A DNA stretch of 64,000 nucleotides from Hyphomonadaceae bacterium (GTDB lineage Bacteria > Pseudomonadota > Alphaproteobacteria > Caulobacterales > Hyphomonadaceae). The position numbers were made by a program, and so were the translations under genes. Shown in pieces: positions 1 through 64,000 of the stretch (position 1 is its first letter; every line of letters begins with the position of its first letter). The stretch lies in NCBI GenBank assembly GCA_030158285.1, contig JAOATF010000010.1, forward strand, positions 1-64,000. Reading direction: 5' to 3'. The notes beneath the pieces were generated by a model that had not been told where the DNA came from, searched no databases, and worked only from the letters and a program-made list of their open reading frames with translations.

Positions 1-233
1 CGGTCGGTTGCTTCCCGGCCAGCAAGCTCGGCCTCTACGACATGATCGGCAATGTGTGGGAGTGGACCGACACGCCCTATGCGCCCGGCAGCAACACCAT
101 CAAGGGCGGCTCATATCTCTGCGCCGAGAACTTCTGCGCGCGGTATCGCAGCGCCGCGCGGCAGGGGCAGGAGGTGGACTTCTCCTCCAACCATATCGGC
201 TTCCGTATCGTGAAGGATGTGAACCCGAACTAG
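1..233 (+). CDS. Formylglycine-generating enzyme family protein, C-terminal part (5' truncated by window)
   Basis: The frame beginning at base 3 reads GLYDMIGNVWEWT, followed by KGGSYLC and HIGFRIV. These are hallmark C-terminal motifs of the FGE-sulfatase (SUMF1-like) fold. Family members convert the active-site Cys of type-I sulfatases to formylglycine; some relatives act on other substrates. Only about 76 codons are visible, so length and N-terminal export signals cannot be judged. The stop is the TAG at 231-233. The ORF track starts it at an internal Met (base 42). The gene converges on a sulfatase 4 bp downstream, and the window holds three sulfatases with a Cys-type active site that need this modification, which supports a sulfatase-activating role. 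Confidence 0.88.
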   Translation, partial: VGCFPASKLGLYDMIGNVWEWTDTPYAPGSNTIKGGSYLCAENFCARYRSAARQGQEVDFSSNHIGFRIVKDVNPN

Positions 234-237
234 CACC

Positions 238-1902
238 TCAGTTCGGCCAGAAGACGTACTCATCCTCCGGCGTTGCCTTGTCAGCCGCCGTCTTGTCCAC
301 CGCTACCGGGCCTTCCGTCGTGTGCGGATAGAGTGGTGCGCGCGCTGTCGCCTGATGGTCCGCAAGCAACTTCTTCAGCGCGGCCACCTTGTCCGGGTTC
401 TGCTCCGCCACATTGGTCTTCTCGGTGGGATCGGTTGCGAGGTTGAACAGCCATGTCTTGGCGGGCTTCTCCGTTACCTGCAGCTTCCAGTCGCCCTGGC
501 GCACAGCCTTGTAGTAGGCGCTCTGCCAGAAGATCGCGTCGTGCGGTGTCTGGTCGGGCGCGGCCTCGCCCTTTGCAAACGGCATCAGGTTGACGCCATC
601 GATTTCGACGCCGGCAGGTATCGATCCGCCCGCCGCCGCCGTGAAGGTCGGCATCAGGTCGATATGCGCGACCGGGGCCGTGATGGTGGATTTCGCTGGA
701 ATGTGCCCGGGCCAGCTCAAGAACATCGGCACGTGGATGCCGCCCTCGAACAGCGTCATCTTCCATCCGCGATAAGGCTGGTTCACTTCTGGCAGGCCGA
801 TATAGCCCGCGCCGCCATTGTCGCTGGTGAACACGATCATCGTGTTGTCGGCGAGGCCCTCTGCCTCCAGCGTATCGAGAATGCGCCCCACGCTGCGATC
901 CAGCGCGCGCACCATGCTGGCATAGACGCGCAGCCGCTCCGGCTGGATGTCACCCACGGCGTCATAGTCTGCTTTCAGCGCCTGCAACGGCGTGTGCACG
1001 GTCCAGTGCGCGAGGTTGAGGAAGAAGGGCTGGTTCTTGTTCTTCTGGATCACCTTGATGGCTTCATCGGTCCAGTAGTCGGTGAGATAGCCGCCCGGCT
1101 CGAACCACGGACCCTCATTGTAGGAGGCCGCGAACTGCATGCGCGCCCACAGGAACGCATCGATCGGATCGAAAGGCAGCTTGGCGTTGACGACGTTGGG
1201 GTCGTTCTCCTTCAGGTGAAGCCCGCTCGCCATCAGGAGAGCTTCGTCAAAGCCCTGCGCGTTGGGGCCAAACTCCGGCCCCGTGCCGGTGTGCCACTTG
1301 CCGATATGCGCGGTGTGATAGCCGGCGCTACGCAGCACCTCGGCAATGGTCACTTCCGATCCCGGCAGGCCCTGCTTGGTATAGGTCGGCGCTTTTTCAG
1401 CCTGTTCCTTGTTGTAGACGATCGCTGGGAGGCCGGTGGCGCCGGTGTCGTCCAGCATGGAGATGATGCCGCCCATGCCATCCGGCGTCGGCGTGAACTC
1501 GAAGCCGGTGCGCGTGGGATAGCGGCCGGTCATGATCATAGCGCGTGAGGGTGCGCATGTGGCCGTGCCGGCATAGGCCTGTGTGAACACCGCGCCGCGC
1601 GCCGCAAGGCGATCGATGTTCGGCGTCGGCACGCGACCGCCCGCAACGCCGCCGCCTAATGTGGCGATGTCATTGATGCCGAGATCGTCCGCCAGGATGA
1701 AAATAATGTTGGGCTTGCGCTCGGCCAACGGCGCGGCGGCCTGCGCCGGGCCATCCTTCCACGGAACGGGAATGTTCGGCCCGACCTCGCGCTTGCCGGT
1801 GTTGCCGACGACATAAAGGATGATCGCCTTGCGATTGAGCCATGCCACACCGCCGCCCACGAGGACGACAACCAGCAGGCCGATCAGGATCTTCTTCAGC
1901 AT
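238..1902 (-). CDS. Membrane-anchored type-I sulfatase (arylsulfatase family)
   Basis: A 554-residue sulfatase of the alkaline-phosphatase superfamily that hydrolyses sulfate esters. The N-terminus (residues 5-22) is a strongly hydrophobic segment after MLKK with no clear cleavage site, so it is probably anchored with the catalytic domain in the periplasm. The metal-binding Asp pair is in ADDLG (about 72-73), and the active-site signature CAPSR puts the formylglycine Cys at residue 116. Later motifs include GKWH and SDNGG, and the length is typical of the family. It is last in a minus-strand run (sulfatase, crotonase, GST-like, sulfatase) with a 15-bp gap to the GST-like gene. The sulfated substrate cannot be read from the sequence. 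Confidence 0.93.
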   Translation of the reverse strand: MLKKILIGLLVVVLVGGGVAWLNRKAIILYVVGNTGKREVGPNIPVPWKDGPAQAAAPLAERKPNIIFILADDLGINDIATLGGGVAGGRVPTPNIDRLAARGAVFTQAYAGTATCAPSRAMIMTGRYPTRTGFEFTPTPDGMGGIISMLDDTGATGLPAIVYNKEQAEKAPTYTKQGLPGSEVTIAEVLRSAGYHTAHIGKWHTGTGPEFGPNAQGFDEALLMASGLHLKENDPNVVNAKLPFDPIDAFLWARMQFAASYNEGPWFEPGGYLTDYWTDEAIKVIQKNKNQPFFLNLAHWTVHTPLQALKADYDAVGDIQPERLRVYASMVRALDRSVGRILDTLEAEGLADNTMIVFTSDNGGAGYIGLPEVNQPYRGWKMTLFEGGIHVPMFLSWPGHIPAKSTITAPVAHIDLMPTFTAAAGGSIPAGVEIDGVNLMPFAKGEAAPDQTPHDAIFWQSAYYKAVRQGDWKLQVTEKPAKTWLFNLATDPTEKTNVAEQNPDKVAALKKLLADHQATARAPLYPHTTEGPVAVDKTAADKATPEDEYVFWPN

Positions 1903-1917
1903 CTGTGCGCTCGTTCC

Positions 1918-2958
1918 TCAGAGCCCGGCAATCAGGGCGTCGCACCCCGTGCCTGCAAACATGCCGCGCACATCGGCCTGATCGGCCGGGGATAGCGCAG
2001 CGAATTCATCGCGGATCCACTTCAGGCATTTGGCCTGGTAGGGGAAGGTCGGCTGCGTCCACGCGCGGCCATCGATCTCTGTCTCGAAAGTGTCGGCGCC
2101 CGACATCACAGCCCTGGCGTTGGCAAGCAGGAAGGGCGCATAGACCCGCCCGATTTCCACCAGCAGCGGTTTCAGCCGTTCCCGCGCAACCTCCCGCGAA
2201 ATCCAGTCGCCATCCGTCGGCGAGACGCCCGAAAGATCCTCCACCCGGTCAAGCCAGCCCCGCACGCGGCGCGAGACCTTTGTCATGATCGCCGCTGATG
2301 TTGGTTCGATAATGCCCAGCTGCGTCAGCTGGCCATAGATCGCGAAGTCGGCGGAGGAGGGCCGTGCGCCCAGCACATAGCCCTGCGTCTGGACCAGCCC
2401 GTCGAGCGCGGCCAGCAGGCGCGCATAGCTGCTCTCGATCGTTTCCGCCGTCACAGCATTGGAGCCGACGACATAGAGCCGGTCGATCTGCCGCTTTGCG
2501 ATGAAGGCGGCGGCGGGCGCGGCCTCGGCATCGCTGATCACCGGGTCGTGCCAGAAGATCAGCATCGGCCCGGCATTCTCGGCATCGGCCTGATGCGCCC
2601 AGCGGAAGTGGAACATGCACTTGGTCAGCCACTCGTCGCCATAGTCCTCGATCAGGTAGTTGAGGAAGGCGAGCACGGGATCAGCAGGGATCGCAGAGCG
2701 TCCCTGATGCTCCGCCTCAAGCCTGCGAATGATCGGCGTTGAATCGACGACCGCCGAATGGCCGCCCTCTGGCTTCGGGAAATAGAAGGTCGGCAGCAGC
2801 TTCACCGCGGGCTCGGGATAGCCCGCCGGCGGATTGCGATGGCTGGCCCAGATCACCGCATGCGCGATCCGGCGATAGCGCAGCAGCGCGATCATCTTGC
2901 GCGTATAGGGCGATCCTGCCGCACCCATGAGAGTCAGCGGACTGGCGGACGCGCTCAT
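1918..2958 (-). CDS. Glutathione S-transferase family protein
   Basis: The protein begins with a thioredoxin-fold GST N-domain (SPYTRKMIALLRYR, then VDSTPIIRRLE), followed by an all-helical C-domain with the GST N-capping-like segment RPSSADFAIYGQL near the middle. I start it at the ATG at 2958 (MSASASPL), preceded by GGGG eight bases upstream, rather than at the ORF-track start ten codons earlier. At about 346 residues it is longer than a canonical GST (about 200-230); the extra roughly 80 residues are C-terminal and not assigned. It lies between a crotonase-family gene and a sulfatase on the same strand. Glutathione conjugation or an isomerase role in the same catabolic pathway is inferred from family and context only. 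Confidence 0.8.
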   Translation of the reverse strand: MSASASPLTLMGAAGSPYTRKMIALLRYRRIAHAVIWASHRNPPAGYPEPAVKLLPTFYFPKPEGGHSAVVDSTPIIRRLEAEHQGRSAIPADPVLAFLNYLIEDYGDEWLTKCMFHFRWAHQADAENAGPMLIFWHDPVISDAEAAPAAAFIAKRQIDRLYVVGSNAVTAETIESSYARLLAALDGLVQTQGYVLGARPSSADFAIYGQLTQLGIIEPTSAAIMTKVSRRVRGWLDRVEDLSGVSPTDGDWISREVARERLKPLLVEIGRVYAPFLLANARAVMSGADTFETEIDGRAWTQPTFPYQAKCLKWIRDEFAALSPADQADVRGMFAGTGCDALIAGL

Positions 2959-3038
2959 GTCAAAATCCCCGGCAACTGGAAATGGCATTTACAATGCCAA
3001 AACCGTCGCGCGTCAACCCGATCCGCGTTGAGGGAGCC

Positions 3039-3833
3039 TCACTTGCCCTTGAAGACCGGCTGGCGCTTCTCGAGAAAGGCCTGCCGCGCCTCTTTTGCAT
3101 CTTCGCTGGTGAAGGCCCGGCGGATGTTGGCCAGCTCGTAGCGCAGCTGCTGTTCCATGTCGGTGGATTCCAGCGATTTCACCATGCCGCGCTTCAGTAG
3201 CCGCAGGGTGATCGGCGACCAGCGGCACAGTTCCTCGCAATATTCCGCCAGCCTGTCCGCGAACTTCGCGTCATCCACCACTTCGCCCGCCATGCCGAGC
3301 GCGACCGCTTCCTCGCCGAGCACCGTCCGGTTCTCCATCATGAACCGCATGGCGCGCTCATAGCCCATGGCTTGCGGCAGCGTGATGGTGAGGCCGCCGT
3401 CCGGCGATCCGCCAATACGCGTATAGCCCGCCATCAGGCGCGCGCTCTTCGCGACGAGGCGAACATCGGTCGCCATGGCAAGGCCAAGCCCCGCGCCGAC
3501 CGCCACGCCATTGACCCCGCCGACCACCGGCTTGTCGCACCGCCTGCGGATGGACAGCAGGAAATGACCCACCCAGTTGATGTCATCCAGCTGTGCATTC
3601 TGCGGCGACAAGGGGGAGGTCCGCTCCGTCATGGTGAGGTCGAGACCGGCGCAGAAACTGTCGCCCGTGCCGGTGACAGCGACGACCCAGACATTGTCGT
3701 CCTTCGCCGCATCGTCGATGGCGTTGACGACGCCCCAGGCCAGCTCGTCCGACAGCGCGTTCTTCCTGTCGGGCCGGTTCAGCGCAATCGTGCGCACATG
3801 GCCCTTGTCGGTGACCTTCACCACGTCGCTCAT
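3039..3833 (-). CDS. Enoyl-CoA hydratase/isomerase (crotonase) family protein
   Basis: A 264-residue crotonase-fold protein. Recognisable segments are NRPDRKNALSDEL near the N-terminus, CAGLDL, and the oxyanion-hole region GGVNGVAVGAGLGLAMATDVRL. The start at 3833 (MSDVVKV) is chosen because GGGAGG lies 5 bases upstream; the track start is five codons earlier. The two Glu residues that catalyse hydration in classical enoyl-CoA hydratases appear replaced (AGLGLA and GGSPDGG), so hydratase activity should not be assumed. The family also includes isomerases, dehalogenases and ring-opening enzymes acting on acyl-CoA thioesters. It is downstream of a sulfatase (24-bp gap) and upstream of the GST-like gene, likely in one operon. 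Confidence 0.88.
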   Translation of the reverse strand: MSDVVKVTDKGHVRTIALNRPDRKNALSDELAWGVVNAIDDAAKDDNVWVVAVTGTGDSFCAGLDLTMTERTSPLSPQNAQLDDINWVGHFLLSIRRRCDKPVVGGVNGVAVGAGLGLAMATDVRLVAKSARLMAGYTRIGGSPDGGLTITLPQAMGYERAMRFMMENRTVLGEEAVALGMAGEVVDDAKFADRLAEYCEELCRWSPITLRLLKRGMVKSLESTDMEQQLRYELANIRRAFTSEDAKEARQAFLEKRQPVFKGK

Positions 3834-3857
3834 CGAGACCTCCCTCAAGCGGTGCGC

Positions 3858-5645
3858 CTAGCTCTGCGCTTTCCGCCGCCTGCCACGAAGCCTCAGGATG
3901 ACGAAGATAACAAGCGCTACGATCCCGATGCCCACCGCCGCCAGCGCCAGCCCGTAGAAGGCGAGCTGCTTGCCGATCGCATTGCGCAGGATCTGCCGCT
4001 CGACCTGATAGCCTTCCGGCAACGCCAGAACGCCGGCGCGCTGCGTATAGGCCTCGTATCCCGCCAGCATGGACTGGAACAGCTCGGGCTGGCTCCTGGA
4101 CAGGTCATTCACTTCAGATGGATCACCCAGCAGGTCATAGAGCCGCCACGCGCCATCGCCCACCGGCGGCATGTTGCGCACGATCTTGTAGCGATCCCGG
4201 AACAGCGCGGCATTGCCCGACACCTCGATGCCGAACGCGTCGGCTTCGCCATAGACACGCTCCGCCGCGCCCGACAGCAGTGGCACAAGGCTGCGTCCCG
4301 TCATCGGCAACGCGCCCGGCGGATCGACTTGCGCTGCGCCTGCCAGCTCCAGCAGCGTCGGCGTCACATCGGTCACGAACGCGAGCGCCTGACGTTGCGC
4401 GCCCGCGGGAATCCCCGGCCCCGACAGGATCATCGGCACGCGCAAGCCGCCATCGGACGCATAGAATTTGTAGAGCGATCCCGGCGCCGAGATCGACGCC
4501 GCCCATTCCGGCCCGATGTAGGCGAGGCTGCCGGGCTCGCCCATCGTGTCGAGATTCCAGTTATAGCCGTTGAACCCCATCCAGATATCCATCCACGGCG
4601 CATGCACCGGATCGCTCGGCTCCGGCCCGTTGTCGGACGTGATGACGAAGATCGTGTTGCCGAGTTCGCCCCGCTGCTCCACATGCGTGATCAGGCGACC
4701 GATATGATGGTCCATCGCCTCGATCATGCCGGAATAGACTTCCATCGCCCGCGCGTATTTCTGGCGCTCCTCGTCCTTCAGCGACGCCCATGGGCGCAGC
4801 GTGTCGGGCATCTCCGCATAGGGCGCATCCGCCGGCACGACGCCATTGGCCTTGGCGCGATCCCACCGCGCGCGGCGCACGGCTTCCCAGCCCTGATCGA
4901 ACTGGCCTTTGTAGTGATCGGAAAATTCCTTCGGCGCCTGAACCGGGATGTGCACGGCCTGAAACGCGAGATAACCAAAAAACGGCGCCTGCCTGTCGCC
5001 CGCATCGATATAGCTGATCAGCCGGTCGACCAGCAGTTCGGACGAGTAATAGCTCTCCGGCATCTGCGCCGGCTTGCCATCCTCGAACCACGGCGCTTCA
5101 CGATAATAGGGCATGTAGGGCTTGGCCGCCCAGTTGTCGGCGCCGGAGGCATCCAGCGCCAGCGAGCGGTCAAAGCCGTGCTCGTTCGGCAGGTCGCCCG
5201 GCCCATGGCCCAGATGCCACTTGCCCGACATCAGCGTGCGATAGCCGTTCGCTTTCAGCCGGTCCGCAATCGTCACGACGCCCGGCTCCAGCCGCAGCGT
5301 ATAGCCCGGCTTTCCCTTCAGCTCCGGCGGCAGCACTTCCTCAATGGTCGAGACACCGGTGCGATGGCTGTCCATCCCCGTCAGCAGCATCGCGCGCGAG
5401 GGCGAGCACAAAGGCGAGGTGTGATAGTTCGTCATCATCGCGCCGGCTGCCGCCAGCCGGTCGATGTTCGGCGTGCGGGCCTCGCCGCCGAACGCGCCGA
5501 AATCCATGAACGCTGCGTCGTCCACCAGGATCACGATGATGTTGGGCTTGCGCGGCGCTGTTGGCGCTGGCGGCGCCGGCTGCGCCAGCGCGGGTGTCGC
5601 GGCCAAGGCCAGCGCAATCGTCGCAAGACGCCTTGTCCACCCCAT
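3858..5645 (-). CDS. Secreted/anchored type-I sulfatase
   Basis: This 595-residue sulfatase starts with a clear signal peptide (MGWTRRLATIALALAATPALA), which is why I place the start at 5645 rather than 5693. The metal-binding motif LVDDAAF and the active-site signature CSPSR (Cys80 for formylglycine) are intact; later motifs include GKWHLGH and TSDNG. A C-terminal hydrophobic segment (LAAVGIGIVALVIFVIL) followed by a basic tail could hold the enzyme at the inner membrane facing the periplasm. It is the first gene of the minus-strand run, divergent from the DJ-1-like gene across about 80 bp. The substrate is unknown. Confidence 0.92.
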   Translation of the reverse strand: MGWTRRLATIALALAATPALAQPAPPAPTAPRKPNIIVILVDDAAFMDFGAFGGEARTPNIDRLAAAGAMMTNYHTSPLCSPSRAMLLTGMDSHRTGVSTIEEVLPPELKGKPGYTLRLEPGVVTIADRLKANGYRTLMSGKWHLGHGPGDLPNEHGFDRSLALDASGADNWAAKPYMPYYREAPWFEDGKPAQMPESYYSSELLVDRLISYIDAGDRQAPFFGYLAFQAVHIPVQAPKEFSDHYKGQFDQGWEAVRRARWDRAKANGVVPADAPYAEMPDTLRPWASLKDEERQKYARAMEVYSGMIEAMDHHIGRLITHVEQRGELGNTIFVITSDNGPEPSDPVHAPWMDIWMGFNGYNWNLDTMGEPGSLAYIGPEWAASISAPGSLYKFYASDGGLRVPMILSGPGIPAGAQRQALAFVTDVTPTLLELAGAAQVDPPGALPMTGRSLVPLLSGAAERVYGEADAFGIEVSGNAALFRDRYKIVRNMPPVGDGAWRLYDLLGDPSEVNDLSRSQPELFQSMLAGYEAYTQRAGVLALPEGYQVERQILRNAIGKQLAFYGLALAAVGIGIVALVIFVILRLRGRRRKAQS

Positions 5646-5727
5646 TAGATACTCCGTTCGCGCAACGCCATGGACGCCAAGCCAAGGAGACATTATGACA
5701 TGCCCGGTGTCAATTTAGGGGGCTAAC

Positions 5728-6567
5728 TTGACCTGGATGCTCATTGCCGCCGCCGTTGTGCTGGCGCTTGCCGTAATCTGGCTTGGCTTGCCGGTCCTGC
5801 TGCATGCGCTTGGCCTGCATCGCGACAAGCGTCTGCCGAAGCGCAGCCTCGCGGGCCGCCGCGCGCTGATCATCACCACCAGTTGCGACAAGCTCGGCGA
5901 TACGGGCCGTAAGACCGGCGTCTTCGCCTCCGAGATGACCGCGCCTTATTATACCTTTCTTGATGCCGGCATGAGCGTGGACGTCGCCAGCATCAGGGGA
6001 GGCGACATCCCGATTGAGTCCGTGTCACTGAAATGGCCGCTGCGATCCAGGCACGATACGCGCTTCCTCCGCGACACCGCGTTCCGGGGGAAAGTGAAAG
6101 CCAGCACCGCCGTGCCAGCGGTCGATGGCGCCGCCTATGACGCCGTGTTTCTCGCCGGCGGCTGGGGCGCGGCCTATGATTTCGAACAGTCGCCCGAGCT
6201 GGGTCGCCTGCTGCTGCAAGCGGACAAGCGCGGCGCTGTCATCGGTGGCGTCTGCCATGGTCCGCTCGGCCTGCTTGCCGCGCGCGCGGGCAATGACCTG
6301 CCGCTGGTAAACGGGCGCAAGCTGACCGCCGTCACCGACAAGCAGGTCCGCGAACTGGGCATCACGCTTACGCCGCGCCATCCCGAGCGCGACCTGCGCG
6401 CGGCCGGCGCGGTTTTCGAAGGCAGCACCGGCTTTCGTGATATCTTTGCGAGCCGCGTTGTTGCTGACGGCCGTTTGGTCACCGGCCAGAACCAGAATGA
6501 CGGCGCCGAAACAGCCGACCGCATGATGCAGGTTATCCTCGAAACACCGAACGGAGCGAAAAGCTGA
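5728..6567 (+). CDS. DJ-1/PfpI-family protein with N-terminal membrane segment
   Basis: A 279-residue protein with a hydrophobic N-terminal helix (residues 4-28), then a DJ-1/PfpI (class-I glutamine-amidotransferase-like) domain. Evidence is the core FASEMTAPYYTF, which carries the conserved acidic residue, and the nucleophile elbow GGVCHGPLGLL with Cys176. Family members include glyoxalases/deglycases, chaperones and amidases, so the exact reaction is open. The start is the TTG at 5728, with AGGGGGC just upstream. Its stop overlaps the start of the next gene (TGATG), which indicates translational coupling with the small membrane protein. It is divergent from the sulfatase operon, so it may share its control region. 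Confidence 0.82.
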   Translation: MTWMLIAAAVVLALAVIWLGLPVLLHALGLHRDKRLPKRSLAGRRALIITTSCDKLGDTGRKTGVFASEMTAPYYTFLDAGMSVDVASIRGGDIPIESVSLKWPLRSRHDTRFLRDTAFRGKVKASTAVPAVDGAAYDAVFLAGGWGAAYDFEQSPELGRLLLQADKRGAVIGGVCHGPLGLLAARAGNDLPLVNGRKLTAVTDKQVRELGITLTPRHPERDLRAAGAVFEGSTGFRDIFASRVVADGRLVTGQNQNDGAETADRMMQVILETPNGAKS

Positions 6568-6941
6568 TGCAGATGGTCTCGCGACTGCTTGTCGGCATTG
6601 CCGGATTGCTCGGCGTGCTGGTTGCCCTTCGCCTCTGGATGGCGCCGGAGGACGTGGCCCTCCAGCTTGGCGTGCAGCCCATTGGTCCGTTCGGGCTTGC
6701 CACCATCCGGGCGGATGTCGCCGGCTTCTTTGGCGGCGCCGGCGTCCTGTCGATCTTTGCCGCCGTCAGGAACCGCGCCGCACTGCTTGCTGCGCCGCTC
6801 ATTCTCATCGGCCTCGCGCTCACTGGCCGGGTGATAACGGCGGTCTCCAGCGGCCTCACCAACGAGATGATCCCGCCCATGGCGATCGAAGCCACCCTTC
6901 TTGCGGTTCTCGCGCTGGGCCGCCTGCAGTTGGCGCGCTAG
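6567..6941 (+). CDS. Small membrane protein, DUF4345-like
   Basis: A 124-residue hydrophobic protein with about four predicted transmembrane segments: residues 4-22, a short one near 45-65, 70-92 and 100-120. The pattern of a short loop WMAPEDVA followed by RADVAGFFGG resembles DUF4345-type small membrane proteins, but I assign this only by appearance. Its ATG overlaps the stop of the DJ-1-like gene by one base, so the two are almost certainly co-translated. No catalytic motif is visible and no function is proposed. Confidence 0.65.
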   Translation: MQMVSRLLVGIAGLLGVLVALRLWMAPEDVALQLGVQPIGPFGLATIRADVAGFFGGAGVLSIFAAVRNRAALLAAPLILIGLALTGRVITAVSSGLTNEMIPPMAIEATLLAVLALGRLQLAR

Positions 6942-6944
6942 CGC

Positions 6945-7844
6945 CTACTTCACGTCCAGAAACGCCGTGATGCGGCGGACAAGCTCGTCCGCCACATCTT
7001 CCTGGATGAAGTGGTGTGCGTTCGGGATCATCTGGTGATCCTGCCCCTTCGCGCCGGGGATCTTCGCCTGCGCGCGCGTCTCCCAGCCGCGTCCCACCGG
7101 ATCGAGTTCGCCGAACAGCGTCAGGAACGGCTTCTCGAATTTTTGCAGCCGCTCCCACGCGGCGAGGTTCAGCGGCAGGCCCGGATTGTCTGGCTGCACC
7201 GTGATCAGGCTCGGCCAGGTGATCAGGCAGTACTCATAATCGCTGGTGGGGTAGGGCGCGCGATAGGCGGCGATCTCCGCCTCGCTCAGCTTGGTCACCA
7301 TGCCGCTTTCCAGCATCGGCCATGGAAACTGCGTTGCCACGGCCATCATGCCGACCCACATCTTCATGAAGTCGCTTTCGCCTTCGCCCGTTGGCATGCC
7401 CGTGTTGGAGGCGACGACGCGCGCGAAGCGCTCGGGATATTTTGACACGAGATAGAGCCCGATCGTCCCGCCCCAGTCCTGGCAGAACAGAGTGACATTG
7501 GAGAGGTTCAGCGCGGTGAACCATTTCGAGGCCCAGTCATAATGGCGCGCCAGCGTGTAGTCGCTGCGCTTCGCCGGCTTGTCCGACCGTCCCGTGCCGG
7601 GCAGGTCGATGGCAATGACGCGGCGGCCCGTGGCGAGCAGGCCGGGGATCATCTTGCGATAGAGATACGACCAGGTCGGATTGCCATGCATCAGCAGGAT
7701 GGACTCCGCACTGCGCGGTCCTTCGTCAATGTAGGCGACGCGTAGCTCTGTTCCGTCCTCGTCGTGGATGGTCAGGTAGTGCGGCGCATACGGAAAATCC
7801 GGCAGGTTGCCGAAGCGATCGTCCGGCGTACGCAGCACCTTCAT
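6945..7844 (-). CDS. Haloalkane dehalogenase, subfamily HLD-I
   Basis: A 299-residue alpha/beta hydrolase. The segment HGNPTWSYLYRKMIP and the nucleophile elbow CQDWGG are close to those of Xanthobacter DhlA and related HLD-I enzymes. The triad can be placed as Asp123 (nucleophile), Asp248 in GELDP and His278 in NAHHF; Trp124, next to the nucleophile, is a halide-stabilising residue in the family. Such enzymes hydrolyse carbon-halogen bonds to an alcohol and halide (EC 3.8.1.5). No signal peptide is seen, so it is cytoplasmic. It converges with the small membrane protein gene and stands alone. Some annotated homologues have weak or unknown dehalogenase activity, so the substrate is uncertain. 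Confidence 0.85.
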   Translation of the reverse strand: MKVLRTPDDRFGNLPDFPYAPHYLTIHDEDGTELRVAYIDEGPRSAESILLMHGNPTWSYLYRKMIPGLLATGRRVIAIDLPGTGRSDKPAKRSDYTLARHYDWASKWFTALNLSNVTLFCQDWGGTIGLYLVSKYPERFARVVASNTGMPTGEGESDFMKMWVGMMAVATQFPWPMLESGMVTKLSEAEIAAYRAPYPTSDYEYCLITWPSLITVQPDNPGLPLNLAAWERLQKFEKPFLTLFGELDPVGRGWETRAQAKIPGAKGQDHQMIPNAHHFIQEDVADELVRRITAFLDVK

Positions 7845-8018
7845 CGTCCAGTCTCCACTTCCGCGCCAGCCACACGTCCGCGCTGCACGTTCTGCTTCGA
7901 CTAACTATTGGCATGAATAGTGTCAATTGGAGTCGCGGAAGGCCGAAGCGAGCTATGCTGTTGCGCAAACGCCCAGCCAATCGTATGTACCAAGCGGTAT
8001 CATACGGGAATCAGCCAC

Positions 8019-9515
8019 ATGCGCGCACGTACATCCGGCCTGCTCCTGCTCGCGGCCCTGCTGGCCTCCTGCGCCGCACCGCAACCCGTTGAACCGCAAC
8101 AGCAGGTTGCCCGGCGCCCGAACATCATCGTCATCATCACGGACGATCTCGGCTATGGCGACACCAGCGCCTATGGCAGCAAGCTCATCAACACGCCGAA
8201 CCTCGACGCGATGGCCGCGGACGGCGTGCGCTTCACGCGCGGCTATGTCAGCCACCCCGTCTGCGCGCCCTCGCGCGCCGCGCTGCTCACCGGACGTTAT
8301 CAGGAGCGGTTTGGCTACGAGTTCAATCCCGTCGGTCGTGATCGCGAAGGCGGCGTCGATGTCAGCGAGACCATGGCGCCTGCGCTGATGAAGCAGGCTG
8401 GCTATCGCACCGGCATGATCGGCAAGTGGCATCTTGGCCAGTCGCCCGGCTATCACCCGCTCGATCGCGGCTTCGAGGAGTATTTCGGCATCCTCGCTGG
8501 CGCCTCCAGCTTCATGCTCGACATGAAGGACGGCGACGATGCCTACGTCCCGCCGGGATCGGAAGCCAGCACGCGTGTGCCGGGCAGTTTCGATGAGTCC
8601 GTGAAGCTCACGCCGGTCGAGGAGATGCGCCAGATGCGCGTGAAGGCGCCTGTCTCGCGCGGCCGGGAGGTCGTGGATGAACCGGCCTATCTCACCGAGG
8701 CGTTCACGCGCGAAGCGGTCGACTATATCGGCCGGCACAAGAGCGAGCCGTTCTTCCTCTATATCGCCTACAACGCCCCGCACACGCCGCTGCAGGCGAC
8801 GAAGAAGTATCTCGACCGCTATCGCCATGTCGCAGATCGCGGCCAGCGCATCTACGCGGCGATGGTCTCCGCAGTCGATGACGGTGTCGGCGACCTGCGC
8901 CGCAAGCTTGCGGCAGAGGGCATTGCCGACAACACGCTGATCCTATTCCTCAGCGACAATGGCTGCGCCGCCTACGTCCTCGGCGCCTGCACCAACGCTC
9001 CGCTCAGCGGCTTCAAGGCCGAACACCTCGAAGGGGGTGTGCGTGTCCCCTACATCGCCACCTGGCCCGCCGGCCTTCCGGCCCGCAAGGTGGACGATCG
9101 CATCGTCTCCTCGCTCGATATCCTGCCGACATCGTTGTCGCTCGCCGGCGTGAAGCCGCCGGCCAATCTCGACGGCCAGGACATCACGCAGCTGTTCGCG
9201 TCCGGCGTTACGGTCCCGCAACGCCAGCTCTACTGGCGCGCCGGCCCGACGCAGGCCGTGATCGATGGCGCCTCGAAACTCTGGGTCTCGGAAACCGTGG
9301 AGGCTGATGGCTCAGCCGGCACGCATACGATGCTGTTCGACCTCGCGAAGGATCCCGCCGAGAAAACCAACCTCGCCGCCGAGAACCCCGCCGAGGTCCA
9401 GCGCCTGGGCAAGCTGTTCGCCACCTGGTCCGCCACCCTGTCCGCCTCCCAATGGCCCAGCATGCGCCAGGCCGTCCGCGAGTACGACGGCAAGAAACTG
9501 AAGGTCTACAATTAG
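8019..9515 (+). CDS. Lipoprotein type-I sulfatase
   Basis: A 498-residue sulfatase. I start it at the ATG at 8019 because the resulting N-terminus (RTSGLLLLAALLASCAAP) is a lipoprotein signal with lipobox LASC (lipidated Cys18); the track start 33 codons earlier lacks any export feature. The metal-binding ITDDLGYGD motif, the formylglycine signature CAPSR (Cys82), GKWHLG and LSDNG are all present. The protein is probably attached to a membrane in the periplasm. It is the third Cys-type sulfatase within 9.5 kb. It is transcribed away from the haloalkane dehalogenase, leaving about 170 bp of shared upstream sequence. Confidence 0.92.
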   Translation: MRARTSGLLLLAALLASCAAPQPVEPQQQVARRPNIIVIITDDLGYGDTSAYGSKLINTPNLDAMAADGVRFTRGYVSHPVCAPSRAALLTGRYQERFGYEFNPVGRDREGGVDVSETMAPALMKQAGYRTGMIGKWHLGQSPGYHPLDRGFEEYFGILAGASSFMLDMKDGDDAYVPPGSEASTRVPGSFDESVKLTPVEEMRQMRVKAPVSRGREVVDEPAYLTEAFTREAVDYIGRHKSEPFFLYIAYNAPHTPLQATKKYLDRYRHVADRGQRIYAAMVSAVDDGVGDLRRKLAAEGIADNTLILFLSDNGCAAYVLGACTNAPLSGFKAEHLEGGVRVPYIATWPAGLPARKVDDRIVSSLDILPTSLSLAGVKPPANLDGQDITQLFASGVTVPQRQLYWRAGPTQAVIDGASKLWVSETVEADGSAGTHTMLFDLAKDPAEKTNLAAENPAEVQRLGKLFATWSATLSASQWPSMRQAVREYDGKKLKVYN

Positions 9516-9625
9516 GGCGCACGCGTCAGCTCCATCGCCTCGTCAGAACATGCGATTGGAAATCGACTCGACAATGTTCGTGATATGTTCTTTGTTTGGG
9601 TTCTCGCGCTTCAGGCGGAGGGCCC

Positions 9626-10336
9626 ATGCTTCTGGATACAGGTCACGATATTCCGTCGCCCGCGCAGCCGACGAACACGTTCGTTGCCCTTCGTCCGCCA
9701 AGGCATGTCGCCGAGCAGTTCTATTCGAGAGCAACACGGCTCTGTTCGCGCGCCGGGATTGCCGGACCCCAGCGGCCATCTTTCATTCTGCATATGACCC
9801 TGCTTCCGATCGGTGGATGTCTGGGCCGGCTCCCACACACGCTTCTCGAAAAGATCGATGTCGCAATCGGCATGGTACGATTTCCAGCGATCGACGTGGT
9901 GCTCGATGGGGCTCGCAGCTTTGAGACAAGAAAAGCGAGCGCGCCGTTCGTGTTGGAAGGAGCCGAACTGACAGGCGTTGTCGCACTCCGTTCGGTCTCA
10001 CATGCTGCGCTGCGCGTGAAAGATCTCAATTTTCCGGCGCGAGTCGCCTCCTCGCCTCATATGACGCTTGCCTACGCACGCCACCGCTCTCCGCGCATGA
10101 CGACTGATCCGTTCGGCTGGCGAGCGCGCGAATTCCAGCTCATCGAAAGTTGGGTAGGGCGCACAAAGTATGTCGAGTTGGGGCGTTGGAAGCTCATCGA
10201 CGATGACGTGCCGCCGGAAGGCGCTTCGAGTCCAACCAGCCCTCTTCCAGTCAGCCTGCATCATCCGGATGCTGCCCCGTTCCTCCCGCCCAATCCGGGC
10301 CGCAGGCTCGACTTGGATTCGCGCTTGCGAACATGA
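9626..10336 (+). CDS. 2H phosphoesterase superfamily protein (RNA 2',3'-cyclic phosphodiesterase/LigT-like)
   Basis: The 236-residue product contains the two HxTL signatures that define the 2H phosphoesterase fold: HMTLLP with His56 and HMTLAYA with His145. Family members (LigT/ThpR) hydrolyse 2',3'-cyclic phosphodiesters or ligate 2'-5' RNA ends. The start at 9626 is preferred because GGAGG lies just upstream; the track start is ten codons earlier. The last 40 residues are Pro/Ser-rich and outside the fold. It is a single gene, ending 58 bp before the first tRNA-derived repeat, so it is probably the last gene on the left side of the island array. Confidence 0.8.
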   Translation: MLLDTGHDIPSPAQPTNTFVALRPPRHVAEQFYSRATRLCSRAGIAGPQRPSFILHMTLLPIGGCLGRLPHTLLEKIDVAIGMVRFPAIDVVLDGARSFETRKASAPFVLEGAELTGVVALRSVSHAALRVKDLNFPARVASSPHMTLAYARHRSPRMTTDPFGWRAREFQLIESWVGRTKYVELGRWKLIDDDVPPEGASSPTSPLPVSLHHPDAAPFLPPNPGRRLDLDSRLRT

Positions 10337-10394
10337 CTGCCGGCCCTGCAGATCGAGGCGGGCGAGGAAAACTCGTTGGGATGAGCGGGGAAGA

Positions 10395-10439
10395 TGGTGC
10401 TGCCTAGGTGACTTGAACACCTGACCCCCGCATTACGAA
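10395..10439 (-). repeat. att-like repeat 1: 3' part of tRNA-Thr(CGU)
   Basis: Read on the minus strand, the 45 bp give an anticodon loop TTCGTAA (anticodon CGU), a T-arm AGGTG-TTCAAGT-CACCT, and a 3' acceptor strand AGGCAGC-A-CCA. The sequence to the right (ATTACATATG...) cannot form the 5' anticodon stem, so this is a tRNA fragment typical of an island end and not a gene. Confidence 0.8.
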
Positions 10440-10646
10440 ATTACATATGTAATCTATCCTAGTGTTTCGTGCTGACAGAGCGCGTGGCAGATTCTGCCAA
10501 CAAATCCTCGCGTTAGAGGCGACTGTCGCTCTCATGTGTTTCCTGCTGTTTCCTCAAATCACCCCGAGTTCCCCGCTCCGGTGTTTACTATGTGCTTCCA
10601 AATCTGACCCTCGCATTAGTTCACGACGGGCAAACGGAGGCTCGCC
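10440..10646. promoter_or_regulatory. Conserved integrase leader 1
   Basis: A roughly 200-bp noncoding leader shared with the other two elements. Landmarks are CAGATTCTGCCAACAAATCC, GTGTTTCCTGCTGTTTCCTC and ATGTGCTTCC, then CTGACCCTCGCATTA (10604-10618), which repeats the core of the att-like sequence, and a GGAGG Shine-Dalgarno before the GTG start of the integrase. The short TTTCCT/GTGCTTCC reiterations may be integrase arm-type binding sites. That role is inference; the conservation among the three copies is seen directly. Confidence 0.55.
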
Positions 10647-11897
10647 GTGAAGCTAACGAAACGCACCATCGAAGCGCTACCGGCGTCAAAGCACGCGCGC
10701 ATTGTGTTTGACGAAGAGCTGCCAGGATTTGGCGTGCGGACAGCTCCTTCGGGGCGCAAGACTTTCGTCGTTCAGTACCGCGTAGGCGGCGGCCGTGGAG
10801 GCCGGCAGCGCCGCGTATCTGTAGGGACGTTCGGCACCATCACGCCAGAGGACGCGCGAACTGAAGCGAAGAAGATATTGGCCCGCGCCCATCTCGGTGA
10901 TGACTTCGCCGACCAGCGCGACAAGACCCGCAACGCGCGGACGGTCAGCGAACTCATTGACGAGTGGTCCAAAGGCGGAGCGCTTATCAACCGGCGCACC
11001 GGCGCCAAGCGACAGCAGGTCAATATCAACAACGACATTGCTTTGGCCAATCACCATCTGAAGCCTCTGATCGGCAATCGCACGCTGCAAAGCCTGTCCA
11101 AGGGCGACATTCAACTCCTGCGTAACCGGATCGCTGGGGGCGATTCCAGCGTAACGCGAAAAGGCCGTCGACGCGGCAAGATCAACGTCACCGGCGGGGA
11201 GGGAACTGCGACCAGAACGATCCGGCTGTTCTCGTCGATCCTGTCCTACGCGGTCGACATGGAACTGATCCCGCGGAATCCTGCCCTTGGCGTCAGGCTA
11301 CCGCCGGGCGGCCAGCGGCATCGCTACCTGTCGGCGGATGAGCTTCGCCGGTTGGGAGAGGTTCTCGAAACACCCGCGTCCACCACGACAGCGGGCACAG
11401 CGGCTATCATCCTGCGCCTGCTCATCCTTACCGGTGCGCGGCGCGGCGAGATCGAAGGCTTGAAATGGTCTGAGGTCGATTTCAACTTTGGCATGCTGCG
11501 CAAGAAGACCAGCAAGACGGGAGCGAAGGTCATCCCGCTGGCTCGGGTTGCGGTCGAGATTCTCGAAGAGCAAAGGCGCTGGATAGACCGCAGCCAGGTC
11601 TGGGTCTTTCCCGCGCACCGTGGCGCAGGACACTTCGATGGCCTGAATAAGGAATGGCATCGCGTCCGCAAGTTGGCCGGGATCGACGACGTTCGTATTC
11701 ACGATCTCAGGCATACATTCGCGAGTGTTGGCGCCGGCGGCGGTGTCGGGCTGCCTCTGATTGGTGGGATCCTCGGGCATCGCCAAGCGTCGACGACGCA
11801 ACGCTATGCGCACCTGGCCGATGGGCCTCTGCGCACGGCGGCTGATTTGATTGGTAGTGAGTTGGCAGCGGCGCTGGCCGGGGCCTCGCTCCGGTAA
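10647..11897 (+). CDS. int: Tyrosine recombinase/integrase 1 (DUF4102 type)
   Basis: A 416-residue site-specific recombinase. The N-terminus (LTKRTIEALPA...LPGFGVR) is the arm-binding DUF4102 domain of P4/prophage-type integrases, followed by a SAM-like core-binding region and the catalytic domain. Catalytic residues are visible as Arg265 in TGARRGEIEG, His352 and Arg355 in HDLRH, His378 in GHRQ and Tyr387 in TTQRYAHL. The start is GTG at 10647 with GGAGG upstream. It sits about 210 bp inside the tRNA-derived repeat, as expected for an island that integrates at the 3' end of that tRNA. It is closely related to integrase 2 and more distantly to integrase 3. Confidence 0.95.
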   Translation: MKLTKRTIEALPASKHARIVFDEELPGFGVRTAPSGRKTFVVQYRVGGGRGGRQRRVSVGTFGTITPEDARTEAKKILARAHLGDDFADQRDKTRNARTVSELIDEWSKGGALINRRTGAKRQQVNINNDIALANHHLKPLIGNRTLQSLSKGDIQLLRNRIAGGDSSVTRKGRRRGKINVTGGEGTATRTIRLFSSILSYAVDMELIPRNPALGVRLPPGGQRHRYLSADELRRLGEVLETPASTTTAGTAAIILRLLILTGARRGEIEGLKWSEVDFNFGMLRKKTSKTGAKVIPLARVAVEILEEQRRWIDRSQVWVFPAHRGAGHFDGLNKEWHRVRKLAGIDDVRIHDLRHTFASVGAGGGVGLPLIGGILGHRQASTTQRYAHLADGPLRTAADLIGSELAAALAGASLR

Positions 11898-12074
11898 GGA
11901 TACGCAGTCGCCTTGAGCGTGAACAAGCGCCAGATGCGGTCCCCTTGGTTTGCCGCGAAATCAATCTCGCAGCGCTCCTATCGACGCCCTGACTCCGCGC
12001 CGGTTCACGGTCCCGCGCCCGAAACACTCCGCCAGCGAATTTGCACCGCGTCAGTGGACGCCGACTGAGCGGCG

Positions 12075-13247
12075 CTATGGATCATCGCTCGGAGCCGCAT
12101 CACTTAGAAGGTCGAGGTATCGACGATAGGCGTAGACGCGTCCGCGCTTCTTGCCAGTGACCTCGGCCACCATGCCCAGCTTCACCAACTGATCGAGCGC
12201 AGCATTGACCGTAGGCAGAGCCAGCCCACTTTTCTTCCGCGCTCCTGGCGCTGTCGCGTAGGGGCTGGTTTGTAGCAATTCATGTACGCGGAGGACGGAG
12301 TTTGGTGCGGCGGCTTCTGCGCCAATCCGCTGGCGGTCTTCTTGAAACAGCGCAACGATTTTGTTGGCAGTTTGGAACGCCTGGTTTGCGGTGTCGGCGA
12401 TGCCCTCGAGGAAGAACTCGAGCCACGCCTCCCAGGCGCCTCGCTCGCGTACTTCTTGTAGCAGGCGATAGTAAGTCTCGCGGTGCTGCTTGAAGTAAAG
12501 GCTGAGGTAAAGAAGCGGCGCACGCAGGACACCGCGTTCGCACAGGTACAGCGTGATCAAGAGACGACCCAAGCGCCCGTTGCCGTCGAGAAATGGGTGT
12601 ATGGTCTCGAATTGCACGTGTGCGAGGCCAGCCTTGATCAAAGGCGGTAAGCGATCCTTCTTTTCATACAGAAATGACTCCAAATCATGGAGCGCAGGCA
12701 TTACCTCTTGCGGAGGGGGCGGGACGAACATCGCATTGCCGGGCCGTGTGCCCCCGATCCAATTTTGCGACGTGCGAAAAGCGCCTGGTTGCTTCGTCAT
12801 GCCCCGGCCGCTCGCCATCAGCTTCTCATGCATCTCGCGTATCAGCCTTAGCGAGAGGGGCAGCTTGGACAGGCGAGCGAGTCCATGCTCCATCGCAGCG
12901 ATGTAGTTGGAGACCTCGCGGATATCGTCGACCGGTGCGCCAGCTGCCGCGTCGCTTTCGAAGCGCAGGAGATCGTTCAGCGTGGACTGCGTCCCTTCGA
13001 TCTGGGACGATAAGACCGCCTCTTTTCGCACGTACATGTAGAGGAAGAGGCTGGTGTCTGGGACAAGCGCCGTAATGCCGTCTAGCCGTCCCACCGCTCG
13101 ATCGGCTTCGCTAAGAGGTCCCAAGAGTGAAAGGAGGTCGAGTTGCGGCACAGGCGGCAAGGGCGGCGGCACGAATGCCCGGACCTTCTCGCCAGCGACA
13201 GCAGTGCTGACATAGCGCCCTAGGCGCGGATTTGCGGTCTTTGGCAC
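12075..13247 (-). CDS. Fic family protein (class II, putative AMP-transferase)
   Basis: A 390-residue Fic protein. The active-site motif HPFLDGNGRLGR is complete, with the catalytic His and the anion-binding loop. N-terminal to it, SSQIEG fits the inhibitory (S/T)xxxE(G/N) motif placed before the Fic core in class II proteins. The last 80 residues look like a winged helix (LALPTVNAALDQLVKLGMV). Fic enzymes transfer AMP or related groups to Ser/Thr/Tyr of target proteins, and this type is usually self-inhibited. The target is unknown. It is a single gene, convergent with integrase 1 across 177 bp of unremarkable sequence, with AT-rich repeated half-sites just upstream of its start that suggest autoregulation through its C-terminal domain. 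Confidence 0.9.
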   Translation of the reverse strand: MPKTANPRLGRYVSTAVAGEKVRAFVPPPLPPVPQLDLLSLLGPLSEADRAVGRLDGITALVPDTSLFLYMYVRKEAVLSSQIEGTQSTLNDLLRFESDAAAGAPVDDIREVSNYIAAMEHGLARLSKLPLSLRLIREMHEKLMASGRGMTKQPGAFRTSQNWIGGTRPGNAMFVPPPPQEVMPALHDLESFLYEKKDRLPPLIKAGLAHVQFETIHPFLDGNGRLGRLLITLYLCERGVLRAPLLYLSLYFKQHRETYYRLLQEVRERGAWEAWLEFFLEGIADTANQAFQTANKIVALFQEDRQRIGAEAAAPNSVLRVHELLQTSPYATAPGARKKSGLALPTVNAALDQLVKLGMVAEVTGKKRGRVYAYRRYLDLLSDAAPSDDP

Positions 13248-13271
13248 GCTGGCTCCGTAATAATCGGAGCC

Positions 13272-13335
13272 TTATTAGCGCGATTCACTAATAAAGAAAA
13301 CCGCCATATATCTTATTAGTGAAAATGCTTACTAA
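13272..13335. promoter_or_regulatory. Inverted TTATTAG half-sites upstream of fic
   Basis: The AT-rich stretch contains TTATTAG-N9-CTAATAA (13272-13294), then TTATTAGTG (13313-13321), the inverse of CACTAATAA (13286-13294), then ACTAA (13331). It lies 25-88 bp upstream of the fic start and contrasts with its GC-rich surroundings. An operator/promoter for fic is the likely use; the binding protein is not shown. Confidence 0.45.
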
Positions 13336-13572
13336 AGCTAGCGTTCTTAAGCCCGCGAGACCGTCACACGGCTGACTCCTAGGTCGCCATTTTCGCGTTT
13401 TCCTTCGTCAGACAAAGGCCTGCAGACTTTCCAGCCCCGCATCAGTGTTGGCATTGCTGAAGGCGTCCGGCGTGGTCGATGGCCACTCCACCACCGACAT
13501 TCCTACGCACTCGGCCAACCCGATCAGCGAAAAGCGCCGGCTTGAGACCTGCTGCTCAATCATTTCGGCCGC

Positions 13573-13890
13573 TGTCACCGTCCATATCTCTGGCGGAAGC
13601 CGCTCGGCGAGTATCCGCAGCTGGCGTCGACGGGGCAGGCGCCGACGGGGTGCGAGAACTATGGAGGTCCGGTCGCAACGGCCGGCGGGATCGTGGTGAT
13701 TGCAGCCACAACCTGCGATCGCCTGATCCGGGCGGTCGACAGCAAGACTGGCGCGCAACTCTGGTCGGCGGGACTGCCCTTTGCGGGAAATGCAACGCCC
13801 GCCACCTACATGAGTGAGGGCCGGCAGTTCTTCGTTGTCGCAACAAGCGGCGGCAAGGATCTTCCTACGTGGCGTTCGCCCTACAGAAGT
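13573..13890 (+). pseudogene. Fragment of a PQQ-dependent (quinoprotein) dehydrogenase, C-terminal end
   Basis: In one plus-strand frame this reads LWRKPLGEYP, then GCENYGGPVATAGG, VIAATTCDRLIRAVD, GAQLWSAGLP, ATPATYM and GRQFFVVATSGG. These segments match the last beta-propeller blade of membrane-bound PQQ glucose/alcohol dehydrogenases. No start codon or N-terminal two-thirds exists, and the frame runs on into unrelated sequence after GGKD, so it cannot be functional. The track ORF 13693-14058 covers only part of it. Part of the same fragment recurs at 36368, see the repeat entries. Confidence 0.75.
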
Positions 13891-14163
13891 GATTGCCGTC
13901 GAGCGCGCTCCGAAAGTCGAGGGCTGATCCTTGGCGACCGACCGCTATCGGCGACGCCTCGTCGAGTTCTCTGGACCCGCGTGAGTGGCCGGAGTTGCTC
14001 GTCAAGGAGGGCCCGCGTGCACAAGATGCAGCCGAACCGACCTTCCAATAGTCCCTGACGTCGAAACAATCCGAGCACAGTATTGATGGCCTTGCGGCCG
14101 ACGCCTGGCATCTCCGCGAGCTCGGGCTGGCGAATATCCAGTGGCAGACCCTCTTCGCGCTAC
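13808..14163. repeat. Degenerate duplication, copy 1 (dehydrogenase end + Crp-like end)
   Basis: Bases from GAGTGAGGGCCGGCAGTTCT onward match those starting at 36368, first almost identically for about 150 bp and then more loosely through the 3' half of a Crp-like gene. The two copies lie about 22.5 kb apart in the same orientation inside element 1. Confidence 0.75.
13996..14160 (-). pseudogene. Remnant of Crp/Fnr-family regulator C-terminus
   Basis: The minus-strand frame reads REEGLPLDIRQPELAEM, then RKAINTVLGLFRRQGLLEGRFG and CTRALL. This matches the helix-turn-helix end of the intact Crp-like gene at 36584-37231 residue by residue with scattered changes, and the original stop is lost. 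There is no cyclic-nucleotide-binding domain, and the upstream sequence breaks off at about 14160. It is therefore a broken copy. Confidence 0.75.
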
Positions 14164-14214
14164 CTCGCTGCCCTAAATAAAGCAGCTGGTTTTCATGTGA
14201 TTCATGACGAGGTC

Positions 14215-15561
14215 CTACGTCGGGGATTGATCCGCGGGACGCGTCGCTTCAGCAATCCGCAGAAAAAGTAGTGCGCCTGCGGCGATGAGAGAACCGGCGC
14301 CCATCACGATGGCCACAGCCTGCAAGCCGTTTCCTGCCTGAAACAACAGGCCCGCAAGAATTGGAGCAAAAGCTGCCCCGCCGCGACCAACGCCAATGGC
14401 AAAACCCGTGCCGCCGGCCCGCAACTGGGTAGGGAAGACTCGCGCGAGGACAGAATAAAGCCCGACGATTCCCGCTTCGGTGAAAAAGCCTGCTCCGCCG
14501 GCCATCAGCGCCAACTGACCAAGATCATCCGGGCCGCGTCCAAACACGGCAACTGCGGTCGCGGAGAGAAAAAGCGCGGCCAGTGTCAGTGGCTTCAACC
14601 CATATCGCAATGTCAGCAATCCGAACAACGCCCCGCCCAACGCCCCGCCGACATTGGCCCAAACCAGCACCCCTGCCGCCAGCTCCGGAGCGAAGCCCAT
14701 ATCGGCAACGATCTTGGGCGTCCATTTCAGGATGAAGTAGAAGGTGGTGATGTGCCCGAAATACGCGATGGTTACGAGTAGCGTGGTCGCCATCAGGCTG
14801 GGCGAGAACAGCGCAGCGAGTGAGGCCTTGGCCGCTCCCGCATCGATCTTTGGCAGCGCATCGAGAGCGACATGGCGCATCCGCGCCAGCGTCTTGTTGA
14901 TCCGTTCAAGCGCGTTTGCGGGTTGCTTCTTCGCCAGATAGTCGACCGATTCGGGAACGAAAAACAAAACGAGTGGAATGAACAGCGCGGTAACAATGGC
15001 GCCGAATTCAAACACTGTTCGCCAATGTCCTGCATCAAGCAATTGCGCAGCGACGGCCCCGCCAATCACGGCGCCCACCGGATAGCCGATCACCATCAGC
15101 GCAAGGCACAGGCTGCGACGGCGGGAATTGGAAAACTCGGCGGCGACCGCATTGGTCGCGGCAAGCATTCCGCCGATCCCCAACCCGGTCAACACGCGCC
15201 AGATCGAGAGGCTGGTTACATCCTGCGCTGTGCCTGCCATGAGCATGCCGAATGTCATCACGACAAGGCAACCAAGCATCGTCGGGCGGCGACCAATTCG
15301 GTCTGCCAGATTGCCAAGCAGAATCGACCCGGCCGCCATGCCAATCAATTCCATCGACAAAACGAATCCCAGTGCGGCGCTGTCAATACCCCAGTCGGCG
15401 GCAATGCCAGGGGACGCGAAACTGATGGCGAGAACGTCGAACCCGTCGAGCCCGTTCAGTCCCACCGTTGTCGCAATCGCGCCGACCTGCAGGCGCGACA
15501 TTGGCCGAGGGCCGAGAATGTCGACGGCCCCATCGCTTTGCTCCGTGATCACCCCGGCCAT
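14215..15561 (-). CDS. MFS transporter, AAHS-like; candidate urocanate/histidine-related uptake
   Basis: A 448-residue major facilitator with 12 predicted transmembrane segments. The signature GNLADRIGRRP in the loop between helices 2 and 3 and the N-terminal GLDGFDVLAISFASP resemble the aromatic-acid:H+ symporter (AAHS) group. It is the last gene of the minus-strand hut operon, 29 bp after the amidohydrolase. Uptake of histidine, urocanate or a histidine derivative is inferred from position only; the AAHS family usually carries aromatic carboxylates, and urocanate would be chemically plausible. Confidence 0.85.
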   Translation of the reverse strand: MAGVITEQSDGAVDILGPRPMSRLQVGAIATTVGLNGLDGFDVLAISFASPGIAADWGIDSAALGFVLSMELIGMAAGSILLGNLADRIGRRPTMLGCLVVMTFGMLMAGTAQDVTSLSIWRVLTGLGIGGMLAATNAVAAEFSNSRRRSLCLALMVIGYPVGAVIGGAVAAQLLDAGHWRTVFEFGAIVTALFIPLVLFFVPESVDYLAKKQPANALERINKTLARMRHVALDALPKIDAGAAKASLAALFSPSLMATTLLVTIAYFGHITTFYFILKWTPKIVADMGFAPELAAGVLVWANVGGALGGALFGLLTLRYGLKPLTLAALFLSATAVAVFGRGPDDLGQLALMAGGAGFFTEAGIVGLYSVLARVFPTQLRAGGTGFAIGVGRGGAAFAPILAGLLFQAGNGLQAVAIVMGAGSLIAAGALLFLRIAEATRPADQSPT

Positions 15562-15590
15562 GTTGCTCCCCTAACGCTCACGTTCTCGAG

Positions 15591-16895
15591 TTACTGAACG
15601 CCCGTGGGTGCGCCATCCTGGCGGACAACAGTTCCGCCCTTCATCACGAAACTGATTTGCCCCAGCAAAGCCGGCGACTGCAGCGGATTGCCCCTGACAG
15701 CCACCAGATCAGCGTAGCGGCCCTGTTGCACGGACCCGATATCGTTCGCAGCCCCCAGCAATTCCGCCGCGTTGCGCGTTGCCGACAGAATAGCCTCCAT
15801 GGGAGACATGCCACCTTCGATGAACAGGCGAAACTCGGTGCTGTGATCTCCTTCGCCGAGGTCGGTGCCATAGACGATACGAACGCCGGACTTGAGCAAC
15901 GCCGGGAAATTCTGCTTGGGAAGCAGATCGTTCGCCATCTCCTTCGCCGCCGTGCCTGGACGAAGCAATTCGGGCGTATCACGGGCAACCTTGTAGAACA
16001 CGTCATAGACGGTCAGCGTGGGGACGAGGAAAGTACCATTGGCCTTCATCAGCGCCAGGCTTTCGGGTGAAGCAAAGGAGCCGTGCTCTATGGAATCGAC
16101 TTGCGCATGTACGGCCGCGTCGATCGCGGCCGAAGGGTAGGCATGCGCCGCTACCTTCATTCCAAGGCTGTGCGCCGTGGTGATGACGGCGATGATTTCA
16201 TCATCGTCCATAAGCTTGCGCCGCGGATCATCGCCCGCTGACGCGATGCCGCCCGACGGCATGATCTTGATCAGATCGGCTCCACGTCGCTTATGCTCGC
16301 GTACCCGCGCCCGCGCCTGATCGGGGGAGTCGACAATGCTGTTGGTCCAACCTGGATGGGAAAGCTGCGGGTCCATCCCATAGCGCGCATCGCCGTGCCC
16401 GGCGGTCGGCCCCAATGCTTCAAGCGAGACCCACAGCCGGGGTCCTGGGACTTTGCCGCTGTCGATGGCATTGCGCAGCGCCACCGTATCCGGTCCGCCG
16501 CCAACATCACGCGCGGCAGTGAAGCCTTGCTGCAGCATCGCAGCGCCAAATTTTGCTCCATCAAACGCGCGATCGATGTCCGAATGGGTCAGCCAGTCTT
16601 CGACCATATTCGCGCGGCTTGGCAGTTTGGCGGCGATATGGACATGGGCGTCGATGAAGCCGGGCATAACCGTCGAATTCGAGAGATCAAGCACCTTTGC
16701 ACCTCTTGGCGTGACGAAGCCTGGTGCGATGGATGTTATCCGATCGTCCGTGATCAGGATCGACACCCGCTGACGGGGGGAGGATGAGACCCCGTCGATG
16801 AGCGTTCCGGCATGGATCACGACATCAAGAGCCATGGCCTGGCCTGCAGCAGCGAAGAACAGGCCTACCCCCAGAAATAGTTGTCGAAGCCGCAT
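15591..16895 (-). CDS. Exported amidohydrolase (imidazolonepropionase-like / Xaa-dipeptidase type)
   Basis: A roughly 434-residue metal-dependent amidohydrolase with a signal peptide (RLRQLFLGVGLFFAAAGQAMA). The alternative start at 16907 adds four residues. The metal-binding DAHVHI follows strand 1, AAHAYP and IEHGSF carry further His ligands, and YGTDLGEGDH holds the final Asp. Relatives are annotated as imidazolonepropionase-like proteins, and characterised ones are often Xaa-Pro/Xaa-Arg-type dipeptidases. It is 16-28 bp downstream of hutU in the hut operon but is distinct from hutI. Periplasmic release of histidine from a dipeptide or N-acyl compound is a reasonable guess, not shown. Confidence 0.85.
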   Translation of the reverse strand: MRLRQLFLGVGLFFAAAGQAMALDVVIHAGTLIDGVSSSPRQRVSILITDDRITSIAPGFVTPRGAKVLDLSNSTVMPGFIDAHVHIAAKLPSRANMVEDWLTHSDIDRAFDGAKFGAAMLQQGFTAARDVGGGPDTVALRNAIDSGKVPGPRLWVSLEALGPTAGHGDARYGMDPQLSHPGWTNSIVDSPDQARARVREHKRRGADLIKIMPSGGIASAGDDPRRKLMDDDEIIAVITTAHSLGMKVAAHAYPSAAIDAAVHAQVDSIEHGSFASPESLALMKANGTFLVPTLTVYDVFYKVARDTPELLRPGTAAKEMANDLLPKQNFPALLKSGVRIVYGTDLGEGDHSTEFRLFIEGGMSPMEAILSATRNAAELLGAANDIGSVQQGRYADLVAVRGNPLQSPALLGQISFVMKGGTVVRQDGAPTGVQ

Positions 16896-16923
16896 GCGTC
16901 TCCCCATGAGATTTTGCTCAGTG

Positions 16924-18579
16924 TTATAGGATACCCGGCAGATCGAGCTTGTGTTCGCGCGCGTAGTCGAGCGCTATGTCGTAGCCGGCATCGGCGTGGC
17001 GCATCACGCCGGTGCCGGGGTCGTTCCACAAAACCCGTTCGAGGCGCCGCGCGGCGTCGTCGGTGCCATCGGCGACAATCACCATCCCCGCATGCTGCGA
17101 ATAACCCATTCCGACTCCGCCGCCATGATGCAGCGAAACCCAGGTCGCGCCCGATGCGGTGTTGAGAAGCGCGTTGAGCAATGGCCAATCGGACACCGCG
17201 TCCGAACCGTCTTTCATCGCTTCAGTTTCCCGGTTGGGACTGGCGACCGACCCGGAATCGAGATGATCGCGACCGATCACGATCGGCGCTTTCAACTCGC
17301 CGTTCCTGACCATTTCGTTGAAGGCCATGCCGAGCCGGTGGCGCTGCCCCAGACCAATCCAGCAAATGCGAGCTGGTAGTCCCTGGAAGTGAATCCGCTC
17401 ACGCGCCATGTCGAGCCAGTTGTGCAGGTGCGGATCGTCTGGGATCAGCTCCTTCACCTTGGCGTCGGTTTTGTGGATATCCTCGGGATCACCCGAAAGC
17501 GCGGCCCAGCGGAACGGCCCCACCCCCCGGCAGAAGAGCGGGCGAATATAGGCGGGTACGAAGCCCGGGAAGTCAAAAGCGTTCTCAACGCCTTCGTCTT
17601 TGGCCACTTGGCGAATGTTGTTGCCATAATCGAAGGTCGGTACGCCAGCGGCCGCGAAATCCAGCATTGCGCGGACCTGGGTTGCCATCGACGCTCGGGC
17701 TGCCTTTTCCACGCCGGCAGGATCTTGCTCGCGCCCGGCCCTCCATTGGTCGAGGGTCCAGCCTTGTGGCAGATAGCCGTTGATCGGATCATGCGCGGAG
17801 GTCTGATCGGTCACTGCGTGGGGGCGCACCCCGCGTGCATAGATTTCGGGAAAGACCTCTGCTGCGTTGCCAAGAAGGCCAACAGAGATTGGCTTCCTAG
17901 CATTTGCGATGATCTCCAGCGCCTCATCGAGGTTATCAGTCTGCCGATCAATATAGCCGGTTCGCAACCGCATCTCGATGCGCGAAGGCTGGCATTCAAC
18001 AGCAAGGCAGGATGCCCCCGCCATCGTCGCGGCCAGCGGTTGTGCGCCGCCCATGCCGCCCAGCCCACCGGTTAGAATCCACTTGCCTGCGAGGTCACCG
18101 CCATAGTGTTGGCGGCCCATCTCGACGAAGGTCTCATACGTGCCCTGCACGATGCCTTGCGACCCGATGTAGATCCACGAGCCCGCCGTCATCTGGCCAT
18201 ACATCATCAGCCCGGCGCGATCCAGTTCATGGAAATGCTCCCATGTCGCCCATTCAGGCACGAGGTTGGAATTAGCGAGCAATACACGCGGCGCATCCTT
18301 GTGGGTTTGGAACACGCCGACCGGCTTGCCCGACTGGATCAGCAAGGTCTGGTCATCCTCCAGCCGCATGAGCGTCGCCACGATCTGGTCAAAGCATTTC
18401 CAATTGCGCGCGGCGCGGCCAATGCCGCCATAAACCACCAGCGAAGCTGGGTCCTCGGCAACATCGGGATCAAGGTTGTTCATCAACATCCGCAGCGGCG
18501 CCTCTGTCAGCCAGGATTTGGCGCTGAGAGCAGCGCCGTGCGCGGCGCGAATCACGCGCGCGTTATCAAGACGGTTCAT
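16924..18579 (-). CDS. hutU: Urocanate hydratase
   Basis: A 551-residue urocanase, the usual family length, converting urocanate to imidazolonepropionate (EC 4.2.1.49), step 2 of histidine breakdown, with tightly bound NAD+ in the cytoplasm. Recognisable are [12 protein letters not shown] (NAD-binding Gly-rich loop), the region [15 protein letters not shown] with the conserved active-site Cys, and GLGQRHRLG. Its ATG overlaps the hutG stop by 4 bases. It is the fourth gene of hutI-hutH-hutG-hutU-amidohydrolase-MFS, read leftward from the HutC operator. Confidence 0.97.
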
Positions 18580-19370
18580 GTCTGATCCTTCGCAAAGTCG
18601 AGACAGGTGGTAAGAATCGATCGGAGCTTGGCCTGCAGTGGTGCAGCGCGGTCAGCCTGCCAGACGGGTGGCCAGGGGCCCGCCTCATCCGCATAGCCCC
18701 GGATCGCCAGCTCCATCTGCACCGCATGGATGCCGCGCGCTGGATCGCCATAATGTCGGGTGATCCAGCCTCCCTTGAAGCGGCCATTGACTGCACAACT
18801 ATCGCTTCCGCAGATTGCTACCATTGCAGCGGCCAGCGCTTTGGCGCAGCTCGCATCGTCGTAAGTGCCGACGTTGAATTGAGGTAATTCGCCTTGGAAC
18901 AGGCGCGGCACATGGCTCCGGATGGAATGCGCGTCGTAAAGGACAATCGCAGGGTGCCGCTCGCGCAGTCGAGCAATCTGCTCGCGCAGCACAGCGTGAT
19001 AAGGTTCAAAATAGACCACGCGCCGACGCTCAATTTCCGTAGCATCTGGCTCAGCCCCCGCCGCATAGAGCGCCTCGCCGTCAAAGGTTGTGACAGGACA
19101 CAGCCCAGTCGTCGCCTGCCCCGGATAAAGCGACTGCCCCGATGGATCACGGTTTAGATCGATCACGGTGCGCGAGATGCAGCTATGCACGACAGTCGCG
19201 CCCAGGTCCGCCGCAAAGGCATAAAGGCGGTCAACATGATGGTCCGCATCCCGCCGCGCCAGATCGAGCGAGAGCAACCCGGAAATCTCGTCGGGAATGA
19301 TGGTCCCGGCGTGGGGAACGCTGACAATCAGCGGCCCGTCGCCTTGCGTGACGGCAAGCCAGCTGGTCAT
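18576..19370 (-). CDS. hutG: N-formylglutamate deformylase
   Basis: A 264-residue N-formylglutamate amidohydrolase (EC 3.5.1.68), which releases formate and glutamate in the last step of the five-step hut route. [12 protein letters not shown] at the N-terminus carries a metal-ligand His, DHHVDRLY follows, and VIDLNRDP and [11 protein letters not shown] are typical. Its presence with hutF rather than a formiminoglutamase fixes the pathway type: formimidoylglutamate to formylglutamate to glutamate. It overlaps hutH and hutU by 4 bases each, indicating coupled translation. Confidence 0.95.
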
Positions 19371-20887
19371 TCGACCTCCGGCAATGTGGCCAGCGCCGCA
19401 AGTTTCCCAGAAGATATCAGTCTCTGCGCGTGGACAATATCGGGATGAAAATACCGGTCTCCGTCGAGAGCGGGAACGGTCGCGCGCAGCAAGGCGCGCG
19501 CGGATTCGAGCGTGTCGCTTGATTTGAGCGGTGCATGGAAATCACAGCCTTGCGTCGCCGCCAGATATTCGATTGCCAATACACCCGAGACGTTGTCCGC
19601 CATGTCCAGCAATCGCCGCGCGCCGTGGGCGGCCATCGAGACATGATCTTCCTGATTGGCCGATGTCGGGATCGAATCGACGCTCGCTGGATAGGCGCGT
19701 TGCTTGTTTTCGGAAACCAACGCAGCAGCGGTTACCTGCGGGACCATGAAGCCAGAATTGAGACCCGGACGCGTGGTGAGGAAGGCAGGCAGGCCGGACA
19801 GCGCCGGATCGACCAGCATGGCGATCCGACGCTCGGCAATCGAGCCGATCTCGCACAGCGCAATCGCGATCATGTCGGCCGCAAAGGCCACCGGCTCGGC
19901 ATGGAAGTTGCCGCCCGAGAGCGCCTCGTCGGTTTCGGCAAAAATCAGCGGATTGTCGGATACGCCATTGGCTTCGATCAGCAAGGTTGTGGCCGCCTGG
20001 CGAAGCATGTCGAGCACCGCTCCCATCACTTGCGGCTGGCAGCGCAGGCAATAAGGGTCCTGCACGCGGCTATCGCCGTCCAGGTGCGAGGCGCGGATCG
20101 CCGAGCCGCTCATCAACTGGCGGAGCGCCGCCGCCGTTTCGATCTGACCTTTGTGCCCGCGCAGGGCATGAATGCGGAGATCGAATGGCGCGTCGGACCC
20201 TTTGGCGGCCTCGGTGGAAAGCGCGCCGGTCAGCAGTGCCGAAGCAAACAGCCGTTCGGCCTCGAACAATCCCGCCAGCGCGTAGGCGCAGGAGAATTGC
20301 GTGCCATTTAGCAGCGCCAGGCCTTCCTTCGGGCCGAGCACAAGCGGCGACAATCCGGCGTCGGTCAGGGCCTGCAAAGCGGGCGTGCGGACCTCGCCCA
20401 CCCAGATCTCTCCGACGCCGATCATCGCAGCAGCCATATGGGCCAGAGGCGCCAAATCGCCAGAGGCGCCGACCGAACCTTGCGCGGGGATAACCGGGAC
20501 CAGGCCTTTTTCCAGCATGTCCGTGAGCAACTTGACTGTGGTCAGCTGCACGCCCGACGCGCCTTGGGCGAGGCTGGCCAGCTTCAGCGCCATCATCAGC
20601 CGCACAATAGGCTTCGGCATCGGCTTGCCCACGCCTGCCGCGTGGCTCAGCACGATATTACGCTGCAGCGTCAGCAGATCGTCGTCGCTGATCCTGACGC
20701 TGGCCAATTTGCCGAAGCCGGTGTTGATCCCGTAGACAGGCTCATGTCGCGCCAGAATGCGCGCGACCGAAGCGGCGCCGGCAATGATTTTTGCATGGCA
20801 GGACTGATCGAGCACCGGCGTTTCGCCGCGATGGATGCGCCGCCAGTCGGCCAGTGAAACGGCTCCGGCTCTTACGATCGTGCTCAA
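19367..20887 (-). CDS. hutH: Histidine ammonia-lyase
   Basis: A 506-residue HAL/PAL-family enzyme that deaminates L-histidine to urocanate (EC 4.3.1.3), the first step. The Ala-Ser-Gly triad that cyclises to the MIO cofactor is at residues 141-143 in [26 protein letters not shown] near the N-terminus carries the conserved catalytic Tyr, and DNPLIF and NQEDHVSM are also typical. It overlaps hutI and hutG by 4 bases each in the leftward operon. Confidence 0.97.
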
Positions 20888-22095
20888 TGCCGCCTCCAGA
20901 CGCGTTGATGGAGCGGGTTGGCGCCTATACGGTAGACCAACTCCGCCGGGCGCTCGATGTCCCAGATTGCGAGATCGCAGGATTTGCCCACTTCAAGCGT
21001 GCCGACCTGATCGAGAATCCCGAGCGCGCGGGCGGCCTCGCGGGTGATCCCGGCGAGGCATTCCTCGACGGTCAGTCGGAACAGCGTTGCGCCCAGGTTC
21101 ATTGCCAGCAATAGCGAGGAAAGCGGCGAGGTGCCAGGATTGCAGTCGGTGGCCAGCGCCATTGGCACGCCCGCTGCACGCAGCTTGGCGATGGGCGGCG
21201 GCAAGGTTTCTCGCGTGAAGTAATAGGCCCCCGGGAGCAGGACAGCGACCGTTCCTGCGCATGCCATCGCCGCGACTCCTGCATCATCCAGATGTTCGAG
21301 ATGATCTGCCGACAGTGCGCCATAGCGCGCTGCAAGCGCCGCCCCGTGGCTGTTGGAGAGCTGCTCGGCGTGGAGCTTCACCGGCAAATCGTGTGCTTTC
21401 GCGGCCTGGAACACGCGTTCGATCTGGGCTGGAGTAAAGCCGATCGATTCACAAAATCCGTCGACCGCATCAGCTAGCCCGGCCCGCGCAGCCGCGGGGA
21501 TGATCGCATCGCAAATATGGGCAACATAGCCATCGGCGTCGCCTGCAAACTCGGGGGGCAGGGCGTGAGCGGCGAGCAGGCTGGTCTTGACCATCACGCC
21601 TCGCGCTTCACCCAAGCGGCGGGCGGCGCGGAGCATCTTCAGCTCGTCATCGAGCGAAAGGCCATAGCCCGATTTGATCTCGATGGTTGTCACGCCCTCG
21701 GCGATCAGGGCATCCAGCCGAGGCACGGCGGCTTCAACGAGCTCCGCCTCGCTTGCCGCGCGCGTTGCCTTCATGGTCGAGACTATGCCGCCGCCTGCGA
21801 GAGCAATCTCTTCATAGCTTGCCCCTGCCAGCCGCAGCTCGAACTCATGTGCGCGGTCGCTGGCGTGAACCAGATGGGTGTGGCAATCGATCAGCCCCGG
21901 GGTGATCCAGCGGCGCGCGCAGTCGACCACTTCCGCAGCGCGAAACGCAGGGGCCTCCGTTCTGGAGCCGACGTATACGATCTGGCTGTCCTGGCAGGCG
22001 ATCACACCGTCTTCCACGACACCCGAAGCGGCCATGGTGGCGAGCCGGGCGTTCTGCCAAAGGCGGTCACACGAGAGGACAGACTCGCTGTTCAT
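20884..22095 (-). CDS. hutI: Imidazolonepropionase
   Basis: A 403-residue amidohydrolase converting imidazolonepropionate to formimidoylglutamate (EC 3.5.2.7). The metal motif [20 protein letters not shown] with AGGGI is diagnostic. [15 protein letters not shown] and TDCNPGTSP follow in family order. It is the first gene of the leftward hut operon, and its start is 27 bp from the palindromic HutC-like operator. It overlaps hutH by 4 bases. Confidence 0.96.
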
Positions 22096-22121
22096 GCGCT
22101 TAAGAGTTGCAGATAGACCAT

Positions 22122-22139
22122 ATTATGTCTAGACATAAT
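22122..22139. promoter_or_regulatory. Palindromic operator, probable HutC site
   Basis: ATTATGTCTAGACATAAT is an 18-bp perfect palindrome in the 67-bp gap between hutI and hutF, which diverge from it. HutC-type GntR regulators bind short palindromes in hut promoters and are released by urocanate in the characterised systems. One site could control both units, including hutC itself. The palindrome is seen directly; HutC binding is inference. Confidence 0.75.
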
Positions 22140-22162
22140 GTGATCCTTCGTAGGGAGTCTTG

Positions 22163-23518
22163 ATGTCCGCTTTCTGGTCCACAACGGCACTGCTCCCCAG
22201 CGGGTGGGCGAAAAATGTCCGTTTCAAAGTGGCGGACGGGCTGATTGCGTCGATTGAAACAGATGTGCCCGCCGGGAGTGGCGACGAAATCCACCAGATC
22301 ACTCTGCCTGGCATGGCCAATGTTCACAGCCACGCCTTTCAGCGCGGCATGGCGGGCCTGGCCGAACACCGCGGGGGCAACAGCAACGACAATTTCTGGA
22401 GCTGGCGCGAGGTTATGTACCGCTTCCTCGATCGGCTGACCCCCGACGACATGGGAGCAATCGCTGCAATGGCGTATGCGGAGATGCTCGAAACGGGCTA
22501 CACGCACGTCGGCGAATTTCATTATCTGCACAACGATGCCGCTGGACGGGCCTATGATGACCCAGCCGAACTCGCCGCGCGAATTGTTGCTGCTGCCCAA
22601 GCAACTGGCATCGGCCTGACATTGCTTCCCGTGTTCTACGCCCACAGCAATTTCGGCGGCGAAGCGCCGAACCACGGCCAGCGGCGCTTCATCAAGGGCG
22701 TCGATGGTTTCGCGCACCTGCTCGACGCTTGCCGTTCGCTGCTCTCAAACGGCGATCAACTTGGGATCGCTCCGCACAGCCTGCGCGCAGTGACACCCGA
22801 CGAACTTTCCGCACTGATCGCCATGCATCCTCAGGGTCCGATCCATATTCATGCAGCTGAGCAGCAAAAGGAAGTGCATGACAGTCTGGCTTTTTCAGGC
22901 AAGCGGCCGGTGGAATGGCTGCTTGATGCCGCCGCGCTGGATGATCGCTGGTGCCTGATCCATGCAACCCACATGACCGATGCAGAAACCGATGCGCTGG
23001 CCGCAAGCGGCGCCGTTGCCGGGCTTTGTCCGATAACCGAGGCCAATCTGGGCGACGGGATCTTCCCGGCCTTGCGTTTCCTGGAAGCGGGCGGGCGGAT
23101 CGGTATAGGCACTGATTCGAACGTCTTGATCGACCCGGCCCAGGAATTGCGAGGCCTGGAATACAGCCAGCGCCTTTTGCATCAGGCGCGCAATGTTTTG
23201 GCAAGCGACACTCACCCCTCCGTTGCGCGGCGCCTATTCGAAGAAACGATCGCGGGAGGAGCGCAAGCCATGGGCATCGCGCCCGGGCTGGCCGTGGGTC
23301 ATGCAGCCGATTTCGTGACCCTGAACTCCGGTCATCCGGCGCTCTATGGCCGCCACGGTGATCAGCTCCTGGACGGTTGGATTTTTGCGGCGCGCAACAG
23401 CTGCATCGACACGGTCTGGAAGCGCGGACGACAATTAGTATCGCGGGGCCTTCACAAGGATAGCGCGGCCGTGACGGCGCGCTACCTAGAGGTGGTGGAA
23501 GGGATCATGGCCGAATGA
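22163..23518 (+). CDS. hutF: Formimidoylglutamate deiminase
   Basis: A 451-residue amidohydrolase that hydrolyses N-formimidoyl-L-glutamate to N-formylglutamate and ammonia (EC 3.5.3.13), step 4 of the five-step pathway. Motifs are NVHSHAFQRGMAGLAE (metal His pair), IHIHAAEQ and GIGTDSN. The track starts one codon earlier at a TTG; I prefer the ATG at 22163, which has GGGAG a few bases upstream. It is divergent from hutI and overlaps hutC by 4 bases, so hutF-hutC is a two-gene unit. Confidence 0.96.
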   Translation: MSAFWSTTALLPSGWAKNVRFKVADGLIASIETDVPAGSGDEIHQITLPGMANVHSHAFQRGMAGLAEHRGGNSNDNFWSWREVMYRFLDRLTPDDMGAIAAMAYAEMLETGYTHVGEFHYLHNDAAGRAYDDPAELAARIVAAAQATGIGLTLLPVFYAHSNFGGEAPNHGQRRFIKGVDGFAHLLDACRSLLSNGDQLGIAPHSLRAVTPDELSALIAMHPQGPIHIHAAEQQKEVHDSLAFSGKRPVEWLLDAAALDDRWCLIHATHMTDAETDALAASGAVAGLCPITEANLGDGIFPALRFLEAGGRIGIGTDSNVLIDPAQELRGLEYSQRLLHQARNVLASDTHPSVARRLFEETIAGGAQAMGIAPGLAVGHAADFVTLNSGHPALYGRHGDQLLDGWIFAARNSCIDTVWKRGRQLVSRGLHKDSAAVTARYLEVVEGIMAE

Positions 23519-24210
23519 CCATTGCGGAACGAATCCGCTCGGAGATCGAAGAGCGCATTGCCTCAGGCGAATGGTCGCCGGGCCATCGCATTCCCTTCGA
23601 GCACGAGCTCGTCGCCCAATATGGCTGCGCACGAGCAACCGTTGGCACGGCGCTTACCGCGCTCGTCCGCACCGGCCTGCTCGAACGACGGCGCAAGGCG
23701 GGAACTTTTGTAGCCTATCCGCACGTGCAATCCGCCGTACTCGACATTCCAGACATTGGCAAAGCCATCGCCGAGCGCACTGGCAGCTACCGCTTTGACC
23801 TGCTGGCCTCAGACATCCGCCAGGACGACGGCCTCAGCGGAAATTTTGCCAGCGGAACCCGACTTCGGCGCCTTGTTGGCATACATCAGGGCCAGGATGG
23901 TCCGTTCGCGTTTGAAGACCGTCTGATCAGTCTTGATAGCGTGCCAGCAGCGCGCGATGCAGACTTCACCGTCCAATCCCCCAGTTCCTGGCTGATCCAG
24001 TCCGTGCCCTGGACACAGGCCAGGCACCGGATCAGTGCGGTCGGCGCCAGTGCAGAAGTCAGCACCCATCTCGCCATTCCGCGCTACACGCCTTGCCTGC
24101 TGGTCGAACGCTGGACCTGGCGCACCGGGGAACCGGTCACCTATGTATGCCAGACATTCCGTGGAGATCGGTTCGATCTGGTTGCGACCTTTACGCCGGA
24201 AGGGCGCTGA
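23515..24210 (+). CDS. hutC: GntR-family histidine utilisation repressor
   Basis: A 231-residue regulator with an N-terminal winged helix (AERIRSEIEERIASGEWSPG, then ARATVGTALTAL, GLLERRRKAGTF) and a UTRA-type effector domain ending VTYVCQTFRGDRFDL. HutC proteins repress hut operons and respond to urocanate. Its start lies in the ATGA overlap with hutF. The palindrome at 22122 between the two divergent hut units is the obvious target. Confidence 0.93.
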   Translation: MTIAERIRSEIEERIASGEWSPGHRIPFEHELVAQYGCARATVGTALTALVRTGLLERRRKAGTFVAYPHVQSAVLDIPDIGKAIAERTGSYRFDLLASDIRQDDGLSGNFASGTRLRRLVGIHQGQDGPFAFEDRLISLDSVPAARDADFTVQSPSSWLIQSVPWTQARHRISAVGASAEVSTHLAIPRYTPCLLVERWTWRTGEPVTYVCQTFRGDRFDLVATFTPEGR

Positions 24211-24819
24211 GATGAGAGAGCGGTGAAGGATGACGGCATGAAACCATTTGGCCATTCATGCTCGGCATACTCATCACGTCACGGCGCTCGAATGGCGACC
24301 ACACGCCGCCTCCAGCTCCATCAGCCCCTCGGCCGCGAAGGCGATCATGTCGCGCAGGAATTGGGCGTCGGGGCTCTTCTCGAGGAGCGTACGAAGCGCC
24401 ATCGAGTCGCCTGTCAAGGATGCGTGCTCGGTTCAGGTTGCTGGCGTTGCAACCCAACCCTGACGGCGATTTCCGGTGACGACCCAGCGCAAGGGTCGGC
24501 GCAGGTAGACTCTTGTGGTCCGCGCCCCGCCGCTCGCAAAGCTCCTACGCCCCGTCCGGGGACACGACCCATGCTTACGTCGGCGCATTTGTACTCGCAA
24601 CAGCGGCCTTTCTCGGCCTGTTCTGGCGCGGCTAGAGCCAAAGGCGCAAGCAAAACACTGCGCAACCATACCAACGACGCCTTTTGGGCGACGTGCTGCC
24701 TGATCGGCGGGGCATCAGCGACCGGCAATTCACGCGCGCCGCTGCCATTGGTAACATCCTGTCTGGCTCGGCGAAGTTGGGGCCGTCTCAGGACGATCCG
24801 ATGTGCCGCTCTTGCTGAA
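24211..24819. other. Non-coding stretch with transposase debris
   Basis: This 609-bp gap between hutC and the serine hydrolase holds the IS256-type remnant listed separately at its left side. The rest has overlapping open frames in several phases that look like shadows. One plus-strand frame around 24511-24634 ends in a hydrophobic stretch (AYVGAFVLATAAFLGLFW) before a stop, possibly the tail of a lost membrane protein. I cannot assign it. Confidence 0.4.
24274..24402 (-). pseudogene. IS256-family transposase, N-terminal remnant
   Basis: From the ATG at 24402 the minus strand reads MALRTLLEKSPDAQFLRDM, then IAFAAEGLMELEAACGRH, and stops after 42 residues. This matches the N-terminus of IS256-group (Mutator-like) transposases, which run to about 400 residues. 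The DDE catalytic part is absent, so only a relic is left. It is too short for the ORF track. Confidence 0.65.
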
Positions 24820-26112
24820 TCAAGGCGCTGTTGCTGGTCTTCGGCGCCAGCGGAGTGCCACAAACGCCGCGACGATGATGATGACGGCCCAGCCAATGAG
24901 CAGGCCAGTCAAGCTCGATGTCACCTCAGACAGCACGGTCAAGACATCGACTTGCCCAGCATTCCAAAAGACCCATTCGCCCCCAATTTCCGTCGCCAGA
25001 AGCCGCGTGCCAGTCTCGAGGACGATGATGCCATTGCCGGTGTCCGGATCGACGCGGGCAGTCGTGTTGATCGCTGGAGAATTGTCGCCGTCATGACCGA
25101 CTATGAGGCCTCCCGTCGGGTTCGGCGCATAGAGTATCTGGCCGAGTCCCCAAATCGGCGCGCCGTAGCGGCTGGCCTCCACAGCGCGCATCGCCAACAC
25201 TGTCTCAGGCCTCAACACACCCCGACCGGGCAGGGCGCCGTCAGGGCCCGAGCCTTGTGCCTGGACAAAGAGCACCAGGTCATTGACCGATGTGTAGAGC
25301 GACGCCGCCGCGAGAGCGGTAAAACTGAAATGCGTGGCTTCGGCGCCGTCGGGCGCATAGAACGTTGCGACGCGCGGCCGCGTGGCGTCGTCGAGCACAA
25401 ACGTCGACTGCGTCATGCCCAAGGGTATCAGCACGGCGGTCCGCATGTAGTCGTTGAAGGATTCACCGGAGACTTCTTCAACAAGCAGCTGCAACAGCGT
25501 GTATCCGCCGCCGGAATAGCGCCAGTCCGTTCCCGGCTCGTATCCGACAATCACCGCGCCATCCGCGCCGGGGGATCGATCCGCGGCGCGTGTGAGTGAT
25601 TGCTCCAGCGTCTGGATCGGTTGACCAGGTGCGAAGCCACCGTACCCAAGACCGTCGGTCAATCCGGCTGTATGGCTCAAGATCCGTCGCACGGTTACAT
25701 CGCTATTGTAGGGGCTGGCTGGCAGCGCCCAACGCTTAAGATACCGCGAGACTGGCGCATCCAGGTCGAGACGACCTTGCTCAACCAGCTTCATGACGCC
25801 CCACGCAGTCACCCACTTGCTGAGCGAAGCGACCTGAAAAAGGCTGTCGCCGTTGACCGGTGCGCCGATCGACTGGAAGTGGGTCGCCACGACGCGGCCG
25901 TGTTCGACCAGCGCGAAGGCCGCGTTGCCCCGGCTTTCCTTGTCGAGTTTCGCTGAAGCGGCCGCGGCGAACGCCGGGGCATCGCCGCGCGGCGCCAAAG
26001 GCTGACGAAGCCAGCCGCCTAACGCGTTGCCTCCGACAAGCACAGCCCACAGCAAGAGGGCAACGATCGTCAGTCCGCCTGCGACCAGTATCCTTCTCAT
26101 CGCCAGACTCAT
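24820..26112 (-). CDS. Membrane-anchored serine hydrolase (beta-lactamase class C / PBP-like)
   Basis: A roughly 430-residue protein. Residues 5-30 form a transmembrane or signal segment (RRILVAGGLTIVALLLWAVLV), and the C-terminus has another hydrophobic helix followed by RWRRRP. The nucleophile motif SLSK (SxxK) and a YSGGGY motif in place of YxN identify the class-C/esterase EstB-like family. I place the start at 26112 (26100 also possible) because the track start 56 codons upstream adds no family sequence. Substrate unknown; D-amino-acid peptidase or esterase activity is as likely as anything, and there is no sign of a resistance role. It is divergent from the Sel1 gene. Confidence 0.82.
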   Translation of the reverse strand: MSLAMRRILVAGGLTIVALLLWAVLVGGNALGGWLRQPLAPRGDAPAFAAAASAKLDKESRGNAAFALVEHGRVVATHFQSIGAPVNGDSLFQVASLSKWVTAWGVMKLVEQGRLDLDAPVSRYLKRWALPASPYNSDVTVRRILSHTAGLTDGLGYGGFAPGQPIQTLEQSLTRAADRSPGADGAVIVGYEPGTDWRYSGGGYTLLQLLVEEVSGESFNDYMRTAVLIPLGMTQSTFVLDDATRPRVATFYAPDGAEATHFSFTALAAASLYTSVNDLVLFVQAQGSGPDGALPGRGVLRPETVLAMRAVEASRYGAPIWGLGQILYAPNPTGGLIVGHDGDNSPAINTTARVDPDTGNGIIVLETGTRLLATEIGGEWVFWNAGQVDVLTVLSEVTSSLTGLLIGWAVIIIVAAFVALRWRRRPATAP

Positions 26113-26449
26113 TTCACGGCAACCGAAAGGTGGCAATCCGAGCGCCGCCGCGGGCGCGCTGTCGGCGACGTCTGATGTTACCTGCAGGGAATGGGCGGAC
26201 GGCAACTGACGTGAGCAACCTCGCCATAGGTAACGCTGTTGCCGGCTCGGCGTTCGTGGCCCACAGGTATCGTTCGTCATTCAACGTTGGGGAGGCCCGA
26301 AATCCTGGGGCAGGTCAATTTCGGCGACGCACCTCGATATGCCGCAGCGTGTCGACAGCATCACGACTACATCGCATAAGTGAGACGAAGGTTTTAGGGG
26401 TCTGATTGCACGCTGCGCGACGCTTCCGCAGAAGTAAGGGGAAATTCAG

Positions 26450-28507
26450 TTGGCGAATAAACCATCCGCACGTTCCTCCGGGGCGCTGCTCAAGTACTGC
26501 GCGGCTGGCCTGTTCCTGATCTTCGCTGGCCTGCTTGCCCAGTCGGGGCTCGCTCAGTCGCCGCTGAATTTCGAATCTGCGATGGCGCGCTACAATCAGG
26601 GAGAATTCAACAGCGCGCGCACCGCCCTTGAGGCGCTTGCGCAAGCTGGCGATCCGCGGGCGCAATACACTCTCGGTGTGATGATGCTTGAAGGCAAAGG
26701 TGGTGCGAAAGATCTATCCGGCGCGCTCGGCTGGTTTCACAAGGCAGTTGAACAAGGCAACGTATCAGCCGCCAAGGGGCTCGCCGGCATGTACGACGAA
26801 GGCATCGGCATGGCGGAAGACAATGTCGAGGCCGCCCGCTGGTATCGCATCGCCGCAGACAAGGGTGACGCCGACGCGCAATACAATCTCGGCCTTCTCT
26901 ACCTGGCCGGCGAGGGCGTGGCGAAGGATGCTGCAACCGCCGTCAGCTGGTGGCGTAAGTCCGCCGATCAGGGAGAAGCCAACGCGCAGTACAACATGGG
27001 CATCGCCTACGCAAAGGGAGTCGGCGTCGCCAGCGATCGTGCGCAAAACCTCTACTGGATGCGCCGCGCGGCGGCTCAAGGCTACCAGCAGGCAGTCGAG
27101 GCCGCGGCGCGGCTCAGCGCCGAGGCAACCGCAGCGGAGCTGGCGGAAGTGGCGAAGCTCGAAACGGCCAGAGGGCCGATCCCAAAATCGGAAACCGCAC
27201 GCGTAGACGCTGCAAGACTGGCGACCTCGAGTGCAGCGGCCGCGCGTGCCGGATCAGTGCGTCTCGACGCCGCGAAAGACGGAAGCCAGGCGACGACTGC
27301 AGCTTCGGGATCGTCCCCCGCAGCTTCACGGTTATCCCAAACGGCCCTTAGTCCGACCGACAGCGCGATCGCAAGTTATCTGAATACTACGCTCCCTGCG
27401 ATCGAGCGGATGAAGCCCTTTATCGGCCAGCCCGAGGCCGCGCGCGCGGCGGCCTTTGCAGGGATGGGGCTCCCGGAAGCGGCATGCAATGCAGCGGCGC
27501 GCGATGCGATCTATGCCAGGGAAAAGCTAGCTGAGGGTGCGGCCGAAATCTGCAGCGGCCTGATCGCCTGGATGCAGGCAGACGAAATCTCCGCCTGCAG
27601 CGAAGTAAAACACTCGAAGTCCGATCTTGCGACCACCGATCAGGCGAATCCGGCCATCCTGAACCGGCACATCGAGACCGACGTGCCCGGCACGCGCCTG
27701 CAACTTCAGCAGGCCGCAGGCTGCGCACAGAAAGACATCACCTATTGGGGCGGCGCGGTCATCCAGATCTATGATGAACTGTCGCGGAGCGTTTCTCTGA
27801 CGGGAGACATGGTTGTCTCAGCGCCCGGCAACGCGCCTTTGACCACCAAGCAGTTCGATCACAAGCTCTTCCAGTGTCACCTAGCGAGGAACCTCGACGA
27901 CACCCGGAAATCGGCAGTTGTGGAGGCGGCCAACGACGGTTGCTATGTGATGTATGATCTCGCGGCCAGGAATGTGCAGGGGGCGTGCGAGTCGATCGAA
28001 ACGGGCCTGAAGACAATCGACGCCATCGGCGCCGGTGACCCATTCGCGCGCGAGGCTCCTGCCGTGAGAACGTTGCTCATCGACAGTTTCAGCGACCTGA
28101 CCTGTGGGCCGATCCTGACGGCCGCTCATGCAGAGGCAAGAGCGGCAGCCGCGAAATTGAAGCAGGCGGAAGAAGCCAAGGCGGCGCAAGCGGCTTATGA
28201 CGCGGCATGGGCGACCTACAACGATCTGCAAATCAAGATCGCCGACATCTATGAAGAACTGAGCCTGTGGGGTGACGGGTATGTTCCAGCGACTGCTGAC
28301 GACATTGAATACGCAAGTGTTGAAGACGGTTATTGCCAAATATATTTTCGTCTTAGCAGCACGCAAGGACATATTATGGATACGGCTAGAAAAATACACC
28401 GAATGCTGCCCAACGGCGACAATGCCACCATGGTGAAGTCTGAAGAAATTTTAAAAGACGAGCTCAACATTGCTCGCGTTGAGTGGTGTCAGCTGGGAAA
28501 AGAATAG
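26450..28507 (+). CDS. Exported Sel1-like repeat protein
   Basis: A 685-residue protein with an N-terminal signal sequence (CAAGLFLIFAGLLAQSGLAQS) and about four Sel1-like TPR units between residues 60 and 215. The units carry the recurrent pattern AQYNLGLLYLAGEGVAKD...A..WWRKSADQG. Residues 220-300 are Ala/Ser-rich and low complexity. The C-terminal half has several Cys residues and a Lys/Ala-rich helix (KLKQAEEAKAAQAAYDAAW) and is not assigned. Sel1 repeats mediate protein-protein contacts, often in envelope stress or secretion. The start is a TTG at 26450 with AAGGGGAA upstream. The C-terminal codons are noticeably more AT-rich than the rest. Confidence 0.8.
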   Translation: MANKPSARSSGALLKYCAAGLFLIFAGLLAQSGLAQSPLNFESAMARYNQGEFNSARTALEALAQAGDPRAQYTLGVMMLEGKGGAKDLSGALGWFHKAVEQGNVSAAKGLAGMYDEGIGMAEDNVEAARWYRIAADKGDADAQYNLGLLYLAGEGVAKDAATAVSWWRKSADQGEANAQYNMGIAYAKGVGVASDRAQNLYWMRRAAAQGYQQAVEAAARLSAEATAAELAEVAKLETARGPIPKSETARVDAARLATSSAAAARAGSVRLDAAKDGSQATTAASGSSPAASRLSQTALSPTDSAIASYLNTTLPAIERMKPFIGQPEAARAAAFAGMGLPEAACNAAARDAIYAREKLAEGAAEICSGLIAWMQADEISACSEVKHSKSDLATTDQANPAILNRHIETDVPGTRLQLQQAAGCAQKDITYWGGAVIQIYDELSRSVSLTGDMVVSAPGNAPLTTKQFDHKLFQCHLARNLDDTRKSAVVEAANDGCYVMYDLAARNVQGACESIETGLKTIDAIGAGDPFAREAPAVRTLLIDSFSDLTCGPILTAAHAEARAAAAKLKQAEEAKAAQAAYDAAWATYNDLQIKIADIYEELSLWGDGYVPATADDIEYASVEDGYCQIYFRLSSTQGHIMDTARKIHRMLPNGDNATMVKSEEILKDELNIARVEWCQLGKE

Positions 28508-28694
28508 AATAGCTTTGTACGAGTGACAAAGTATGTGCTCGTGTTTGTATTGGCGCCTGCATGTGGCAAAAGAAGTTCCCGACTTTGTTGTCGTCGATAA
28601 AACGAAGACTTATCCCATTCCTTAGAGTTTTGCAGACCGGTGTCTCGGTGGGTGCCCGCCTCTGACCGATGGCGGTCGGGAGCAACCTGCGCAG

Positions 28695-28808
28695 TGTCGC
28701 GTATTGGGCGATGACCCGCCGCAACGCGACGCGCGCCCTGAATGTCCGATCTGGATCGACTCTGCCGGATCGCCACAATTTGGGCGTGGCCGATTCAGGG
28801 CCCGAACC
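28695..28808 (+). repeat. Dispersed intergenic repeat, copy A
   Basis: It starts TGTCGCGTATTGGGCGATGA, has CCGCCGCAACGC, then GACTCTGCCGGATCGCCACA. It shares both ends with copies B (32664) and C (33907), with a variable middle. It sits in the 390-bp gap between the Sel1 gene and the acetyltransferase gene, where nothing else is visible. Confidence 0.6.
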
Positions 28809-28898
28809 GGACGGTCGCGGTGCGCATAGTTCGGAAATCTTGGAGCAAGTCACACGGCATGCTTAGAGATCTGCTGGAGTGCGGCATTGCCTGCGCCG

Positions 28899-29534
28899 TC
28901 AAAGCTCTCGGCCAGCCGGCGCTTGAATTTGCTCTGGAACGTCGCGCCTCGGATCTAGGACGCCCGGCATATCCCACTCACCTTCGGGCCTGAGCAAAAC
29001 AAAAGGATCGGTGTCGAATGCGATCGCCTTCGGATGTTCGGGCAATGGAATTTCGATCGTGCGGTAGGCAAAACCTGAGAACTCGAAGTCGGAAGCGTCG
29101 TCGACGTTGCAGGTCATGACATGCCGCCACATCCCTTCCAGCCTAGCCTGCATGTGGGCCAGCATGCGCCGGTACCCTTTGCGTGATGCGATTTCGAATG
29201 CATTCGCCATAAGGTGCGTGAGGACGGGGCCGCCGCGCCGCTGCGGATTTATGCAGACGCGCTCGACCTTACAAAACGCACTGAAAAAGCGGAGCCGCAA
29301 CGATCCGACGGGTTCGCCGCCTTCCGTCGCCAGCAGATGTAAGGCGCAAAGGTCGTTGCCATCGAACTCTTCGTCGTAGGGGCATGCTTGCTCCGCCATG
29401 TAGCTGAGGGCGCGCAAGATCGATACCCGTTGCAGATCGTCCAGCGTCCGGACAACGGCGACACGAATATCATTCTGATTGTGTCGCCGTTCGGTGTTCT
29501 TGAGCGGCAGACATCCGATGGACGGGAGCGTCAT
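28899..29534 (-). CDS. GNAT-family N-acyltransferase
   Basis: A 211-residue protein starting at 29534 (MTLPSIGC), in a 4-base overlap (ATGA) with the upstream gene; the longer track ORF is an artefact of reading into that gene. A GNAT core is visible: DLCALHLLATEGGEPVGSLRLRFF (strands 2-4) followed by KVERVCINPQRRG, the acyl-CoA pyrophosphate loop. The donor and acceptor are unknown. The acidic segment PYDEEFDGND recalls acyl-homoserine-lactone synthases only superficially. Translational coupling suggests it works with the 214-residue partner. Confidence 0.72.
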   Translation of the reverse strand: MTLPSIGCLPLKNTERRHNQNDIRVAVVRTLDDLQRVSILRALSYMAEQACPYDEEFDGNDLCALHLLATEGGEPVGSLRLRFFSAFCKVERVCINPQRRGGPVLTHLMANAFEIASRKGYRRMLAHMQARLEGMWRHVMTCNVDDASDFEFSGFAYRTIEIPLPEHPKAIAFDTDPFVLLRPEGEWDMPGVLDPRRDVPEQIQAPAGREL

Positions 29535-30175
29535 CGGTCCTCGCTCCTTTGCTCGCCGAGAATGAACAGATCCGGGCGTTCGGGCGCCAATCGCCTGAAG
29601 CCAAAACCGGCCATAGCCTCCGCCCCGGCAAGGCTGGCGGCGCGTCCGTAGATGCGAAGGCCGGACATCGGGCCTTTGAGCCAAGTGTCCGTCGTCCGCA
29701 TGATTGCGCGCCGTGCCGCCTTCGATGTTCCTCCTGCAAACCAGAGGTATACCGCCGAAATCTCCTGGCCCGGTTCGCATAGCTCGTCGAGACGCGGTGT
29801 TTTGTAGCCAAAGCGTCCCGAACGCAGCGACGCTTCACCATCCCAAGAAAGCGGCAATATCAGCCAGACCCCCGTGATCCTCGTCAAGACTTCCGGTTCA
29901 CGGTGGATCCACGCCGTTCCATGCGTATGCCCGTGCGCGCTCGCCAGCGCCCAAAGCGGCGCAAGCTGCATTTGCATGAGGTCCTCGCAGAACCTGTGTG
30001 TGGCTTCGAGCTCGCCAAGTTCGGCCGGACGAAAGCCATGTGCGCCAGCGTGCGCCGAAGCCGACTTGAGGTCCCACATCCGGCAGCTCAAGTAGTGCTC
30101 GTTCGCTTTCGCGCCAACAAGGGCCGCCTGCGGCAGGGATGGCGTCTTGATCGCAACTGCGGAATCTATAGTCAT
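29531..30175 (-). CDS. Conserved hypothetical protein, possibly GNAT-like
   Basis: A 214-residue soluble protein without signal or membrane segments. The C-terminal pattern GLRIYGRAASLAGAEAMAGFGF with PDLFILGEQ resembles the last strands of GNAT acyltransferases, and a LILPLSWDGEASL segment lies in the middle. I do not recognise a specific family. It overlaps the acyltransferase gene downstream and is divergent from a LysR regulator 101 bp away, which probably controls the pair. Confidence 0.6.
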   Translation of the reverse strand: MTIDSAVAIKTPSLPQAALVGAKANEHYLSCRMWDLKSASAHAGAHGFRPAELGELEATHRFCEDLMQMQLAPLWALASAHGHTHGTAWIHREPEVLTRITGVWLILPLSWDGEASLRSGRFGYKTPRLDELCEPGQEISAVYLWFAGGTSKAARRAIMRTTDTWLKGPMSGLRIYGRAASLAGAEAMAGFGFRRLAPERPDLFILGEQRSEDR

Positions 30176-30276
30176 CTTCTATGTCATCCTGACGTGAACG
30201 ACCTTAGTGTGCTGCTTCCGATAGACTTATCCAGCGGTCATTGTTTGATAGGGGGACTGCAGAATGAGGGGTATTC

Positions 30277-31236
30277 GTGGATCTCCGGACGCTTGATTGG
30301 GCGCGCTTGAAAGTTTTCCAGGCTGTGGCCGAGCAAGGCAGCCTGAGTGCTGGCGCGGCAATCCTCTCCGTCAGCCAGGCAAAGGTCTCGCGCGACATGG
30401 AAGACCTTGAAATGACAATCGGGCAGCAGCTTTTCATTCGCTCTACGCGCGGGATACAACTGACACCGCTCGGAGCAGATGTTCTGCGTTCCGTGAGAAA
30501 CATGGCGGAATCGGCGCGGGCCATCTCGGCGCGCATCACCGAAGTCGATCAAGTGCCTAACGTGGTGATTGCGACACACGACGCGATCGCGACTTACTGG
30601 CTGGCGCCTCGCCTTGCCGAACTCCTACTTCAACGACCAGACATCGATGTGACGATCAAGGTGGTTCAGGACACGCCAAACCTGTTCGCCGGAGACGCAG
30701 ATATTTCGATCCAGTATGATGTGCCGACAGCTCCCAATTTGATTGCGCGCCAGCTTTGCTGGTTACACTACATTCTGTATGCCAGCCCCAGTTACCTCGC
30801 GCAGCGCGGCGTGCCGGAAGACATGTTTGATCTCGGCAAGCACAAATTCCTCACGCACGTTGGCTATCTCAAACAGCGCGAAGCCTGGGCGGCCAAGACG
30901 CCTGCCTGGCTAGAAATTCTGCGTCGGTCATTTCAGTCCAATTCGAGTACGGTGCTGCTGGAATCCTGTGCGGCGGGCGCTGGCATCGCGCCGATGCCGT
31001 CATATGTGTCGGACTTCGATACGCGTGTGCTTCCACTCGCTCATATACCGCCGCTTGCGAGCGCGCGCCTTTGGCTGGCCTATCCTGAGCGGATCAGGGG
31101 AATGAGCGCCCATGAAGCTGTTCTCGACTGGTTGCGGGACGCCTTCGACCCGCAGCCGTATGCCGCATTTCGCGAAACCTACGCCGCGCCGCAGGCCCGG
31201 GCGCTGCCGAACAGTAAAGCCCTGATCGGCAAGTAG
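30277..31236 (+). CDS. LysR-family transcriptional regulator
   Basis: A 319-residue regulator with an N-terminal winged helix (LKVFQAVAEQGSLSAGAAILSVSQAKVSRDMEDLE, the LysR HTH) and a periplasmic-binding-protein-like effector domain. It starts at a GTG at 30277 with GAGGGG upstream. It is divergent from the two-gene acyltransferase unit, the classic arrangement for a LysR regulator and its target. The co-inducer is unknown. Confidence 0.92.
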   Translation: MDLRTLDWARLKVFQAVAEQGSLSAGAAILSVSQAKVSRDMEDLEMTIGQQLFIRSTRGIQLTPLGADVLRSVRNMAESARAISARITEVDQVPNVVIATHDAIATYWLAPRLAELLLQRPDIDVTIKVVQDTPNLFAGDADISIQYDVPTAPNLIARQLCWLHYILYASPSYLAQRGVPEDMFDLGKHKFLTHVGYLKQREAWAAKTPAWLEILRRSFQSNSSTVLLESCAAGAGIAPMPSYVSDFDTRVLPLAHIPPLASARLWLAYPERIRGMSAHEAVLDWLRDAFDPQPYAAFRETYAAPQARALPNSKALIGK

Positions 31237-31376
31237 ACATCACTGCGCCCTCGCACCGCGCGGGAGAGAGTGAAGCTCTCCTCAAATTGTCATACCCGCC
31301 ATAGCTATATGTATGAGGTGCGGCTCGTTTCAGGCTGCTAGCGTTTGGCATCCCGCCCTGGGTTGGGGCAACGGCG

Positions 31377-31410
31377 GGGCGGCTGCGTCCACGCGCTCTC
31401 GCAGCCGCCC
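31377..31410. other. Strong inverted repeat upstream of hybrid kinase
   Basis: GGGCGGCTGCG and CGCAGCCGCCC form perfect 11-bp arms around a 12-base loop, 40 bp before the kinase start. No T-run follows, so it is not an intrinsic terminator of the common type. It may form a leader hairpin or be a protein-binding site. Confidence 0.5.
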
Positions 31411-31449
31411 TTGCCATGCCCGTGCGGCCAAGCGAGCAGCGATGTGACC

Positions 31450-32601
31450 ATGACGGAGAAACTCAGTCGCAAACAGCGCGAAGCTGCTGAGTCTTCGATC
31501 GCCAAGAGCCAGTTTGTAGCGCGTATGAGCCACGAAATCCGTACTCCGATGAGTGGTGTCATCGGCATGCTTGAGGTCCTGTATCGCACCGAGGCGGATC
31601 AGGCGAAGCGAGCGCATGTCGCTATTGCCCTAAAATCAGCAATAGACCTCATGTGCGTGCTTGATACCCTTCTCGATGGCTCGCTGCTTGAGAGTCGGCA
31701 TCTCTCGCTCGATCTCGAGATCTTCAGTCTTGGCGGGTTGGTCGAGGATGTGGTCGCGCTTTTCGGCTCTCGCGCGCGCGATAAATCGATTGCGCTCAAG
31801 GTACATGTTGCCCCGTCTGTGCCCGTCTGGGTACAGGGTGATCAACGGCGAATTAGGCAGGTGCTGACCAATCTCGTGGGCAATGCGCTGAAATTTACGG
31901 AGATCGGCGCAGTCAGCGTTTGGGCAACCTACGACGAAAATCGGCAGCGGGCGCTCTTCAAGGTTAGTGACACCGGGATCGGCATTGCCGAAGGCCATAT
32001 CAGCGAGGTCTTCGATCAATTCTTCCCGAAGGATTCCACGTCCAAGCGGCAGCAAGGCGGATCAGGACTAGGTCTGGCGATTTCCAAGCAGCTCGTGCAC
32101 ATCATGGGAGGAGAGATCAGAGTAGAGAGCGAGCTTGGGCTCGGAAGCACTTTCCACTTTAGTGTCGACGCGCCAATAGCGGTCCATCCAGAATCGGAAC
32201 CCGAACATAAGAATGCGGTCCGATCTGGGGCGCTCCGCATTCTGGTGGCGGAAGACAATGCTGCCATGCAGGAGATTCTCCGCGCCTTGCTTGAAGGTGA
32301 GGGACATCAACTGACGCTTGTATCAGATGGCCGTGAGGCCGTGGCGATGGCCGCAAGCAAGACGTTTGATGTCGCCCTGATGGATGTCATGATGCCGACG
32401 ATGGACGGTCCGACAGCGACGCAGCGCATACGTGAGCTAGGCGGACGTGCTGGCGGAATCCCGATCATCGCGCTGACCGCAAACGCACTAGTTGGCGACC
32501 GAGATCGCTACATCTCAGCCGGGATGACGGATTGTCTGTCGAAGCCGATTGATGTCGCGGCACTGTTCGCAGCTCTTGGCAGAGTTCTCGTTAGAAGCTG
32601 A
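31450..32601 (+). CDS. Sensor-less hybrid histidine kinase / response regulator
   Basis: A 383-residue protein starting at the ATG at 31450 (MTEKLSRKQREAAES); the track ORF starts upstream in a GC-rich hairpin. Right at the N-terminus is a HisKA domain with MSHEIRTPM (phospho-His28). Next comes HATPase_c with LVGNALKF, DTGIGI and GGSGLGLAI, then a receiver domain with AEDN, the phospho-acceptor Asp in LMDVMMPTMDG, and a Lys in LSKPID. No PAS, transmembrane or other input domain exists, so it must be soluble and take its signal from a partner or an N-terminal coiled coil. No separate regulator gene adjoins it. Confidence 0.88.
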   Translation: MTEKLSRKQREAAESSIAKSQFVARMSHEIRTPMSGVIGMLEVLYRTEADQAKRAHVAIALKSAIDLMCVLDTLLDGSLLESRHLSLDLEIFSLGGLVEDVVALFGSRARDKSIALKVHVAPSVPVWVQGDQRRIRQVLTNLVGNALKFTEIGAVSVWATYDENRQRALFKVSDTGIGIAEGHISEVFDQFFPKDSTSKRQQGGSGLGLAISKQLVHIMGGEIRVESELGLGSTFHFSVDAPIAVHPESEPEHKNAVRSGALRILVAEDNAAMQEILRALLEGEGHQLTLVSDGREAVAMAASKTFDVALMDVMMPTMDGPTATQRIRELGGRAGGIPIIALTANALVGDRDRYISAGMTDCLSKPIDVAALFAALGRVLVRS

Positions 32602-32663
32602 CAGGCCCCACCGGCTAGGCCGGGTCTTGGTGCCCGTCCAAATCTCAGATTGTCCGGCGCGAA

Positions 32664-32786
32664 TGTCGCTTTTTGGGCGAAGAACCGCCGCAACGCAGCA
32701 CCGTCTTTGACTGGCCGGACTTTATCGACTCAGCCGGATCGCCACATTTCGAGGCACGGCTAACCCGGGGCCCCGTTCCGACTTTT
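32664..32786 (+). repeat. Dispersed intergenic repeat, copy B
   Basis: It contains TGTCGCTTTTTGGGCGAAGA, CCGCCGCAACGC, GACTCAGCCGGATCGCCACA and a terminal TTCCGACTTT. It lies between the hybrid kinase and the convergent esterase and shares its ends with copies A and C. Confidence 0.65.
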
Positions 32787-32787
32787 C

Positions 32788-33759
32788 TCAAGTCCCTGAG
32801 CCTTCGCCCAGCGCGAAGTTCAACATGGTGTTCAAGGCTTCCCATGGCACGCTCATATGCGACTGACCCGGGAAAACCTTCGACTCCACCCGATAGCCTG
32901 TTGCGCCCTTCAACGCCACCAGGCGCTGGGCCAACTCCGTCGCATTGTCGACCATGCGCGCTTCGGCAGCCGCCTCGGCGGACCGGAATTGCAATGGGGA
33001 CTGTTCCTCGCCGCCGACGCCGATGAAGAGGCGCGGCGCGGTGTTGCCGACTGTCACCTTCGCGCTGAAGGCGGCCTCGTCCTTGAGCACCGAGCGACCT
33101 GTCCAGTGGATCGAAGGACTCAGCGCCAGATACGTCCGGAAGGCGTTCGGGTGCCGAAACATCGTATGGAGCACAAACAGGCCGCCCAGCGAGTGGCCGA
33201 ACAGCACATCCTTGCCAGGCGCCACCTGCGCGACGGCGGCGACACGCGGGCGGACTTCGGTTTCGATCACCTTGTAGAACGCATCGGCACCGCCGTACTC
33301 CACCGGGCCAGTCGCGGCGTCCCGCGCCTGCGTTTCGGCGTCGGGGGCGTTGTGCGTCAGGTCCAGCAGGCGTCGGGTTTGCGCGACCAGCATGCTCTCA
33401 GACGTATAGGAAACACCCACGATGATCGCCGGCGCCAGTTCCCCCGCCCCAGGCACGCTACGTAGCCTGGCCGCACCTGCGAACGTGCCGAAGTAGGCGC
33501 CGCCGTCCAGCACATAGACCACAGGATATCCGCCCTTGGGCGGCAAGGCGTAGGGTTTGGCGATAGTGATCCGATAGGTCTCGCCGTTGACGGCCGAAGT
33601 GAAGTCGATCTGCTGCGAGGCACCCACCGTCGCCGGGACTGGCGTCGCGACCGGCGCCTGGGCGCAGGCGGCGAGCGGCGCCGACAACAACGCCAGAAAT
33701 AGCCCTGGGTGGCGGGACACCCGCCTGGCCCGCCAGAGGTTGATCGAAGAACGCGACAT
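32788..33759 (-). CDS. Lipoprotein alpha/beta-hydrolase (IroE/BesA-like esterase family)
   Basis: About 323 residues. The start at 33759 (MSRSSINLWRARR) gives a lipoprotein signal with LAAC. The ferric-enterobactin-esterase-like fold is indicated by YPVVYVLDGGAYFG, the nucleophile elbow GHSLGGLFVLH and the following YLALSPSIHW; the C-terminal GQSHMSV supplies the His. Such enzymes hydrolyse siderophore or other esters, and some are acyl-peptide hydrolases. It sits between two copies of the dispersed repeat, convergent with the kinase gene. Confidence 0.8.
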   Translation of the reverse strand: MSRSSINLWRARRVSRHPGLFLALLSAPLAACAQAPVATPVPATVGASQQIDFTSAVNGETYRITIAKPYALPPKGGYPVVYVLDGGAYFGTFAGAARLRSVPGAGELAPAIIVGVSYTSESMLVAQTRRLLDLTHNAPDAETQARDAATGPVEYGGADAFYKVIETEVRPRVAAVAQVAPGKDVLFGHSLGGLFVLHTMFRHPNAFRTYLALSPSIHWTGRSVLKDEAAFSAKVTVGNTAPRLFIGVGGEEQSPLQFRSAEAAAEARMVDNATELAQRLVALKGATGYRVESKVFPGQSHMSVPWEALNTMLNFALGEGSGT

Positions 33760-33906
33760 ATATGGTCCCAACTTTACCAGTTGCCAAACTGCATAGAGAG
33801 AACTGCCAGGAGATCGGTCCCGGGCCTCGGCCTCCATGGCCCGGTTCTGAGTAGCAGGCCCGACCTCGGATCGCCAATCCGGCCTTAGAACTTCGAAGAT
33901 TACGAC

Positions 33907-34047
33907 TGTCGCATTTTGGGCGAAGAACCGACGGGTTCGCCAGGGCGAGGCAACTGGCTGGAACGGAGTGACTCAGCCGGATCGCCGTATTCTGGGTTAC
34001 GGCGAACTCGCGTGCCCGTTTCAGCTGCTGGTTATCGGCCCGACTTT
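33907..34047 (+). repeat. Dispersed intergenic repeat, copy C
   Basis: It contains TGTCGCATTTTGGGCGAAGA, then GTGACTCAGCCGGATCGCCG and a terminal CCCGACTTTCC. It lies in the 272-bp gap between the esterase and the agmatine-deiminase-like gene and overlaps the 3' end of the latter slightly. Its middle differs from copies A and B. Confidence 0.6.
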
Positions 34048-35099
34048 CCGAGCCGCTGCAGCAGCAATTCGGCATTGGCGCCGCGCACCTGCCATGACAT
34101 GCAGCGCACACCGCCGCCCATCCGACACACCTTGTCCGACCGCACAGGCACGACCTCGCGGCGCGTCGCGGCGCGTACCTGCTGGAGTGCGACGGTGTCT
34201 TCGGGAATGCCGAATTGCGGCAGATAGATTCGATCCGGGGTGACAAGCGCATTGGTATAGAGCCCGCAGGCGGATCCAAAGTGTGCATCGTAGATGGCGG
34301 AGCCGTCATAGGGCGTGACAACCTCGTGGATTGCAACGCCCGGCAGACCCCTTTCGAGGTCAGCGCGCAAGGCGCGCGCGTACGCCTGGTCTTCCGGGTA
34401 GGAATTGATGATGAGCGTGTTCGTATCCACAAAAGCGACCACGCCATCGGCGTGTTCCAGGCCGCCCTGTTCGTCGGCTTCGATGAAGGCGATGTTGGTC
34501 AGACCAAGTTCGCGCAGCTTTGCTCGGGCTGCCTCCTCGCTCAGCCGGTTGTCGCGAAGGAATTTGCGGCTGAGGACGGCGTTACCGGCATAGTCATCGA
34601 CGAAGTTTCCGCCGTCGTTGAGGAGCGCGCTGGCCTTGAACGTGAGGCCTGCGGCCCCTGCAAGTGAAGCTAGTGTAGTTTGCACGCGGTCCGCATCACG
34701 CTGTGCGCGTGCGCCACCGCCTTGGCCTGCGGCGGTGTAGCGGAACAGGATCGGGTCCGCGGCGTTCGACAGGCCAAAATCGCGCGCCCAGATGTCGTCC
34801 ATCGGCGCGACGGCGACGCGGTTCTCACCAAGCGCCTCAAGGTAGCGTGGGTACGCGGCGGCGTCGACCAGAACCAGCACGCGATCATGCAACGCAACCT
34901 GCCGGGCATAGGCGACGTGAAAGTCAAAAATGCCCTCCACGGCCTTGGCGTAATAGGGATCGCGGCTGCGAGGAGCCGCCAGCACGATGAGTTCGCCGGG
35001 TCCCGCCGGTGCGGCAGGCAATGAAGGAGCGGCAATTGGCGATGTCATGTCTCCTCCGCATCCCGCAAGCAATGCGGCCGTTGCCAGAGTTGCGATCAT
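34032..35099 (-). CDS. Agmatine deiminase / peptidyl-arginine deiminase family lipoprotein
   Basis: About 355 residues. The start at 35099 gives a lipoprotein signal (MIATLATAALLAGCGG) with AAGGGA directly upstream; the 451-residue track ORF is over-extended. The guanidino-group-modifying fold is shown by APMDDIWARDFG, LNDGGNFVDD, EHADGVVAFVD and the C-terminal catalytic Cys in GGGVRCMSW. Family members hydrolyse agmatine or arginine residues to the N-carbamoyl or citrulline product. A lipid-anchored periplasmic form is less common than the cytoplasmic agmatine deiminase, so the substrate should be left open. The TlpA-like gene lies about 275 bp upstream. Confidence 0.82.
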   Translation of the reverse strand: MIATLATAALLAGCGGDMTSPIAAPSLPAAPAGPGELIVLAAPRSRDPYYAKAVEGIFDFHVAYARQVALHDRVLVLVDAAAYPRYLEALGENRVAVAPMDDIWARDFGLSNAADPILFRYTAAGQGGGARAQRDADRVQTTLASLAGAAGLTFKASALLNDGGNFVDDYAGNAVLSRKFLRDNRLSEEAARAKLRELGLTNIAFIEADEQGGLEHADGVVAFVDTNTLIINSYPEDQAYARALRADLERGLPGVAIHEVVTPYDGSAIYDAHFGSACGLYTNALVTPDRIYLPQFGIPEDTVALQQVRAATRREVVPVRSDKVCRMGGGVRCMSWQVRGANAELLLQRLGKSGR

Positions 35100-35373
35100 T
35101 CCCTTCGGCAGCAAGGCCACGATCACCCCTATCGCTCGAGTAACCACACCAGCCCCCCGGCGTTGGCCCATCTCGCGCTCTGCGCCATGCGCGGCCGGGC
35201 AGGGTTGGCCATGTTCGGCGAAGCGTAGAGGCGTCAAGCTCGTCCGAATGGGAGTCGGAATCGGCCGACAGCAGTGTTGCTGTCGAGAATGTCGGGCAAA
35301 ATGATCCACGCAGCCTGCTAGCCGCTCATTCGCGCGCTTCAGGCGAAAGCGTGCGTTGTCGCACGTAGAGAGG

Positions 35374-35889
35374 CTACTCGCATCCATCGGGCTTGCAAAC
35401 GCCTCCTCGCGCTGCGTTCGCGTGGGCCGTGGCGCTGGCGCCTGCCATCGCCATCATGATGGCGGCGCCTAGACGCATGTCGTCGACATGACCAAACTCA
35501 TGCAGGCGCAAATCTCCTGTCCGGTCATAGAGCAAGGTCGTCGGCGTCCCGCGCATGCCGTAAGCGCGCATAGTGACCGGACCGTCTCGATCTTGCGCGT
35601 CGATGCCTACGGGGAAGTGCACGCGATACTCGTGAAGAAACGCTTCCAGCGCAGCCACAGATCCCTGTGCCTCGTGATGCTCGAACACGGTGTGCAGGCC
35701 AACCACGACCAAGTCATTCTCCCGAAAGGTGGCGCGCGCCCGCCGCGCCTGTGGCAACCCCTCAGAAACACAACCTGGGCACAGCATTTGAAACGCCACA
35801 GCAAGCACCGCCCGCCCGCGCAGACTTTCGAGTGTGATCGCGCTGGGCGTGTTCAACCAGTGCGCCATTGTCCATTCGGGCGTGTTCAT
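35374..35889 (-). CDS. Thioredoxin-fold (TlpA/peroxiredoxin-like) protein
   Basis: A 171-residue protein with a thioredoxin fold: RAVLAVAFQMLCPGCVSEGLP carries a CPGC redox pair near residue 40, and YGMRGTPTTLLYDRTG is the cis-Pro region. There is no obvious signal peptide at the chosen start (MNTPEWTM), so it may be cytoplasmic or the true start may differ. The C-terminus adds two more Cys (GGVCKPDGCE), an unusual tail that could bind metal. It is upstream of the deiminase-like gene on the same strand. Confidence 0.75.
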   Translation of the reverse strand: MNTPEWTMAHWLNTPSAITLESLRGRAVLAVAFQMLCPGCVSEGLPQARRARATFRENDLVVVGLHTVFEHHEAQGSVAALEAFLHEYRVHFPVGIDAQDRDGPVTMRAYGMRGTPTTLLYDRTGDLRLHEFGHVDDMRLGAAIMMAMAGASATAHANAARGGVCKPDGCE

Positions 35890-36127
35890 AAGCGGATGAT
35901 AGCGAGTCCGTACCCACCCATCCAGCCGCGCATTGGAAATCTCTGCCGTTGAGCATGCAACGGCGCGGATTGGCGATCACCCGCCTAGCATGCAGGGAAG
36001 GGTCGAACGGCAACTGACGAGCGGCTCGGCCGTAAGGAAGCAAGTGGCGGTCTCGGCGATGGGCCCCCATTACCGACGATCTCGCCGCTTCTTGTGATGA
36101 AGGTCTTCTCAGGTTAGCGCCGAGCGG

Positions 36128-36369
36128 ACGTTCATCTCGATCGCTACGACGCACAGGCCGGCTACCGATCTCGGGTTTCTTCTGATGAAGCACCCCGAGC
36201 GGGTGCGTGAGCAGGAGCTTACCTTCGGCAAGGGGTTCGTCTTCTATCCGGAAGCGAATGAGACGCGCTGTGAAGCCATGCTGACGATCGATGTCGACCC
36301 GGTGGGACTGGTGCGCGGGCGTGGCGAGGGCGAAGGGCTGATCGACCGCTATGTCAATGATCGGCCTTG
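36128..36369 (+). pseudogene. hen1 remnant: N-terminal part of bacterial RNA 3'-terminal ribose methyltransferase
   Basis: One plus frame reads FISIATTHRPATDLGFLLMKHPERV, then LTFGKGFVFYPEA, CEAMLTIDVDPVGLVRGR and YVNDRP, and stops. These are characteristic of the N-terminal domain of bacterial Hen1, which partners with the Pnkp RNA-repair enzyme. The methyltransferase half is absent: after YVNDRP the sequence switches abruptly to the dehydrogenase fragment. The start codon position reads ACG instead of ATG. It is therefore broken at both ends; no pnkp gene is nearby. Confidence 0.75.
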
Positions 36370-36755
36370 AGTGAGGGCCGGCAGTTCTTCGTTGTCGCAA
36401 CAAGCGGCGGCAAGGATCTTCCTACGTGGCGTTCGCCCTACAGAAGTGATTGCCGTCGAGCGCGCTCCGAAAGTCGAGGGCTTATCCTTGGCGGCCGACC
36501 GCTATCGGCGATGACTCGTCGAGTTCGCTGGGACAGGGTGAGTAGCCGGAATGGATTGGCCCCGCGCTAGGTTTCGATTGCGGCTAGTGAAGCAGGGCCC
36601 GCTTGCACAAGATGTGGCCGAACCGGCGCTCCAGTAGCCCCTGACGTTGAAACGATCCGAGCACAGTATTGATGGCTTGACGACTGACCCCCAGCATCTC
36701 CGCGAGTTCAGCTTGGCGAAGATCCAGTAGCAGACCATCCTCGCGCCAGCCAGCC
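36368..36755. repeat. Degenerate duplication, copy 2 (dehydrogenase end + Crp-like end)
   Basis: From GAGTGAGGGCCGGCAGTTCT the sequence repeats 13808 onward almost exactly for about 150 bp. It then continues as the 3' end of the intact Crp-like gene, whose broken copy lies at 13996-14160. The dehydrogenase part here is only the last roughly 25 codons, directly fused to the hen1 remnant. Confidence 0.75.
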
Positions 36756-37231
36756 GTTGTTGACTCGCGCACGAGCTGGCGCAAGCGGCTGAGCGTGCGT
36801 TGCGGCAGGGGCATCAGCACCAGTTCCTCAAGCGCTGTGAGCAGGCGTCGTAAATTCCCTGACGCCGCAATTGCGAGGGCCGCTTCAATCGCCCGATGGG
36901 TGCGCCTCAGCCTCGTCAACCGCGCCGCCGGGACAAAGCGCGTGTTCAAATCCGATCGCGCCTCGACCGAGATCGGCGCGGGGCGGCCATCGAGCGCGAC
37001 GGTTTCCCCGATGATTTCGCCGGGACGAATGATCCGCAACAGTAGACGGTTGCCAGTTTCCGAGTCGACGAAGAAGGACGCTGTTCCCTGATCGATTACA
37101 AACAAGCCCTCTGGACTTTCCGCGCGGTTGAAGATCAGCGCGCCCCTCGCGAAGATACGCGGTTGCATCGCGCTTTTGATGGCGGAACGGGTCTCCAGAG
37201 GAAGGGTGTCAATCCAGGACATAAATGTCAT
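36584..37231 (-). CDS. Crp/Fnr-family transcriptional regulator
   Basis: A 215-residue regulator (or 212 from the second Met). It has an N-terminal cyclic-nucleotide-binding-like beta barrel (IFARGALIFNRAESPEGLFVIDQG, IIRPGEIIGETVALDG), a dimerisation helix and a Crp-type HTH (LRQAELAEMLGVSRQAINTVLGSFQRQGLL). No Fnr-type Cys cluster is present, so oxygen sensing through Fe-S is unlikely; the ligand is unknown. It is divergent from the DUF1254 lipoprotein gene across about 70 bp, its most likely target. A broken copy of its 3' end lies at 14 kb. Confidence 0.9.
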   Translation of the reverse strand: MTFMSWIDTLPLETRSAIKSAMQPRIFARGALIFNRAESPEGLFVIDQGTASFFVDSETGNRLLLRIIRPGEIIGETVALDGRPAPISVEARSDLNTRFVPAARLTRLRRTHRAIEAALAIAASGNLRRLLTALEELVLMPLPQRTLSRLRQLVRESTTAGWREDGLLLDLRQAELAEMLGVSRQAINTVLGSFQRQGLLERRFGHILCKRALLH

Positions 37232-37300
37232 CTAGGCGACAAAGGAGACTCTGGCGATATGATAGCTGCACGAAGGATTGATGGAGATTAGGAGTCCTCG

Positions 37301-38734
37301 ATGCGGCGGAGTTTTTGGCATTGCCTGTCGGTATTGGCACTCGTCGCGTGTTCGACTCCTGCGGGCCGCACGGTCGAGACAACGCAGGGCATGCCGGCGA
37401 CGGCAACAGAGGATTGGCGTGAGACCTGGGCCTACATCACCGGGATGCAAGCTGTCGTCTATGGTTATCCTGCGGTCAAGAATGCCACGGCGCGCTATGG
37501 CATGATCGAGCGGCCGACCGGTCAGACCGACATGCCTCTGAACACCTTCTTTCATTCGCGCCGGGCGAGTGACCACACCGACAAGTTGCACAGCTCGGTT
37601 ATTCCGGACCTGCTCTATTCCGGAGCGTGGTTCGATCTGTCTGGCGGACCTGTGGTCATCACAGTTCCGGGCAGCGGTGACACCTATTTGAATGTCCAGT
37701 TCATGGAGATGTATTCCGATATCTTCGCCTATCTTGGTACGCAGCAGAATGGGCGCGAGGCGGGATCCTATTTGATCGTCGGTCCGGGCTGGGAGGGCGG
37801 CCCCCCCGAAGGGATCGCAGGCCTGGTCCGTTCGCCAGGGCCGGTGGGATTTGTGCTTATGCGTGTTGGGTTCTCTGACCGACGCAACCTTGACGACGCG
37901 CACCGGCTGCAGGACGCCACCAAGCTTGTCAGATTTGCAAAATGGAAGACCGGTGACGAGACTGCGGAGACCGCACGCGACGTGATCGATCCCGCCACGC
38001 CGGCCAACTCACCATTACCTTTCTTTGCCACGCTCAATCGCGCGATGACCGAGTCCCCACCCCCCACTGCGGATACGCCGCTATTGTCCCAGTTCGCCAG
38101 CGTGGGCATCGGTCCGGGCAAGAGCGATGATTTTAGCAGTCTTGATGTCGCAACGAAGCGAGGTCTGCAGCGCGCCATGGTTGATGGCCAGGCCTTCCTG
38201 AAGAAGGTATCCATCGCAGGCGGAGACACAAAGATTGTGAACAACTGGGCCTATGGCCAGATGAACTGGGGCCGCACCGCCACAACGCATGATTACCTGA
38301 CTCGCTCCGCAACGCAGAGCCTGTCGGGGATGATGGAGCACTGGGTCGAAGAAGTCGTCAAACTCCGGGCCCACCGTGATGGCGATGGACAGCTGCTCGA
38401 TGGAAGCAAGGCGACCTATAAGATCCGATTTTCGCGCGAGCAGATACCCGTGGCGCGTGCATTCTGGTCCCTGGCCGTCTACAATGACGAATATGATCTC
38501 GTTGAGAACCCGATCGGCCGCTACTCCGTGGGTAGCATCGACAAGGATCTGAAATTCGATCCGGATGGCGGACTGACACTGCATCTTCAAGCCGATCGCC
38601 CTGAAGGCGAGGCGGGCGCGAATTGGCTTCCCGTGCCGCGCGGGCCGTTCAATCTGTTCCTGCGCGCGTATCTGCCGGGGCAGGACCTGATCGACCAGTC
38701 TTACGTCCCGCCCCCTGTCAGGAGAGCGCCTTGA
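37301..38734 (+). CDS. DUF1254/DUF1214 domain lipoprotein
   Basis: A 477-residue protein with a lipoprotein signal (SFWHCLSVLALVACST). The first domain (YPAVKNATARYG..., VIPDLLYSGAWFDLSGGPVVITVP, YLNVQFMEMYSDIFAYLG) is typical of DUF1254. The C-terminal part (RAFWSLAVYNDEYDLVENPIGRYSVGS, ANWLPVPRGPFNLFLRAYLP) is DUF1214. Such proteins are common and exported in proteobacteria but lack a proven function. It is divergent from the Crp-like regulator. A possible terminator hairpin follows 10 bp after the stop. Confidence 0.88.
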   Translation: MRRSFWHCLSVLALVACSTPAGRTVETTQGMPATATEDWRETWAYITGMQAVVYGYPAVKNATARYGMIERPTGQTDMPLNTFFHSRRASDHTDKLHSSVIPDLLYSGAWFDLSGGPVVITVPGSGDTYLNVQFMEMYSDIFAYLGTQQNGREAGSYLIVGPGWEGGPPEGIAGLVRSPGPVGFVLMRVGFSDRRNLDDAHRLQDATKLVRFAKWKTGDETAETARDVIDPATPANSPLPFFATLNRAMTESPPPTADTPLLSQFASVGIGPGKSDDFSSLDVATKRGLQRAMVDGQAFLKKVSIAGGDTKIVNNWAYGQMNWGRTATTHDYLTRSATQSLSGMMEHWVEEVVKLRAHRDGDGQLLDGSKATYKIRFSREQIPVARAFWSLAVYNDEYDLVENPIGRYSVGSIDKDLKFDPDGGLTLHLQADRPEGEAGANWLPVPRGPFNLFLRAYLPGQDLIDQSYVPPPVRRAP

Positions 38735-38743
38735 AGCAGTACA

Positions 38744-38768
38744 CGGCACGAGCTTCAATTTCGTGCCG
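38744..38768 (+). terminator. Hairpin after DUF1254 gene
   Basis: CGGCACGA and TCGTGCCG form 8-bp arms around a 9-base loop, starting 10 bp after the stop codon. There is no clear T-run after it, so it may be a weak or factor-assisted terminator. Confidence 0.4.
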
Positions 38769-39369
38769 GTGTCTCGATGCTTGAATCGGCAAGCAAGTTG
38801 TCTGCCAGGTCGCCGCTGACCACCGTGAATTTGAAATGTCTTTTGATGACTGGGGGCTCTCCGAGGATTCCGCCTCGAAGGCGCTTGGGCATTCAGACAA
38901 ATTGATGCCCCCCTGTTGTGGGTTCTGGGGCGGCTTAAGGAAGTGTCTTTGCCGTCGCGGGGGCGGAGCATCGTCCCCTCGATTTTGAGGAGGAACTTGT
39001 CGGCGGCAATGACGTCGAGACCTGGCTCCAACGTATAGGGATCGTCCATGCTGGACTTGGCGAGGATGCCGGGCTGCACGGAGCCGCGTACCTTGCGTCC
39101 AATGTCAGGGGGTGAGGTCATAAACCGGCGGAGCTCAGGTCGCCGATACGCCCTCCAACATTTCACTTGATGGCGACCGGACACGTCCTGTTGAGCGCTT
39201 ACAATGTGCTGACCGATGCCGGCTTGCGGACGCCGTCGTCATTGCAATTCAACTGTTTGAACGAATGACCCCCGCACTATGATTTCAACAACGGCGATGC
39301 CGAGGTGTGCACACTTCCGCGTGTAGATTCCAAACTACTAAATATAAACGGAAAAGCCCGGAGTAGCGG
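38769..39369. other. Unassigned stretch at right end of element 1
   Basis: About 600 bp with no supported gene. The minus-strand track ORF that crosses it also shadows the DUF1254 gene. A short internal frame (from the ATG at 39121: MTSPPDIGRKVRGSVQPGIL...) looks protein-like for about 60 residues, but I do not recognise it. TGACCCCCGCACTA at 39266 is a near copy of the att core. The last 60 bp are AT-richer than the surroundings. Confidence 0.4.
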
Positions 39370-39414
39370 TGGTGCTGCCTACGTGACTTGAACACGTGAC
39401 CCCCGCATTACGAA
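39370..39414 (-). repeat. att-like repeat 2, with compensatory T-stem change
   Basis: Same 45-bp tRNA-Thr 3' segment as at 10395 and 55740, except that the T-stem reads ACGTG/CACGT instead of AGGTG/CACCT. Both strands of the stem change together, so pairing is kept. The sequence to the right (ATTACACATG...) does not complete a tRNA. Confidence 0.8.
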
Positions 39415-39540
39415 ATTACACATGTAATCTATCATGGTGTTTCGTGCTGACAGAGCGCGTGTCAGATTCTGCCAACAAATCCTCGCTCTAGAGGCGATTG
39501 GCGCGCGCATGTGTTTCCTGCTGTTTCCTCAAATCACCCT

Positions 39541-39548
39541 GAGTTCCC
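39541..39548. repeat. IS66 target-site duplication, left copy
   Basis: GAGTTCCC here and at 41948-41955 flank the IS66 element directly. The undisturbed leader of integrase 1 has a single GAGTTCCC at the same place. Confidence 0.9.
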
Positions 39549-39652
39549 GTAACCGTCCGGTCTGACCGACCTTACGGCGGGGTGGATAAGGGTCATTCTG
39601 GATGGATCGGGGCGGATCGTGTCCGCTTGTCTATCGTGGACGCGATCCCACC

Positions 39653-40006
39653 ATGTCCGACCATAAGCCTGTCAGGGTGCGCCGCACCTACCCCGATGCG
39701 TTCAAGCGCCAACTGGTGGCAGAGACGCGTGAGCTGGGCATGTCGATTGCCATGGTCGCGCGGCGGCACGGCATCAACGCCAACGTGGTGTTCGGCTGGC
39801 TGCGGGATCCGCGATTTGGCGGCAAGGCCGTTCCGGCAGAGTTCCTGCCGGTGGTGGCCAGCTCGACCCCGGTGATGACGGTCAGCCCGGACAAGCGGCC
39901 TGACCCGCTGGACCTGACCGTCGAGTTTCCCGGGGGAGTACGCGTCCATTGCCGGGATGAGCCCTCCTTGATCGTGGTGTTGCGAGCGGCACGACGCACA
40001 TCATGA
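39653..40006 (+). CDS. tnpA: IS66 accessory protein TnpA
   Basis: 117 residues from the ATG at 39653 ([20 protein letters not shown]). The N-terminal helix-turn-helix ([25 protein letters not shown]) is the transposase-8-like DNA-binding domain of IS66 orf1. It overlaps tnpB by 4 bases. The track start 17 codons upstream lies within the terminal region of the IS and is not preferred. Confidence 0.9.
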
Positions 40007-40350
40007 TCCCGGTTCCAGTCTCGACGCGGGTTTGGCTGGCGGCGGGCGTCACCGACATGCGCAAGGGGTTCGATGGTCTGAGTGCGCTCGCCGAGAAGGT
40101 GCTGGAGCAAGATCCGTTCAGCGGTCATCTGTTCGTCTTCCGCGGCCGGCGCGGTGATCTGATCAAGGTCATCTGGTGGGATGGACAGGGAGCCTGCCTC
40201 TTCGCCAAGCGGCTGGAGAAGGGGCGCTTCGTCTGGCCCTCACCAGCGGATGGGCGTATCGTCATCACTCAGGCGCAACTCGCCATGCTGCTGGAAGGGA
40301 TCGACTGGCGCGCGCCACAACGCACCTGGCAACCGCTTATGGCGGGATGA
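40003..40350 (+). CDS. tnpB: IS66 accessory protein TnpB
   Basis: 115 residues beginning [22 protein letters not shown] and containing [20 protein letters not shown], the canonical IS66 orf2 (TnpB) signature. It is required with TnpA and TnpC for IS66-type transposition; its biochemical role is not known. It starts in an ATGA overlap with tnpA. Confidence 0.95.
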
Positions 40351-40401
40351 TCATCAACCGTCGGATTCACAAGCTGGACGAGGCATGGCAGAGTTCAGCT
40401 C

Positions 40402-41916
40402 ATGTCCCTGGCCGCACCTGATTTGCCGGATGATGTCGAAGCGCTGAAGGCGATGCTGCTGTCCGCGCGCGAGGAGATATCCCGCAAGGATCAGGAGCTC
40501 GCGCATCGCGATCTGATGATCGAGAAGCTGCAGGCGAGACTCGACAAGCAGCTGCGCGATCGGTTCGGCTCCTCCGCCGAGGGCATCGAGCAACTCCAGC
40601 TGATGCTGGAAGACCTCGAGATCACGCGCAGCGCCGATACGCCACCCGTTGCAGCGCCGCTAGAGCCGAACGACAAGCCTCACCGCAAGCCGCTGCCTGA
40701 TCACCTGCCGCGTCGGGACCAGACGCTCGATCCGGGCGACGCCTGCAACGCCTGCGGCGGCAAGCTGAAGCGCGTGGGCGAGGATATCACCGAAGAGCTG
40801 GAGTATGTGCCCGGAAGGTTCGTCGTGAACCGCATCATCCGGCCACGCATGGCCTGCGCCTGCTGCGAGGCATTTCAGCAGGCATCGCTCCCCTCCCGGC
40901 CGATCGAGCGCGGCCGGCCGGGACCCGGCCTCCTCGCGCATGTGCTGGTCTCCAAGTACGCCGACCATCTTCCCCTTTATCGCCAGAGCCAGATCTATGC
41001 GCGCGAAGGGATCGACCTTGAGCGCTCGACCCTCGCCGACTGGATGGGCAAGACGGCAGCGCTGCTCGCACCGCTGGCTGAAGCCATCGCCGACCATGTT
41101 CGCGTGGGCGAAGCGATCCATGCTGATGATACGCCGGTCGATGTGCTGAGCCCTGGCCGTGGCAAGACCGTGACAGGCCGGCTCTGGACCTATGTGCGCG
41201 ATGAGCGGCCATGGGGCGGAGCAGCGCCTCCTGCCGCGTTCTACCGGTTCTCCATGGACCGCAAGGGCATCCGGCCGGCCGAGCATCTCACCGGCTATCG
41301 CGGGTTTGTGCATGCCGATGGGTATGCCGGATTTGGGGAGATGTTCCAGGCCGACGGCATCCACGAGGTCGCCTGCCTCGCACACGTCCGCCGCAAGTTC
41401 TTCGATCTCGCCAGAGATGACCGCTCTGCCACAGCCGCCGAGGCTGTCGCCCGCATCGCCCAGCTCTACGCGATCGAAGACGAAGCGCGCGGTCAGCCGC
41501 CAGACATGCGAGCCGCCATCCGGCAAGCCAAAGCCCGGCCTGTGTTCGATGATCTCGCAGCGTGGCTGCGCGCCCAGCTGCAGAAGCTCTCTGCCAAGTC
41601 GGATCTCGCCAAGGCGATCCGCTACGCCCTGACGCGCCTGCCGCGACTTGAGGTCTACTTCTCCAGCGGCTGCCTGGAGATCGACAACAACGCCGCTGAG
41701 CGGGCGATCCGAGGGCTCGCTATCGGACGCAAGAACTGGTTGTTCGCGGGCTCTGAAGGTGGGGGACAGACGGCTGCTGTGGCTTACACCTTGATCGAGA
41801 CCGCCAAGCTCAATGCCGTCGATCCGCAAGCCTGGCTCGCTGACGTCCTCAGCCGCATCGCCGATCACCCCGCAAGCAAGGTCGACGACCTCCTGCCATG
41901 GAACCATGCCGGCTGA
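40402..41916 (+). CDS. tnpC: IS66 transposase TnpC
   Basis: A 504-residue transposase. The N-terminal region is a leucine-rich coiled coil (residues 10-65), followed by a zinc-finger-like CNACGGKL...CACC segment (about 110-155) and the DDE catalytic region with HADDTPVDVLSPG, HADGYAGF and CLEIDNNAAERAIRGLAIGRKNWLF, where the Asp and Glu residues fit the triad. A C-terminal IS66 segment (TLIETAKLNAVDPQAWL) closes it. It is full length and apparently active. Confidence 0.95.
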   Translation: MSLAAPDLPDDVEALKAMLLSAREEISRKDQELAHRDLMIEKLQARLDKQLRDRFGSSAEGIEQLQLMLEDLEITRSADTPPVAAPLEPNDKPHRKPLPDHLPRRDQTLDPGDACNACGGKLKRVGEDITEELEYVPGRFVVNRIIRPRMACACCEAFQQASLPSRPIERGRPGPGLLAHVLVSKYADHLPLYRQSQIYAREGIDLERSTLADWMGKTAALLAPLAEAIADHVRVGEAIHADDTPVDVLSPGRGKTVTGRLWTYVRDERPWGGAAPPAAFYRFSMDRKGIRPAEHLTGYRGFVHADGYAGFGEMFQADGIHEVACLAHVRRKFFDLARDDRSATAAEAVARIAQLYAIEDEARGQPPDMRAAIRQAKARPVFDDLAAWLRAQLQKLSAKSDLAKAIRYALTRLPRLEVYFSSGCLEIDNNAAERAIRGLAIGRKNWLFAGSEGGGQTAAVAYTLIETAKLNAVDPQAWLADVLSRIADHPASKVDDLLPWNHAG

Positions 41917-41947
41917 ACCGCCAAGGTCGCCTTCAGCGGACGCTTAC

Positions 41948-41955
41948 GAGTTCCC
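41948..41955. repeat. IS66 target-site duplication, right copy
   Basis: GAGTTCCC, identical to 39541-39548, immediately after the right IS66 end; the integrase leader resumes here with CGCTCCGGTGTTTAC. Confidence 0.9.
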
Positions 41956-42028
41956 CGCTCCGGTGTTTACTATGTGCTTCCAAAGCTGACCCTCGCATTA
42001 GTTCACGACGGGCAAACGGAGGCTCGCC

Positions 42029-43279
42029 GTGAAGCTTACAAAACGCAGCATCGAAGCGCTCGCGGCGCCGAAGGAAGCGAGCATCGTGTTTGATGAAGAC
42101 CTCCCTGGATTCGGTCTGCGTATAGCTCCTTCTGGCAGGAAAACCTTCGTCGTCCAGTACCGCGTCGGCGGCGGTCGGGGAGGCCGGCAGCGTCGCGTTT
42201 CTGTCGGAGTGTTCGGTACGATCACGCCGGAAGATGCGCGGACCGAGGCAAAGAAGATTCTGGCGCGCGCGCACCTGGGAGACGACTTCGCGGATCAGCG
42301 GGACAAAACTCGCAACTCGAAAACCGTAAGCGAACTCATTGACGAGTGGTCCAAGGGCGGAGTGCTCATCAACCGGCGCACTGGGACCAGGCGACAGCAG
42401 GTGAATATCAACAACGACATTGCGTTGGCCAATCATCATCTGAAGCCTCTGATCGGCAACCGCACGCTAGAGAGTCTTTCCAAAGGCGACATTCAGTTGC
42501 TGCGCAACCGCATCGCTGGCGGTGACACCAAGACAACACGCAAAGGCCGTCGACGCGGCAAGATCAACGTCACCGGCGGGGAGGGAACTGCGACCAGAAC
42601 GATCCGGCTGTTCTCGTCGATCCTGTCCTACGCGGTCGATATGGAATTGATCGCGCGAAATCCCGCCCTGGGCATCAAGCTGCCGCCGGGCGGTCAGCGG
42701 CATCGCTACCTGTCAGCGGATGAGCTTCGCCGGTTGGGGGAGGTTCTTGAACGACCAGCGTCCACGACGGCGGCGGGGACTGCCGCCATCATCCTGCGCC
42801 TGCTCATCCTTACCGGGGCGCGGCGCGGCGAGATCGAAGGGCTGAAATGGTCGGAAGTCGACTTCAACTTCGGCATGCTGCGCAAGAAGACCAGCAAGAC
42901 CGGAGCCAAGGTCATACCGCTGGCCCGGGTTGCGGTCGAGATTCTCGAAGAACAAAGACGCTGGATAGACCGCAGCCAGATCTGGGTTTTTCCCGCGCAC
43001 CGGGGCGAAGGACACTTCGATGGTCTGAACAAGGAATGGCATCGCATCCGCAAGCTTGCCGGCATCGAAGACGTTCGCATTCACGACCTGCGGCACACCT
43101 TTGCGAGCGTGGGTGCAGGCGGTGGCGTGGGGCTGCCGCTCATTGGCGGAATTCTCGGGCATCGTCAGGCTTCGACGACGCAGCGATATGCTCACCTGGC
43201 TGACGGGCCTCTGCGAACAGCGGCCGACTTGATTGGTAGTGAGTTGGCAGCTGCGCTTGCTGGGGCCTCGTCTCGGTAA
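42029..43279 (+). CDS. int: Tyrosine recombinase/integrase 2 (DUF4102 type)
   Basis: 416 residues, same length as integrase 1 and differing at only scattered positions. It has the DUF4102 N-terminus LTKRSIEALAAPKEASIVFDEDLPGFG and the same catalytic set: Arg in TGARRGEIEG, HDLRH, GHRQ and the nucleophilic Tyr in TTQRYAHL. It starts at GTG with GGAGG upstream. The IS66 element sits about 75 bp before it and separates the gene from most of its conserved leader and its att repeat, which may alter its expression. It is convergent with hipA with a 2-bp gap. Confidence 0.95.
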   Translation: MKLTKRSIEALAAPKEASIVFDEDLPGFGLRIAPSGRKTFVVQYRVGGGRGGRQRRVSVGVFGTITPEDARTEAKKILARAHLGDDFADQRDKTRNSKTVSELIDEWSKGGVLINRRTGTRRQQVNINNDIALANHHLKPLIGNRTLESLSKGDIQLLRNRIAGGDTKTTRKGRRRGKINVTGGEGTATRTIRLFSSILSYAVDMELIARNPALGIKLPPGGQRHRYLSADELRRLGEVLERPASTTAAGTAAIILRLLILTGARRGEIEGLKWSEVDFNFGMLRKKTSKTGAKVIPLARVAVEILEEQRRWIDRSQIWVFPAHRGEGHFDGLNKEWHRIRKLAGIEDVRIHDLRHTFASVGAGGGVGLPLIGGILGHRQASTTQRYAHLADGPLRTAADLIGSELAAALAGASSR

Positions 43280-43281
43280 GG

Positions 43282-44529
43282 CTACAACGCCGCCTTGAGT
43301 ACTCCAGCGCGCGCGACGACGAGGTCTTCGAAAGGCTGCATTAAGGTCTTAAAGGACGCGTCAAAGCTGGCGCGTGCTCGAGGCGCGTCAGCGATGACGC
43401 GGTCCGCTAGACTTGCCGCCCGGCGCTTGATGTACGGCTCTGTAAGCCCGGTCTCTTCTGCGAACTTCGCCCAGTCGCGCGGCAACAAATCCTCAAGCCG
43501 GGGCCGCTTGGCGATCTTCATGGCAAGGTTGGGGCTCAGGTCCGGATAAGCGACCGTCGACAGGAGGTCGTAGAGGGGCGCCATCACAATGGCATCTGGT
43601 TGGTACAGAAGGCTGTAGTTCTTGCCGTGAGCGTCCGCATTGCCGATGATCAGATTGAACAGCGCGGCATCCATCATCTTGAGGACTTCCACTGCGGGGC
43701 GTGTCGCTGCGCGTCGCAGGAGGGCAAAGCAATCGCGGAAGACCGGGCCGCCATCAGCCGCGTATTTCTGGGCGGAGGTGTATCCCATCGCTTGGCAGAA
43801 ATCCTCCTGGTGCAGCCGGTGCATCTTACCGTCTACGTCCGCTGTCCGGTCATACCGCTTGATCAGAAGGAAGCTTCGACCGCTGACCGTACGTATCTCC
43901 ACGTCGGCGACATCCAGCCCGATCTTCTGGGCAAGGCGCATGGCGAATGCCTCGTTCTCGGTTGTGCCCGAGAAGCGTGCGATGGGCGGCTTGAGGATGT
44001 GTGTGGTGGGCTCGCCCGGACGGGGGAGGGCGAGGCCATCGCTGGTCGCTATCAACGGAACTTTCGCTTGGGCGCCCGCCAGCGACAGACGCAGTCCTCC
44101 TTCGCCAGCCAGGAGCGGTCGTGTCGGAAGACGGTCGAGCAGGGCCACGACAGCTTGGTCAGAGAGTCTCTCGGCAGGCGAACCCCATGTCGTCTCCGGC
44201 GGGGTCACATCCTCCGGCCAGAGTGAAAGCGCACCCGCAACTTCACCACCGATTGCCTCCAGCAATCGGAACTCGTTCTGCTGTGAGATGCCGAGCGCTG
44301 CCGCCACGGCGATGCGCTGACTCTCCTCCGGCAGCAGGCCTTCGAAAAATGGGCGGCATTGGCGGCGGGAAAACGTTTCTGCCTGGAGAGGAAATGAAAC
44401 GGAAATAGCGCGTGTGCCGGGAGCCTCGCACCAGCTCTGGGCGTAAGTGAATTCTGTGTCGCCATGGCTGTCGATGGACAGGACGCCGACGCGATGCTTG
44501 TCCCACCAGACATTGAGAGATGCGGTCAT
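43282..44529 (-). CDS. hipA: HipA-family serine/threonine kinase toxin
   Basis: A 415-residue HipA-like toxin kinase of a type II toxin-antitoxin pair. Features are the N-terminal subdomain (VWWDKHRVGVL, PLQAETFSRRQCRPFFEGLLPE), the ATP-loop region RLSLAGAQAKVPL, the Lys in HILKPP, the catalytic loop LIIGNADAHGKNYSLL and the metal-binding PLYDLLST. In E. coli, HipA phosphorylates glutamyl-tRNA synthetase and causes growth arrest; the target here is not known. It overlaps hipB by 4 bases (ATGA). Confidence 0.93.
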   Translation of the reverse strand: MTASLNVWWDKHRVGVLSIDSHGDTEFTYAQSWCEAPGTRAISVSFPLQAETFSRRQCRPFFEGLLPEESQRIAVAAALGISQQNEFRLLEAIGGEVAGALSLWPEDVTPPETTWGSPAERLSDQAVVALLDRLPTRPLLAGEGGLRLSLAGAQAKVPLIATSDGLALPRPGEPTTHILKPPIARFSGTTENEAFAMRLAQKIGLDVADVEIRTVSGRSFLLIKRYDRTADVDGKMHRLHQEDFCQAMGYTSAQKYAADGGPVFRDCFALLRRAATRPAVEVLKMMDAALFNLIIGNADAHGKNYSLLYQPDAIVMAPLYDLLSTVAYPDLSPNLAMKIAKRPRLEDLLPRDWAKFAEETGLTEPYIKRRAASLADRVIADAPRARASFDASFKTLMQPFEDLVVARAGVLKAAL

Positions 44530-44741
44530 CGCCGGTCGCCCTCTGGCGTCGTGATGTGAAGTTTGCAGCCGAGTGCATCCAGAACCGCGAGAGCCTTCGC
44601 GAGTTGCGACGATCCCTTGCCAGCTTCTAGCTCGACGAGGAAACGCAGGCCCACGCCGGAGGCGGCGGCAAGCTGCGGTTGTGTCAGCCTTTGAGCCTTG
44701 CGGGTGTCACGGACGAGTTCGCCAATCTGGATCGCGGTCAT
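44526..44741 (-). CDS. hipB: HipB-family antitoxin / HTH repressor
   Basis: 71 residues from the ATG at 44741 (MTAIQIGELVRDTRKAQ); the track start 16 codons upstream would place operator DNA inside the gene. A helix-turn-helix of the XRE type is clear: RLTQPQLAAASGVGLRFLVELEAGK. It should neutralise HipA and repress the operon. Three palindromes with core CCCGATCGGG lie directly upstream. Confidence 0.92.
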   Translation of the reverse strand: MTAIQIGELVRDTRKAQRLTQPQLAAASGVGLRFLVELEAGKGSSQLAKALAVLDALGCKLHITTPEGDRR

Positions 44742-44748
44742 GATGGAT

Positions 44749-44862
44749 TTCCCGATCGGGAAAGTATGGTACGAAAGGCTGAAGATCAAGTCAAAATATC
44801 CCGATCGGGAAAGTGTAGCGCCTTATCTCAGCAATTTTTGAAGAATATCCCGATCGGGATAT
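44749..44862. promoter_or_regulatory. Triple hipBA operator
   Basis: Three palindromes with identical core CCCGATCGGG lie at 44751-44760, 44800-44809 and 44849-44858, so the centres are exactly 49 bp apart. The outer one reads ATATCCCGATCGGGATAT, which resembles the TATCC...GGATA operators of E. coli hipBA. Sequence and spacing are seen directly; HipB binding is inferred. Confidence 0.85.
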
Positions 44863-44887
44863 TTTCTACTGGTCCTTGCCGGATATC

Positions 44888-45529
44888 CTACCAGCGTAGC
44901 AAGCGCCAACCTGCGACGGCGCCCAGTGCTGTCGAGAGCGCAATTCCTGCCGTGTACCAGATTGCCGTGAACGCGGCGGACGTCTCGGCGCAGTGCAGGC
45001 CGTAGACGGTGGCGGCGATGCCGCCGACGAACAACCCGGCGCCAGCGCCGGCGAGTGCGGGTCGGGTCGGTGCGAGGCTGCGCACGGCGACCAGGCTGAG
45101 AGCGAGGCCGGGAATAGCGAGCGCCACGATGCGCCAGGGGCAGCGATCCCATGTCGAGCCAAGGAGGGCGTCGCGCATGTCTTCAGCGGGCGTAGAGAAT
45201 AGCTGGACGGCGGCGATCCCCAGCATCAGGGCTATGACAGCGACCAGCGCGATGATCCCACGCGTTGCCTTTGTGCCGGGGCGGGAGAGACGTTCAGCGA
45301 GAAGGAATCCTGCGATGGCAAGAGCGAGAGTATAGATTGTCTTCATCCAGTAGCTGGGCGAGGCGACAGCTTCGGCCATGTCGCGCAGGCCAAGCCAGGC
45401 GACCAGTAAGGCAAACGCAACGACGGCGCCGACGAGCGCGGCCGGACCGAGGCGGCGTGTAACGGGGAACGGCGATGCAGGCTTTTTCGCATCGGCCGCC
45501 ATCAGGGCGATGAGATCATCAGTTTTCAT
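44888..45529 (-). CDS. nrsF: NrsF-family anti-sigma factor (DUF1109)
   Basis: A 213-residue membrane protein with about six transmembrane helices, the DUF1109/NrsF architecture. Two conserved Cys, Cys130 in WDRCPWR and Cys180 in YGLHCAE, match the pair shown to be needed for metal response in Caulobacter NrsF. Such proteins sequester SigF at the inner membrane and release it on exposure to heavy metals or oxidants. It overlaps the sigma gene by 11 bases and has GGAGGG before its ATG. Confidence 0.9.
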   Translation of the reverse strand: MKTDDLIALMAADAKKPASPFPVTRRLGPAALVGAVVAFALLVAWLGLRDMAEAVASPSYWMKTIYTLALAIAGFLLAERLSRPGTKATRGIIALVAVIALMLGIAAVQLFSTPAEDMRDALLGSTWDRCPWRIVALAIPGLALSLVAVRSLAPTRPALAGAGAGLFVGGIAATVYGLHCAETSAAFTAIWYTAGIALSTALGAVAGWRLLRW

Positions 45530-46091
45530 CGCGAACCCTCCGCATCAGGACTTTCAGCGACCGGTGAACACTGACCTTGACCGCGCTTTCGGACATGCCG
45601 GACTTCCTCGCGGCCTCCGCGGTGGAAAGGCCGCCGAGCTTCACGTCAGACAGCACCTGCCGTTGGCGGTCCGGCAATTCACCGAGCAGACGATCGACAT
45701 CGAGGCGTGCGGAAGGATCTTCATCGTCCGACGAGAAAAGACTGTTAGCGGCTTCAAGAGGTTCGGCGCGTCTGACCCGGCGGCGGCGGAATTGATCGAT
45801 CAGCTTGTAATGCGCAATCGCGTAGGCCCATGACGTGAAAGGTTGGGCAGCGTCCCAGGTTTCGCGCTTGAGATGGATGGCGAGAAGGGTTTCCTGCACG
45901 AGGTCTTCCACATCGGCATCGCTGCTGCCGAGTTTTCTTGTGAAGTAGCGTCGCAGATAAGCGCTCATGCGCGACAGCAATTCAGCATGCGCGGCTGCAT
46001 CACCGGCAAGTCCGCGCAGCATGAGCGCTTTAAGCGGTGCGTCGATCTCACCCAAGCCATGACCCCGGCGTCCGCCCCCGATTGGAGCCAT
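45519..46091 (-). CDS. sigF: ECF RNA polymerase sigma factor, SigF type
   Basis: 190 residues from the ATG at 46091; the 371-residue track ORF reads into the doxX gene. Region 2 (DLVQETLLAIHLKRETWD, FTSWAYAIAHYKLIDQFRR) and region 4 (LLGELPDRQRQVLSDVKLGGLSTAEAARKSGMSESAVKVSVHRSL) are complete. With the downstream NrsF partner it matches the Caulobacter SigF-NrsF system. It is cotranscribed after doxX (80-bp gap). Two candidate promoters of its type occur in the window (48615-48642 and 55335-55362), the first reading into this same operon, so positive feedback is likely. Confidence 0.9.
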   Translation of the reverse strand: MAPIGGGRRGHGLGEIDAPLKALMLRGLAGDAAAHAELLSRMSAYLRRYFTRKLGSSDADVEDLVQETLLAIHLKRETWDAAQPFTSWAYAIAHYKLIDQFRRRRVRRAEPLEAANSLFSSDDEDPSARLDVDRLLGELPDRQRQVLSDVKLGGLSTAEAARKSGMSESAVKVSVHRSLKVLMRRVRDEN

Positions 46092-46171
46092 GGCTGTTTC
46101 TAGCCGGAAGCGCCGCCCGACGCCATGCCCGGCATGGACGGGCACGGCGAGATAAAAGGGCTGGACGGCAA

Positions 46172-46624
46172 TCAGGGCAGTTTCAGCGCGCGATCGAGGG
46201 ACAGCGCGCCGCCTCCGCGAGCGACTAGGTAAAGCATGGGACCGGCCCAGCTGAGATGCGTGGGCCAGGCGTCGGGATAGACGAAGAGCTGGATCACCAG
46301 CGTCATTCCGATCAGGCCGGCAGCGGACATGCGTGTCAGCAGACCGAGGACGAGCAGAATGGAGAAGGCGTGCTCGGCATAGGTGGCCAGGTAGGCTGCA
46401 ATCTCGGGCGGCAAGAGCGGGACATTGTACTCGTAGGTGAACAGCGTGAAGGTCTCGGGCTTCAGCGTGATTAGGCCCTCGACCTTGGTGCGGGCGGAGA
46501 GGAAAAACACTGCCGCGACGCCGAAGCGGCAGACGAGCGCAATCAGCCATTCGGGGATGATCGTATCTGGCGCACGCAGCAGAGCTATGACTGGATTGGT
46601 ACGGGCTTCGGCAACGGCGTTCAT
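46172..46624 (-). CDS. DoxX-family membrane protein
   Basis: 150 residues, four predicted transmembrane segments. DoxX features are [60 protein letters not shown] and a C-terminal LSLDRAL. DoxX proteins accompany bufferin-type (DUF2282/DUF692/DUF2063) operons. A role in membrane redox chemistry is possible but unproven. Its ATG overlaps the DUF2063 stop by 4 bases. Confidence 0.88.
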
Positions 46625-47397
46625 GTGGGCACATCCGGGATCGGGTTGATGGTGCTGAAGAGACCGAGGGCGATGCCGCCGGTCAGGATATGCGGTAGCG
46701 AGCAGGCGGGATCGGCAGCAAACGCGTGCTCGGCGGCAGCGACGATCGAGTCGTGGCGCCGGAGGGCTTCAAGGAAAGCGAAGGTACCGGCATCAACGAG
46801 GTGTGATTGCACATGCGGGCCCGTACGGATGAAAAGAATCCGCTCCGGCATATCGGTGAGCTGATGCGCTTCGCCTCGCAGAGGTGATTGGTGGGCAAGC
46901 CACAGCGAAGGGATGCCTGTGTCCAATGCCGCAAGACGCAGCGTGGGGTGAAGACCCAAGCTAGTGCTGTCCAGAATTTCCGGCGGAAGCATCGAAAGGC
47001 ATGCCGCGTCAAGTAAGGGAGCGTCCGCGGCCGACCAGGACTGCCACCATAGCCAGTCGAGGTGCGCTGCGCCGGCGAGGTAGGGCGTGTCCGCAGCAGG
47101 CGGAAAATCCGTGAGCCATTGTGAGAAGTCGGCGCCATAGCCGATGAGCGCGGGATCGTCCGGCGGATGAGCGCGGGTAAATTCGCGAGCAGCGCCGCGG
47201 AACCATTCCTCGCCGACCATCAACTGAACGGTGGCAAACGTAGCGGCGAGCGCGTCGATGGCGCCGCTGGCGATCGTGTTGCGATACACCTCAATGCCTT
47301 GTGCAGGTCGCGTCAGCCAACGGGACAGCATGGTCACATCGCCTGCTATGGCCGCGTCGAAAGCATCGAAAAAGTTGCTTTCTTCATGCCGAGACAA
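46621..47397 (-). CDS. bufC: DUF2063 protein, partner of MNIO enzyme (BufC/HvfC type)
   Basis: About 258 residues. The N-terminal domain ([57 protein letters not shown]) is DUF2063, the partner subunit that presents the precursor peptide to the DUF692 enzyme. I place the start at a TTG (47397) because AGGAGG stands six bases upstream; the track start at 47415 would lie upstream of that ribosome-binding site. It overlaps the bufB 3' end by 14 bases. The C-terminal half is less conserved in the family. Confidence 0.85.
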
Positions 47398-48232
47398 GGG
47401 CGGCCTCCTGTGCAACTGCGAGAATTCGTGCGGCAGCGTCGCGCTCCGCGACGAGGTCCGCGTAGGCCGGAATATTGTCGTCCCGTTCGATCAGGGTTGG
47501 ACGTGGGCCTGTCCGCGCAATGAGACGCCTGTAGAGGCGCCAGACGGCGTCATCGATCGGCGCGCCGTGGGTGTCGATCAGCAGGTCCGCGCCGAGTGTG
47601 GGGTCAGGCGCATGACCGGCAAGATGGATCTCGCCAATCAGATTCGCAGGAATTGCGTCGAGATAGGTCTCGGCTGAGTATCCAAGATTGTTGGAGCTTA
47701 CGTAGACGTTGTTGACGTCGAGGAGCAGGCCGCAGCCGGTGCCCCGGCAGAGGCTGACCAGGAATTCCGCCTCGCTGTAGTCGTGACCCTTGAGGGCGAG
47801 ATAGAGCGACGGGTTCTCGATCAGGATGCGGCGGCCGAGGGCTTCCTGTGTTCGATCAATGTGACGGGTGATCCGTGCAAGTGCGGTTTGCGTGCGCGGG
47901 AAGGGCAACAGATCCGGGTGATAGACGCCGGCGCGACGCGACCAGGCGAGATGTTCTGAAACCACAAACGGCTCATAGTGATCGACGAGCTGGCGCAGGC
48001 CCGCCAGGTGCGTTTCGTCTGGCGCCTCATCCCCTGCCAGAGACAGGCCGACGCCATGGAGAGAGAGCGGATGGCGGTCCCGGACTGCGGCAAGGGCCGC
48101 GTGGCGTGGACCGCCATCGCACATATAGTTCTCGGGATGGACCTCGAACCACGCGCCAGCCGCCGTATCGCTGATCGCATCGGCGTAGTGCTGAGGCTTC
48201 AGGCTGAGACCGGCGGCTGGCGCGATGGTCAT
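47384..48232 (-). CDS. bufB: DUF692 multinuclear iron oxidative enzyme (BufB/HvfB type)
   Basis: A 282-residue TIM-barrel MNIO (DUF692). Metal-ligand segments expected for the family are present in order: FEVHPENYM, LHGVGLSLAG, VVSEHLAW, ILIENPSLY, GLLLDVNNVYVSS, EIHLAGHA and DTHGAPIDD. MNIOs oxidise Cys residues of ribosomally made peptides; in bufferins they form thiooxazole groups that bind copper. It lies 4 bp downstream of the precursor gene bufA and is translationally coupled to bufC. Confidence 0.92.
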   Translation of the reverse strand: MTIAPAAGLSLKPQHYADAISDTAAGAWFEVHPENYMCDGGPRHAALAAVRDRHPLSLHGVGLSLAGDEAPDETHLAGLRQLVDHYEPFVVSEHLAWSRRAGVYHPDLLPFPRTQTALARITRHIDRTQEALGRRILIENPSLYLALKGHDYSEAEFLVSLCRGTGCGLLLDVNNVYVSSNNLGYSAETYLDAIPANLIGEIHLAGHAPDPTLGADLLIDTHGAPIDDAVWRLYRRLIARTGPRPTLIERDDNIPAYADLVAERDAAARILAVAQEAALVSA

Positions 48233-48236
48233 GAGG

Positions 48237-48545
48237 TTACATCTTCGCCGTGAGCGAGCCCATGCCGTTCGGCGTCTTGATCGTGGTGCACGTGCCGGCC
48301 TTCACCAGCGACCAGGCATTCGCCTGATAATCCACCGTCGAGGTGCCGGCGCAGGAGGTACCGGCGCCTGCCTTGCAGTCATTCTGGTGCGCCTTGGCGA
48401 CGCCGTAGCACTTTTCCATGCCAGCTTCCTGAGCGGCGGTCGGCGGCTTCTTGGCGGGCATGTTCTGGGCTGACGCAGCGCCTGCAAGTGTGCCGGCGAC
48501 GGCAAGTGCGCCAACGAGCGCGGAGATCGTGGAAGCGTTCTTCAT
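48237..48545 (-). CDS. bufA: Bufferin-type precursor peptide (DUF2282)
   Basis: A 102-residue protein with an N-terminal signal sequence ([21 protein letters not shown]) and a mature part with four Cys at 46, 57, 65 and 86 in [19 protein letters not shown] and GTCTTI. This is the DUF2282/bufferin pattern, in which the leader is an ordinary export signal and modified Cys bind copper in the periplasm. It is first in the operon bufA-bufB-bufC-doxX-sigF-nrsF (leftward), with a SigF-like promoter 70 bp upstream. Confidence 0.88.
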
Positions 48546-48614
48546 GAATACTCTCCTGAGCTTCGCGCCGCTGGACTGCGAGCGCGAGTGCGGCGTCGGG
48601 GCCGCGTACAGGGC

Positions 48615-48642
48615 TATCCGTATGAAGCAGGCCGCCGGTTAC
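48615..48642 (-). promoter_or_regulatory. SigF-type promoter of the buf operon
   Basis: On the minus strand, GTAACC (48642-48637), 16 bases, then CGGATA (48620-48615). Caulobacter SigF promoters have GTAACC-N16-CGAA-like elements. The -10 lies 70 bp from the bufA start, giving a plausible 5' UTR. The match is seen directly; the use is inference. Confidence 0.75.
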
Positions 48643-48722
48643 ATGACCGCGCGGGATTTGTTTTCGGAAAAATTGGCCATGGTCGCGCTGGGGTCGTTCA
48701 GGAGCGCGCCAGGTTCATCAAG

Positions 48723-51053
48723 TCAGATCGCGGATGTTGCCTTGGCGTCCGGGCTCTGCATGAAGGCGAGGAAGTCGTCGACCGCCAGCGGCTTTGCAAT
48801 GAGGTAGCCCTGGATCATGTCCGCACCCATTGCGCGCAGGATCGCAAGAACATCCGCGGTTTCGACACCCTCAGCGGTGAGCTTCATGCCGAGGCTGTGG
48901 GCTAGGTCGATCGTCGACTTGACGAGGAAGGTATCGCTGTTTCCGTTGCCCAGGTTTTCCACGAAGACCTTGTCGATCTTCAACTCTTCCGCGGGTATGG
49001 CGCGCAGATAGGACAGCGAGGACAGGCCTGAGCCATAATCATCAATGGAAATTCCAACGCCTGCCTGTTTGAGTTCGTTCATCACGTCCAGCGCCAGCTG
49101 GGGATTGTCGATGACGGCCGTTTCGGTGATCTCGAAACAAAGCCTGGCCCCGGAACGCCGGACCTGGCGCAACGCCCGCTCGGCAAACTGCTCGTTCGCG
49201 ATCAGCCTCCCGGAGACATTCACGGACACTGTTACGTCATGACCGGCCTTCTGGAAGATGCGCTGGTCTGCGATCGCGCGATCGATGACCCAGTCGGTAA
49301 GGGGCCGGATATGGCCGGTTTCCTCTGCCATGCCGATGAAAGCATCCGGCCGGATCATGCCGCGTTGCGGATGACGCCAGCGCAGCAACGCTTCGGCGGA
49401 ATTCACTCTATCTTTTCTCAGGTCGAGTTTTGGCTGGTGCGCCAGGAACAGCTCGCGGTTCGAAAGCCCGTGGATCATCGAGCTCATCAGCGAAAGTGTC
49501 GTGGCTGGATCTCCATAGGCCGCCGGATCGAACCATCCGGTGATCCTGCGTTGGGCGCGGCTCTGTTCGACGGCGACTTCGGCGCGCTCCAGCAGTTCGA
49601 GATGCGCTTTCGCATCCTCCGCATCGCAGGCAAGCCCCGCCGTCACCATCACATCGATGCGGTCGCCATCCAGCGTCACCGGACTGGATACCGCCTGTGC
49701 GGTTGCGCGAATCGTGGTCTCGGCGGCATCGCGACTTTCGGCCGTGAAGATGATGGCGATGGTGCCCGTGGTTGCGCGTCCCACATGAAGACCTTCGCCT
49801 GAATGCGAGGCCCGGGTCGCAACTTCGGCGACCAGGCGCGAAAACAGACCATGCCCGATTGCGCCGCGTATCTGGTCGAAGCGATTGATGCTGATGATCG
49901 CGCCGAATATGTTGCCCGGTGATGTCCCGCCGCGCAGTGTCGCCAGCGTCTCTTGCAGGGCGCGCAGGTTCGGCAGTCCGGTTTCCTGATCGTGCCGCGC
50001 CAGATGCAGGATACGTTGTTCGCGCGCGGCGATCTCGGAGGACATGACGTTGAAGTTCGCCGCCAGTTCCGCAATTTCGTTGCGGCCCTTGACCGCGACC
50101 TCGGCAACTTCGCCGCGCGTCAGTTGATCAGCCGCCGCCCGTAGGCCGGAAATCGGCCCGGTCACGCGGCGCGAGACAAACCAGCTGCCAAGGACAAGCG
50201 CAGCAAGGCCGATTGCGCCGATCAGCGCGATGGTCGTGAGCATGTCGCGGTAGTGCGCCTGGTTCATGGTGAGCGAGTATTCGAGCAGAAGCGCTGCGGA
50301 GGCTCCGTCGGCAAACACCTGCAATGTCTTGACGCCCCCGATCGAGTTGCGTTCGGGCATGTTGATCAGCAAGTCGCCGTCCGTCTCGATTGCGCGGCCT
50401 GCAAGCTCGTCGCCGGCAATGCCAATCGCGCGTCCGGGTCTGTCTTCTAGCGCTGTCCACGTTTGACCTTCGCGCCGTAGATATAGATGTGCGGACAAAG
50501 GGATGGCCGAAAGTTGCTCGAGCTCTCCCAGCTGTTCGCCGCCGAGCCGCTGGCCGAACACGACCCAACCGATCAATGTGGGCGCGCGGACGGGCGCTGA
50601 CACGGCTTGATAGGTCATTCCTCCCAGCGTGAGTACGCCGGATGCGTCAGGGTTGGTGGTGACAGCGGTGAGAAGGGTGGGGTCCACCCGTCCGGTCAGT
50701 TCCTCATCAAGCGAGATGGCCGATCCATCCGGGCGAATGATCAGCGCCGTTTCAAAGCCAAATCGCGACTGGATATTGTCGAGCGCGGAAAGCATGGTTT
50801 CGTCATCGCCCGTGGCGACCGCTTCCCGGAATCCAAAATCACGCGACAGGATTTCTGCCGTTTGCTGCAACTGGTCGGCGCGCAGTTTCCAGATGCGGTC
50901 GAACACGGCGGAGGACGATGTCATCTCCGCACGCACGGCTTGCCTGGAGTTCGCCTCGACCGCTACCCAGACCGCACCCGCAATCAGCATCAGTACGACG
51001 CCAAACAGCGCCGCATAGATGAGCGTGAGTTCTGATGAGAGGCGTTTGAACAT
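48723..51053 (-). CDS. EAL-domain c-di-GMP phosphodiesterase with degenerate GGDEF domain
   Basis: A 776-residue membrane protein. It has a transmembrane helix at 9-32, a periplasmic region of about 240 residues (dCache-like), a second transmembrane helix (about 275-296), HAMP (RRVTGPISGLRAAADQL), a GGDEF-type domain whose signature is replaced by GRATTGTIAI (no cyclase activity expected), and a full EAL domain (AEALLRWRH, FEITET, DDYGSGLSSLSYL, EGVET, QGYLIAKPL). It should hydrolyse c-di-GMP in response to a periplasmic signal. The gene is 18 bp downstream of the cupredoxin-like gene in one operon. Confidence 0.92.
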   Translation of the reverse strand: MFKRLSSELTLIYAALFGVVLMLIAGAVWVAVEANSRQAVRAEMTSSSAVFDRIWKLRADQLQQTAEILSRDFGFREAVATGDDETMLSALDNIQSRFGFETALIIRPDGSAISLDEELTGRVDPTLLTAVTTNPDASGVLTLGGMTYQAVSAPVRAPTLIGWVVFGQRLGGEQLGELEQLSAIPLSAHLYLRREGQTWTALEDRPGRAIGIAGDELAGRAIETDGDLLINMPERNSIGGVKTLQVFADGASAALLLEYSLTMNQAHYRDMLTTIALIGAIGLAALVLGSWFVSRRVTGPISGLRAAADQLTRGEVAEVAVKGRNEIAELAANFNVMSSEIAAREQRILHLARHDQETGLPNLRALQETLATLRGGTSPGNIFGAIISINRFDQIRGAIGHGLFSRLVAEVATRASHSGEGLHVGRATTGTIAIIFTAESRDAAETTIRATAQAVSSPVTLDGDRIDVMVTAGLACDAEDAKAHLELLERAEVAVEQSRAQRRITGWFDPAAYGDPATTLSLMSSMIHGLSNRELFLAHQPKLDLRKDRVNSAEALLRWRHPQRGMIRPDAFIGMAEETGHIRPLTDWVIDRAIADQRIFQKAGHDVTVSVNVSGRLIANEQFAERALRQVRRSGARLCFEITETAVIDNPQLALDVMNELKQAGVGISIDDYGSGLSSLSYLRAIPAEELKIDKVFVENLGNGNSDTFLVKSTIDLAHSLGMKLTAEGVETADVLAILRAMGADMIQGYLIAKPLAVDDFLAFMQSPDAKATSAI

Positions 51054-51071
51054 GTCGATGCGCCGCCCGCT

Positions 51072-51680
51072 CTATTTTGGGCGCGCGATGTCGAGCACAA
51101 CCGTCACCGTGGTGGTTCCCGCAGAAACGGTCAGGGTTTGCGTGACGGTCTGGTCCTTCGCTGTGGCGTAGGGATGCCAGACATCGATGCGACGGCTGCC
51201 CTCTGGCGCGGCAGTCAGCCTGGCCACGCCATCAGCACCGGACTTCGCTGCCCATGGTGTGTCCACCACACGGATGAAGGCCACCATCTGGTCGTGGATG
51301 TTGCAGCCAAGCGCGGCGACGCCGGCCGTCTTGAAGGTAATGACACGCTTCTCTTCGCGACCGTACAACTCCAGCTCGAACTTGTTGCCTTTGGAAAACG
51401 AGTAGACGTGATGCCGGAACTTATCGAGGTTCGGAAACTCGACGGTCGATCCAACCGGCGCGATCAGAACGAACGGCGCGAACTGCTTGGACGTTTGCGC
51501 CATCCTGAGGCCATCGGCCGGAGCAGGCTTCGGATCACCTGGATTTGCGGGCATCAATACCACCGCGTCGGGTAGGGGCTTTCCATCAGGCGTAGTCACG
51601 CGGATGACGATGTCGCCGGCCGATGCCTGCGCCGCAAACAGAAGCGATGTGATCGCGGATAGAAGGAACCTGTCGAGCAT
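51072..51680 (-). CDS. Exported cupredoxin-like protein ('methylamine utilization' type)
   Basis: 202 residues from the ATG at 51680 (MLDRFLLSAITSLLFAAQASAGD, a clear signal peptide); the longer track start lacks a signal. The cupredoxin core shows FPNLDKFRHHVYSFSKGNKFELELYG and the Cu-ligand segment LGCNIHDQMVAFI with Cys, His and Met. Annotation as a methylamine-utilisation protein is by similarity in databases and does not imply methylamine use. It is divergent from DUF3034 and starts the operon with the EAL gene. Periplasmic copper binding fits the neighbouring buf operon. Confidence 0.82.
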   Translation of the reverse strand: MLDRFLLSAITSLLFAAQASAGDIVIRVTTPDGKPLPDAVVLMPANPGDPKPAPADGLRMAQTSKQFAPFVLIAPVGSTVEFPNLDKFRHHVYSFSKGNKFELELYGREEKRVITFKTAGVAALGCNIHDQMVAFIRVVDTPWAAKSGADGVARLTAAPEGSRRIDVWHPYATAKDQTVTQTLTVSAGTTTVTVVLDIARPK

Positions 51681-51823
51681 CCATCTCCCGTACCACTGCA
51701 CACTGAAGATGCCGTAAAGCCATGCGGGGTCTGCCCCGAGGTGTTCGGTGTTGGTTAAACCTTCCATGCAAACTCACTGCATCGCGCGCGCACAAGTGCG
51801 AGCGCGTTGCGGTGGGATTCTGA

Positions 51824-52714
51824 ATGTCACGATTTGGCGTTGCCTGCGTCGCTCTTGCTATGGGGATGCCGTTGGCGGCCCATGCGCAGGAAGACGCGCC
51901 TGCTATAGACGTCGAGACCGGCGGCAAGCTGAAGCTGACACGCGGCATCTCGACGATCGAAGGGCAGGGCGGTGGCGGTCTAACTCCGTGGGCGCTCATC
52001 AACGGCAACGAAACAGATCGCGGCGTCGGCGGCACGGCTCATGTTACCGGGGTTGAACTTCCGGATTACTCCCTTCTCTCTTATGGCGCAGCGCTCGGCC
52101 TCTTCGATCGAGTGGAGCTCAGCTATACGCGGCAGGAGTTCGATACACAGGATGTTGGCGCCGCACTTGGCCTGGGCCGCGGCTTCACTTTCGGCCAGGA
52201 TGTCTGGGGCGCAAAGGTGCGCGTGATCGGTGATGCGATATACGATCAGGACACATGGCTGCCGCAGGTCGCCGTCGGCGCAAACTGGAAGAAGAATGAT
52301 CAGGGCGCTGTCGTTTCCGCTGTGGGCGGGACAGACGACGAAGGTTGGGAAACCTACGCCACTGCCACAAAGATCCTGCTCGACAGCTCGCTGCTGCTGA
52401 ACGGCACGCTGCGCTGGACCAACGCGAACCAGACCGGCCTGCTCGGATACGGCGGCAACCTCAATGACGACCACGAACTGATGGGTGAGTTCTCCGCCGG
52501 CTGGCTTCTGTCGCCCGATGTCGTTGTTGGCGCGGAGTACCGGATGAAGCCGGACAACCTCGCAATCGCGAAGGAAGACGACTGGGTGGACATCTACGCC
52601 GCCTGGGCAGTCAACCACTACGTCACGCTCACCGGCGCCTATGTCGACCTCGGTTCGATTGCGACGTTCGACAATCAGCGTGGCATCTATCTTTCACTGC
52701 AGGCGGGGTTCTGA
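51824..52714 (+). CDS. DUF3034 outer-membrane-like protein
   Basis: A 296-residue exported protein (FGVACVALAMGMPLAAHAQ signal). The mature sequence has alternating strands with ELSYTRQEFD, DVWGAKVRVIGDAIYDQDTWLPQVAVGANWKK and a C-terminal GIYLSLQAGF ending in Phe, as in outer-membrane barrels. It belongs to the DUF3034 family. Function unknown. It is two bases from the truncated haemoglobin gene and so is cotranscribed with it. It diverges from the cupredoxin-EAL operon over 143 bp. Confidence 0.88.
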   Translation: MSRFGVACVALAMGMPLAAHAQEDAPAIDVETGGKLKLTRGISTIEGQGGGGLTPWALINGNETDRGVGGTAHVTGVELPDYSLLSYGAALGLFDRVELSYTRQEFDTQDVGAALGLGRGFTFGQDVWGAKVRVIGDAIYDQDTWLPQVAVGANWKKNDQGAVVSAVGGTDDEGWETYATATKILLDSSLLLNGTLRWTNANQTGLLGYGGNLNDDHELMGEFSAGWLLSPDVVVGAEYRMKPDNLAIAKEDDWVDIYAAWAVNHYVTLTGAYVDLGSIATFDNQRGIYLSLQAGF

Positions 52715-52716
52715 TC

Positions 52717-53220
52717 GTGCGAATAGCCCTTGCTTTCGCTGCTGCGACAATCCTCTTCGCCGCACCCGCTTTCGCTCAGCCGATTTCGCCCGTTCCTCCA
52801 GGGGAGGAAGAGGTCGATCCCTACACCGTCTCCGACGCTAACGCCGGCGCCACGCCGGTGGACGGGCAGGAACTGCTCGCTGCCTTCCATGGACGTGATG
52901 GGATCAGCCGGGTTGTGGATGATCTCGTCGAGCAGGTGCAGAAGGATCCCCGGTTGACGGAGATCTTCAAGGCGTCGGATTTCGTGCGGCTGAGACGTAC
53001 GCTCAAGGAGCAGTTCTGCTACATCCTCAACGGCGGGTGCTCCTACACCGGGCGCGACATGAGGTCAGTCCACGCCGACCACGGGGTCACCCTCGCCGAG
53101 TTCAATGCCCTCGTCGAAGTGCTCCAGACCGCAATGGCGCGGGAGGGCGTAGCGTTCTCCGCCCAGAACAGGCTGCTCGCCAAGCTGGCGCCGATGAAGC
53201 GGGATACCGTGACCCGGTAG
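52717..53220 (+). CDS. Exported group-I truncated haemoglobin
   Basis: 167 residues, beginning at a GTG (52717). The N-terminal signal peptide (ALAFAAATILFAAPAFAQ) marks it as periplasmic, which is unusual for globins. The globin part has the family pattern FCYILNGGCSYTGRDM followed by HADHGVTLAEFNAL; the His is the expected proximal haem ligand. Possible roles are NO or oxygen chemistry in the periplasm. The gene set with DUF3034, a cupredoxin and an EAL protein is tightly packed and recurs as a block in other proteobacteria, to my recollection. Confidence 0.85.
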   Translation: MRIALAFAAATILFAAPAFAQPISPVPPGEEEVDPYTVSDANAGATPVDGQELLAAFHGRDGISRVVDDLVEQVQKDPRLTEIFKASDFVRLRRTLKEQFCYILNGGCSYTGRDMRSVHADHGVTLAEFNALVEVLQTAMAREGVAFSAQNRLLAKLAPMKRDTVTR

Positions 53221-53442
53221 AGTGTACTGGCTGCGTTAATCGCCTGACTTCCGCGATCAAATTGGATTGAAGTATGGGCCACGAGGCGGGAAGGCCCCAA
53301 ATCGAGCCAGACAAGCGGAGACGACCGTCTCTACCGCGGTGATTCCGAAACCTTCTTTTCGGCGCGTGCGGCATCCCGGAAGTGTTAAGCCGATGGCAAT
53401 CCGGGACAGCCATGGTCAAGAATGCCGACACAGAGCCGGGTC

Positions 53443-54675
53443 ATGATTCATGCCGCAAGCGCTATGGCGCCAGCATGCCTGATTGTCGTCTCCTTTAGCA
53501 GCGCCGCTACCGCGCAATCACAACTCCCTGGCGACGTGTCGGGCGTGGTTGTTGTCGGCCCGGTTGTAGGCGCCGGCGGTCCCTCGGTGCTCGACGAGGG
53601 GCTAGGCAAGCTCAGAGTGGGCGAGGACCAGATTTCGATCGCCGCAGATACGACGGTCGTCTGGGCCGGAGATCTTTCCGAGCGCATCCGCGCTGTTGCC
53701 TCCATCGACTTGGGGAGTGACTCCAAGCCTGTCGCAGGTCTTGGCGAGCTATACCTGAAGTTCAGGCCAGATCTCGTCGATACATGGAAGGTCTCCGGTC
53801 GCGCCGGATTGTTTTTTCCACCGGTTTCATTGGAGCATGACGGCGCAGACTGGTCTGTCAGTCGCTCTCTGACACCGTCGGCAGCGAACACGTGGATTGC
53901 GGAAGAAGTAAAAACGACCGGCGTTGAGGTCTCGCTCAGAGGCGCCGTCGGCGACCATCCCATCAGCTTCACCACCGCAGCTTTCGTAGGAAATGACACG
54001 TCGGGCGCGTTGCTTGCGTTTCGCGGATGGGCCCTGCACGATGTGAGGGCCACGGTCGGCGGCACGTTTGCCCTTCCTGATGTGCCTGCGATGTTTGCAG
54101 GCACGCAGGCAAACAGGACGCGACCGATAGACGAAGTCGACGGCCGGATAGGAGGCTACGGCCAGTTCGAATGGGCGCCGTCGGATACTCTTTCCGTGAA
54201 CTTGTTTGCCTACGACAACAACGGCGATGAAACGAGCCTGGAGGACGGCCACTACGCTTGGCGTACCCGCTTTGCTCAGGCGGCGCTTCATTGGGACGCC
54301 TATGATGGCGCCGAGGTTCTGGTTCAAGTGATGACGGGCGAAACCCGAATGGGCGGACTCATCAGTGGCCAGTCTCCAGCCCACGTGGGGTTTATCGCCG
54401 CTTACGGGCTACTGTCTCAGGATCTCGGGACGGGGACAGCGACTGTTCGACTGGACTACTTCGCCGTCAGTGATCGCTCCTTCAAGGACCTGGACAACAA
54501 CGCCGAAAACGGTTGGTCAGGTTCCTTGGCCTGGGTGCAGCCGGTTCGCGCCCGGACAGAGCTCGTGTTCGAAGGCATCGTGGCGTCGAGTGAACGCCCC
54601 GATCGCATGCGGCTCGGACTCGACAGGAATCAGACAAGTGCGCAGGCCCGAGTCGCTCTCCGCACCGGGTTTTAA
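53443..54675 (+). CDS. Porin-like outer-membrane beta-barrel protein
   Basis: About 410 residues with a signal sequence (ASAMAPACLIVVSFSSAATAQ). The remaining sequence has regularly spaced amphipathic strands, aromatic strand ends and a terminal ALRTGF ending in Phe, the usual outer-membrane assembly signal. No family-specific motif was recognised; OprO/OprP-like and phosphate-selective porins look similar in outline. The start at 53443 or seven codons upstream (53422) is undecided. It stands alone after the haemoglobin gene. Confidence 0.68.
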   Translation: MIHAASAMAPACLIVVSFSSAATAQSQLPGDVSGVVVVGPVVGAGGPSVLDEGLGKLRVGEDQISIAADTTVVWAGDLSERIRAVASIDLGSDSKPVAGLGELYLKFRPDLVDTWKVSGRAGLFFPPVSLEHDGADWSVSRSLTPSAANTWIAEEVKTTGVEVSLRGAVGDHPISFTTAAFVGNDTSGALLAFRGWALHDVRATVGGTFALPDVPAMFAGTQANRTRPIDEVDGRIGGYGQFEWAPSDTLSVNLFAYDNNGDETSLEDGHYAWRTRFAQAALHWDAYDGAEVLVQVMTGETRMGGLISGQSPAHVGFIAAYGLLSQDLGTGTATVRLDYFAVSDRSFKDLDNNAENGWSGSLAWVQPVRARTELVFEGIVASSERPDRMRLGLDRNQTSAQARVALRTGF

Positions 54676-54703
54676 TGCTAGACTGTCGCTGCCCCGCGCT
54701 CGC

Positions 54704-55288
54704 CTAGCCCAGACCCTTGGCTGTTTCGAGAACAAGGCCGCTGGGCGGGCGGTCCTGATATCGCTGTTCGTATAGTTTGGCCTTAATCGTCCCGTCCGCG
54801 CCAATGAAGATGATAAGCGGATGCGGGATGCCGTTGAAACGGGCGCTGCCCTTCACGCTCTCATTACGAATTCCAAACGCATCAATGGCTTTGGAGCCTG
54901 GATCGGACAGGAGACGATAGTCGAGCTTGTTGGCGGTTGAAAAGCGTTCAAGCGTTTCCGTCGGATCATAAGACACCGCGACCATTGGCCAGCCGAGCGC
55001 ATCAAGGTCTTTCGCAACGGAATTGAGGTCCTGCAGCTGGACCTTGCAGAACGGGCACCAATCGGCGGAGCGAACGAAAACCAGGACAAGCCCTTGCCGC
55101 CCCTTGAGAGTCTCGAAGGACTTCATCTCGCTCGAGCTTGAAATGACCGAGAATGCCGGAGCCTTCGCGCCAACCTTGGGGCCAAGCTCCATGCCGACAG
55201 GGACCTGCGCGAATGCGCTGGAGGCAGCGCCGACTAAAGCGGACGCCGCAAGTGCGAGGCCCAGCACGAACATCCGCATGCGTTTCAT
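54704..55288 (-). CDS. Exported peroxiredoxin/TlpA-like protein
   Basis: 194 residues with a signal peptide (MFVLGLALAASALVGAASSAFAQ). The thioredoxin fold is that of AhpC/TSA redoxins: GAKAPAFSV, VLVFVRSADWCPFCKVQLQDL (CPFC pair) and IPHPLIIFIGADGTI. It probably reduces peroxides or disulfides in the periplasm. Upstream, on the same strand, lies a second SigF-like promoter, so it may share control with the buf operon and repair oxidation by copper or other metals. Confidence 0.85.
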   Translation of the reverse strand: MKRMRMFVLGLALAASALVGAASSAFAQVPVGMELGPKVGAKAPAFSVISSSSEMKSFETLKGRQGLVLVFVRSADWCPFCKVQLQDLNSVAKDLDALGWPMVAVSYDPTETLERFSTANKLDYRLLSDPGSKAIDAFGIRNESVKGSARFNGIPHPLIIFIGADGTIKAKLYEQRYQDRPPSGLVLETAKGLG

Positions 55289-55334
55289 GGCGCTGATCTT
55301 TCCTGTCTAATGGACCAGTTGGCTTTGCATTCTG

Positions 55335-55362
55335 TATTCGCGCGGGGAGGCCAAGTGGTTAC
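55335..55362 (-). promoter_or_regulatory. SigF-type promoter of the peroxiredoxin-like gene
   Basis: Minus strand GTAACC (55362-55357), 16 bases, then CGAATA (55340-55335). This has the same -35 and spacing as the buf promoter, and the -10 CGAA core is that reported for Caulobacter SigF. It ends 47 bp from the gene start. Confidence 0.78.
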
Positions 55363-55739
55363 AGCGTGAGACCCGCGACTTTGTTCTGTTGATCGCGTCC
55401 ACATTTTCAGACCATCGGTGTCGGGCATCGCGACTACCATGCGCGGTTCGTGGCAGCGGCAAGTTATACGCTAGCCTCGCGGGCATGAAGGGAAAACTGG
55501 CCGCTCCACTTTGGCCGCGGTGCCGTAGGCAGATGCGGGCGCTTGCTCGGTGATCGCAAGCCCTCGGAGGGGCCGGTTGAATCTACAAAACAGCGTCGTG
55601 CTTCCGATGTGCTTCCATAGCTTCCGAAGTTTCTCGGATTTGCTAGGGCGAGAATGACTGACCCTCGCACACGCGCTGGCGCGATGCATGGAACGGCGCG
55701 CAAATAGCCTAAATTTTATATTATTATCAATAAGTTAGA

Positions 55740-55784
55740 TGGTGCTGCCTAGGTGACTTGAACACCTGACCCCCGCATTACGAA
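55740..55784 (-). repeat. att-like repeat 3: 3' part of tRNA-Thr(CGU)
   Basis: Identical to the copy at 10395 over the 45 bp. The right flank (CGGAGCCGGGCGG) cannot form the 5' anticodon stem, so this is again a fragment. The intact tRNA gene, which must have its 5' half to the right, is not in the window. Confidence 0.8.
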
Positions 55785-55991
55785 CGGAGCCGGGCGGTAT
55801 CACCCGCTGTTTCCACAACATAGCACGCGTGTCAGATTCTGCCAATAAATCCTCGCTCTACACGCGATTGGCGGACGAATGCGTTTCCTCGTGTTTCCTC
55901 AAATCACCCCGGATTCCCCGTCACGGTGCTTCCGATGTGCTTCCGGATTTGACCCCCGCATTGTTGTGCGGGTGTTGTTCGGAGCCGCCGC
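55785..55991. promoter_or_regulatory. Conserved integrase leader 3
   Basis: The roughly 200-bp leader keeps CAGATTCTGCCAATAAATCC, TTTCCTCGTGTTTCCTCAAA and GTGCTTCC repeats and an inner core TTGACCCCCGCATTG (55949-55963), followed by TGCGGG, which can pair with the CCCGCA inside the core (6-bp stem). It is more diverged than leaders 1 and 2, in line with its integrase. Confidence 0.55.
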
Positions 55992-57275
55992 GTGAAGCTG
56001 ATCAAGCGCAACATTGATGCGATCGAGAAGCCCGAAAAGGACCTCTACCTTTTCGACGATGACCTCGCCGGCTTCGGCCTTCGCGTTTATCCGACCGGGC
56101 GCAAAGTGTTCATTGCCCAGTACCGGGTTGGCGGTGGTCGAGGCAGCCGCCAGCGTCGCTACAGCCTGGGTGTCTTCGGGAAGATCACCGCGGACGAGGC
56201 ACGGGCCAAGGCGAAGGATGTTCTCGCGCGTGCTCATCTGGGTGAGGACACCGCTGAAGAGCGGGACAAGGTGCGCCGCTCCCAAACCGTCGCGCAGCTG
56301 ATCGACGCCTGGTCCATTGATGGCGCGCTCAACAACCGACGGACGGGCGTGAGGCGGAAGCAGGTCAATATCGACCAGGACGTCGCCCTGGCCAATCACC
56401 ATATCCGTCCCCTGATCGGACGCCGAACAGTGGAAAGCCTGGTCAAGGGCGACATCCAACGCGTGCGAACCCAGATCGCAACGGGCGAGTCAAAGTCCAA
56501 ACGGAAGGGCCGCAAGCGCGGACTCATCAAGGTCACGGGCGGGGAAGGCACCGCAACGCGGACCATCCGCCTCTTCTCCTCGATACTGTCCTACGCGGTC
56601 GATGCAGGGATGATCGAGCGAAACCCGGCGCTCGGCATCAAGCTCGCTCCGTCAGGACAGAGGCACCGCTATCTGTCGCCTCAGGAGCTGAAGCGCCTGG
56701 GCGAAGTTCTGGATCAGCCGGCTGCCTCGGAGACATCGGGTACGGCGGCTACCATCATCCGCCTGCTGGTCCTGACCGGCGCACGACGGGGCGAGATCGA
56801 AGGATTGAAGTGGTCTGAGGTGGACTTCAACTTCGGCATGCTTCGAAAGGAGACCAGCAAGACAGGCGCGAAGGTCATCCCGCTGGGCAGGGCGGCTCTC
56901 CAAATCCTGGATGATCAGCGCCAGTGGACGTCGAGCAATCAGGTCTGGGTATTTCCTGCTCAGAAGGGCGACGGGCATTTCGACGGGCTCAGCAAGGAGT
57001 GGGCGCGCATTCGCCGGTTGGCGAAAATCGAGGACGTCCGTGTTCACGATCTTCGTCACACGTTCGCAAGCATAGGGGCGGGTGGTGGAATTGGCCTTCC
57101 ACTCATCGGCGGTATCCTCGGCCATCGGCAGGCGTCCACAACGCAAAGGTATGCGCACCTCGCGGACACGCCGTTGCGCGCGGCGGCCGACGTCATCGGC
57201 AGCGAAATTGCCGCTTCACTTTCAGGGGCGGGGTCTAAAGAGCAGCGACGGCCGGAGAAGCTCGCGCTCCTTTAA
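55992..57275 (+). CDS. int: Tyrosine recombinase/integrase 3 (DUF4102 type)
   Basis: 427 residues. It has the same domain layout as integrases 1 and 2 but is clearly diverged, especially in the N-terminus (LIKRNIDAIEKPEKDLYLFDDDLAGFGLR), with a longer basic C-terminus (KEQRRPEKLALL). Catalytic motifs TGARRGEIEG, HDLRH, GHRQ and TTQRYAHL are intact. It starts at GTG (55992). It likely uses the same tRNA-Thr target, since the same repeat precedes it. A 114-bp gap follows before the copper genes. Confidence 0.95.
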   Translation: MKLIKRNIDAIEKPEKDLYLFDDDLAGFGLRVYPTGRKVFIAQYRVGGGRGSRQRRYSLGVFGKITADEARAKAKDVLARAHLGEDTAEERDKVRRSQTVAQLIDAWSIDGALNNRRTGVRRKQVNIDQDVALANHHIRPLIGRRTVESLVKGDIQRVRTQIATGESKSKRKGRKRGLIKVTGGEGTATRTIRLFSSILSYAVDAGMIERNPALGIKLAPSGQRHRYLSPQELKRLGEVLDQPAASETSGTAATIIRLLVLTGARRGEIEGLKWSEVDFNFGMLRKETSKTGAKVIPLGRAALQILDDQRQWTSSNQVWVFPAQKGDGHFDGLSKEWARIRRLAKIEDVRVHDLRHTFASIGAGGGIGLPLIGGILGHRQASTTQRYAHLADTPLRAAADVIGSEIAASLSGAGSKEQRRPEKLALL

Positions 57276-57389
57276 CGCCGACGTCGCGCTGGAATCATGG
57301 TTAGCGCTCGCTGGCCGACTATGTACTCACCACATCGCTACCACCGCTCGCCTTGACGAGCTTCGGCCTGCGGATCATCGTAATAAGCT

Positions 57390-57740
57390 ATGCGTCAGAC
57401 GTGGCTCACCATTCTGCTTGCCCTTGCCCTCGCCTGCAGTGCGACAGCGAGCGCGTGGGCGGCGCAGGCGTGCCCTTTCAAGGCCACACCTATGGCGGCG
57501 GCGATGGCACACGACTGTTGTCCGCAGAAACCGGAAGTGCCGGATCAGTCGTCCCACCATTCGAAGAAGATGGATTGCCAGTTCGGACAGGCTTGCCGTT
57601 TCGCGCCCGCCATCGCGCCTCAAATCCCTATGTTGACGGTCGCAGTCGTCAGCGTCGTGGCGAAACTGCCGCTGGTTGAACAAACCGGCGCGCCGTCATC
57701 GGTTCTGACCGGTCTCTGGCGGCCTCCGCGATCAATCTGA
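57390..57740 (+). CDS. Small exported Cys/His-rich protein upstream of cus operon
   Basis: 116 residues with a signal peptide (WLTILLALALACSATASAWAAQ). The mature part has a metal-binding look: ACPFKATP, HDCCPQKP, SSHHSKKMDC and GQAC, then a hydrophobic segment near residue 80-95. Periplasmic copper or silver sensing or binding (CopL-like) is a reasonable idea, but the family is not recognised. The overlapping ORF at 57353 in another frame lacks these features and was not chosen. It is 69 bp upstream of cusC. Confidence 0.65.
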   Translation: MRQTWLTILLALALACSATASAWAAQACPFKATPMAAAMAHDCCPQKPEVPDQSSHHSKKMDCQFGQACRFAPAIAPQIPMLTVAVVSVVAKLPLVEQTGAPSSVLTGLWRPPRSI

Positions 57741-57809
57741 GGACACGAGAGTCGCATTGCGCCTGCGTGCGCGATGCATCCGTTCCACATCAGACATCCG
57801 GATATTTAC

Positions 57810-59042
57810 ATGCGCACAGCATGGCTTTTGTGCTGCGCCGTCGGCTTGACGCCGGCAGCGTGGGCCGACCCCGTATCCTTCAGCGAGGCGCTCGCCCGCG
57901 CTGGCTCGGATGCACCCGCCATAGCGGCCCGGCAGGCTGCGGCGGACAGCGCGCGCCTATTGGTCAAACCGGCCGGCCAGCTGCCCGATCCCCAACTGGC
58001 GCTCAGTATCGACAACTATCCCATCTCCGGGCCCGACCGATTCAGGCTCAATCGCGACGAGATGACGATGCTCAATGTCGGCGTGATGCAGGATGTGCCG
58101 AGTGAAGCTTCAAGGCGCGCGCGGGAAGGGCTAGCGCGCGCCGAAGTCACGGCGTCTCTTGCGGCGATCGACATCACTCGCCTGGAGGCCCAGCTTGCGG
58201 CCGCGAATGCTTGGCTTGAGGCCTTCTACGCCGAACGGCGCGTCGCGATATTGATGAGTCTCGCTGGCGATGCAGCCGCCCTAGAGCAGGCGACCACCGC
58301 CAGTTTCAGCACGGGCGCCGGCAAGCCTGATGCAGTCCTCTCTGCGCGCCTGCAGTCAGCGCGTCTGGAGGACAGGATCTCCGATGCAAAGTTTGAGGCG
58401 GCGGCGGCGCGCGTAGAACTCGAACGCTGGATCGGCCCGCTGGGCCAAGACACGCTTGGGCCAAGTCCACCAGATTTCGTGATCGATCCGGCTGCCCTGC
58501 GGGCTCACATTGAGCACCACGTCGAGGTTGCAGGCTCTTCGGCCTCAATTGCGCGTGCGCAAGCAGAGATGGAGCAGGCCCGCGCCAGCCGCGAACCAGA
58601 CTTGTCCTGGTCAGTGATGTATGGCCGTCGCGATCCGGCCTTTGGCGACATGCTTTCCTTCGGATTGAAATTCAGCCTGCCTTTGTTCCAGTCGGATCGC
58701 CAGAGCCCGACGATCGATGCGCGTCGCGCCGACGTGCGGCGAGCCGAGGCCGATCGTGAGACGGTGCTCCGCGAGCATCGCGCCATGCTGGAGGCGAAGC
58801 TGGCGGAGCACGACCTGCTGACGCGGCGCCTCTCGCGGTCGCGCGAGGTCGTCCTGCCGCTGGCGAAGGAGCGCGAAAGCGTGGCGTCGGCCGCACATGC
58901 GTCGGGAACGCTCGATCTCGCCGAACTGTTCGCAATGCGCCTTGAGGTGAAGGAGGTGGAATTGGAGCGGCTGGATCTCGAGCGACGTCTGGCGCTGGTG
59001 GATGTCTATCTCGCCCTCGAATACGGGGAGGCGCAGTCGTGA
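57810..59042 (+). CDS. cusC: TolC-family outer-membrane channel of copper/silver efflux
   Basis: About 410 residues from the ATG at 57810 (MRTAWLLCCAVGLTPAAWA signal); the track start 12 codons earlier is not preferred. It has two long coiled-coil helical repeats typical of outer-membrane efflux proteins (ARAEVTASLAAIDITRLEAQLAAANAWLEAFYAE and the later PLFQSDRQSPTIDARRADVRRAEADRE). It forms the outer-membrane exit duct of the RND pump encoded by the next two genes. It overlaps cusB (GTGA). Confidence 0.88.
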   Translation: MRTAWLLCCAVGLTPAAWADPVSFSEALARAGSDAPAIAARQAAADSARLLVKPAGQLPDPQLALSIDNYPISGPDRFRLNRDEMTMLNVGVMQDVPSEASRRAREGLARAEVTASLAAIDITRLEAQLAAANAWLEAFYAERRVAILMSLAGDAAALEQATTASFSTGAGKPDAVLSARLQSARLEDRISDAKFEAAAARVELERWIGPLGQDTLGPSPPDFVIDPAALRAHIEHHVEVAGSSASIARAQAEMEQARASREPDLSWSVMYGRRDPAFGDMLSFGLKFSLPLFQSDRQSPTIDARRADVRRAEADRETVLREHRAMLEAKLAEHDLLTRRLSRSREVVLPLAKERESVASAAHASGTLDLAELFAMRLEVKEVELERLDLERRLALVDVYLALEYGEAQS

Positions 59043-60490
59043 CCCCGCGCACGCGAACATTCTCTCTTGCGGCCGCCGCGATCGCGGCGCTCGCAGCCGT
59101 GGGAGCGAGCGGTTACTGGCTCGGAACCAGCCAGGGGTCAGGTCCGACAAGCGCAGGCGAACGCGAGATCCTTTACTGGCACGACCCGATGGTCCCGGAC
59201 CAGCATTTCGACAAGCCCGGTAAATCTCCATTCATGGATATGGAGCTTGTGCCTCGCTATGCGGGTGAGGCCGACGCCTCCACCGCCGTCCGGATCGATC
59301 CGGGCGTGGTGCAGAATCTCGGCGTCCGCTACGCAGTCGTCGAGCGTGGCGACGTCAGTCAAAAACTCAGCGTCTCCGGCACGCTGACCTACAATGGTCG
59401 CGCAGTTGCAGCGGTGCAGGCCAAGCAGGAAGGATTTGTCGAGCGCAGCCGCGATCGCGCGATCGGCGATGTCGTGAGAGCAGGGGATCCGATTGTCGAT
59501 CTGCGCGTCCCAGCGTGGACGGCAGCCCTGGCAGAGTATCTGTCCCTCCGCAAAGGAGCCGATACCGCCCTCGTGGAGTCGGCGCGGGCTCGGCTCGGCA
59601 TGCTCGGTGTTCCAGGCGAGGCGATGAACGAGGCCGAACGTTCGGGATCAGCGCCAGCGACCTTTATCGTTCGCGCGCCTATCAGCGGCGCCTTGGTCGC
59701 GCTCGATGCGCGTCAAGGAATGTCCATAGCTGCCGGTGCTCCGATCGCTTCAATCAGCGGCCTGTCGCCGGTCTGGTTGATAGTCGCGGTGCCGCAAGGC
59801 TCGCTTGGCGACATTGCGAACGGCGCGTCGGCGACCGCTATGTTCCCCGCCTTCCCCGGGGAACGGTTCAGCGGAAAGATCGATGCCGTTCTGCCAAGCG
59901 CCAATCTTGCCAATCGCACCGTCGAGCTCCGCATCGCACTGCCTAATCCGGACGGGCGCTTGCGCCCGGGCTTGACAGGCACAGTCGACATAACTGGCGA
60001 CGGGGCGCGGCAGGCGCTGCTCATTCCCTCGGGCGCGGTGATCCGCACGGGGCAACGCACTGTTGTCATCGCAGCACGGTCAGATGGCGGGTTCGAACCA
60101 AGGGATGTGACACTGGGCGCCGCCGTAGGCGAACGGCAGGAAATTATCTCGGGTCTCGCCAAGGGCGAGCGCGTTGTCGCCTCCGGTCAGTTCCTGATCG
60201 ATTCGGAGGCCAATCTTACCGGCGTGCTGGAGCGGTTGCGTGGCGGTTCAGGCACGGCGGCGTCCGACGCCTACGAGTCGACCGGCAAAATCACGGCTGT
60301 CGACGCCAGCGGCGTCACCATCGCTCACGCACCCGTCGCAGCTCTCAACTGGCCCGAGATGACCATGGCGTTCGGCTGGGGCGGCCAACCACTCGACTTC
60401 AAGGTGGGTGATGAGGTCGCCTTCTCGTTCCGGAAGGGCGGGGCCGGTTATGTCCTGATGGCGATCCGCAAGGCGGGGGCGTCAAGATGA
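59039..60490 (+). CDS. cusB: RND periplasmic adaptor CusB with heavy-metal-binding domain and C-terminal CusF-like domain
   Basis: 483 residues, GTG start. After the membrane anchor (residues 9-28) comes a heavy-metal-binding domain ([27 protein letters not shown], about 40-75). The barrel-sandwich and beta-barrel domains of a membrane-fusion protein follow (about 80-390). The last 80 residues repeat a CusF-like fold ([29 protein letters not shown]) with the Trp and Met ligands for Cu(I)/Ag(I). The fusion of a chaperone-like domain to CusB is notable. It overlaps cusC and cusA by 4 bases each. Confidence 0.92.
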
Positions 60491-63400
60491 TCGGATACGT
60501 CATCCGCTGGTCGATCGCTAACCGGCTGATCGTCGTCCTTGCGACGCTCGCGCTCGCCGTCGCGGGTGCGTTCGCCGTGCGCGCGACGGCAGTCGATGCA
60601 TTGCCGGATCTTTCTGACGTCCAGGTGGTGGTGCGCACGACTTATCCCGGTCAGGCGCCGCAAATCGTCGAGGACCAGATCACCTATCCGATGAGCGCAG
60701 CGATGCTGTCGGTCCCGGGCGCGCGCAGCGTGCGCGGCTATTCCTTCTTCGGCGACAGCTTCATCTATGTGATTTTTGACGAGGGCGTTGATCTCTACTG
60801 GGCACGATCGCGCGTGCTCGAATACATGTCCCAGGCGCGCGAGCGTCTGCCCGAAGCGGCACGATCAATCATCGGCCCGGACGCTACGGGGGTCGGGTGG
60901 ATCTATCAGTACGCACTGGTCGATCGCACAGGCGGCCACGATCTCGGCGAACTACGCAGTCTCCAGGACTGGCTCCTGAGCTTCGAACTGAAAACCGTTC
61001 CCGGCGTTGCGGAAGTGGCTCCGATTGGCGGGATGGTGCGGCAACATCAGATCGTTCTCGATCCGCAAAAGATGGCGGCTTATGGCGTTTCGCAGAGCAT
61101 GGTGGCCGGCGCCGTGCGCCGTGCCAATCAGGAAGCCGGTGGAGCGGCGATCGAGATCGGTGAGGCCGAGCATGTCGTGCGGGCTAGCGGATATCTTCGC
61201 ACCGACGAAGACTTCCGCGCCATCCCGGTGAAGTCTGCTGGCGAGGGCGTACCAGTAACCCTTGGCGATGTCGCCTGGATCGAGATTGGTCCACAGATGC
61301 GCCGCGGCATCGCAGAACTGAATGGCGAGGGTGAGGTTGCGGGCGGCGTCATCATTATGCGATCCGGCGCCAACCCTCGTGAGGTGATAGCCGGCGTCAA
61401 GGCCAAGCTGTCGGCGCTCCAGGATCGCCTGCCTAAAGGCGTCGAGATCGTCACGACCTATGATCGGTCCGGCTTGATCGATCGCGCGGTTGAGAACCTC
61501 ACCGGAAAACTCATCGAGGAGTTCATTGTCGTAGCCCTGGTCTGCGCTCTGTTCCTGTTCCACCTGCGCTCGGCGCTGGTGGCGATCGTCACGCTGCCAC
61601 TGGGTGTCGCCACCGCCTTTCTGATCATGCGCGGGCAGGGGATTGACGCCAACATCATGTCGCTGGGCGGTATCGCCATCGCCATCGGCGCCATGGTCGA
61701 TGCGGCAATCGTCATGATCGAGAACGCGCACAAGCGGTTGGAGCAATGGCGGCGCGAACATGATGGCGCGATGCCGGCCGGCGCCGATCATTGGCGGGTC
61801 ATCACTGATGCCTCGCTTGAAGTCGGCCCAGCGCTGTTCTTCAGTCTTCTGATCATCACTCTGTCCTTCCTGCCGATCTTCACGCTGGAAGCGCAGGAGG
61901 GGCGTCTGTTCGCGCCGCTCGCCTTTACCAAGACCTACGCCATGGCGGCCGCGGCAGGGCTCGCGGTCACGTTGACGCCCGTCCTGATGGGATACTGGAT
62001 CAGGGGTCGCATTCCCGAGGAGCGCGCCAACCCGCTCAACCGGGCGCTCGCGTCAGCCTATCGTCCTGCGATCGACGGCGCGCTTGCGCATCCCCGATTT
62101 GTCATCGCCGCAGCACTTGTCGCGCTCGCGACGGTAGTCTGGCCGCTGACCCGGCTCGGGGCGGAGTTCATGCCGGTGATGGACGAGGGCGATCTTCTCT
62201 ACATGCCGACGGCGCTGCCCGGCCTCTCCGCGGCAAAGGCCTCCGAGCTGCTTCAGCAGACCGACCGCATGATCAAGATGGTGCCGGAGGTCGAGAGCGT
62301 GTTTGGAAAGGCGGGCCGCGCCGACACGGCGACCGATCCGGCGCCGCTCGAAATGTTCGAAACGACCATCCAGCTGAAGCCACGGTCGGAATGGCGGGCA
62401 GGGATGACGCCCGAGAGTATCGTCGCCGAGCTTGACCGCACTGTGCGCGTGCCGGGGCTGACCAATGTCTGGGTGCCGCCGATCCGCAACCGCATCGACA
62501 TGCTTGCCACTGGCGTTAAAAGCCCGATCGGCGTCAAGCTCAGCGGCGCTGATCTCGCTTCGCTCGATGTAGCCGCGCGTACGGTCGAGCAGCTAGCGCG
62601 GAAGGTTCCGGGAGTGTCATCCGCGGCGGCCGAGCGGGCAGGCAGCGGCCGATATCTCGACATAGACATCGATCGCGCGGCGGCTGGCCGCCTGGGCCTC
62701 AACATCGCCGACGTGCAGGAGATCGTCTCAGGCGCGATTGGCGGTGAAGCAATTGGCGAGCTGGTGGACGGACGCGCGCGCTATCCGATCAGCCTGCGGT
62801 ATCCGCGGGAGCTTCGAGATACGCCGGAGCGCATCGCTCAATTGCCGGTGGTCACCGACAACGGGCTGCTTCTAACCCTCGGCGATGTCGCGTACATATC
62901 GGTGAGCGACGGTCCTACCATGATCCGAAGCGAAAACGGCCGCCTGGCGACGTTCGTCTATATCGATGTGCGCGGCCGTGACATCGCGTCGGTGGTGAGC
63001 GATTTGCAGCGATCAGTCGCCGCAGCCGATCTGCCCGAGGGCGTAACCGCTGCCTACTCCGGACAGTTCGAGTACCTGGCGAGAGCGGCGCAACGGCTAG
63101 CGGTGATTGGCCCGGTCACGTTGGGCGTCGTCTTCCTCTTGTTGTTCTTCACATTCCGCAGACTGGACGAAGCCCTGCTCGTTATGGCCAGCATTCCCTT
63201 CGCGCTGATCGGCGGCGTCTGGCTTGTCTATCTGCTGGGCTACAATCTCTCTGTCGCCGTTGGGGTTGGGTTCATCGCGCTCGCCGGTCTGGCGGCCGAG
63301 TTCGGCGTCGTCATGCTGCTCTATCTCAGGAACGCTCTCGCGGAACGCGAACGGCACGGGCAATCGCTGGACCCTGCCGACGTGATCGCGGCGATTCGCG

Positions 63401-63654
63401 AGGGCGCTCTGCTTCGGCTCAGGCCCAAGACCATGACCGTTGCGGTGGTGCTGGCTGGCCTGCTGCCCCTTCTCTGGACGGGCGGGGCAGGCGGGGAAGT
63501 CATGCGCCGCATTGCAGCTCCGCTTGTCGGCGGCATGATCACGGCCCCGCTGCTCTCTCTCTTTGTCATTCCCGCGGCTTACCTCATGATCCGACGCCGC
63601 GGCGTTGCGCAGACTGCGCCTGTAACACGCCGGATCGCACCCTGTGGAGATTAA
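60487..63654 (+). CDS. cusA: RND transporter CusA (copper/silver efflux)
   Basis: 1,055 residues, full length for HME-RND pumps. The N-terminus ([26 protein letters not shown]) is the first transmembrane helix. TM4 has the charged proton-relay segment ([28 protein letters not shown]). The periplasmic part carries [42 protein letters not shown], regions that hold the Met triad for Cu(I)/Ag(I) in E. coli CusA. This supports copper/silver rather than Zn/Co/Cd (CzcA). It overlaps cusB and is one base upstream of cusF. Confidence 0.94.
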
Positions 63655-63655
63655 G

Positions 63656-64000
63656 ATGCAGAAGATCACGTTGATAACGACATTGAGCGTTCTGGCGCTT
63701 GCGGCCTGTTCACCCCAGGCGCCGGAGCCGGCAGTATCGGCCCCCGTCGCGGAAACGCCCGCAGCGCCTGCGATGGCGGACATGCCCATGGCGGCCGAGC
63801 CGCAAGCAGCGGCTGGTCCCATCACCAGCATGGGCAAGATCATAGCGATTGATGCAGCAGTGGGTACAGTGACGCTGGATCACCAAGCCATTCCCGAAGT
63901 GAAATGGGATGCCATGAGCATGGGCTTCACCACGACCGATCCCGCCATGCTGAAGGACCTCAAGGTCGGCGACATGGTTGTGTTCGATCTCGTGAGCGCG
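63656..64000 (+). CDS. cusF: CusF-like periplasmic copper-binding protein (3' end outside window)
   Basis: It opens with a lipoprotein signal (KITLITTLSVLALAACS), then a Pro/Ala-rich, Met-containing linker (MADMPMAAEPQ), then a CusF domain beginning ITSMGKIIAIDAAVGTVTLDH and carrying VKWDAMSMGF, with the Trp-x-x-Met-x-Met arrangement that binds Cu(I)/Ag(I). It would deliver metal to CusBA. At least 115 codons are visible; the stop lies beyond the window. Confidence 0.88.
   Translation, partial: MQKITLITTLSVLALAACSPQAPEPAVSAPVAETPAAPAMADMPMAAEPQAAAGPITSMGKIIAIDAAVGTVTLDHQAIPEVKWDAMSMGFTTTDPAMLKDLKVGDMVVFDLVSA

Follow-up and report, generated by a model that had tools for sequence, protein, structure and literature searches.

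The window analysed here, a stretch of DNA of 64,000 nucleotides, carries a SigF-type site (GTAACC-N16-CGAATA, 55335-55362, minus strand) upstream of a gene encoding an exported CxxC redoxin. We propose with considerable confidence that SigF, an ECF16 sigma factor whose gene lies on the same integrative element, uses this site as a promoter and, once freed from the anti-sigma factor NrsF, would drive both the buf-sigF-nrsF operon and the redoxin gene. Sequence comparisons make the redoxin gene a very probable, newly predicted member of the known SigF stress regulon, and its expression in this organism is expected to depend on SigF. The initial annotation had proposed a second SigF promoter with the redoxin as a regulon member, a proposal supported by the published promoter consensus, by co-occurrence of the site with NrsF, and by linkage to sigF, nrsF and buf.

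The SigF-type site and its frequency

Read 5′ to 3′ on the minus strand, the region upstream of the redoxin start codon is ...CTGTAACC-acttggcctccccgcg-CGAATA-cagaatgc...ATG, in which the spacer acttggcctccccgcg separates the two promoter boxes by 16 nt (Table 1); counting the T before GTAACC, TGTAACC-acttggcctccccgcg-CGAATA extends from 55363 to 55335. The −35 GTAACC, the spacer of 16 and the −10 CGAA are all present, as in the Caulobacter SigF promoters (GTAACC-N16-CGAA; PMC3511200) and the ECF16 group consensus (tGTAACc-N16-CGAA; PMC3420878), and genes for both an ECF sigma factor and an NrsF-type anti-sigma factor are found in the window. The last base of the site is 47 bp from the redoxin ATG (55288), confirming the distance and location given in the initial annotation, and the spacing is 16 here and at the buf promoter, also as described there. 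By analogy with mapped ECF16 promoters, the redoxin transcript is predicted to start approximately 5-8 nt downstream of CGAATA.

Table 1. Features of the window discussed in the text, with coordinates and strand.
Feature	Position	Strand	Remarks
−35 box GTAACC	55357..55362	-	T before box, as in ECF16 consensus tGTAACc
−10 box CGAATA	55335..55340	-	spacer to −35 box 16 nt
first SigF-type promoter GTAACC-N16-CGGATA	48615..48642	-	upstream of bufA-bufB-bufC-doxX-sigF-nrsF
exported AhpC/TSA-family redoxin, 194 aa	54704..55288	-	Pfam PF00578 8.8e-24
bufA, DUF2282 bufferin precursor	48237..48545	-	PF10048 1.2e-24
bufB, MNIO bufferin maturase	47384..48232	-	NF050167 360 bits, above cut-off
bufC, DUF2063	46621..47415	-	PF09836
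doxX	46172..46624	-	PF07681
sigF, ECF sigma factor, group 16 type, 167 aa	45519..46022	-	Sigma70_r2 + r4_2; nrsF directly after
nrsF, anti-sigma factor	44888..45529	-	PF06532 1.7e-61, 208 bits
tyrosine integrase of element 2	42029..43279	+	Pfam PF00589
tRNA-Thr(CGT) 3′-end repeat, left end of element 2	39370..39414	-	2 mismatches within 30-nt search pattern
tRNA-Thr(CGT) 3′-end repeat, right end of element 2	55740..55784	-	~0.38 kb upstream of redoxin promoter

The window contains 15 copies of GTAACC and only two exact matches to GTAACC-N16-CGRATA, the redoxin and buf sites, which bears out the earlier statement that no other copy combines this spacing with CGRATA; with up to two mismatches allowed, six matches were found against 3.2 expected. 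Across the 4.19-Mb genome, GTAACC-N16-CGRAT matched three times, compared with once for a reversed control, and two of the three matches are again the redoxin and buf sites. The third (G000:C53) lies 23 nt 5′ of an ATG opening a frame whose start resembles, by eye, D-Ala-D-Ala ligase, and was set aside as a regulon site, being a probable chance match. The genome-wide scan for GTAACC-N16-CGRA proposed in the initial annotation returned nine matches, not above the nine of its reversed control, and a CGRAY pattern gave no clear excess in genomes of the genus, with or without NrsF. Because the CGRA count equals that of the control, the pattern scan cannot decide the question, and it was dropped as proof; counts from a single genome are weak evidence. 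The "minimal regulon" of the initial annotation fits the stringent pattern, but the pattern alone does not have genome-wide specificity. Such counts are what would be seen if GTAACC-N16-CGAATA had arisen randomly upstream of an unrelated gene; however, the orientation and distance of the site fit a promoter, and this together with its behaviour in related genomes makes a chance origin highly improbable.

Conservation of the site and linkage in relatives

Redoxin orthologues were taken from 61 related genomes and from GTDB genome contigs, and NrsF was sought in the same genomes. The scoring matrix was derived from the relatives' sigF/buf promoters only, leaving out redoxin promoters, and the score of each redoxin upstream region was compared with those of 1000 dinucleotide-preserving shuffles, a site being called at p <= 0.01. 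A site precedes the redoxin orthologue in 14 of 19 NrsF-positive genomes and in 0 of 38 NrsF-negative genomes (Fisher 1.5e-9, a value inflated by relatedness), and the redoxin site of the window has the top matrix score among the 57 orthologue upstream regions (shuffle p = 0.001). The spacing is 16 in all 14 sites, which occur in Hyphomonadaceae, Sphingomonadales and Micavibrio-type lineages, and the boxes are kept while the spacer sequences vary, arguing further against chance. The redoxin tree requires at least eight motif changes; NrsF moves with the motif in an average of 3.4 of five independent pairs on supported branches, and against it in none. The phylogeny-corrected sign test on these five pairs (p 0.25) falls short of significance because the independent pairs are too few. 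Comparison of these sequences supports retention of the site before redoxin orthologues in step with the sigma/anti-sigma system, relatives without the SigF control system seeming hardly ever to keep it.

Five NrsF-positive genomes have no site of their own before the redoxin (L049, L053, L063, L080 and L087). In L049, an acidobacterial MAG, GTAACC-N16-CGAA precedes sigF and the redoxin starts ~0.9 kb after sigF, so that operon linkage probably explains the missing site; in the other four, NrsF is present and no site was seen before the redoxin. A near-threshold site (p 0.014) precedes the redoxin of L091, a genome in which NrsF was not found, perhaps owing to an incomplete MAG, and in L029 the site falls 31 nt into the gene as extrapolated, the start of which may have been wrongly placed.

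Gene order in relatives points to the same association. The Hyphomonadaceae MAG L037 has doxX-bufC-bufB-bufA, sigF-nrsF and the redoxin gene in one cluster, the redoxin gene having its own GTAACC-N16-CGAACA site. In G005 and G013 the redoxin is apart from sigF and the site is still kept, in G005 on a different contig. The buf-operon site is found at the same place in relatives L158-L162, and with an N15 spacer in L165. Partial NrsF-like sequences (L166 and L167) were also seen in G001 and G005, each with GTAACC-N16-CGAATG upstream, perhaps representing a second, degraded system.

Alternatively, the site could be a genuine ECF promoter that mainly serves a different sigma factor with overlapping specificity, or one on which SigF and a further regulator both act. 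There is precedent in Caulobacter, where a second, unknown factor also reads the sigF promoter and CC2748 is only partly SigF-dependent (PMC3511200), as well as in the possible cross-talk of two ECF16 factors in Bradyrhizobium (PMC3420878). Against this, the genome search for NrsF returned one copy, that in the window, and the site tracks NrsF presence; we therefore regard such a reading as unlikely and favour SigF as the main regulator.

The exported redoxin, the buf-sigF-nrsF operon and their integrative element

An AGGAAAG sequence lies 9 nt 5′ of the redoxin ATG, and the hydrophobic N-terminus of the protein, ending in AFA, has the appearance of a signal peptide by eye. Its AlphaFold model (mean pLDDT 87) has Bcp1, Bcp4 and BcpB as best Foldseek matches and is closest to the PrxQ/Bcp and AhpE folds (3drn, 5epf, 1xxu), with ResA (1su9) also among the matches; the sequence scores under every cut-off for the NCBIfam PrxQ/Bcp, AhpE and ResA families. 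Peroxiredoxins carry T/S-x-x-C at the active-site position. This motif is absent from the redoxin, in which C78-P-F-C81 (CxxC) occupies that place; the surrounding RSADWCPFCK is kept in the alignment, with W77, C78, P79 and C81 invariant across 21 sequences. The earlier description as "peroxiredoxin-like" is accurate for the fold, given an AhpC/TSA domain and a predicted peroxiredoxin fold, but not for the active site, and the protein is therefore named a peroxiredoxin-fold CxxC redoxin. With PrxQ/Bcp, AhpE and ResA it shares a similar predicted fold, differing in being exported and in having an invariant CPxC where PrxQ has TxxC. Judged by these residues, thiol-disulfide exchange is as likely a function as peroxidase activity.

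On the minus strand, between 48545 and 44888, the operon bufA-bufB-bufC-doxX-sigF-nrsF includes all parts of a bufferin cluster: a DUF2282 precursor, an MNIO maturase (MNIO_BufB above cut-off), DUF2063 and DoxX. The sigF frame is open over 371 aa (45519-46634), and since homology begins at an internal ATG (46022), sigF probably starts there. NrsF has the NrsF domain and only two cysteines, C130 and C180, at positions matching the conserved Caulobacter NrsF pair C131 and C181; its score against NCBIfam NF042994 is 187.8 bits, below the cut-off of 300.

A 45-nt tRNA-Thr(CGT) 3′ end occurs in three copies in the window (10395-10439, 39370-39414 and 55740-55784). No complete tRNA was found at the element ends, only the tRNA-Thr 3′ part; the complete tRNA-Thr is located on contig C213. 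Each repeat is followed by a related tyrosine integrase (10647-11897, 42029-43279 and 55992-57275; 70-93% identical), and from their sequences the three repeat-integrase units are interpreted as integrative elements arranged in tandem at a single tRNA site. The segment between the second and third repeats holds the two SigF sites together with sigF-nrsF, buf and the redoxin gene, and the sites are therefore inside element 2 (~39.4-55.8 kb) instead of bracketing it as had been suggested, if the same element was meant. A single integrative element thus seems to carry the known part of the regulon.

Other genes of this region were observed alongside. An IS66-type insertion (39602-41916; transposase 40402-41916) separates the second tRNA-Thr repeat from its integrase, and adjoining nrsF in element 2 are genes for a HipA-like protein (43282-44529) and a small HTH protein (44526-44789), a probable toxin-antitoxin pair. 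The block at 48723-53220 encodes a GGDEF-EAL protein, a Pfam-less protein, a DUF3034 protein and a truncated-globin-like exported protein; its counterpart in G004 is collinear, at 86% identity. The 48.7-54.7 kb block is found in G005 on the other side of sigF-buf. Heavy-metal RND efflux genes (CusB-like with a CusF domain, and AcrB/CusA-like) follow the third integrase at 57774-63654, adjoining the SigF-buf element.

Proposed regulation and comparison with known ECF16 systems

In the proposed mechanism, NrsF would keep SigF at the membrane until metal or redox stress acts on the two NrsF cysteines and SigF is freed, with release by NrsF and copper induction drawn from the literature on relatives. 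SigF-RNA polymerase would then transcribe buf-sigF-nrsF, providing autoregulation, and would also read the second promoter, so that the secreted CxxC redoxin would be raised together with the operon. The redoxin would most likely work alongside the copper-binding bufferin under copper or oxidant stress, repairing periplasmic thiols or keeping them reduced, such thiols being its presumed substrate. A bolder and tentative possibility gives the exported CPxC redoxin a dedicated part in the ECF16/bufferin copper response, such as maintaining bufferin cysteines in reduced form or resetting the NrsF cysteines, and has the sigma factor, the anti-sigma factor and the promoters they control moving as one self-contained stress regulon on a tRNA-Thr integrative element. 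If so, the joint carriage of a sigma factor and the promoters it targets by an integrative element would illustrate how a whole stress circuit can move among bacteria. Described SigF/ECF16 regulons are small, and little is known of their periplasmic roles beyond bufferins and methionine-sulfoxide reductases. An exported redoxin that is conserved, with a promoter following the presence of the sigma/anti-sigma system, would add a concrete function to a known regulon. The comparison of NrsF with site presence may be reused to delimit regulons of this very small size when counting patterns does not suffice.

Sinorhizobium RpoE7 and Brucella BcrS, also of ECF16, have small regulons and GTAAC/CGAA promoters as here (PMC6180224, PMC8315932); the cluster described as the RpoE7 target has the Caulobacter buf operon as its orthologue and that described for BcrS is bcrXQP, with no exported redoxin among these described targets. 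Bradyrhizobium EcfF-OsrA (ECF16) shares its type of sigma/anti-sigma pair with the system here and resembles it in motif and in having a redox regulon of the periplasm, differing in its N14-15 spacing and its methionine-sulfoxide reductase targets (PMC3420878). EcfF also controls what the authors of that study predict to be a membrane-anchored periplasmic thioredoxin with a DsbD-like partner (PMC3420878), a protein not necessarily of the same family as the redoxin. The mainly open-access literature searched on DUF692/ECF16 regulons names no redoxin of this family as an ECF16 target. In the SigF-NrsF system of Caulobacter crescentus (PMC3511200, PMC8224329), chromate makes NrsF release SigF, the regulon is copper-induced, and induction by Cr, Cd and Cu has been reported. 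Its promoter sequence and spacing and its buf operon genes (DUF2282-DUF692-DUF2063-DoxX) are the same as here, and the NrsF cysteine pair matches by position. For Caulobacter, two buf operons, sigF-nrsF and msrPQ have been reported as targets, with an AhpC/TSA redoxin not among them; unlike in Caulobacter, the buf operon here has sigF-nrsF at its 3′ end, and the regulon is located on an integrative element.
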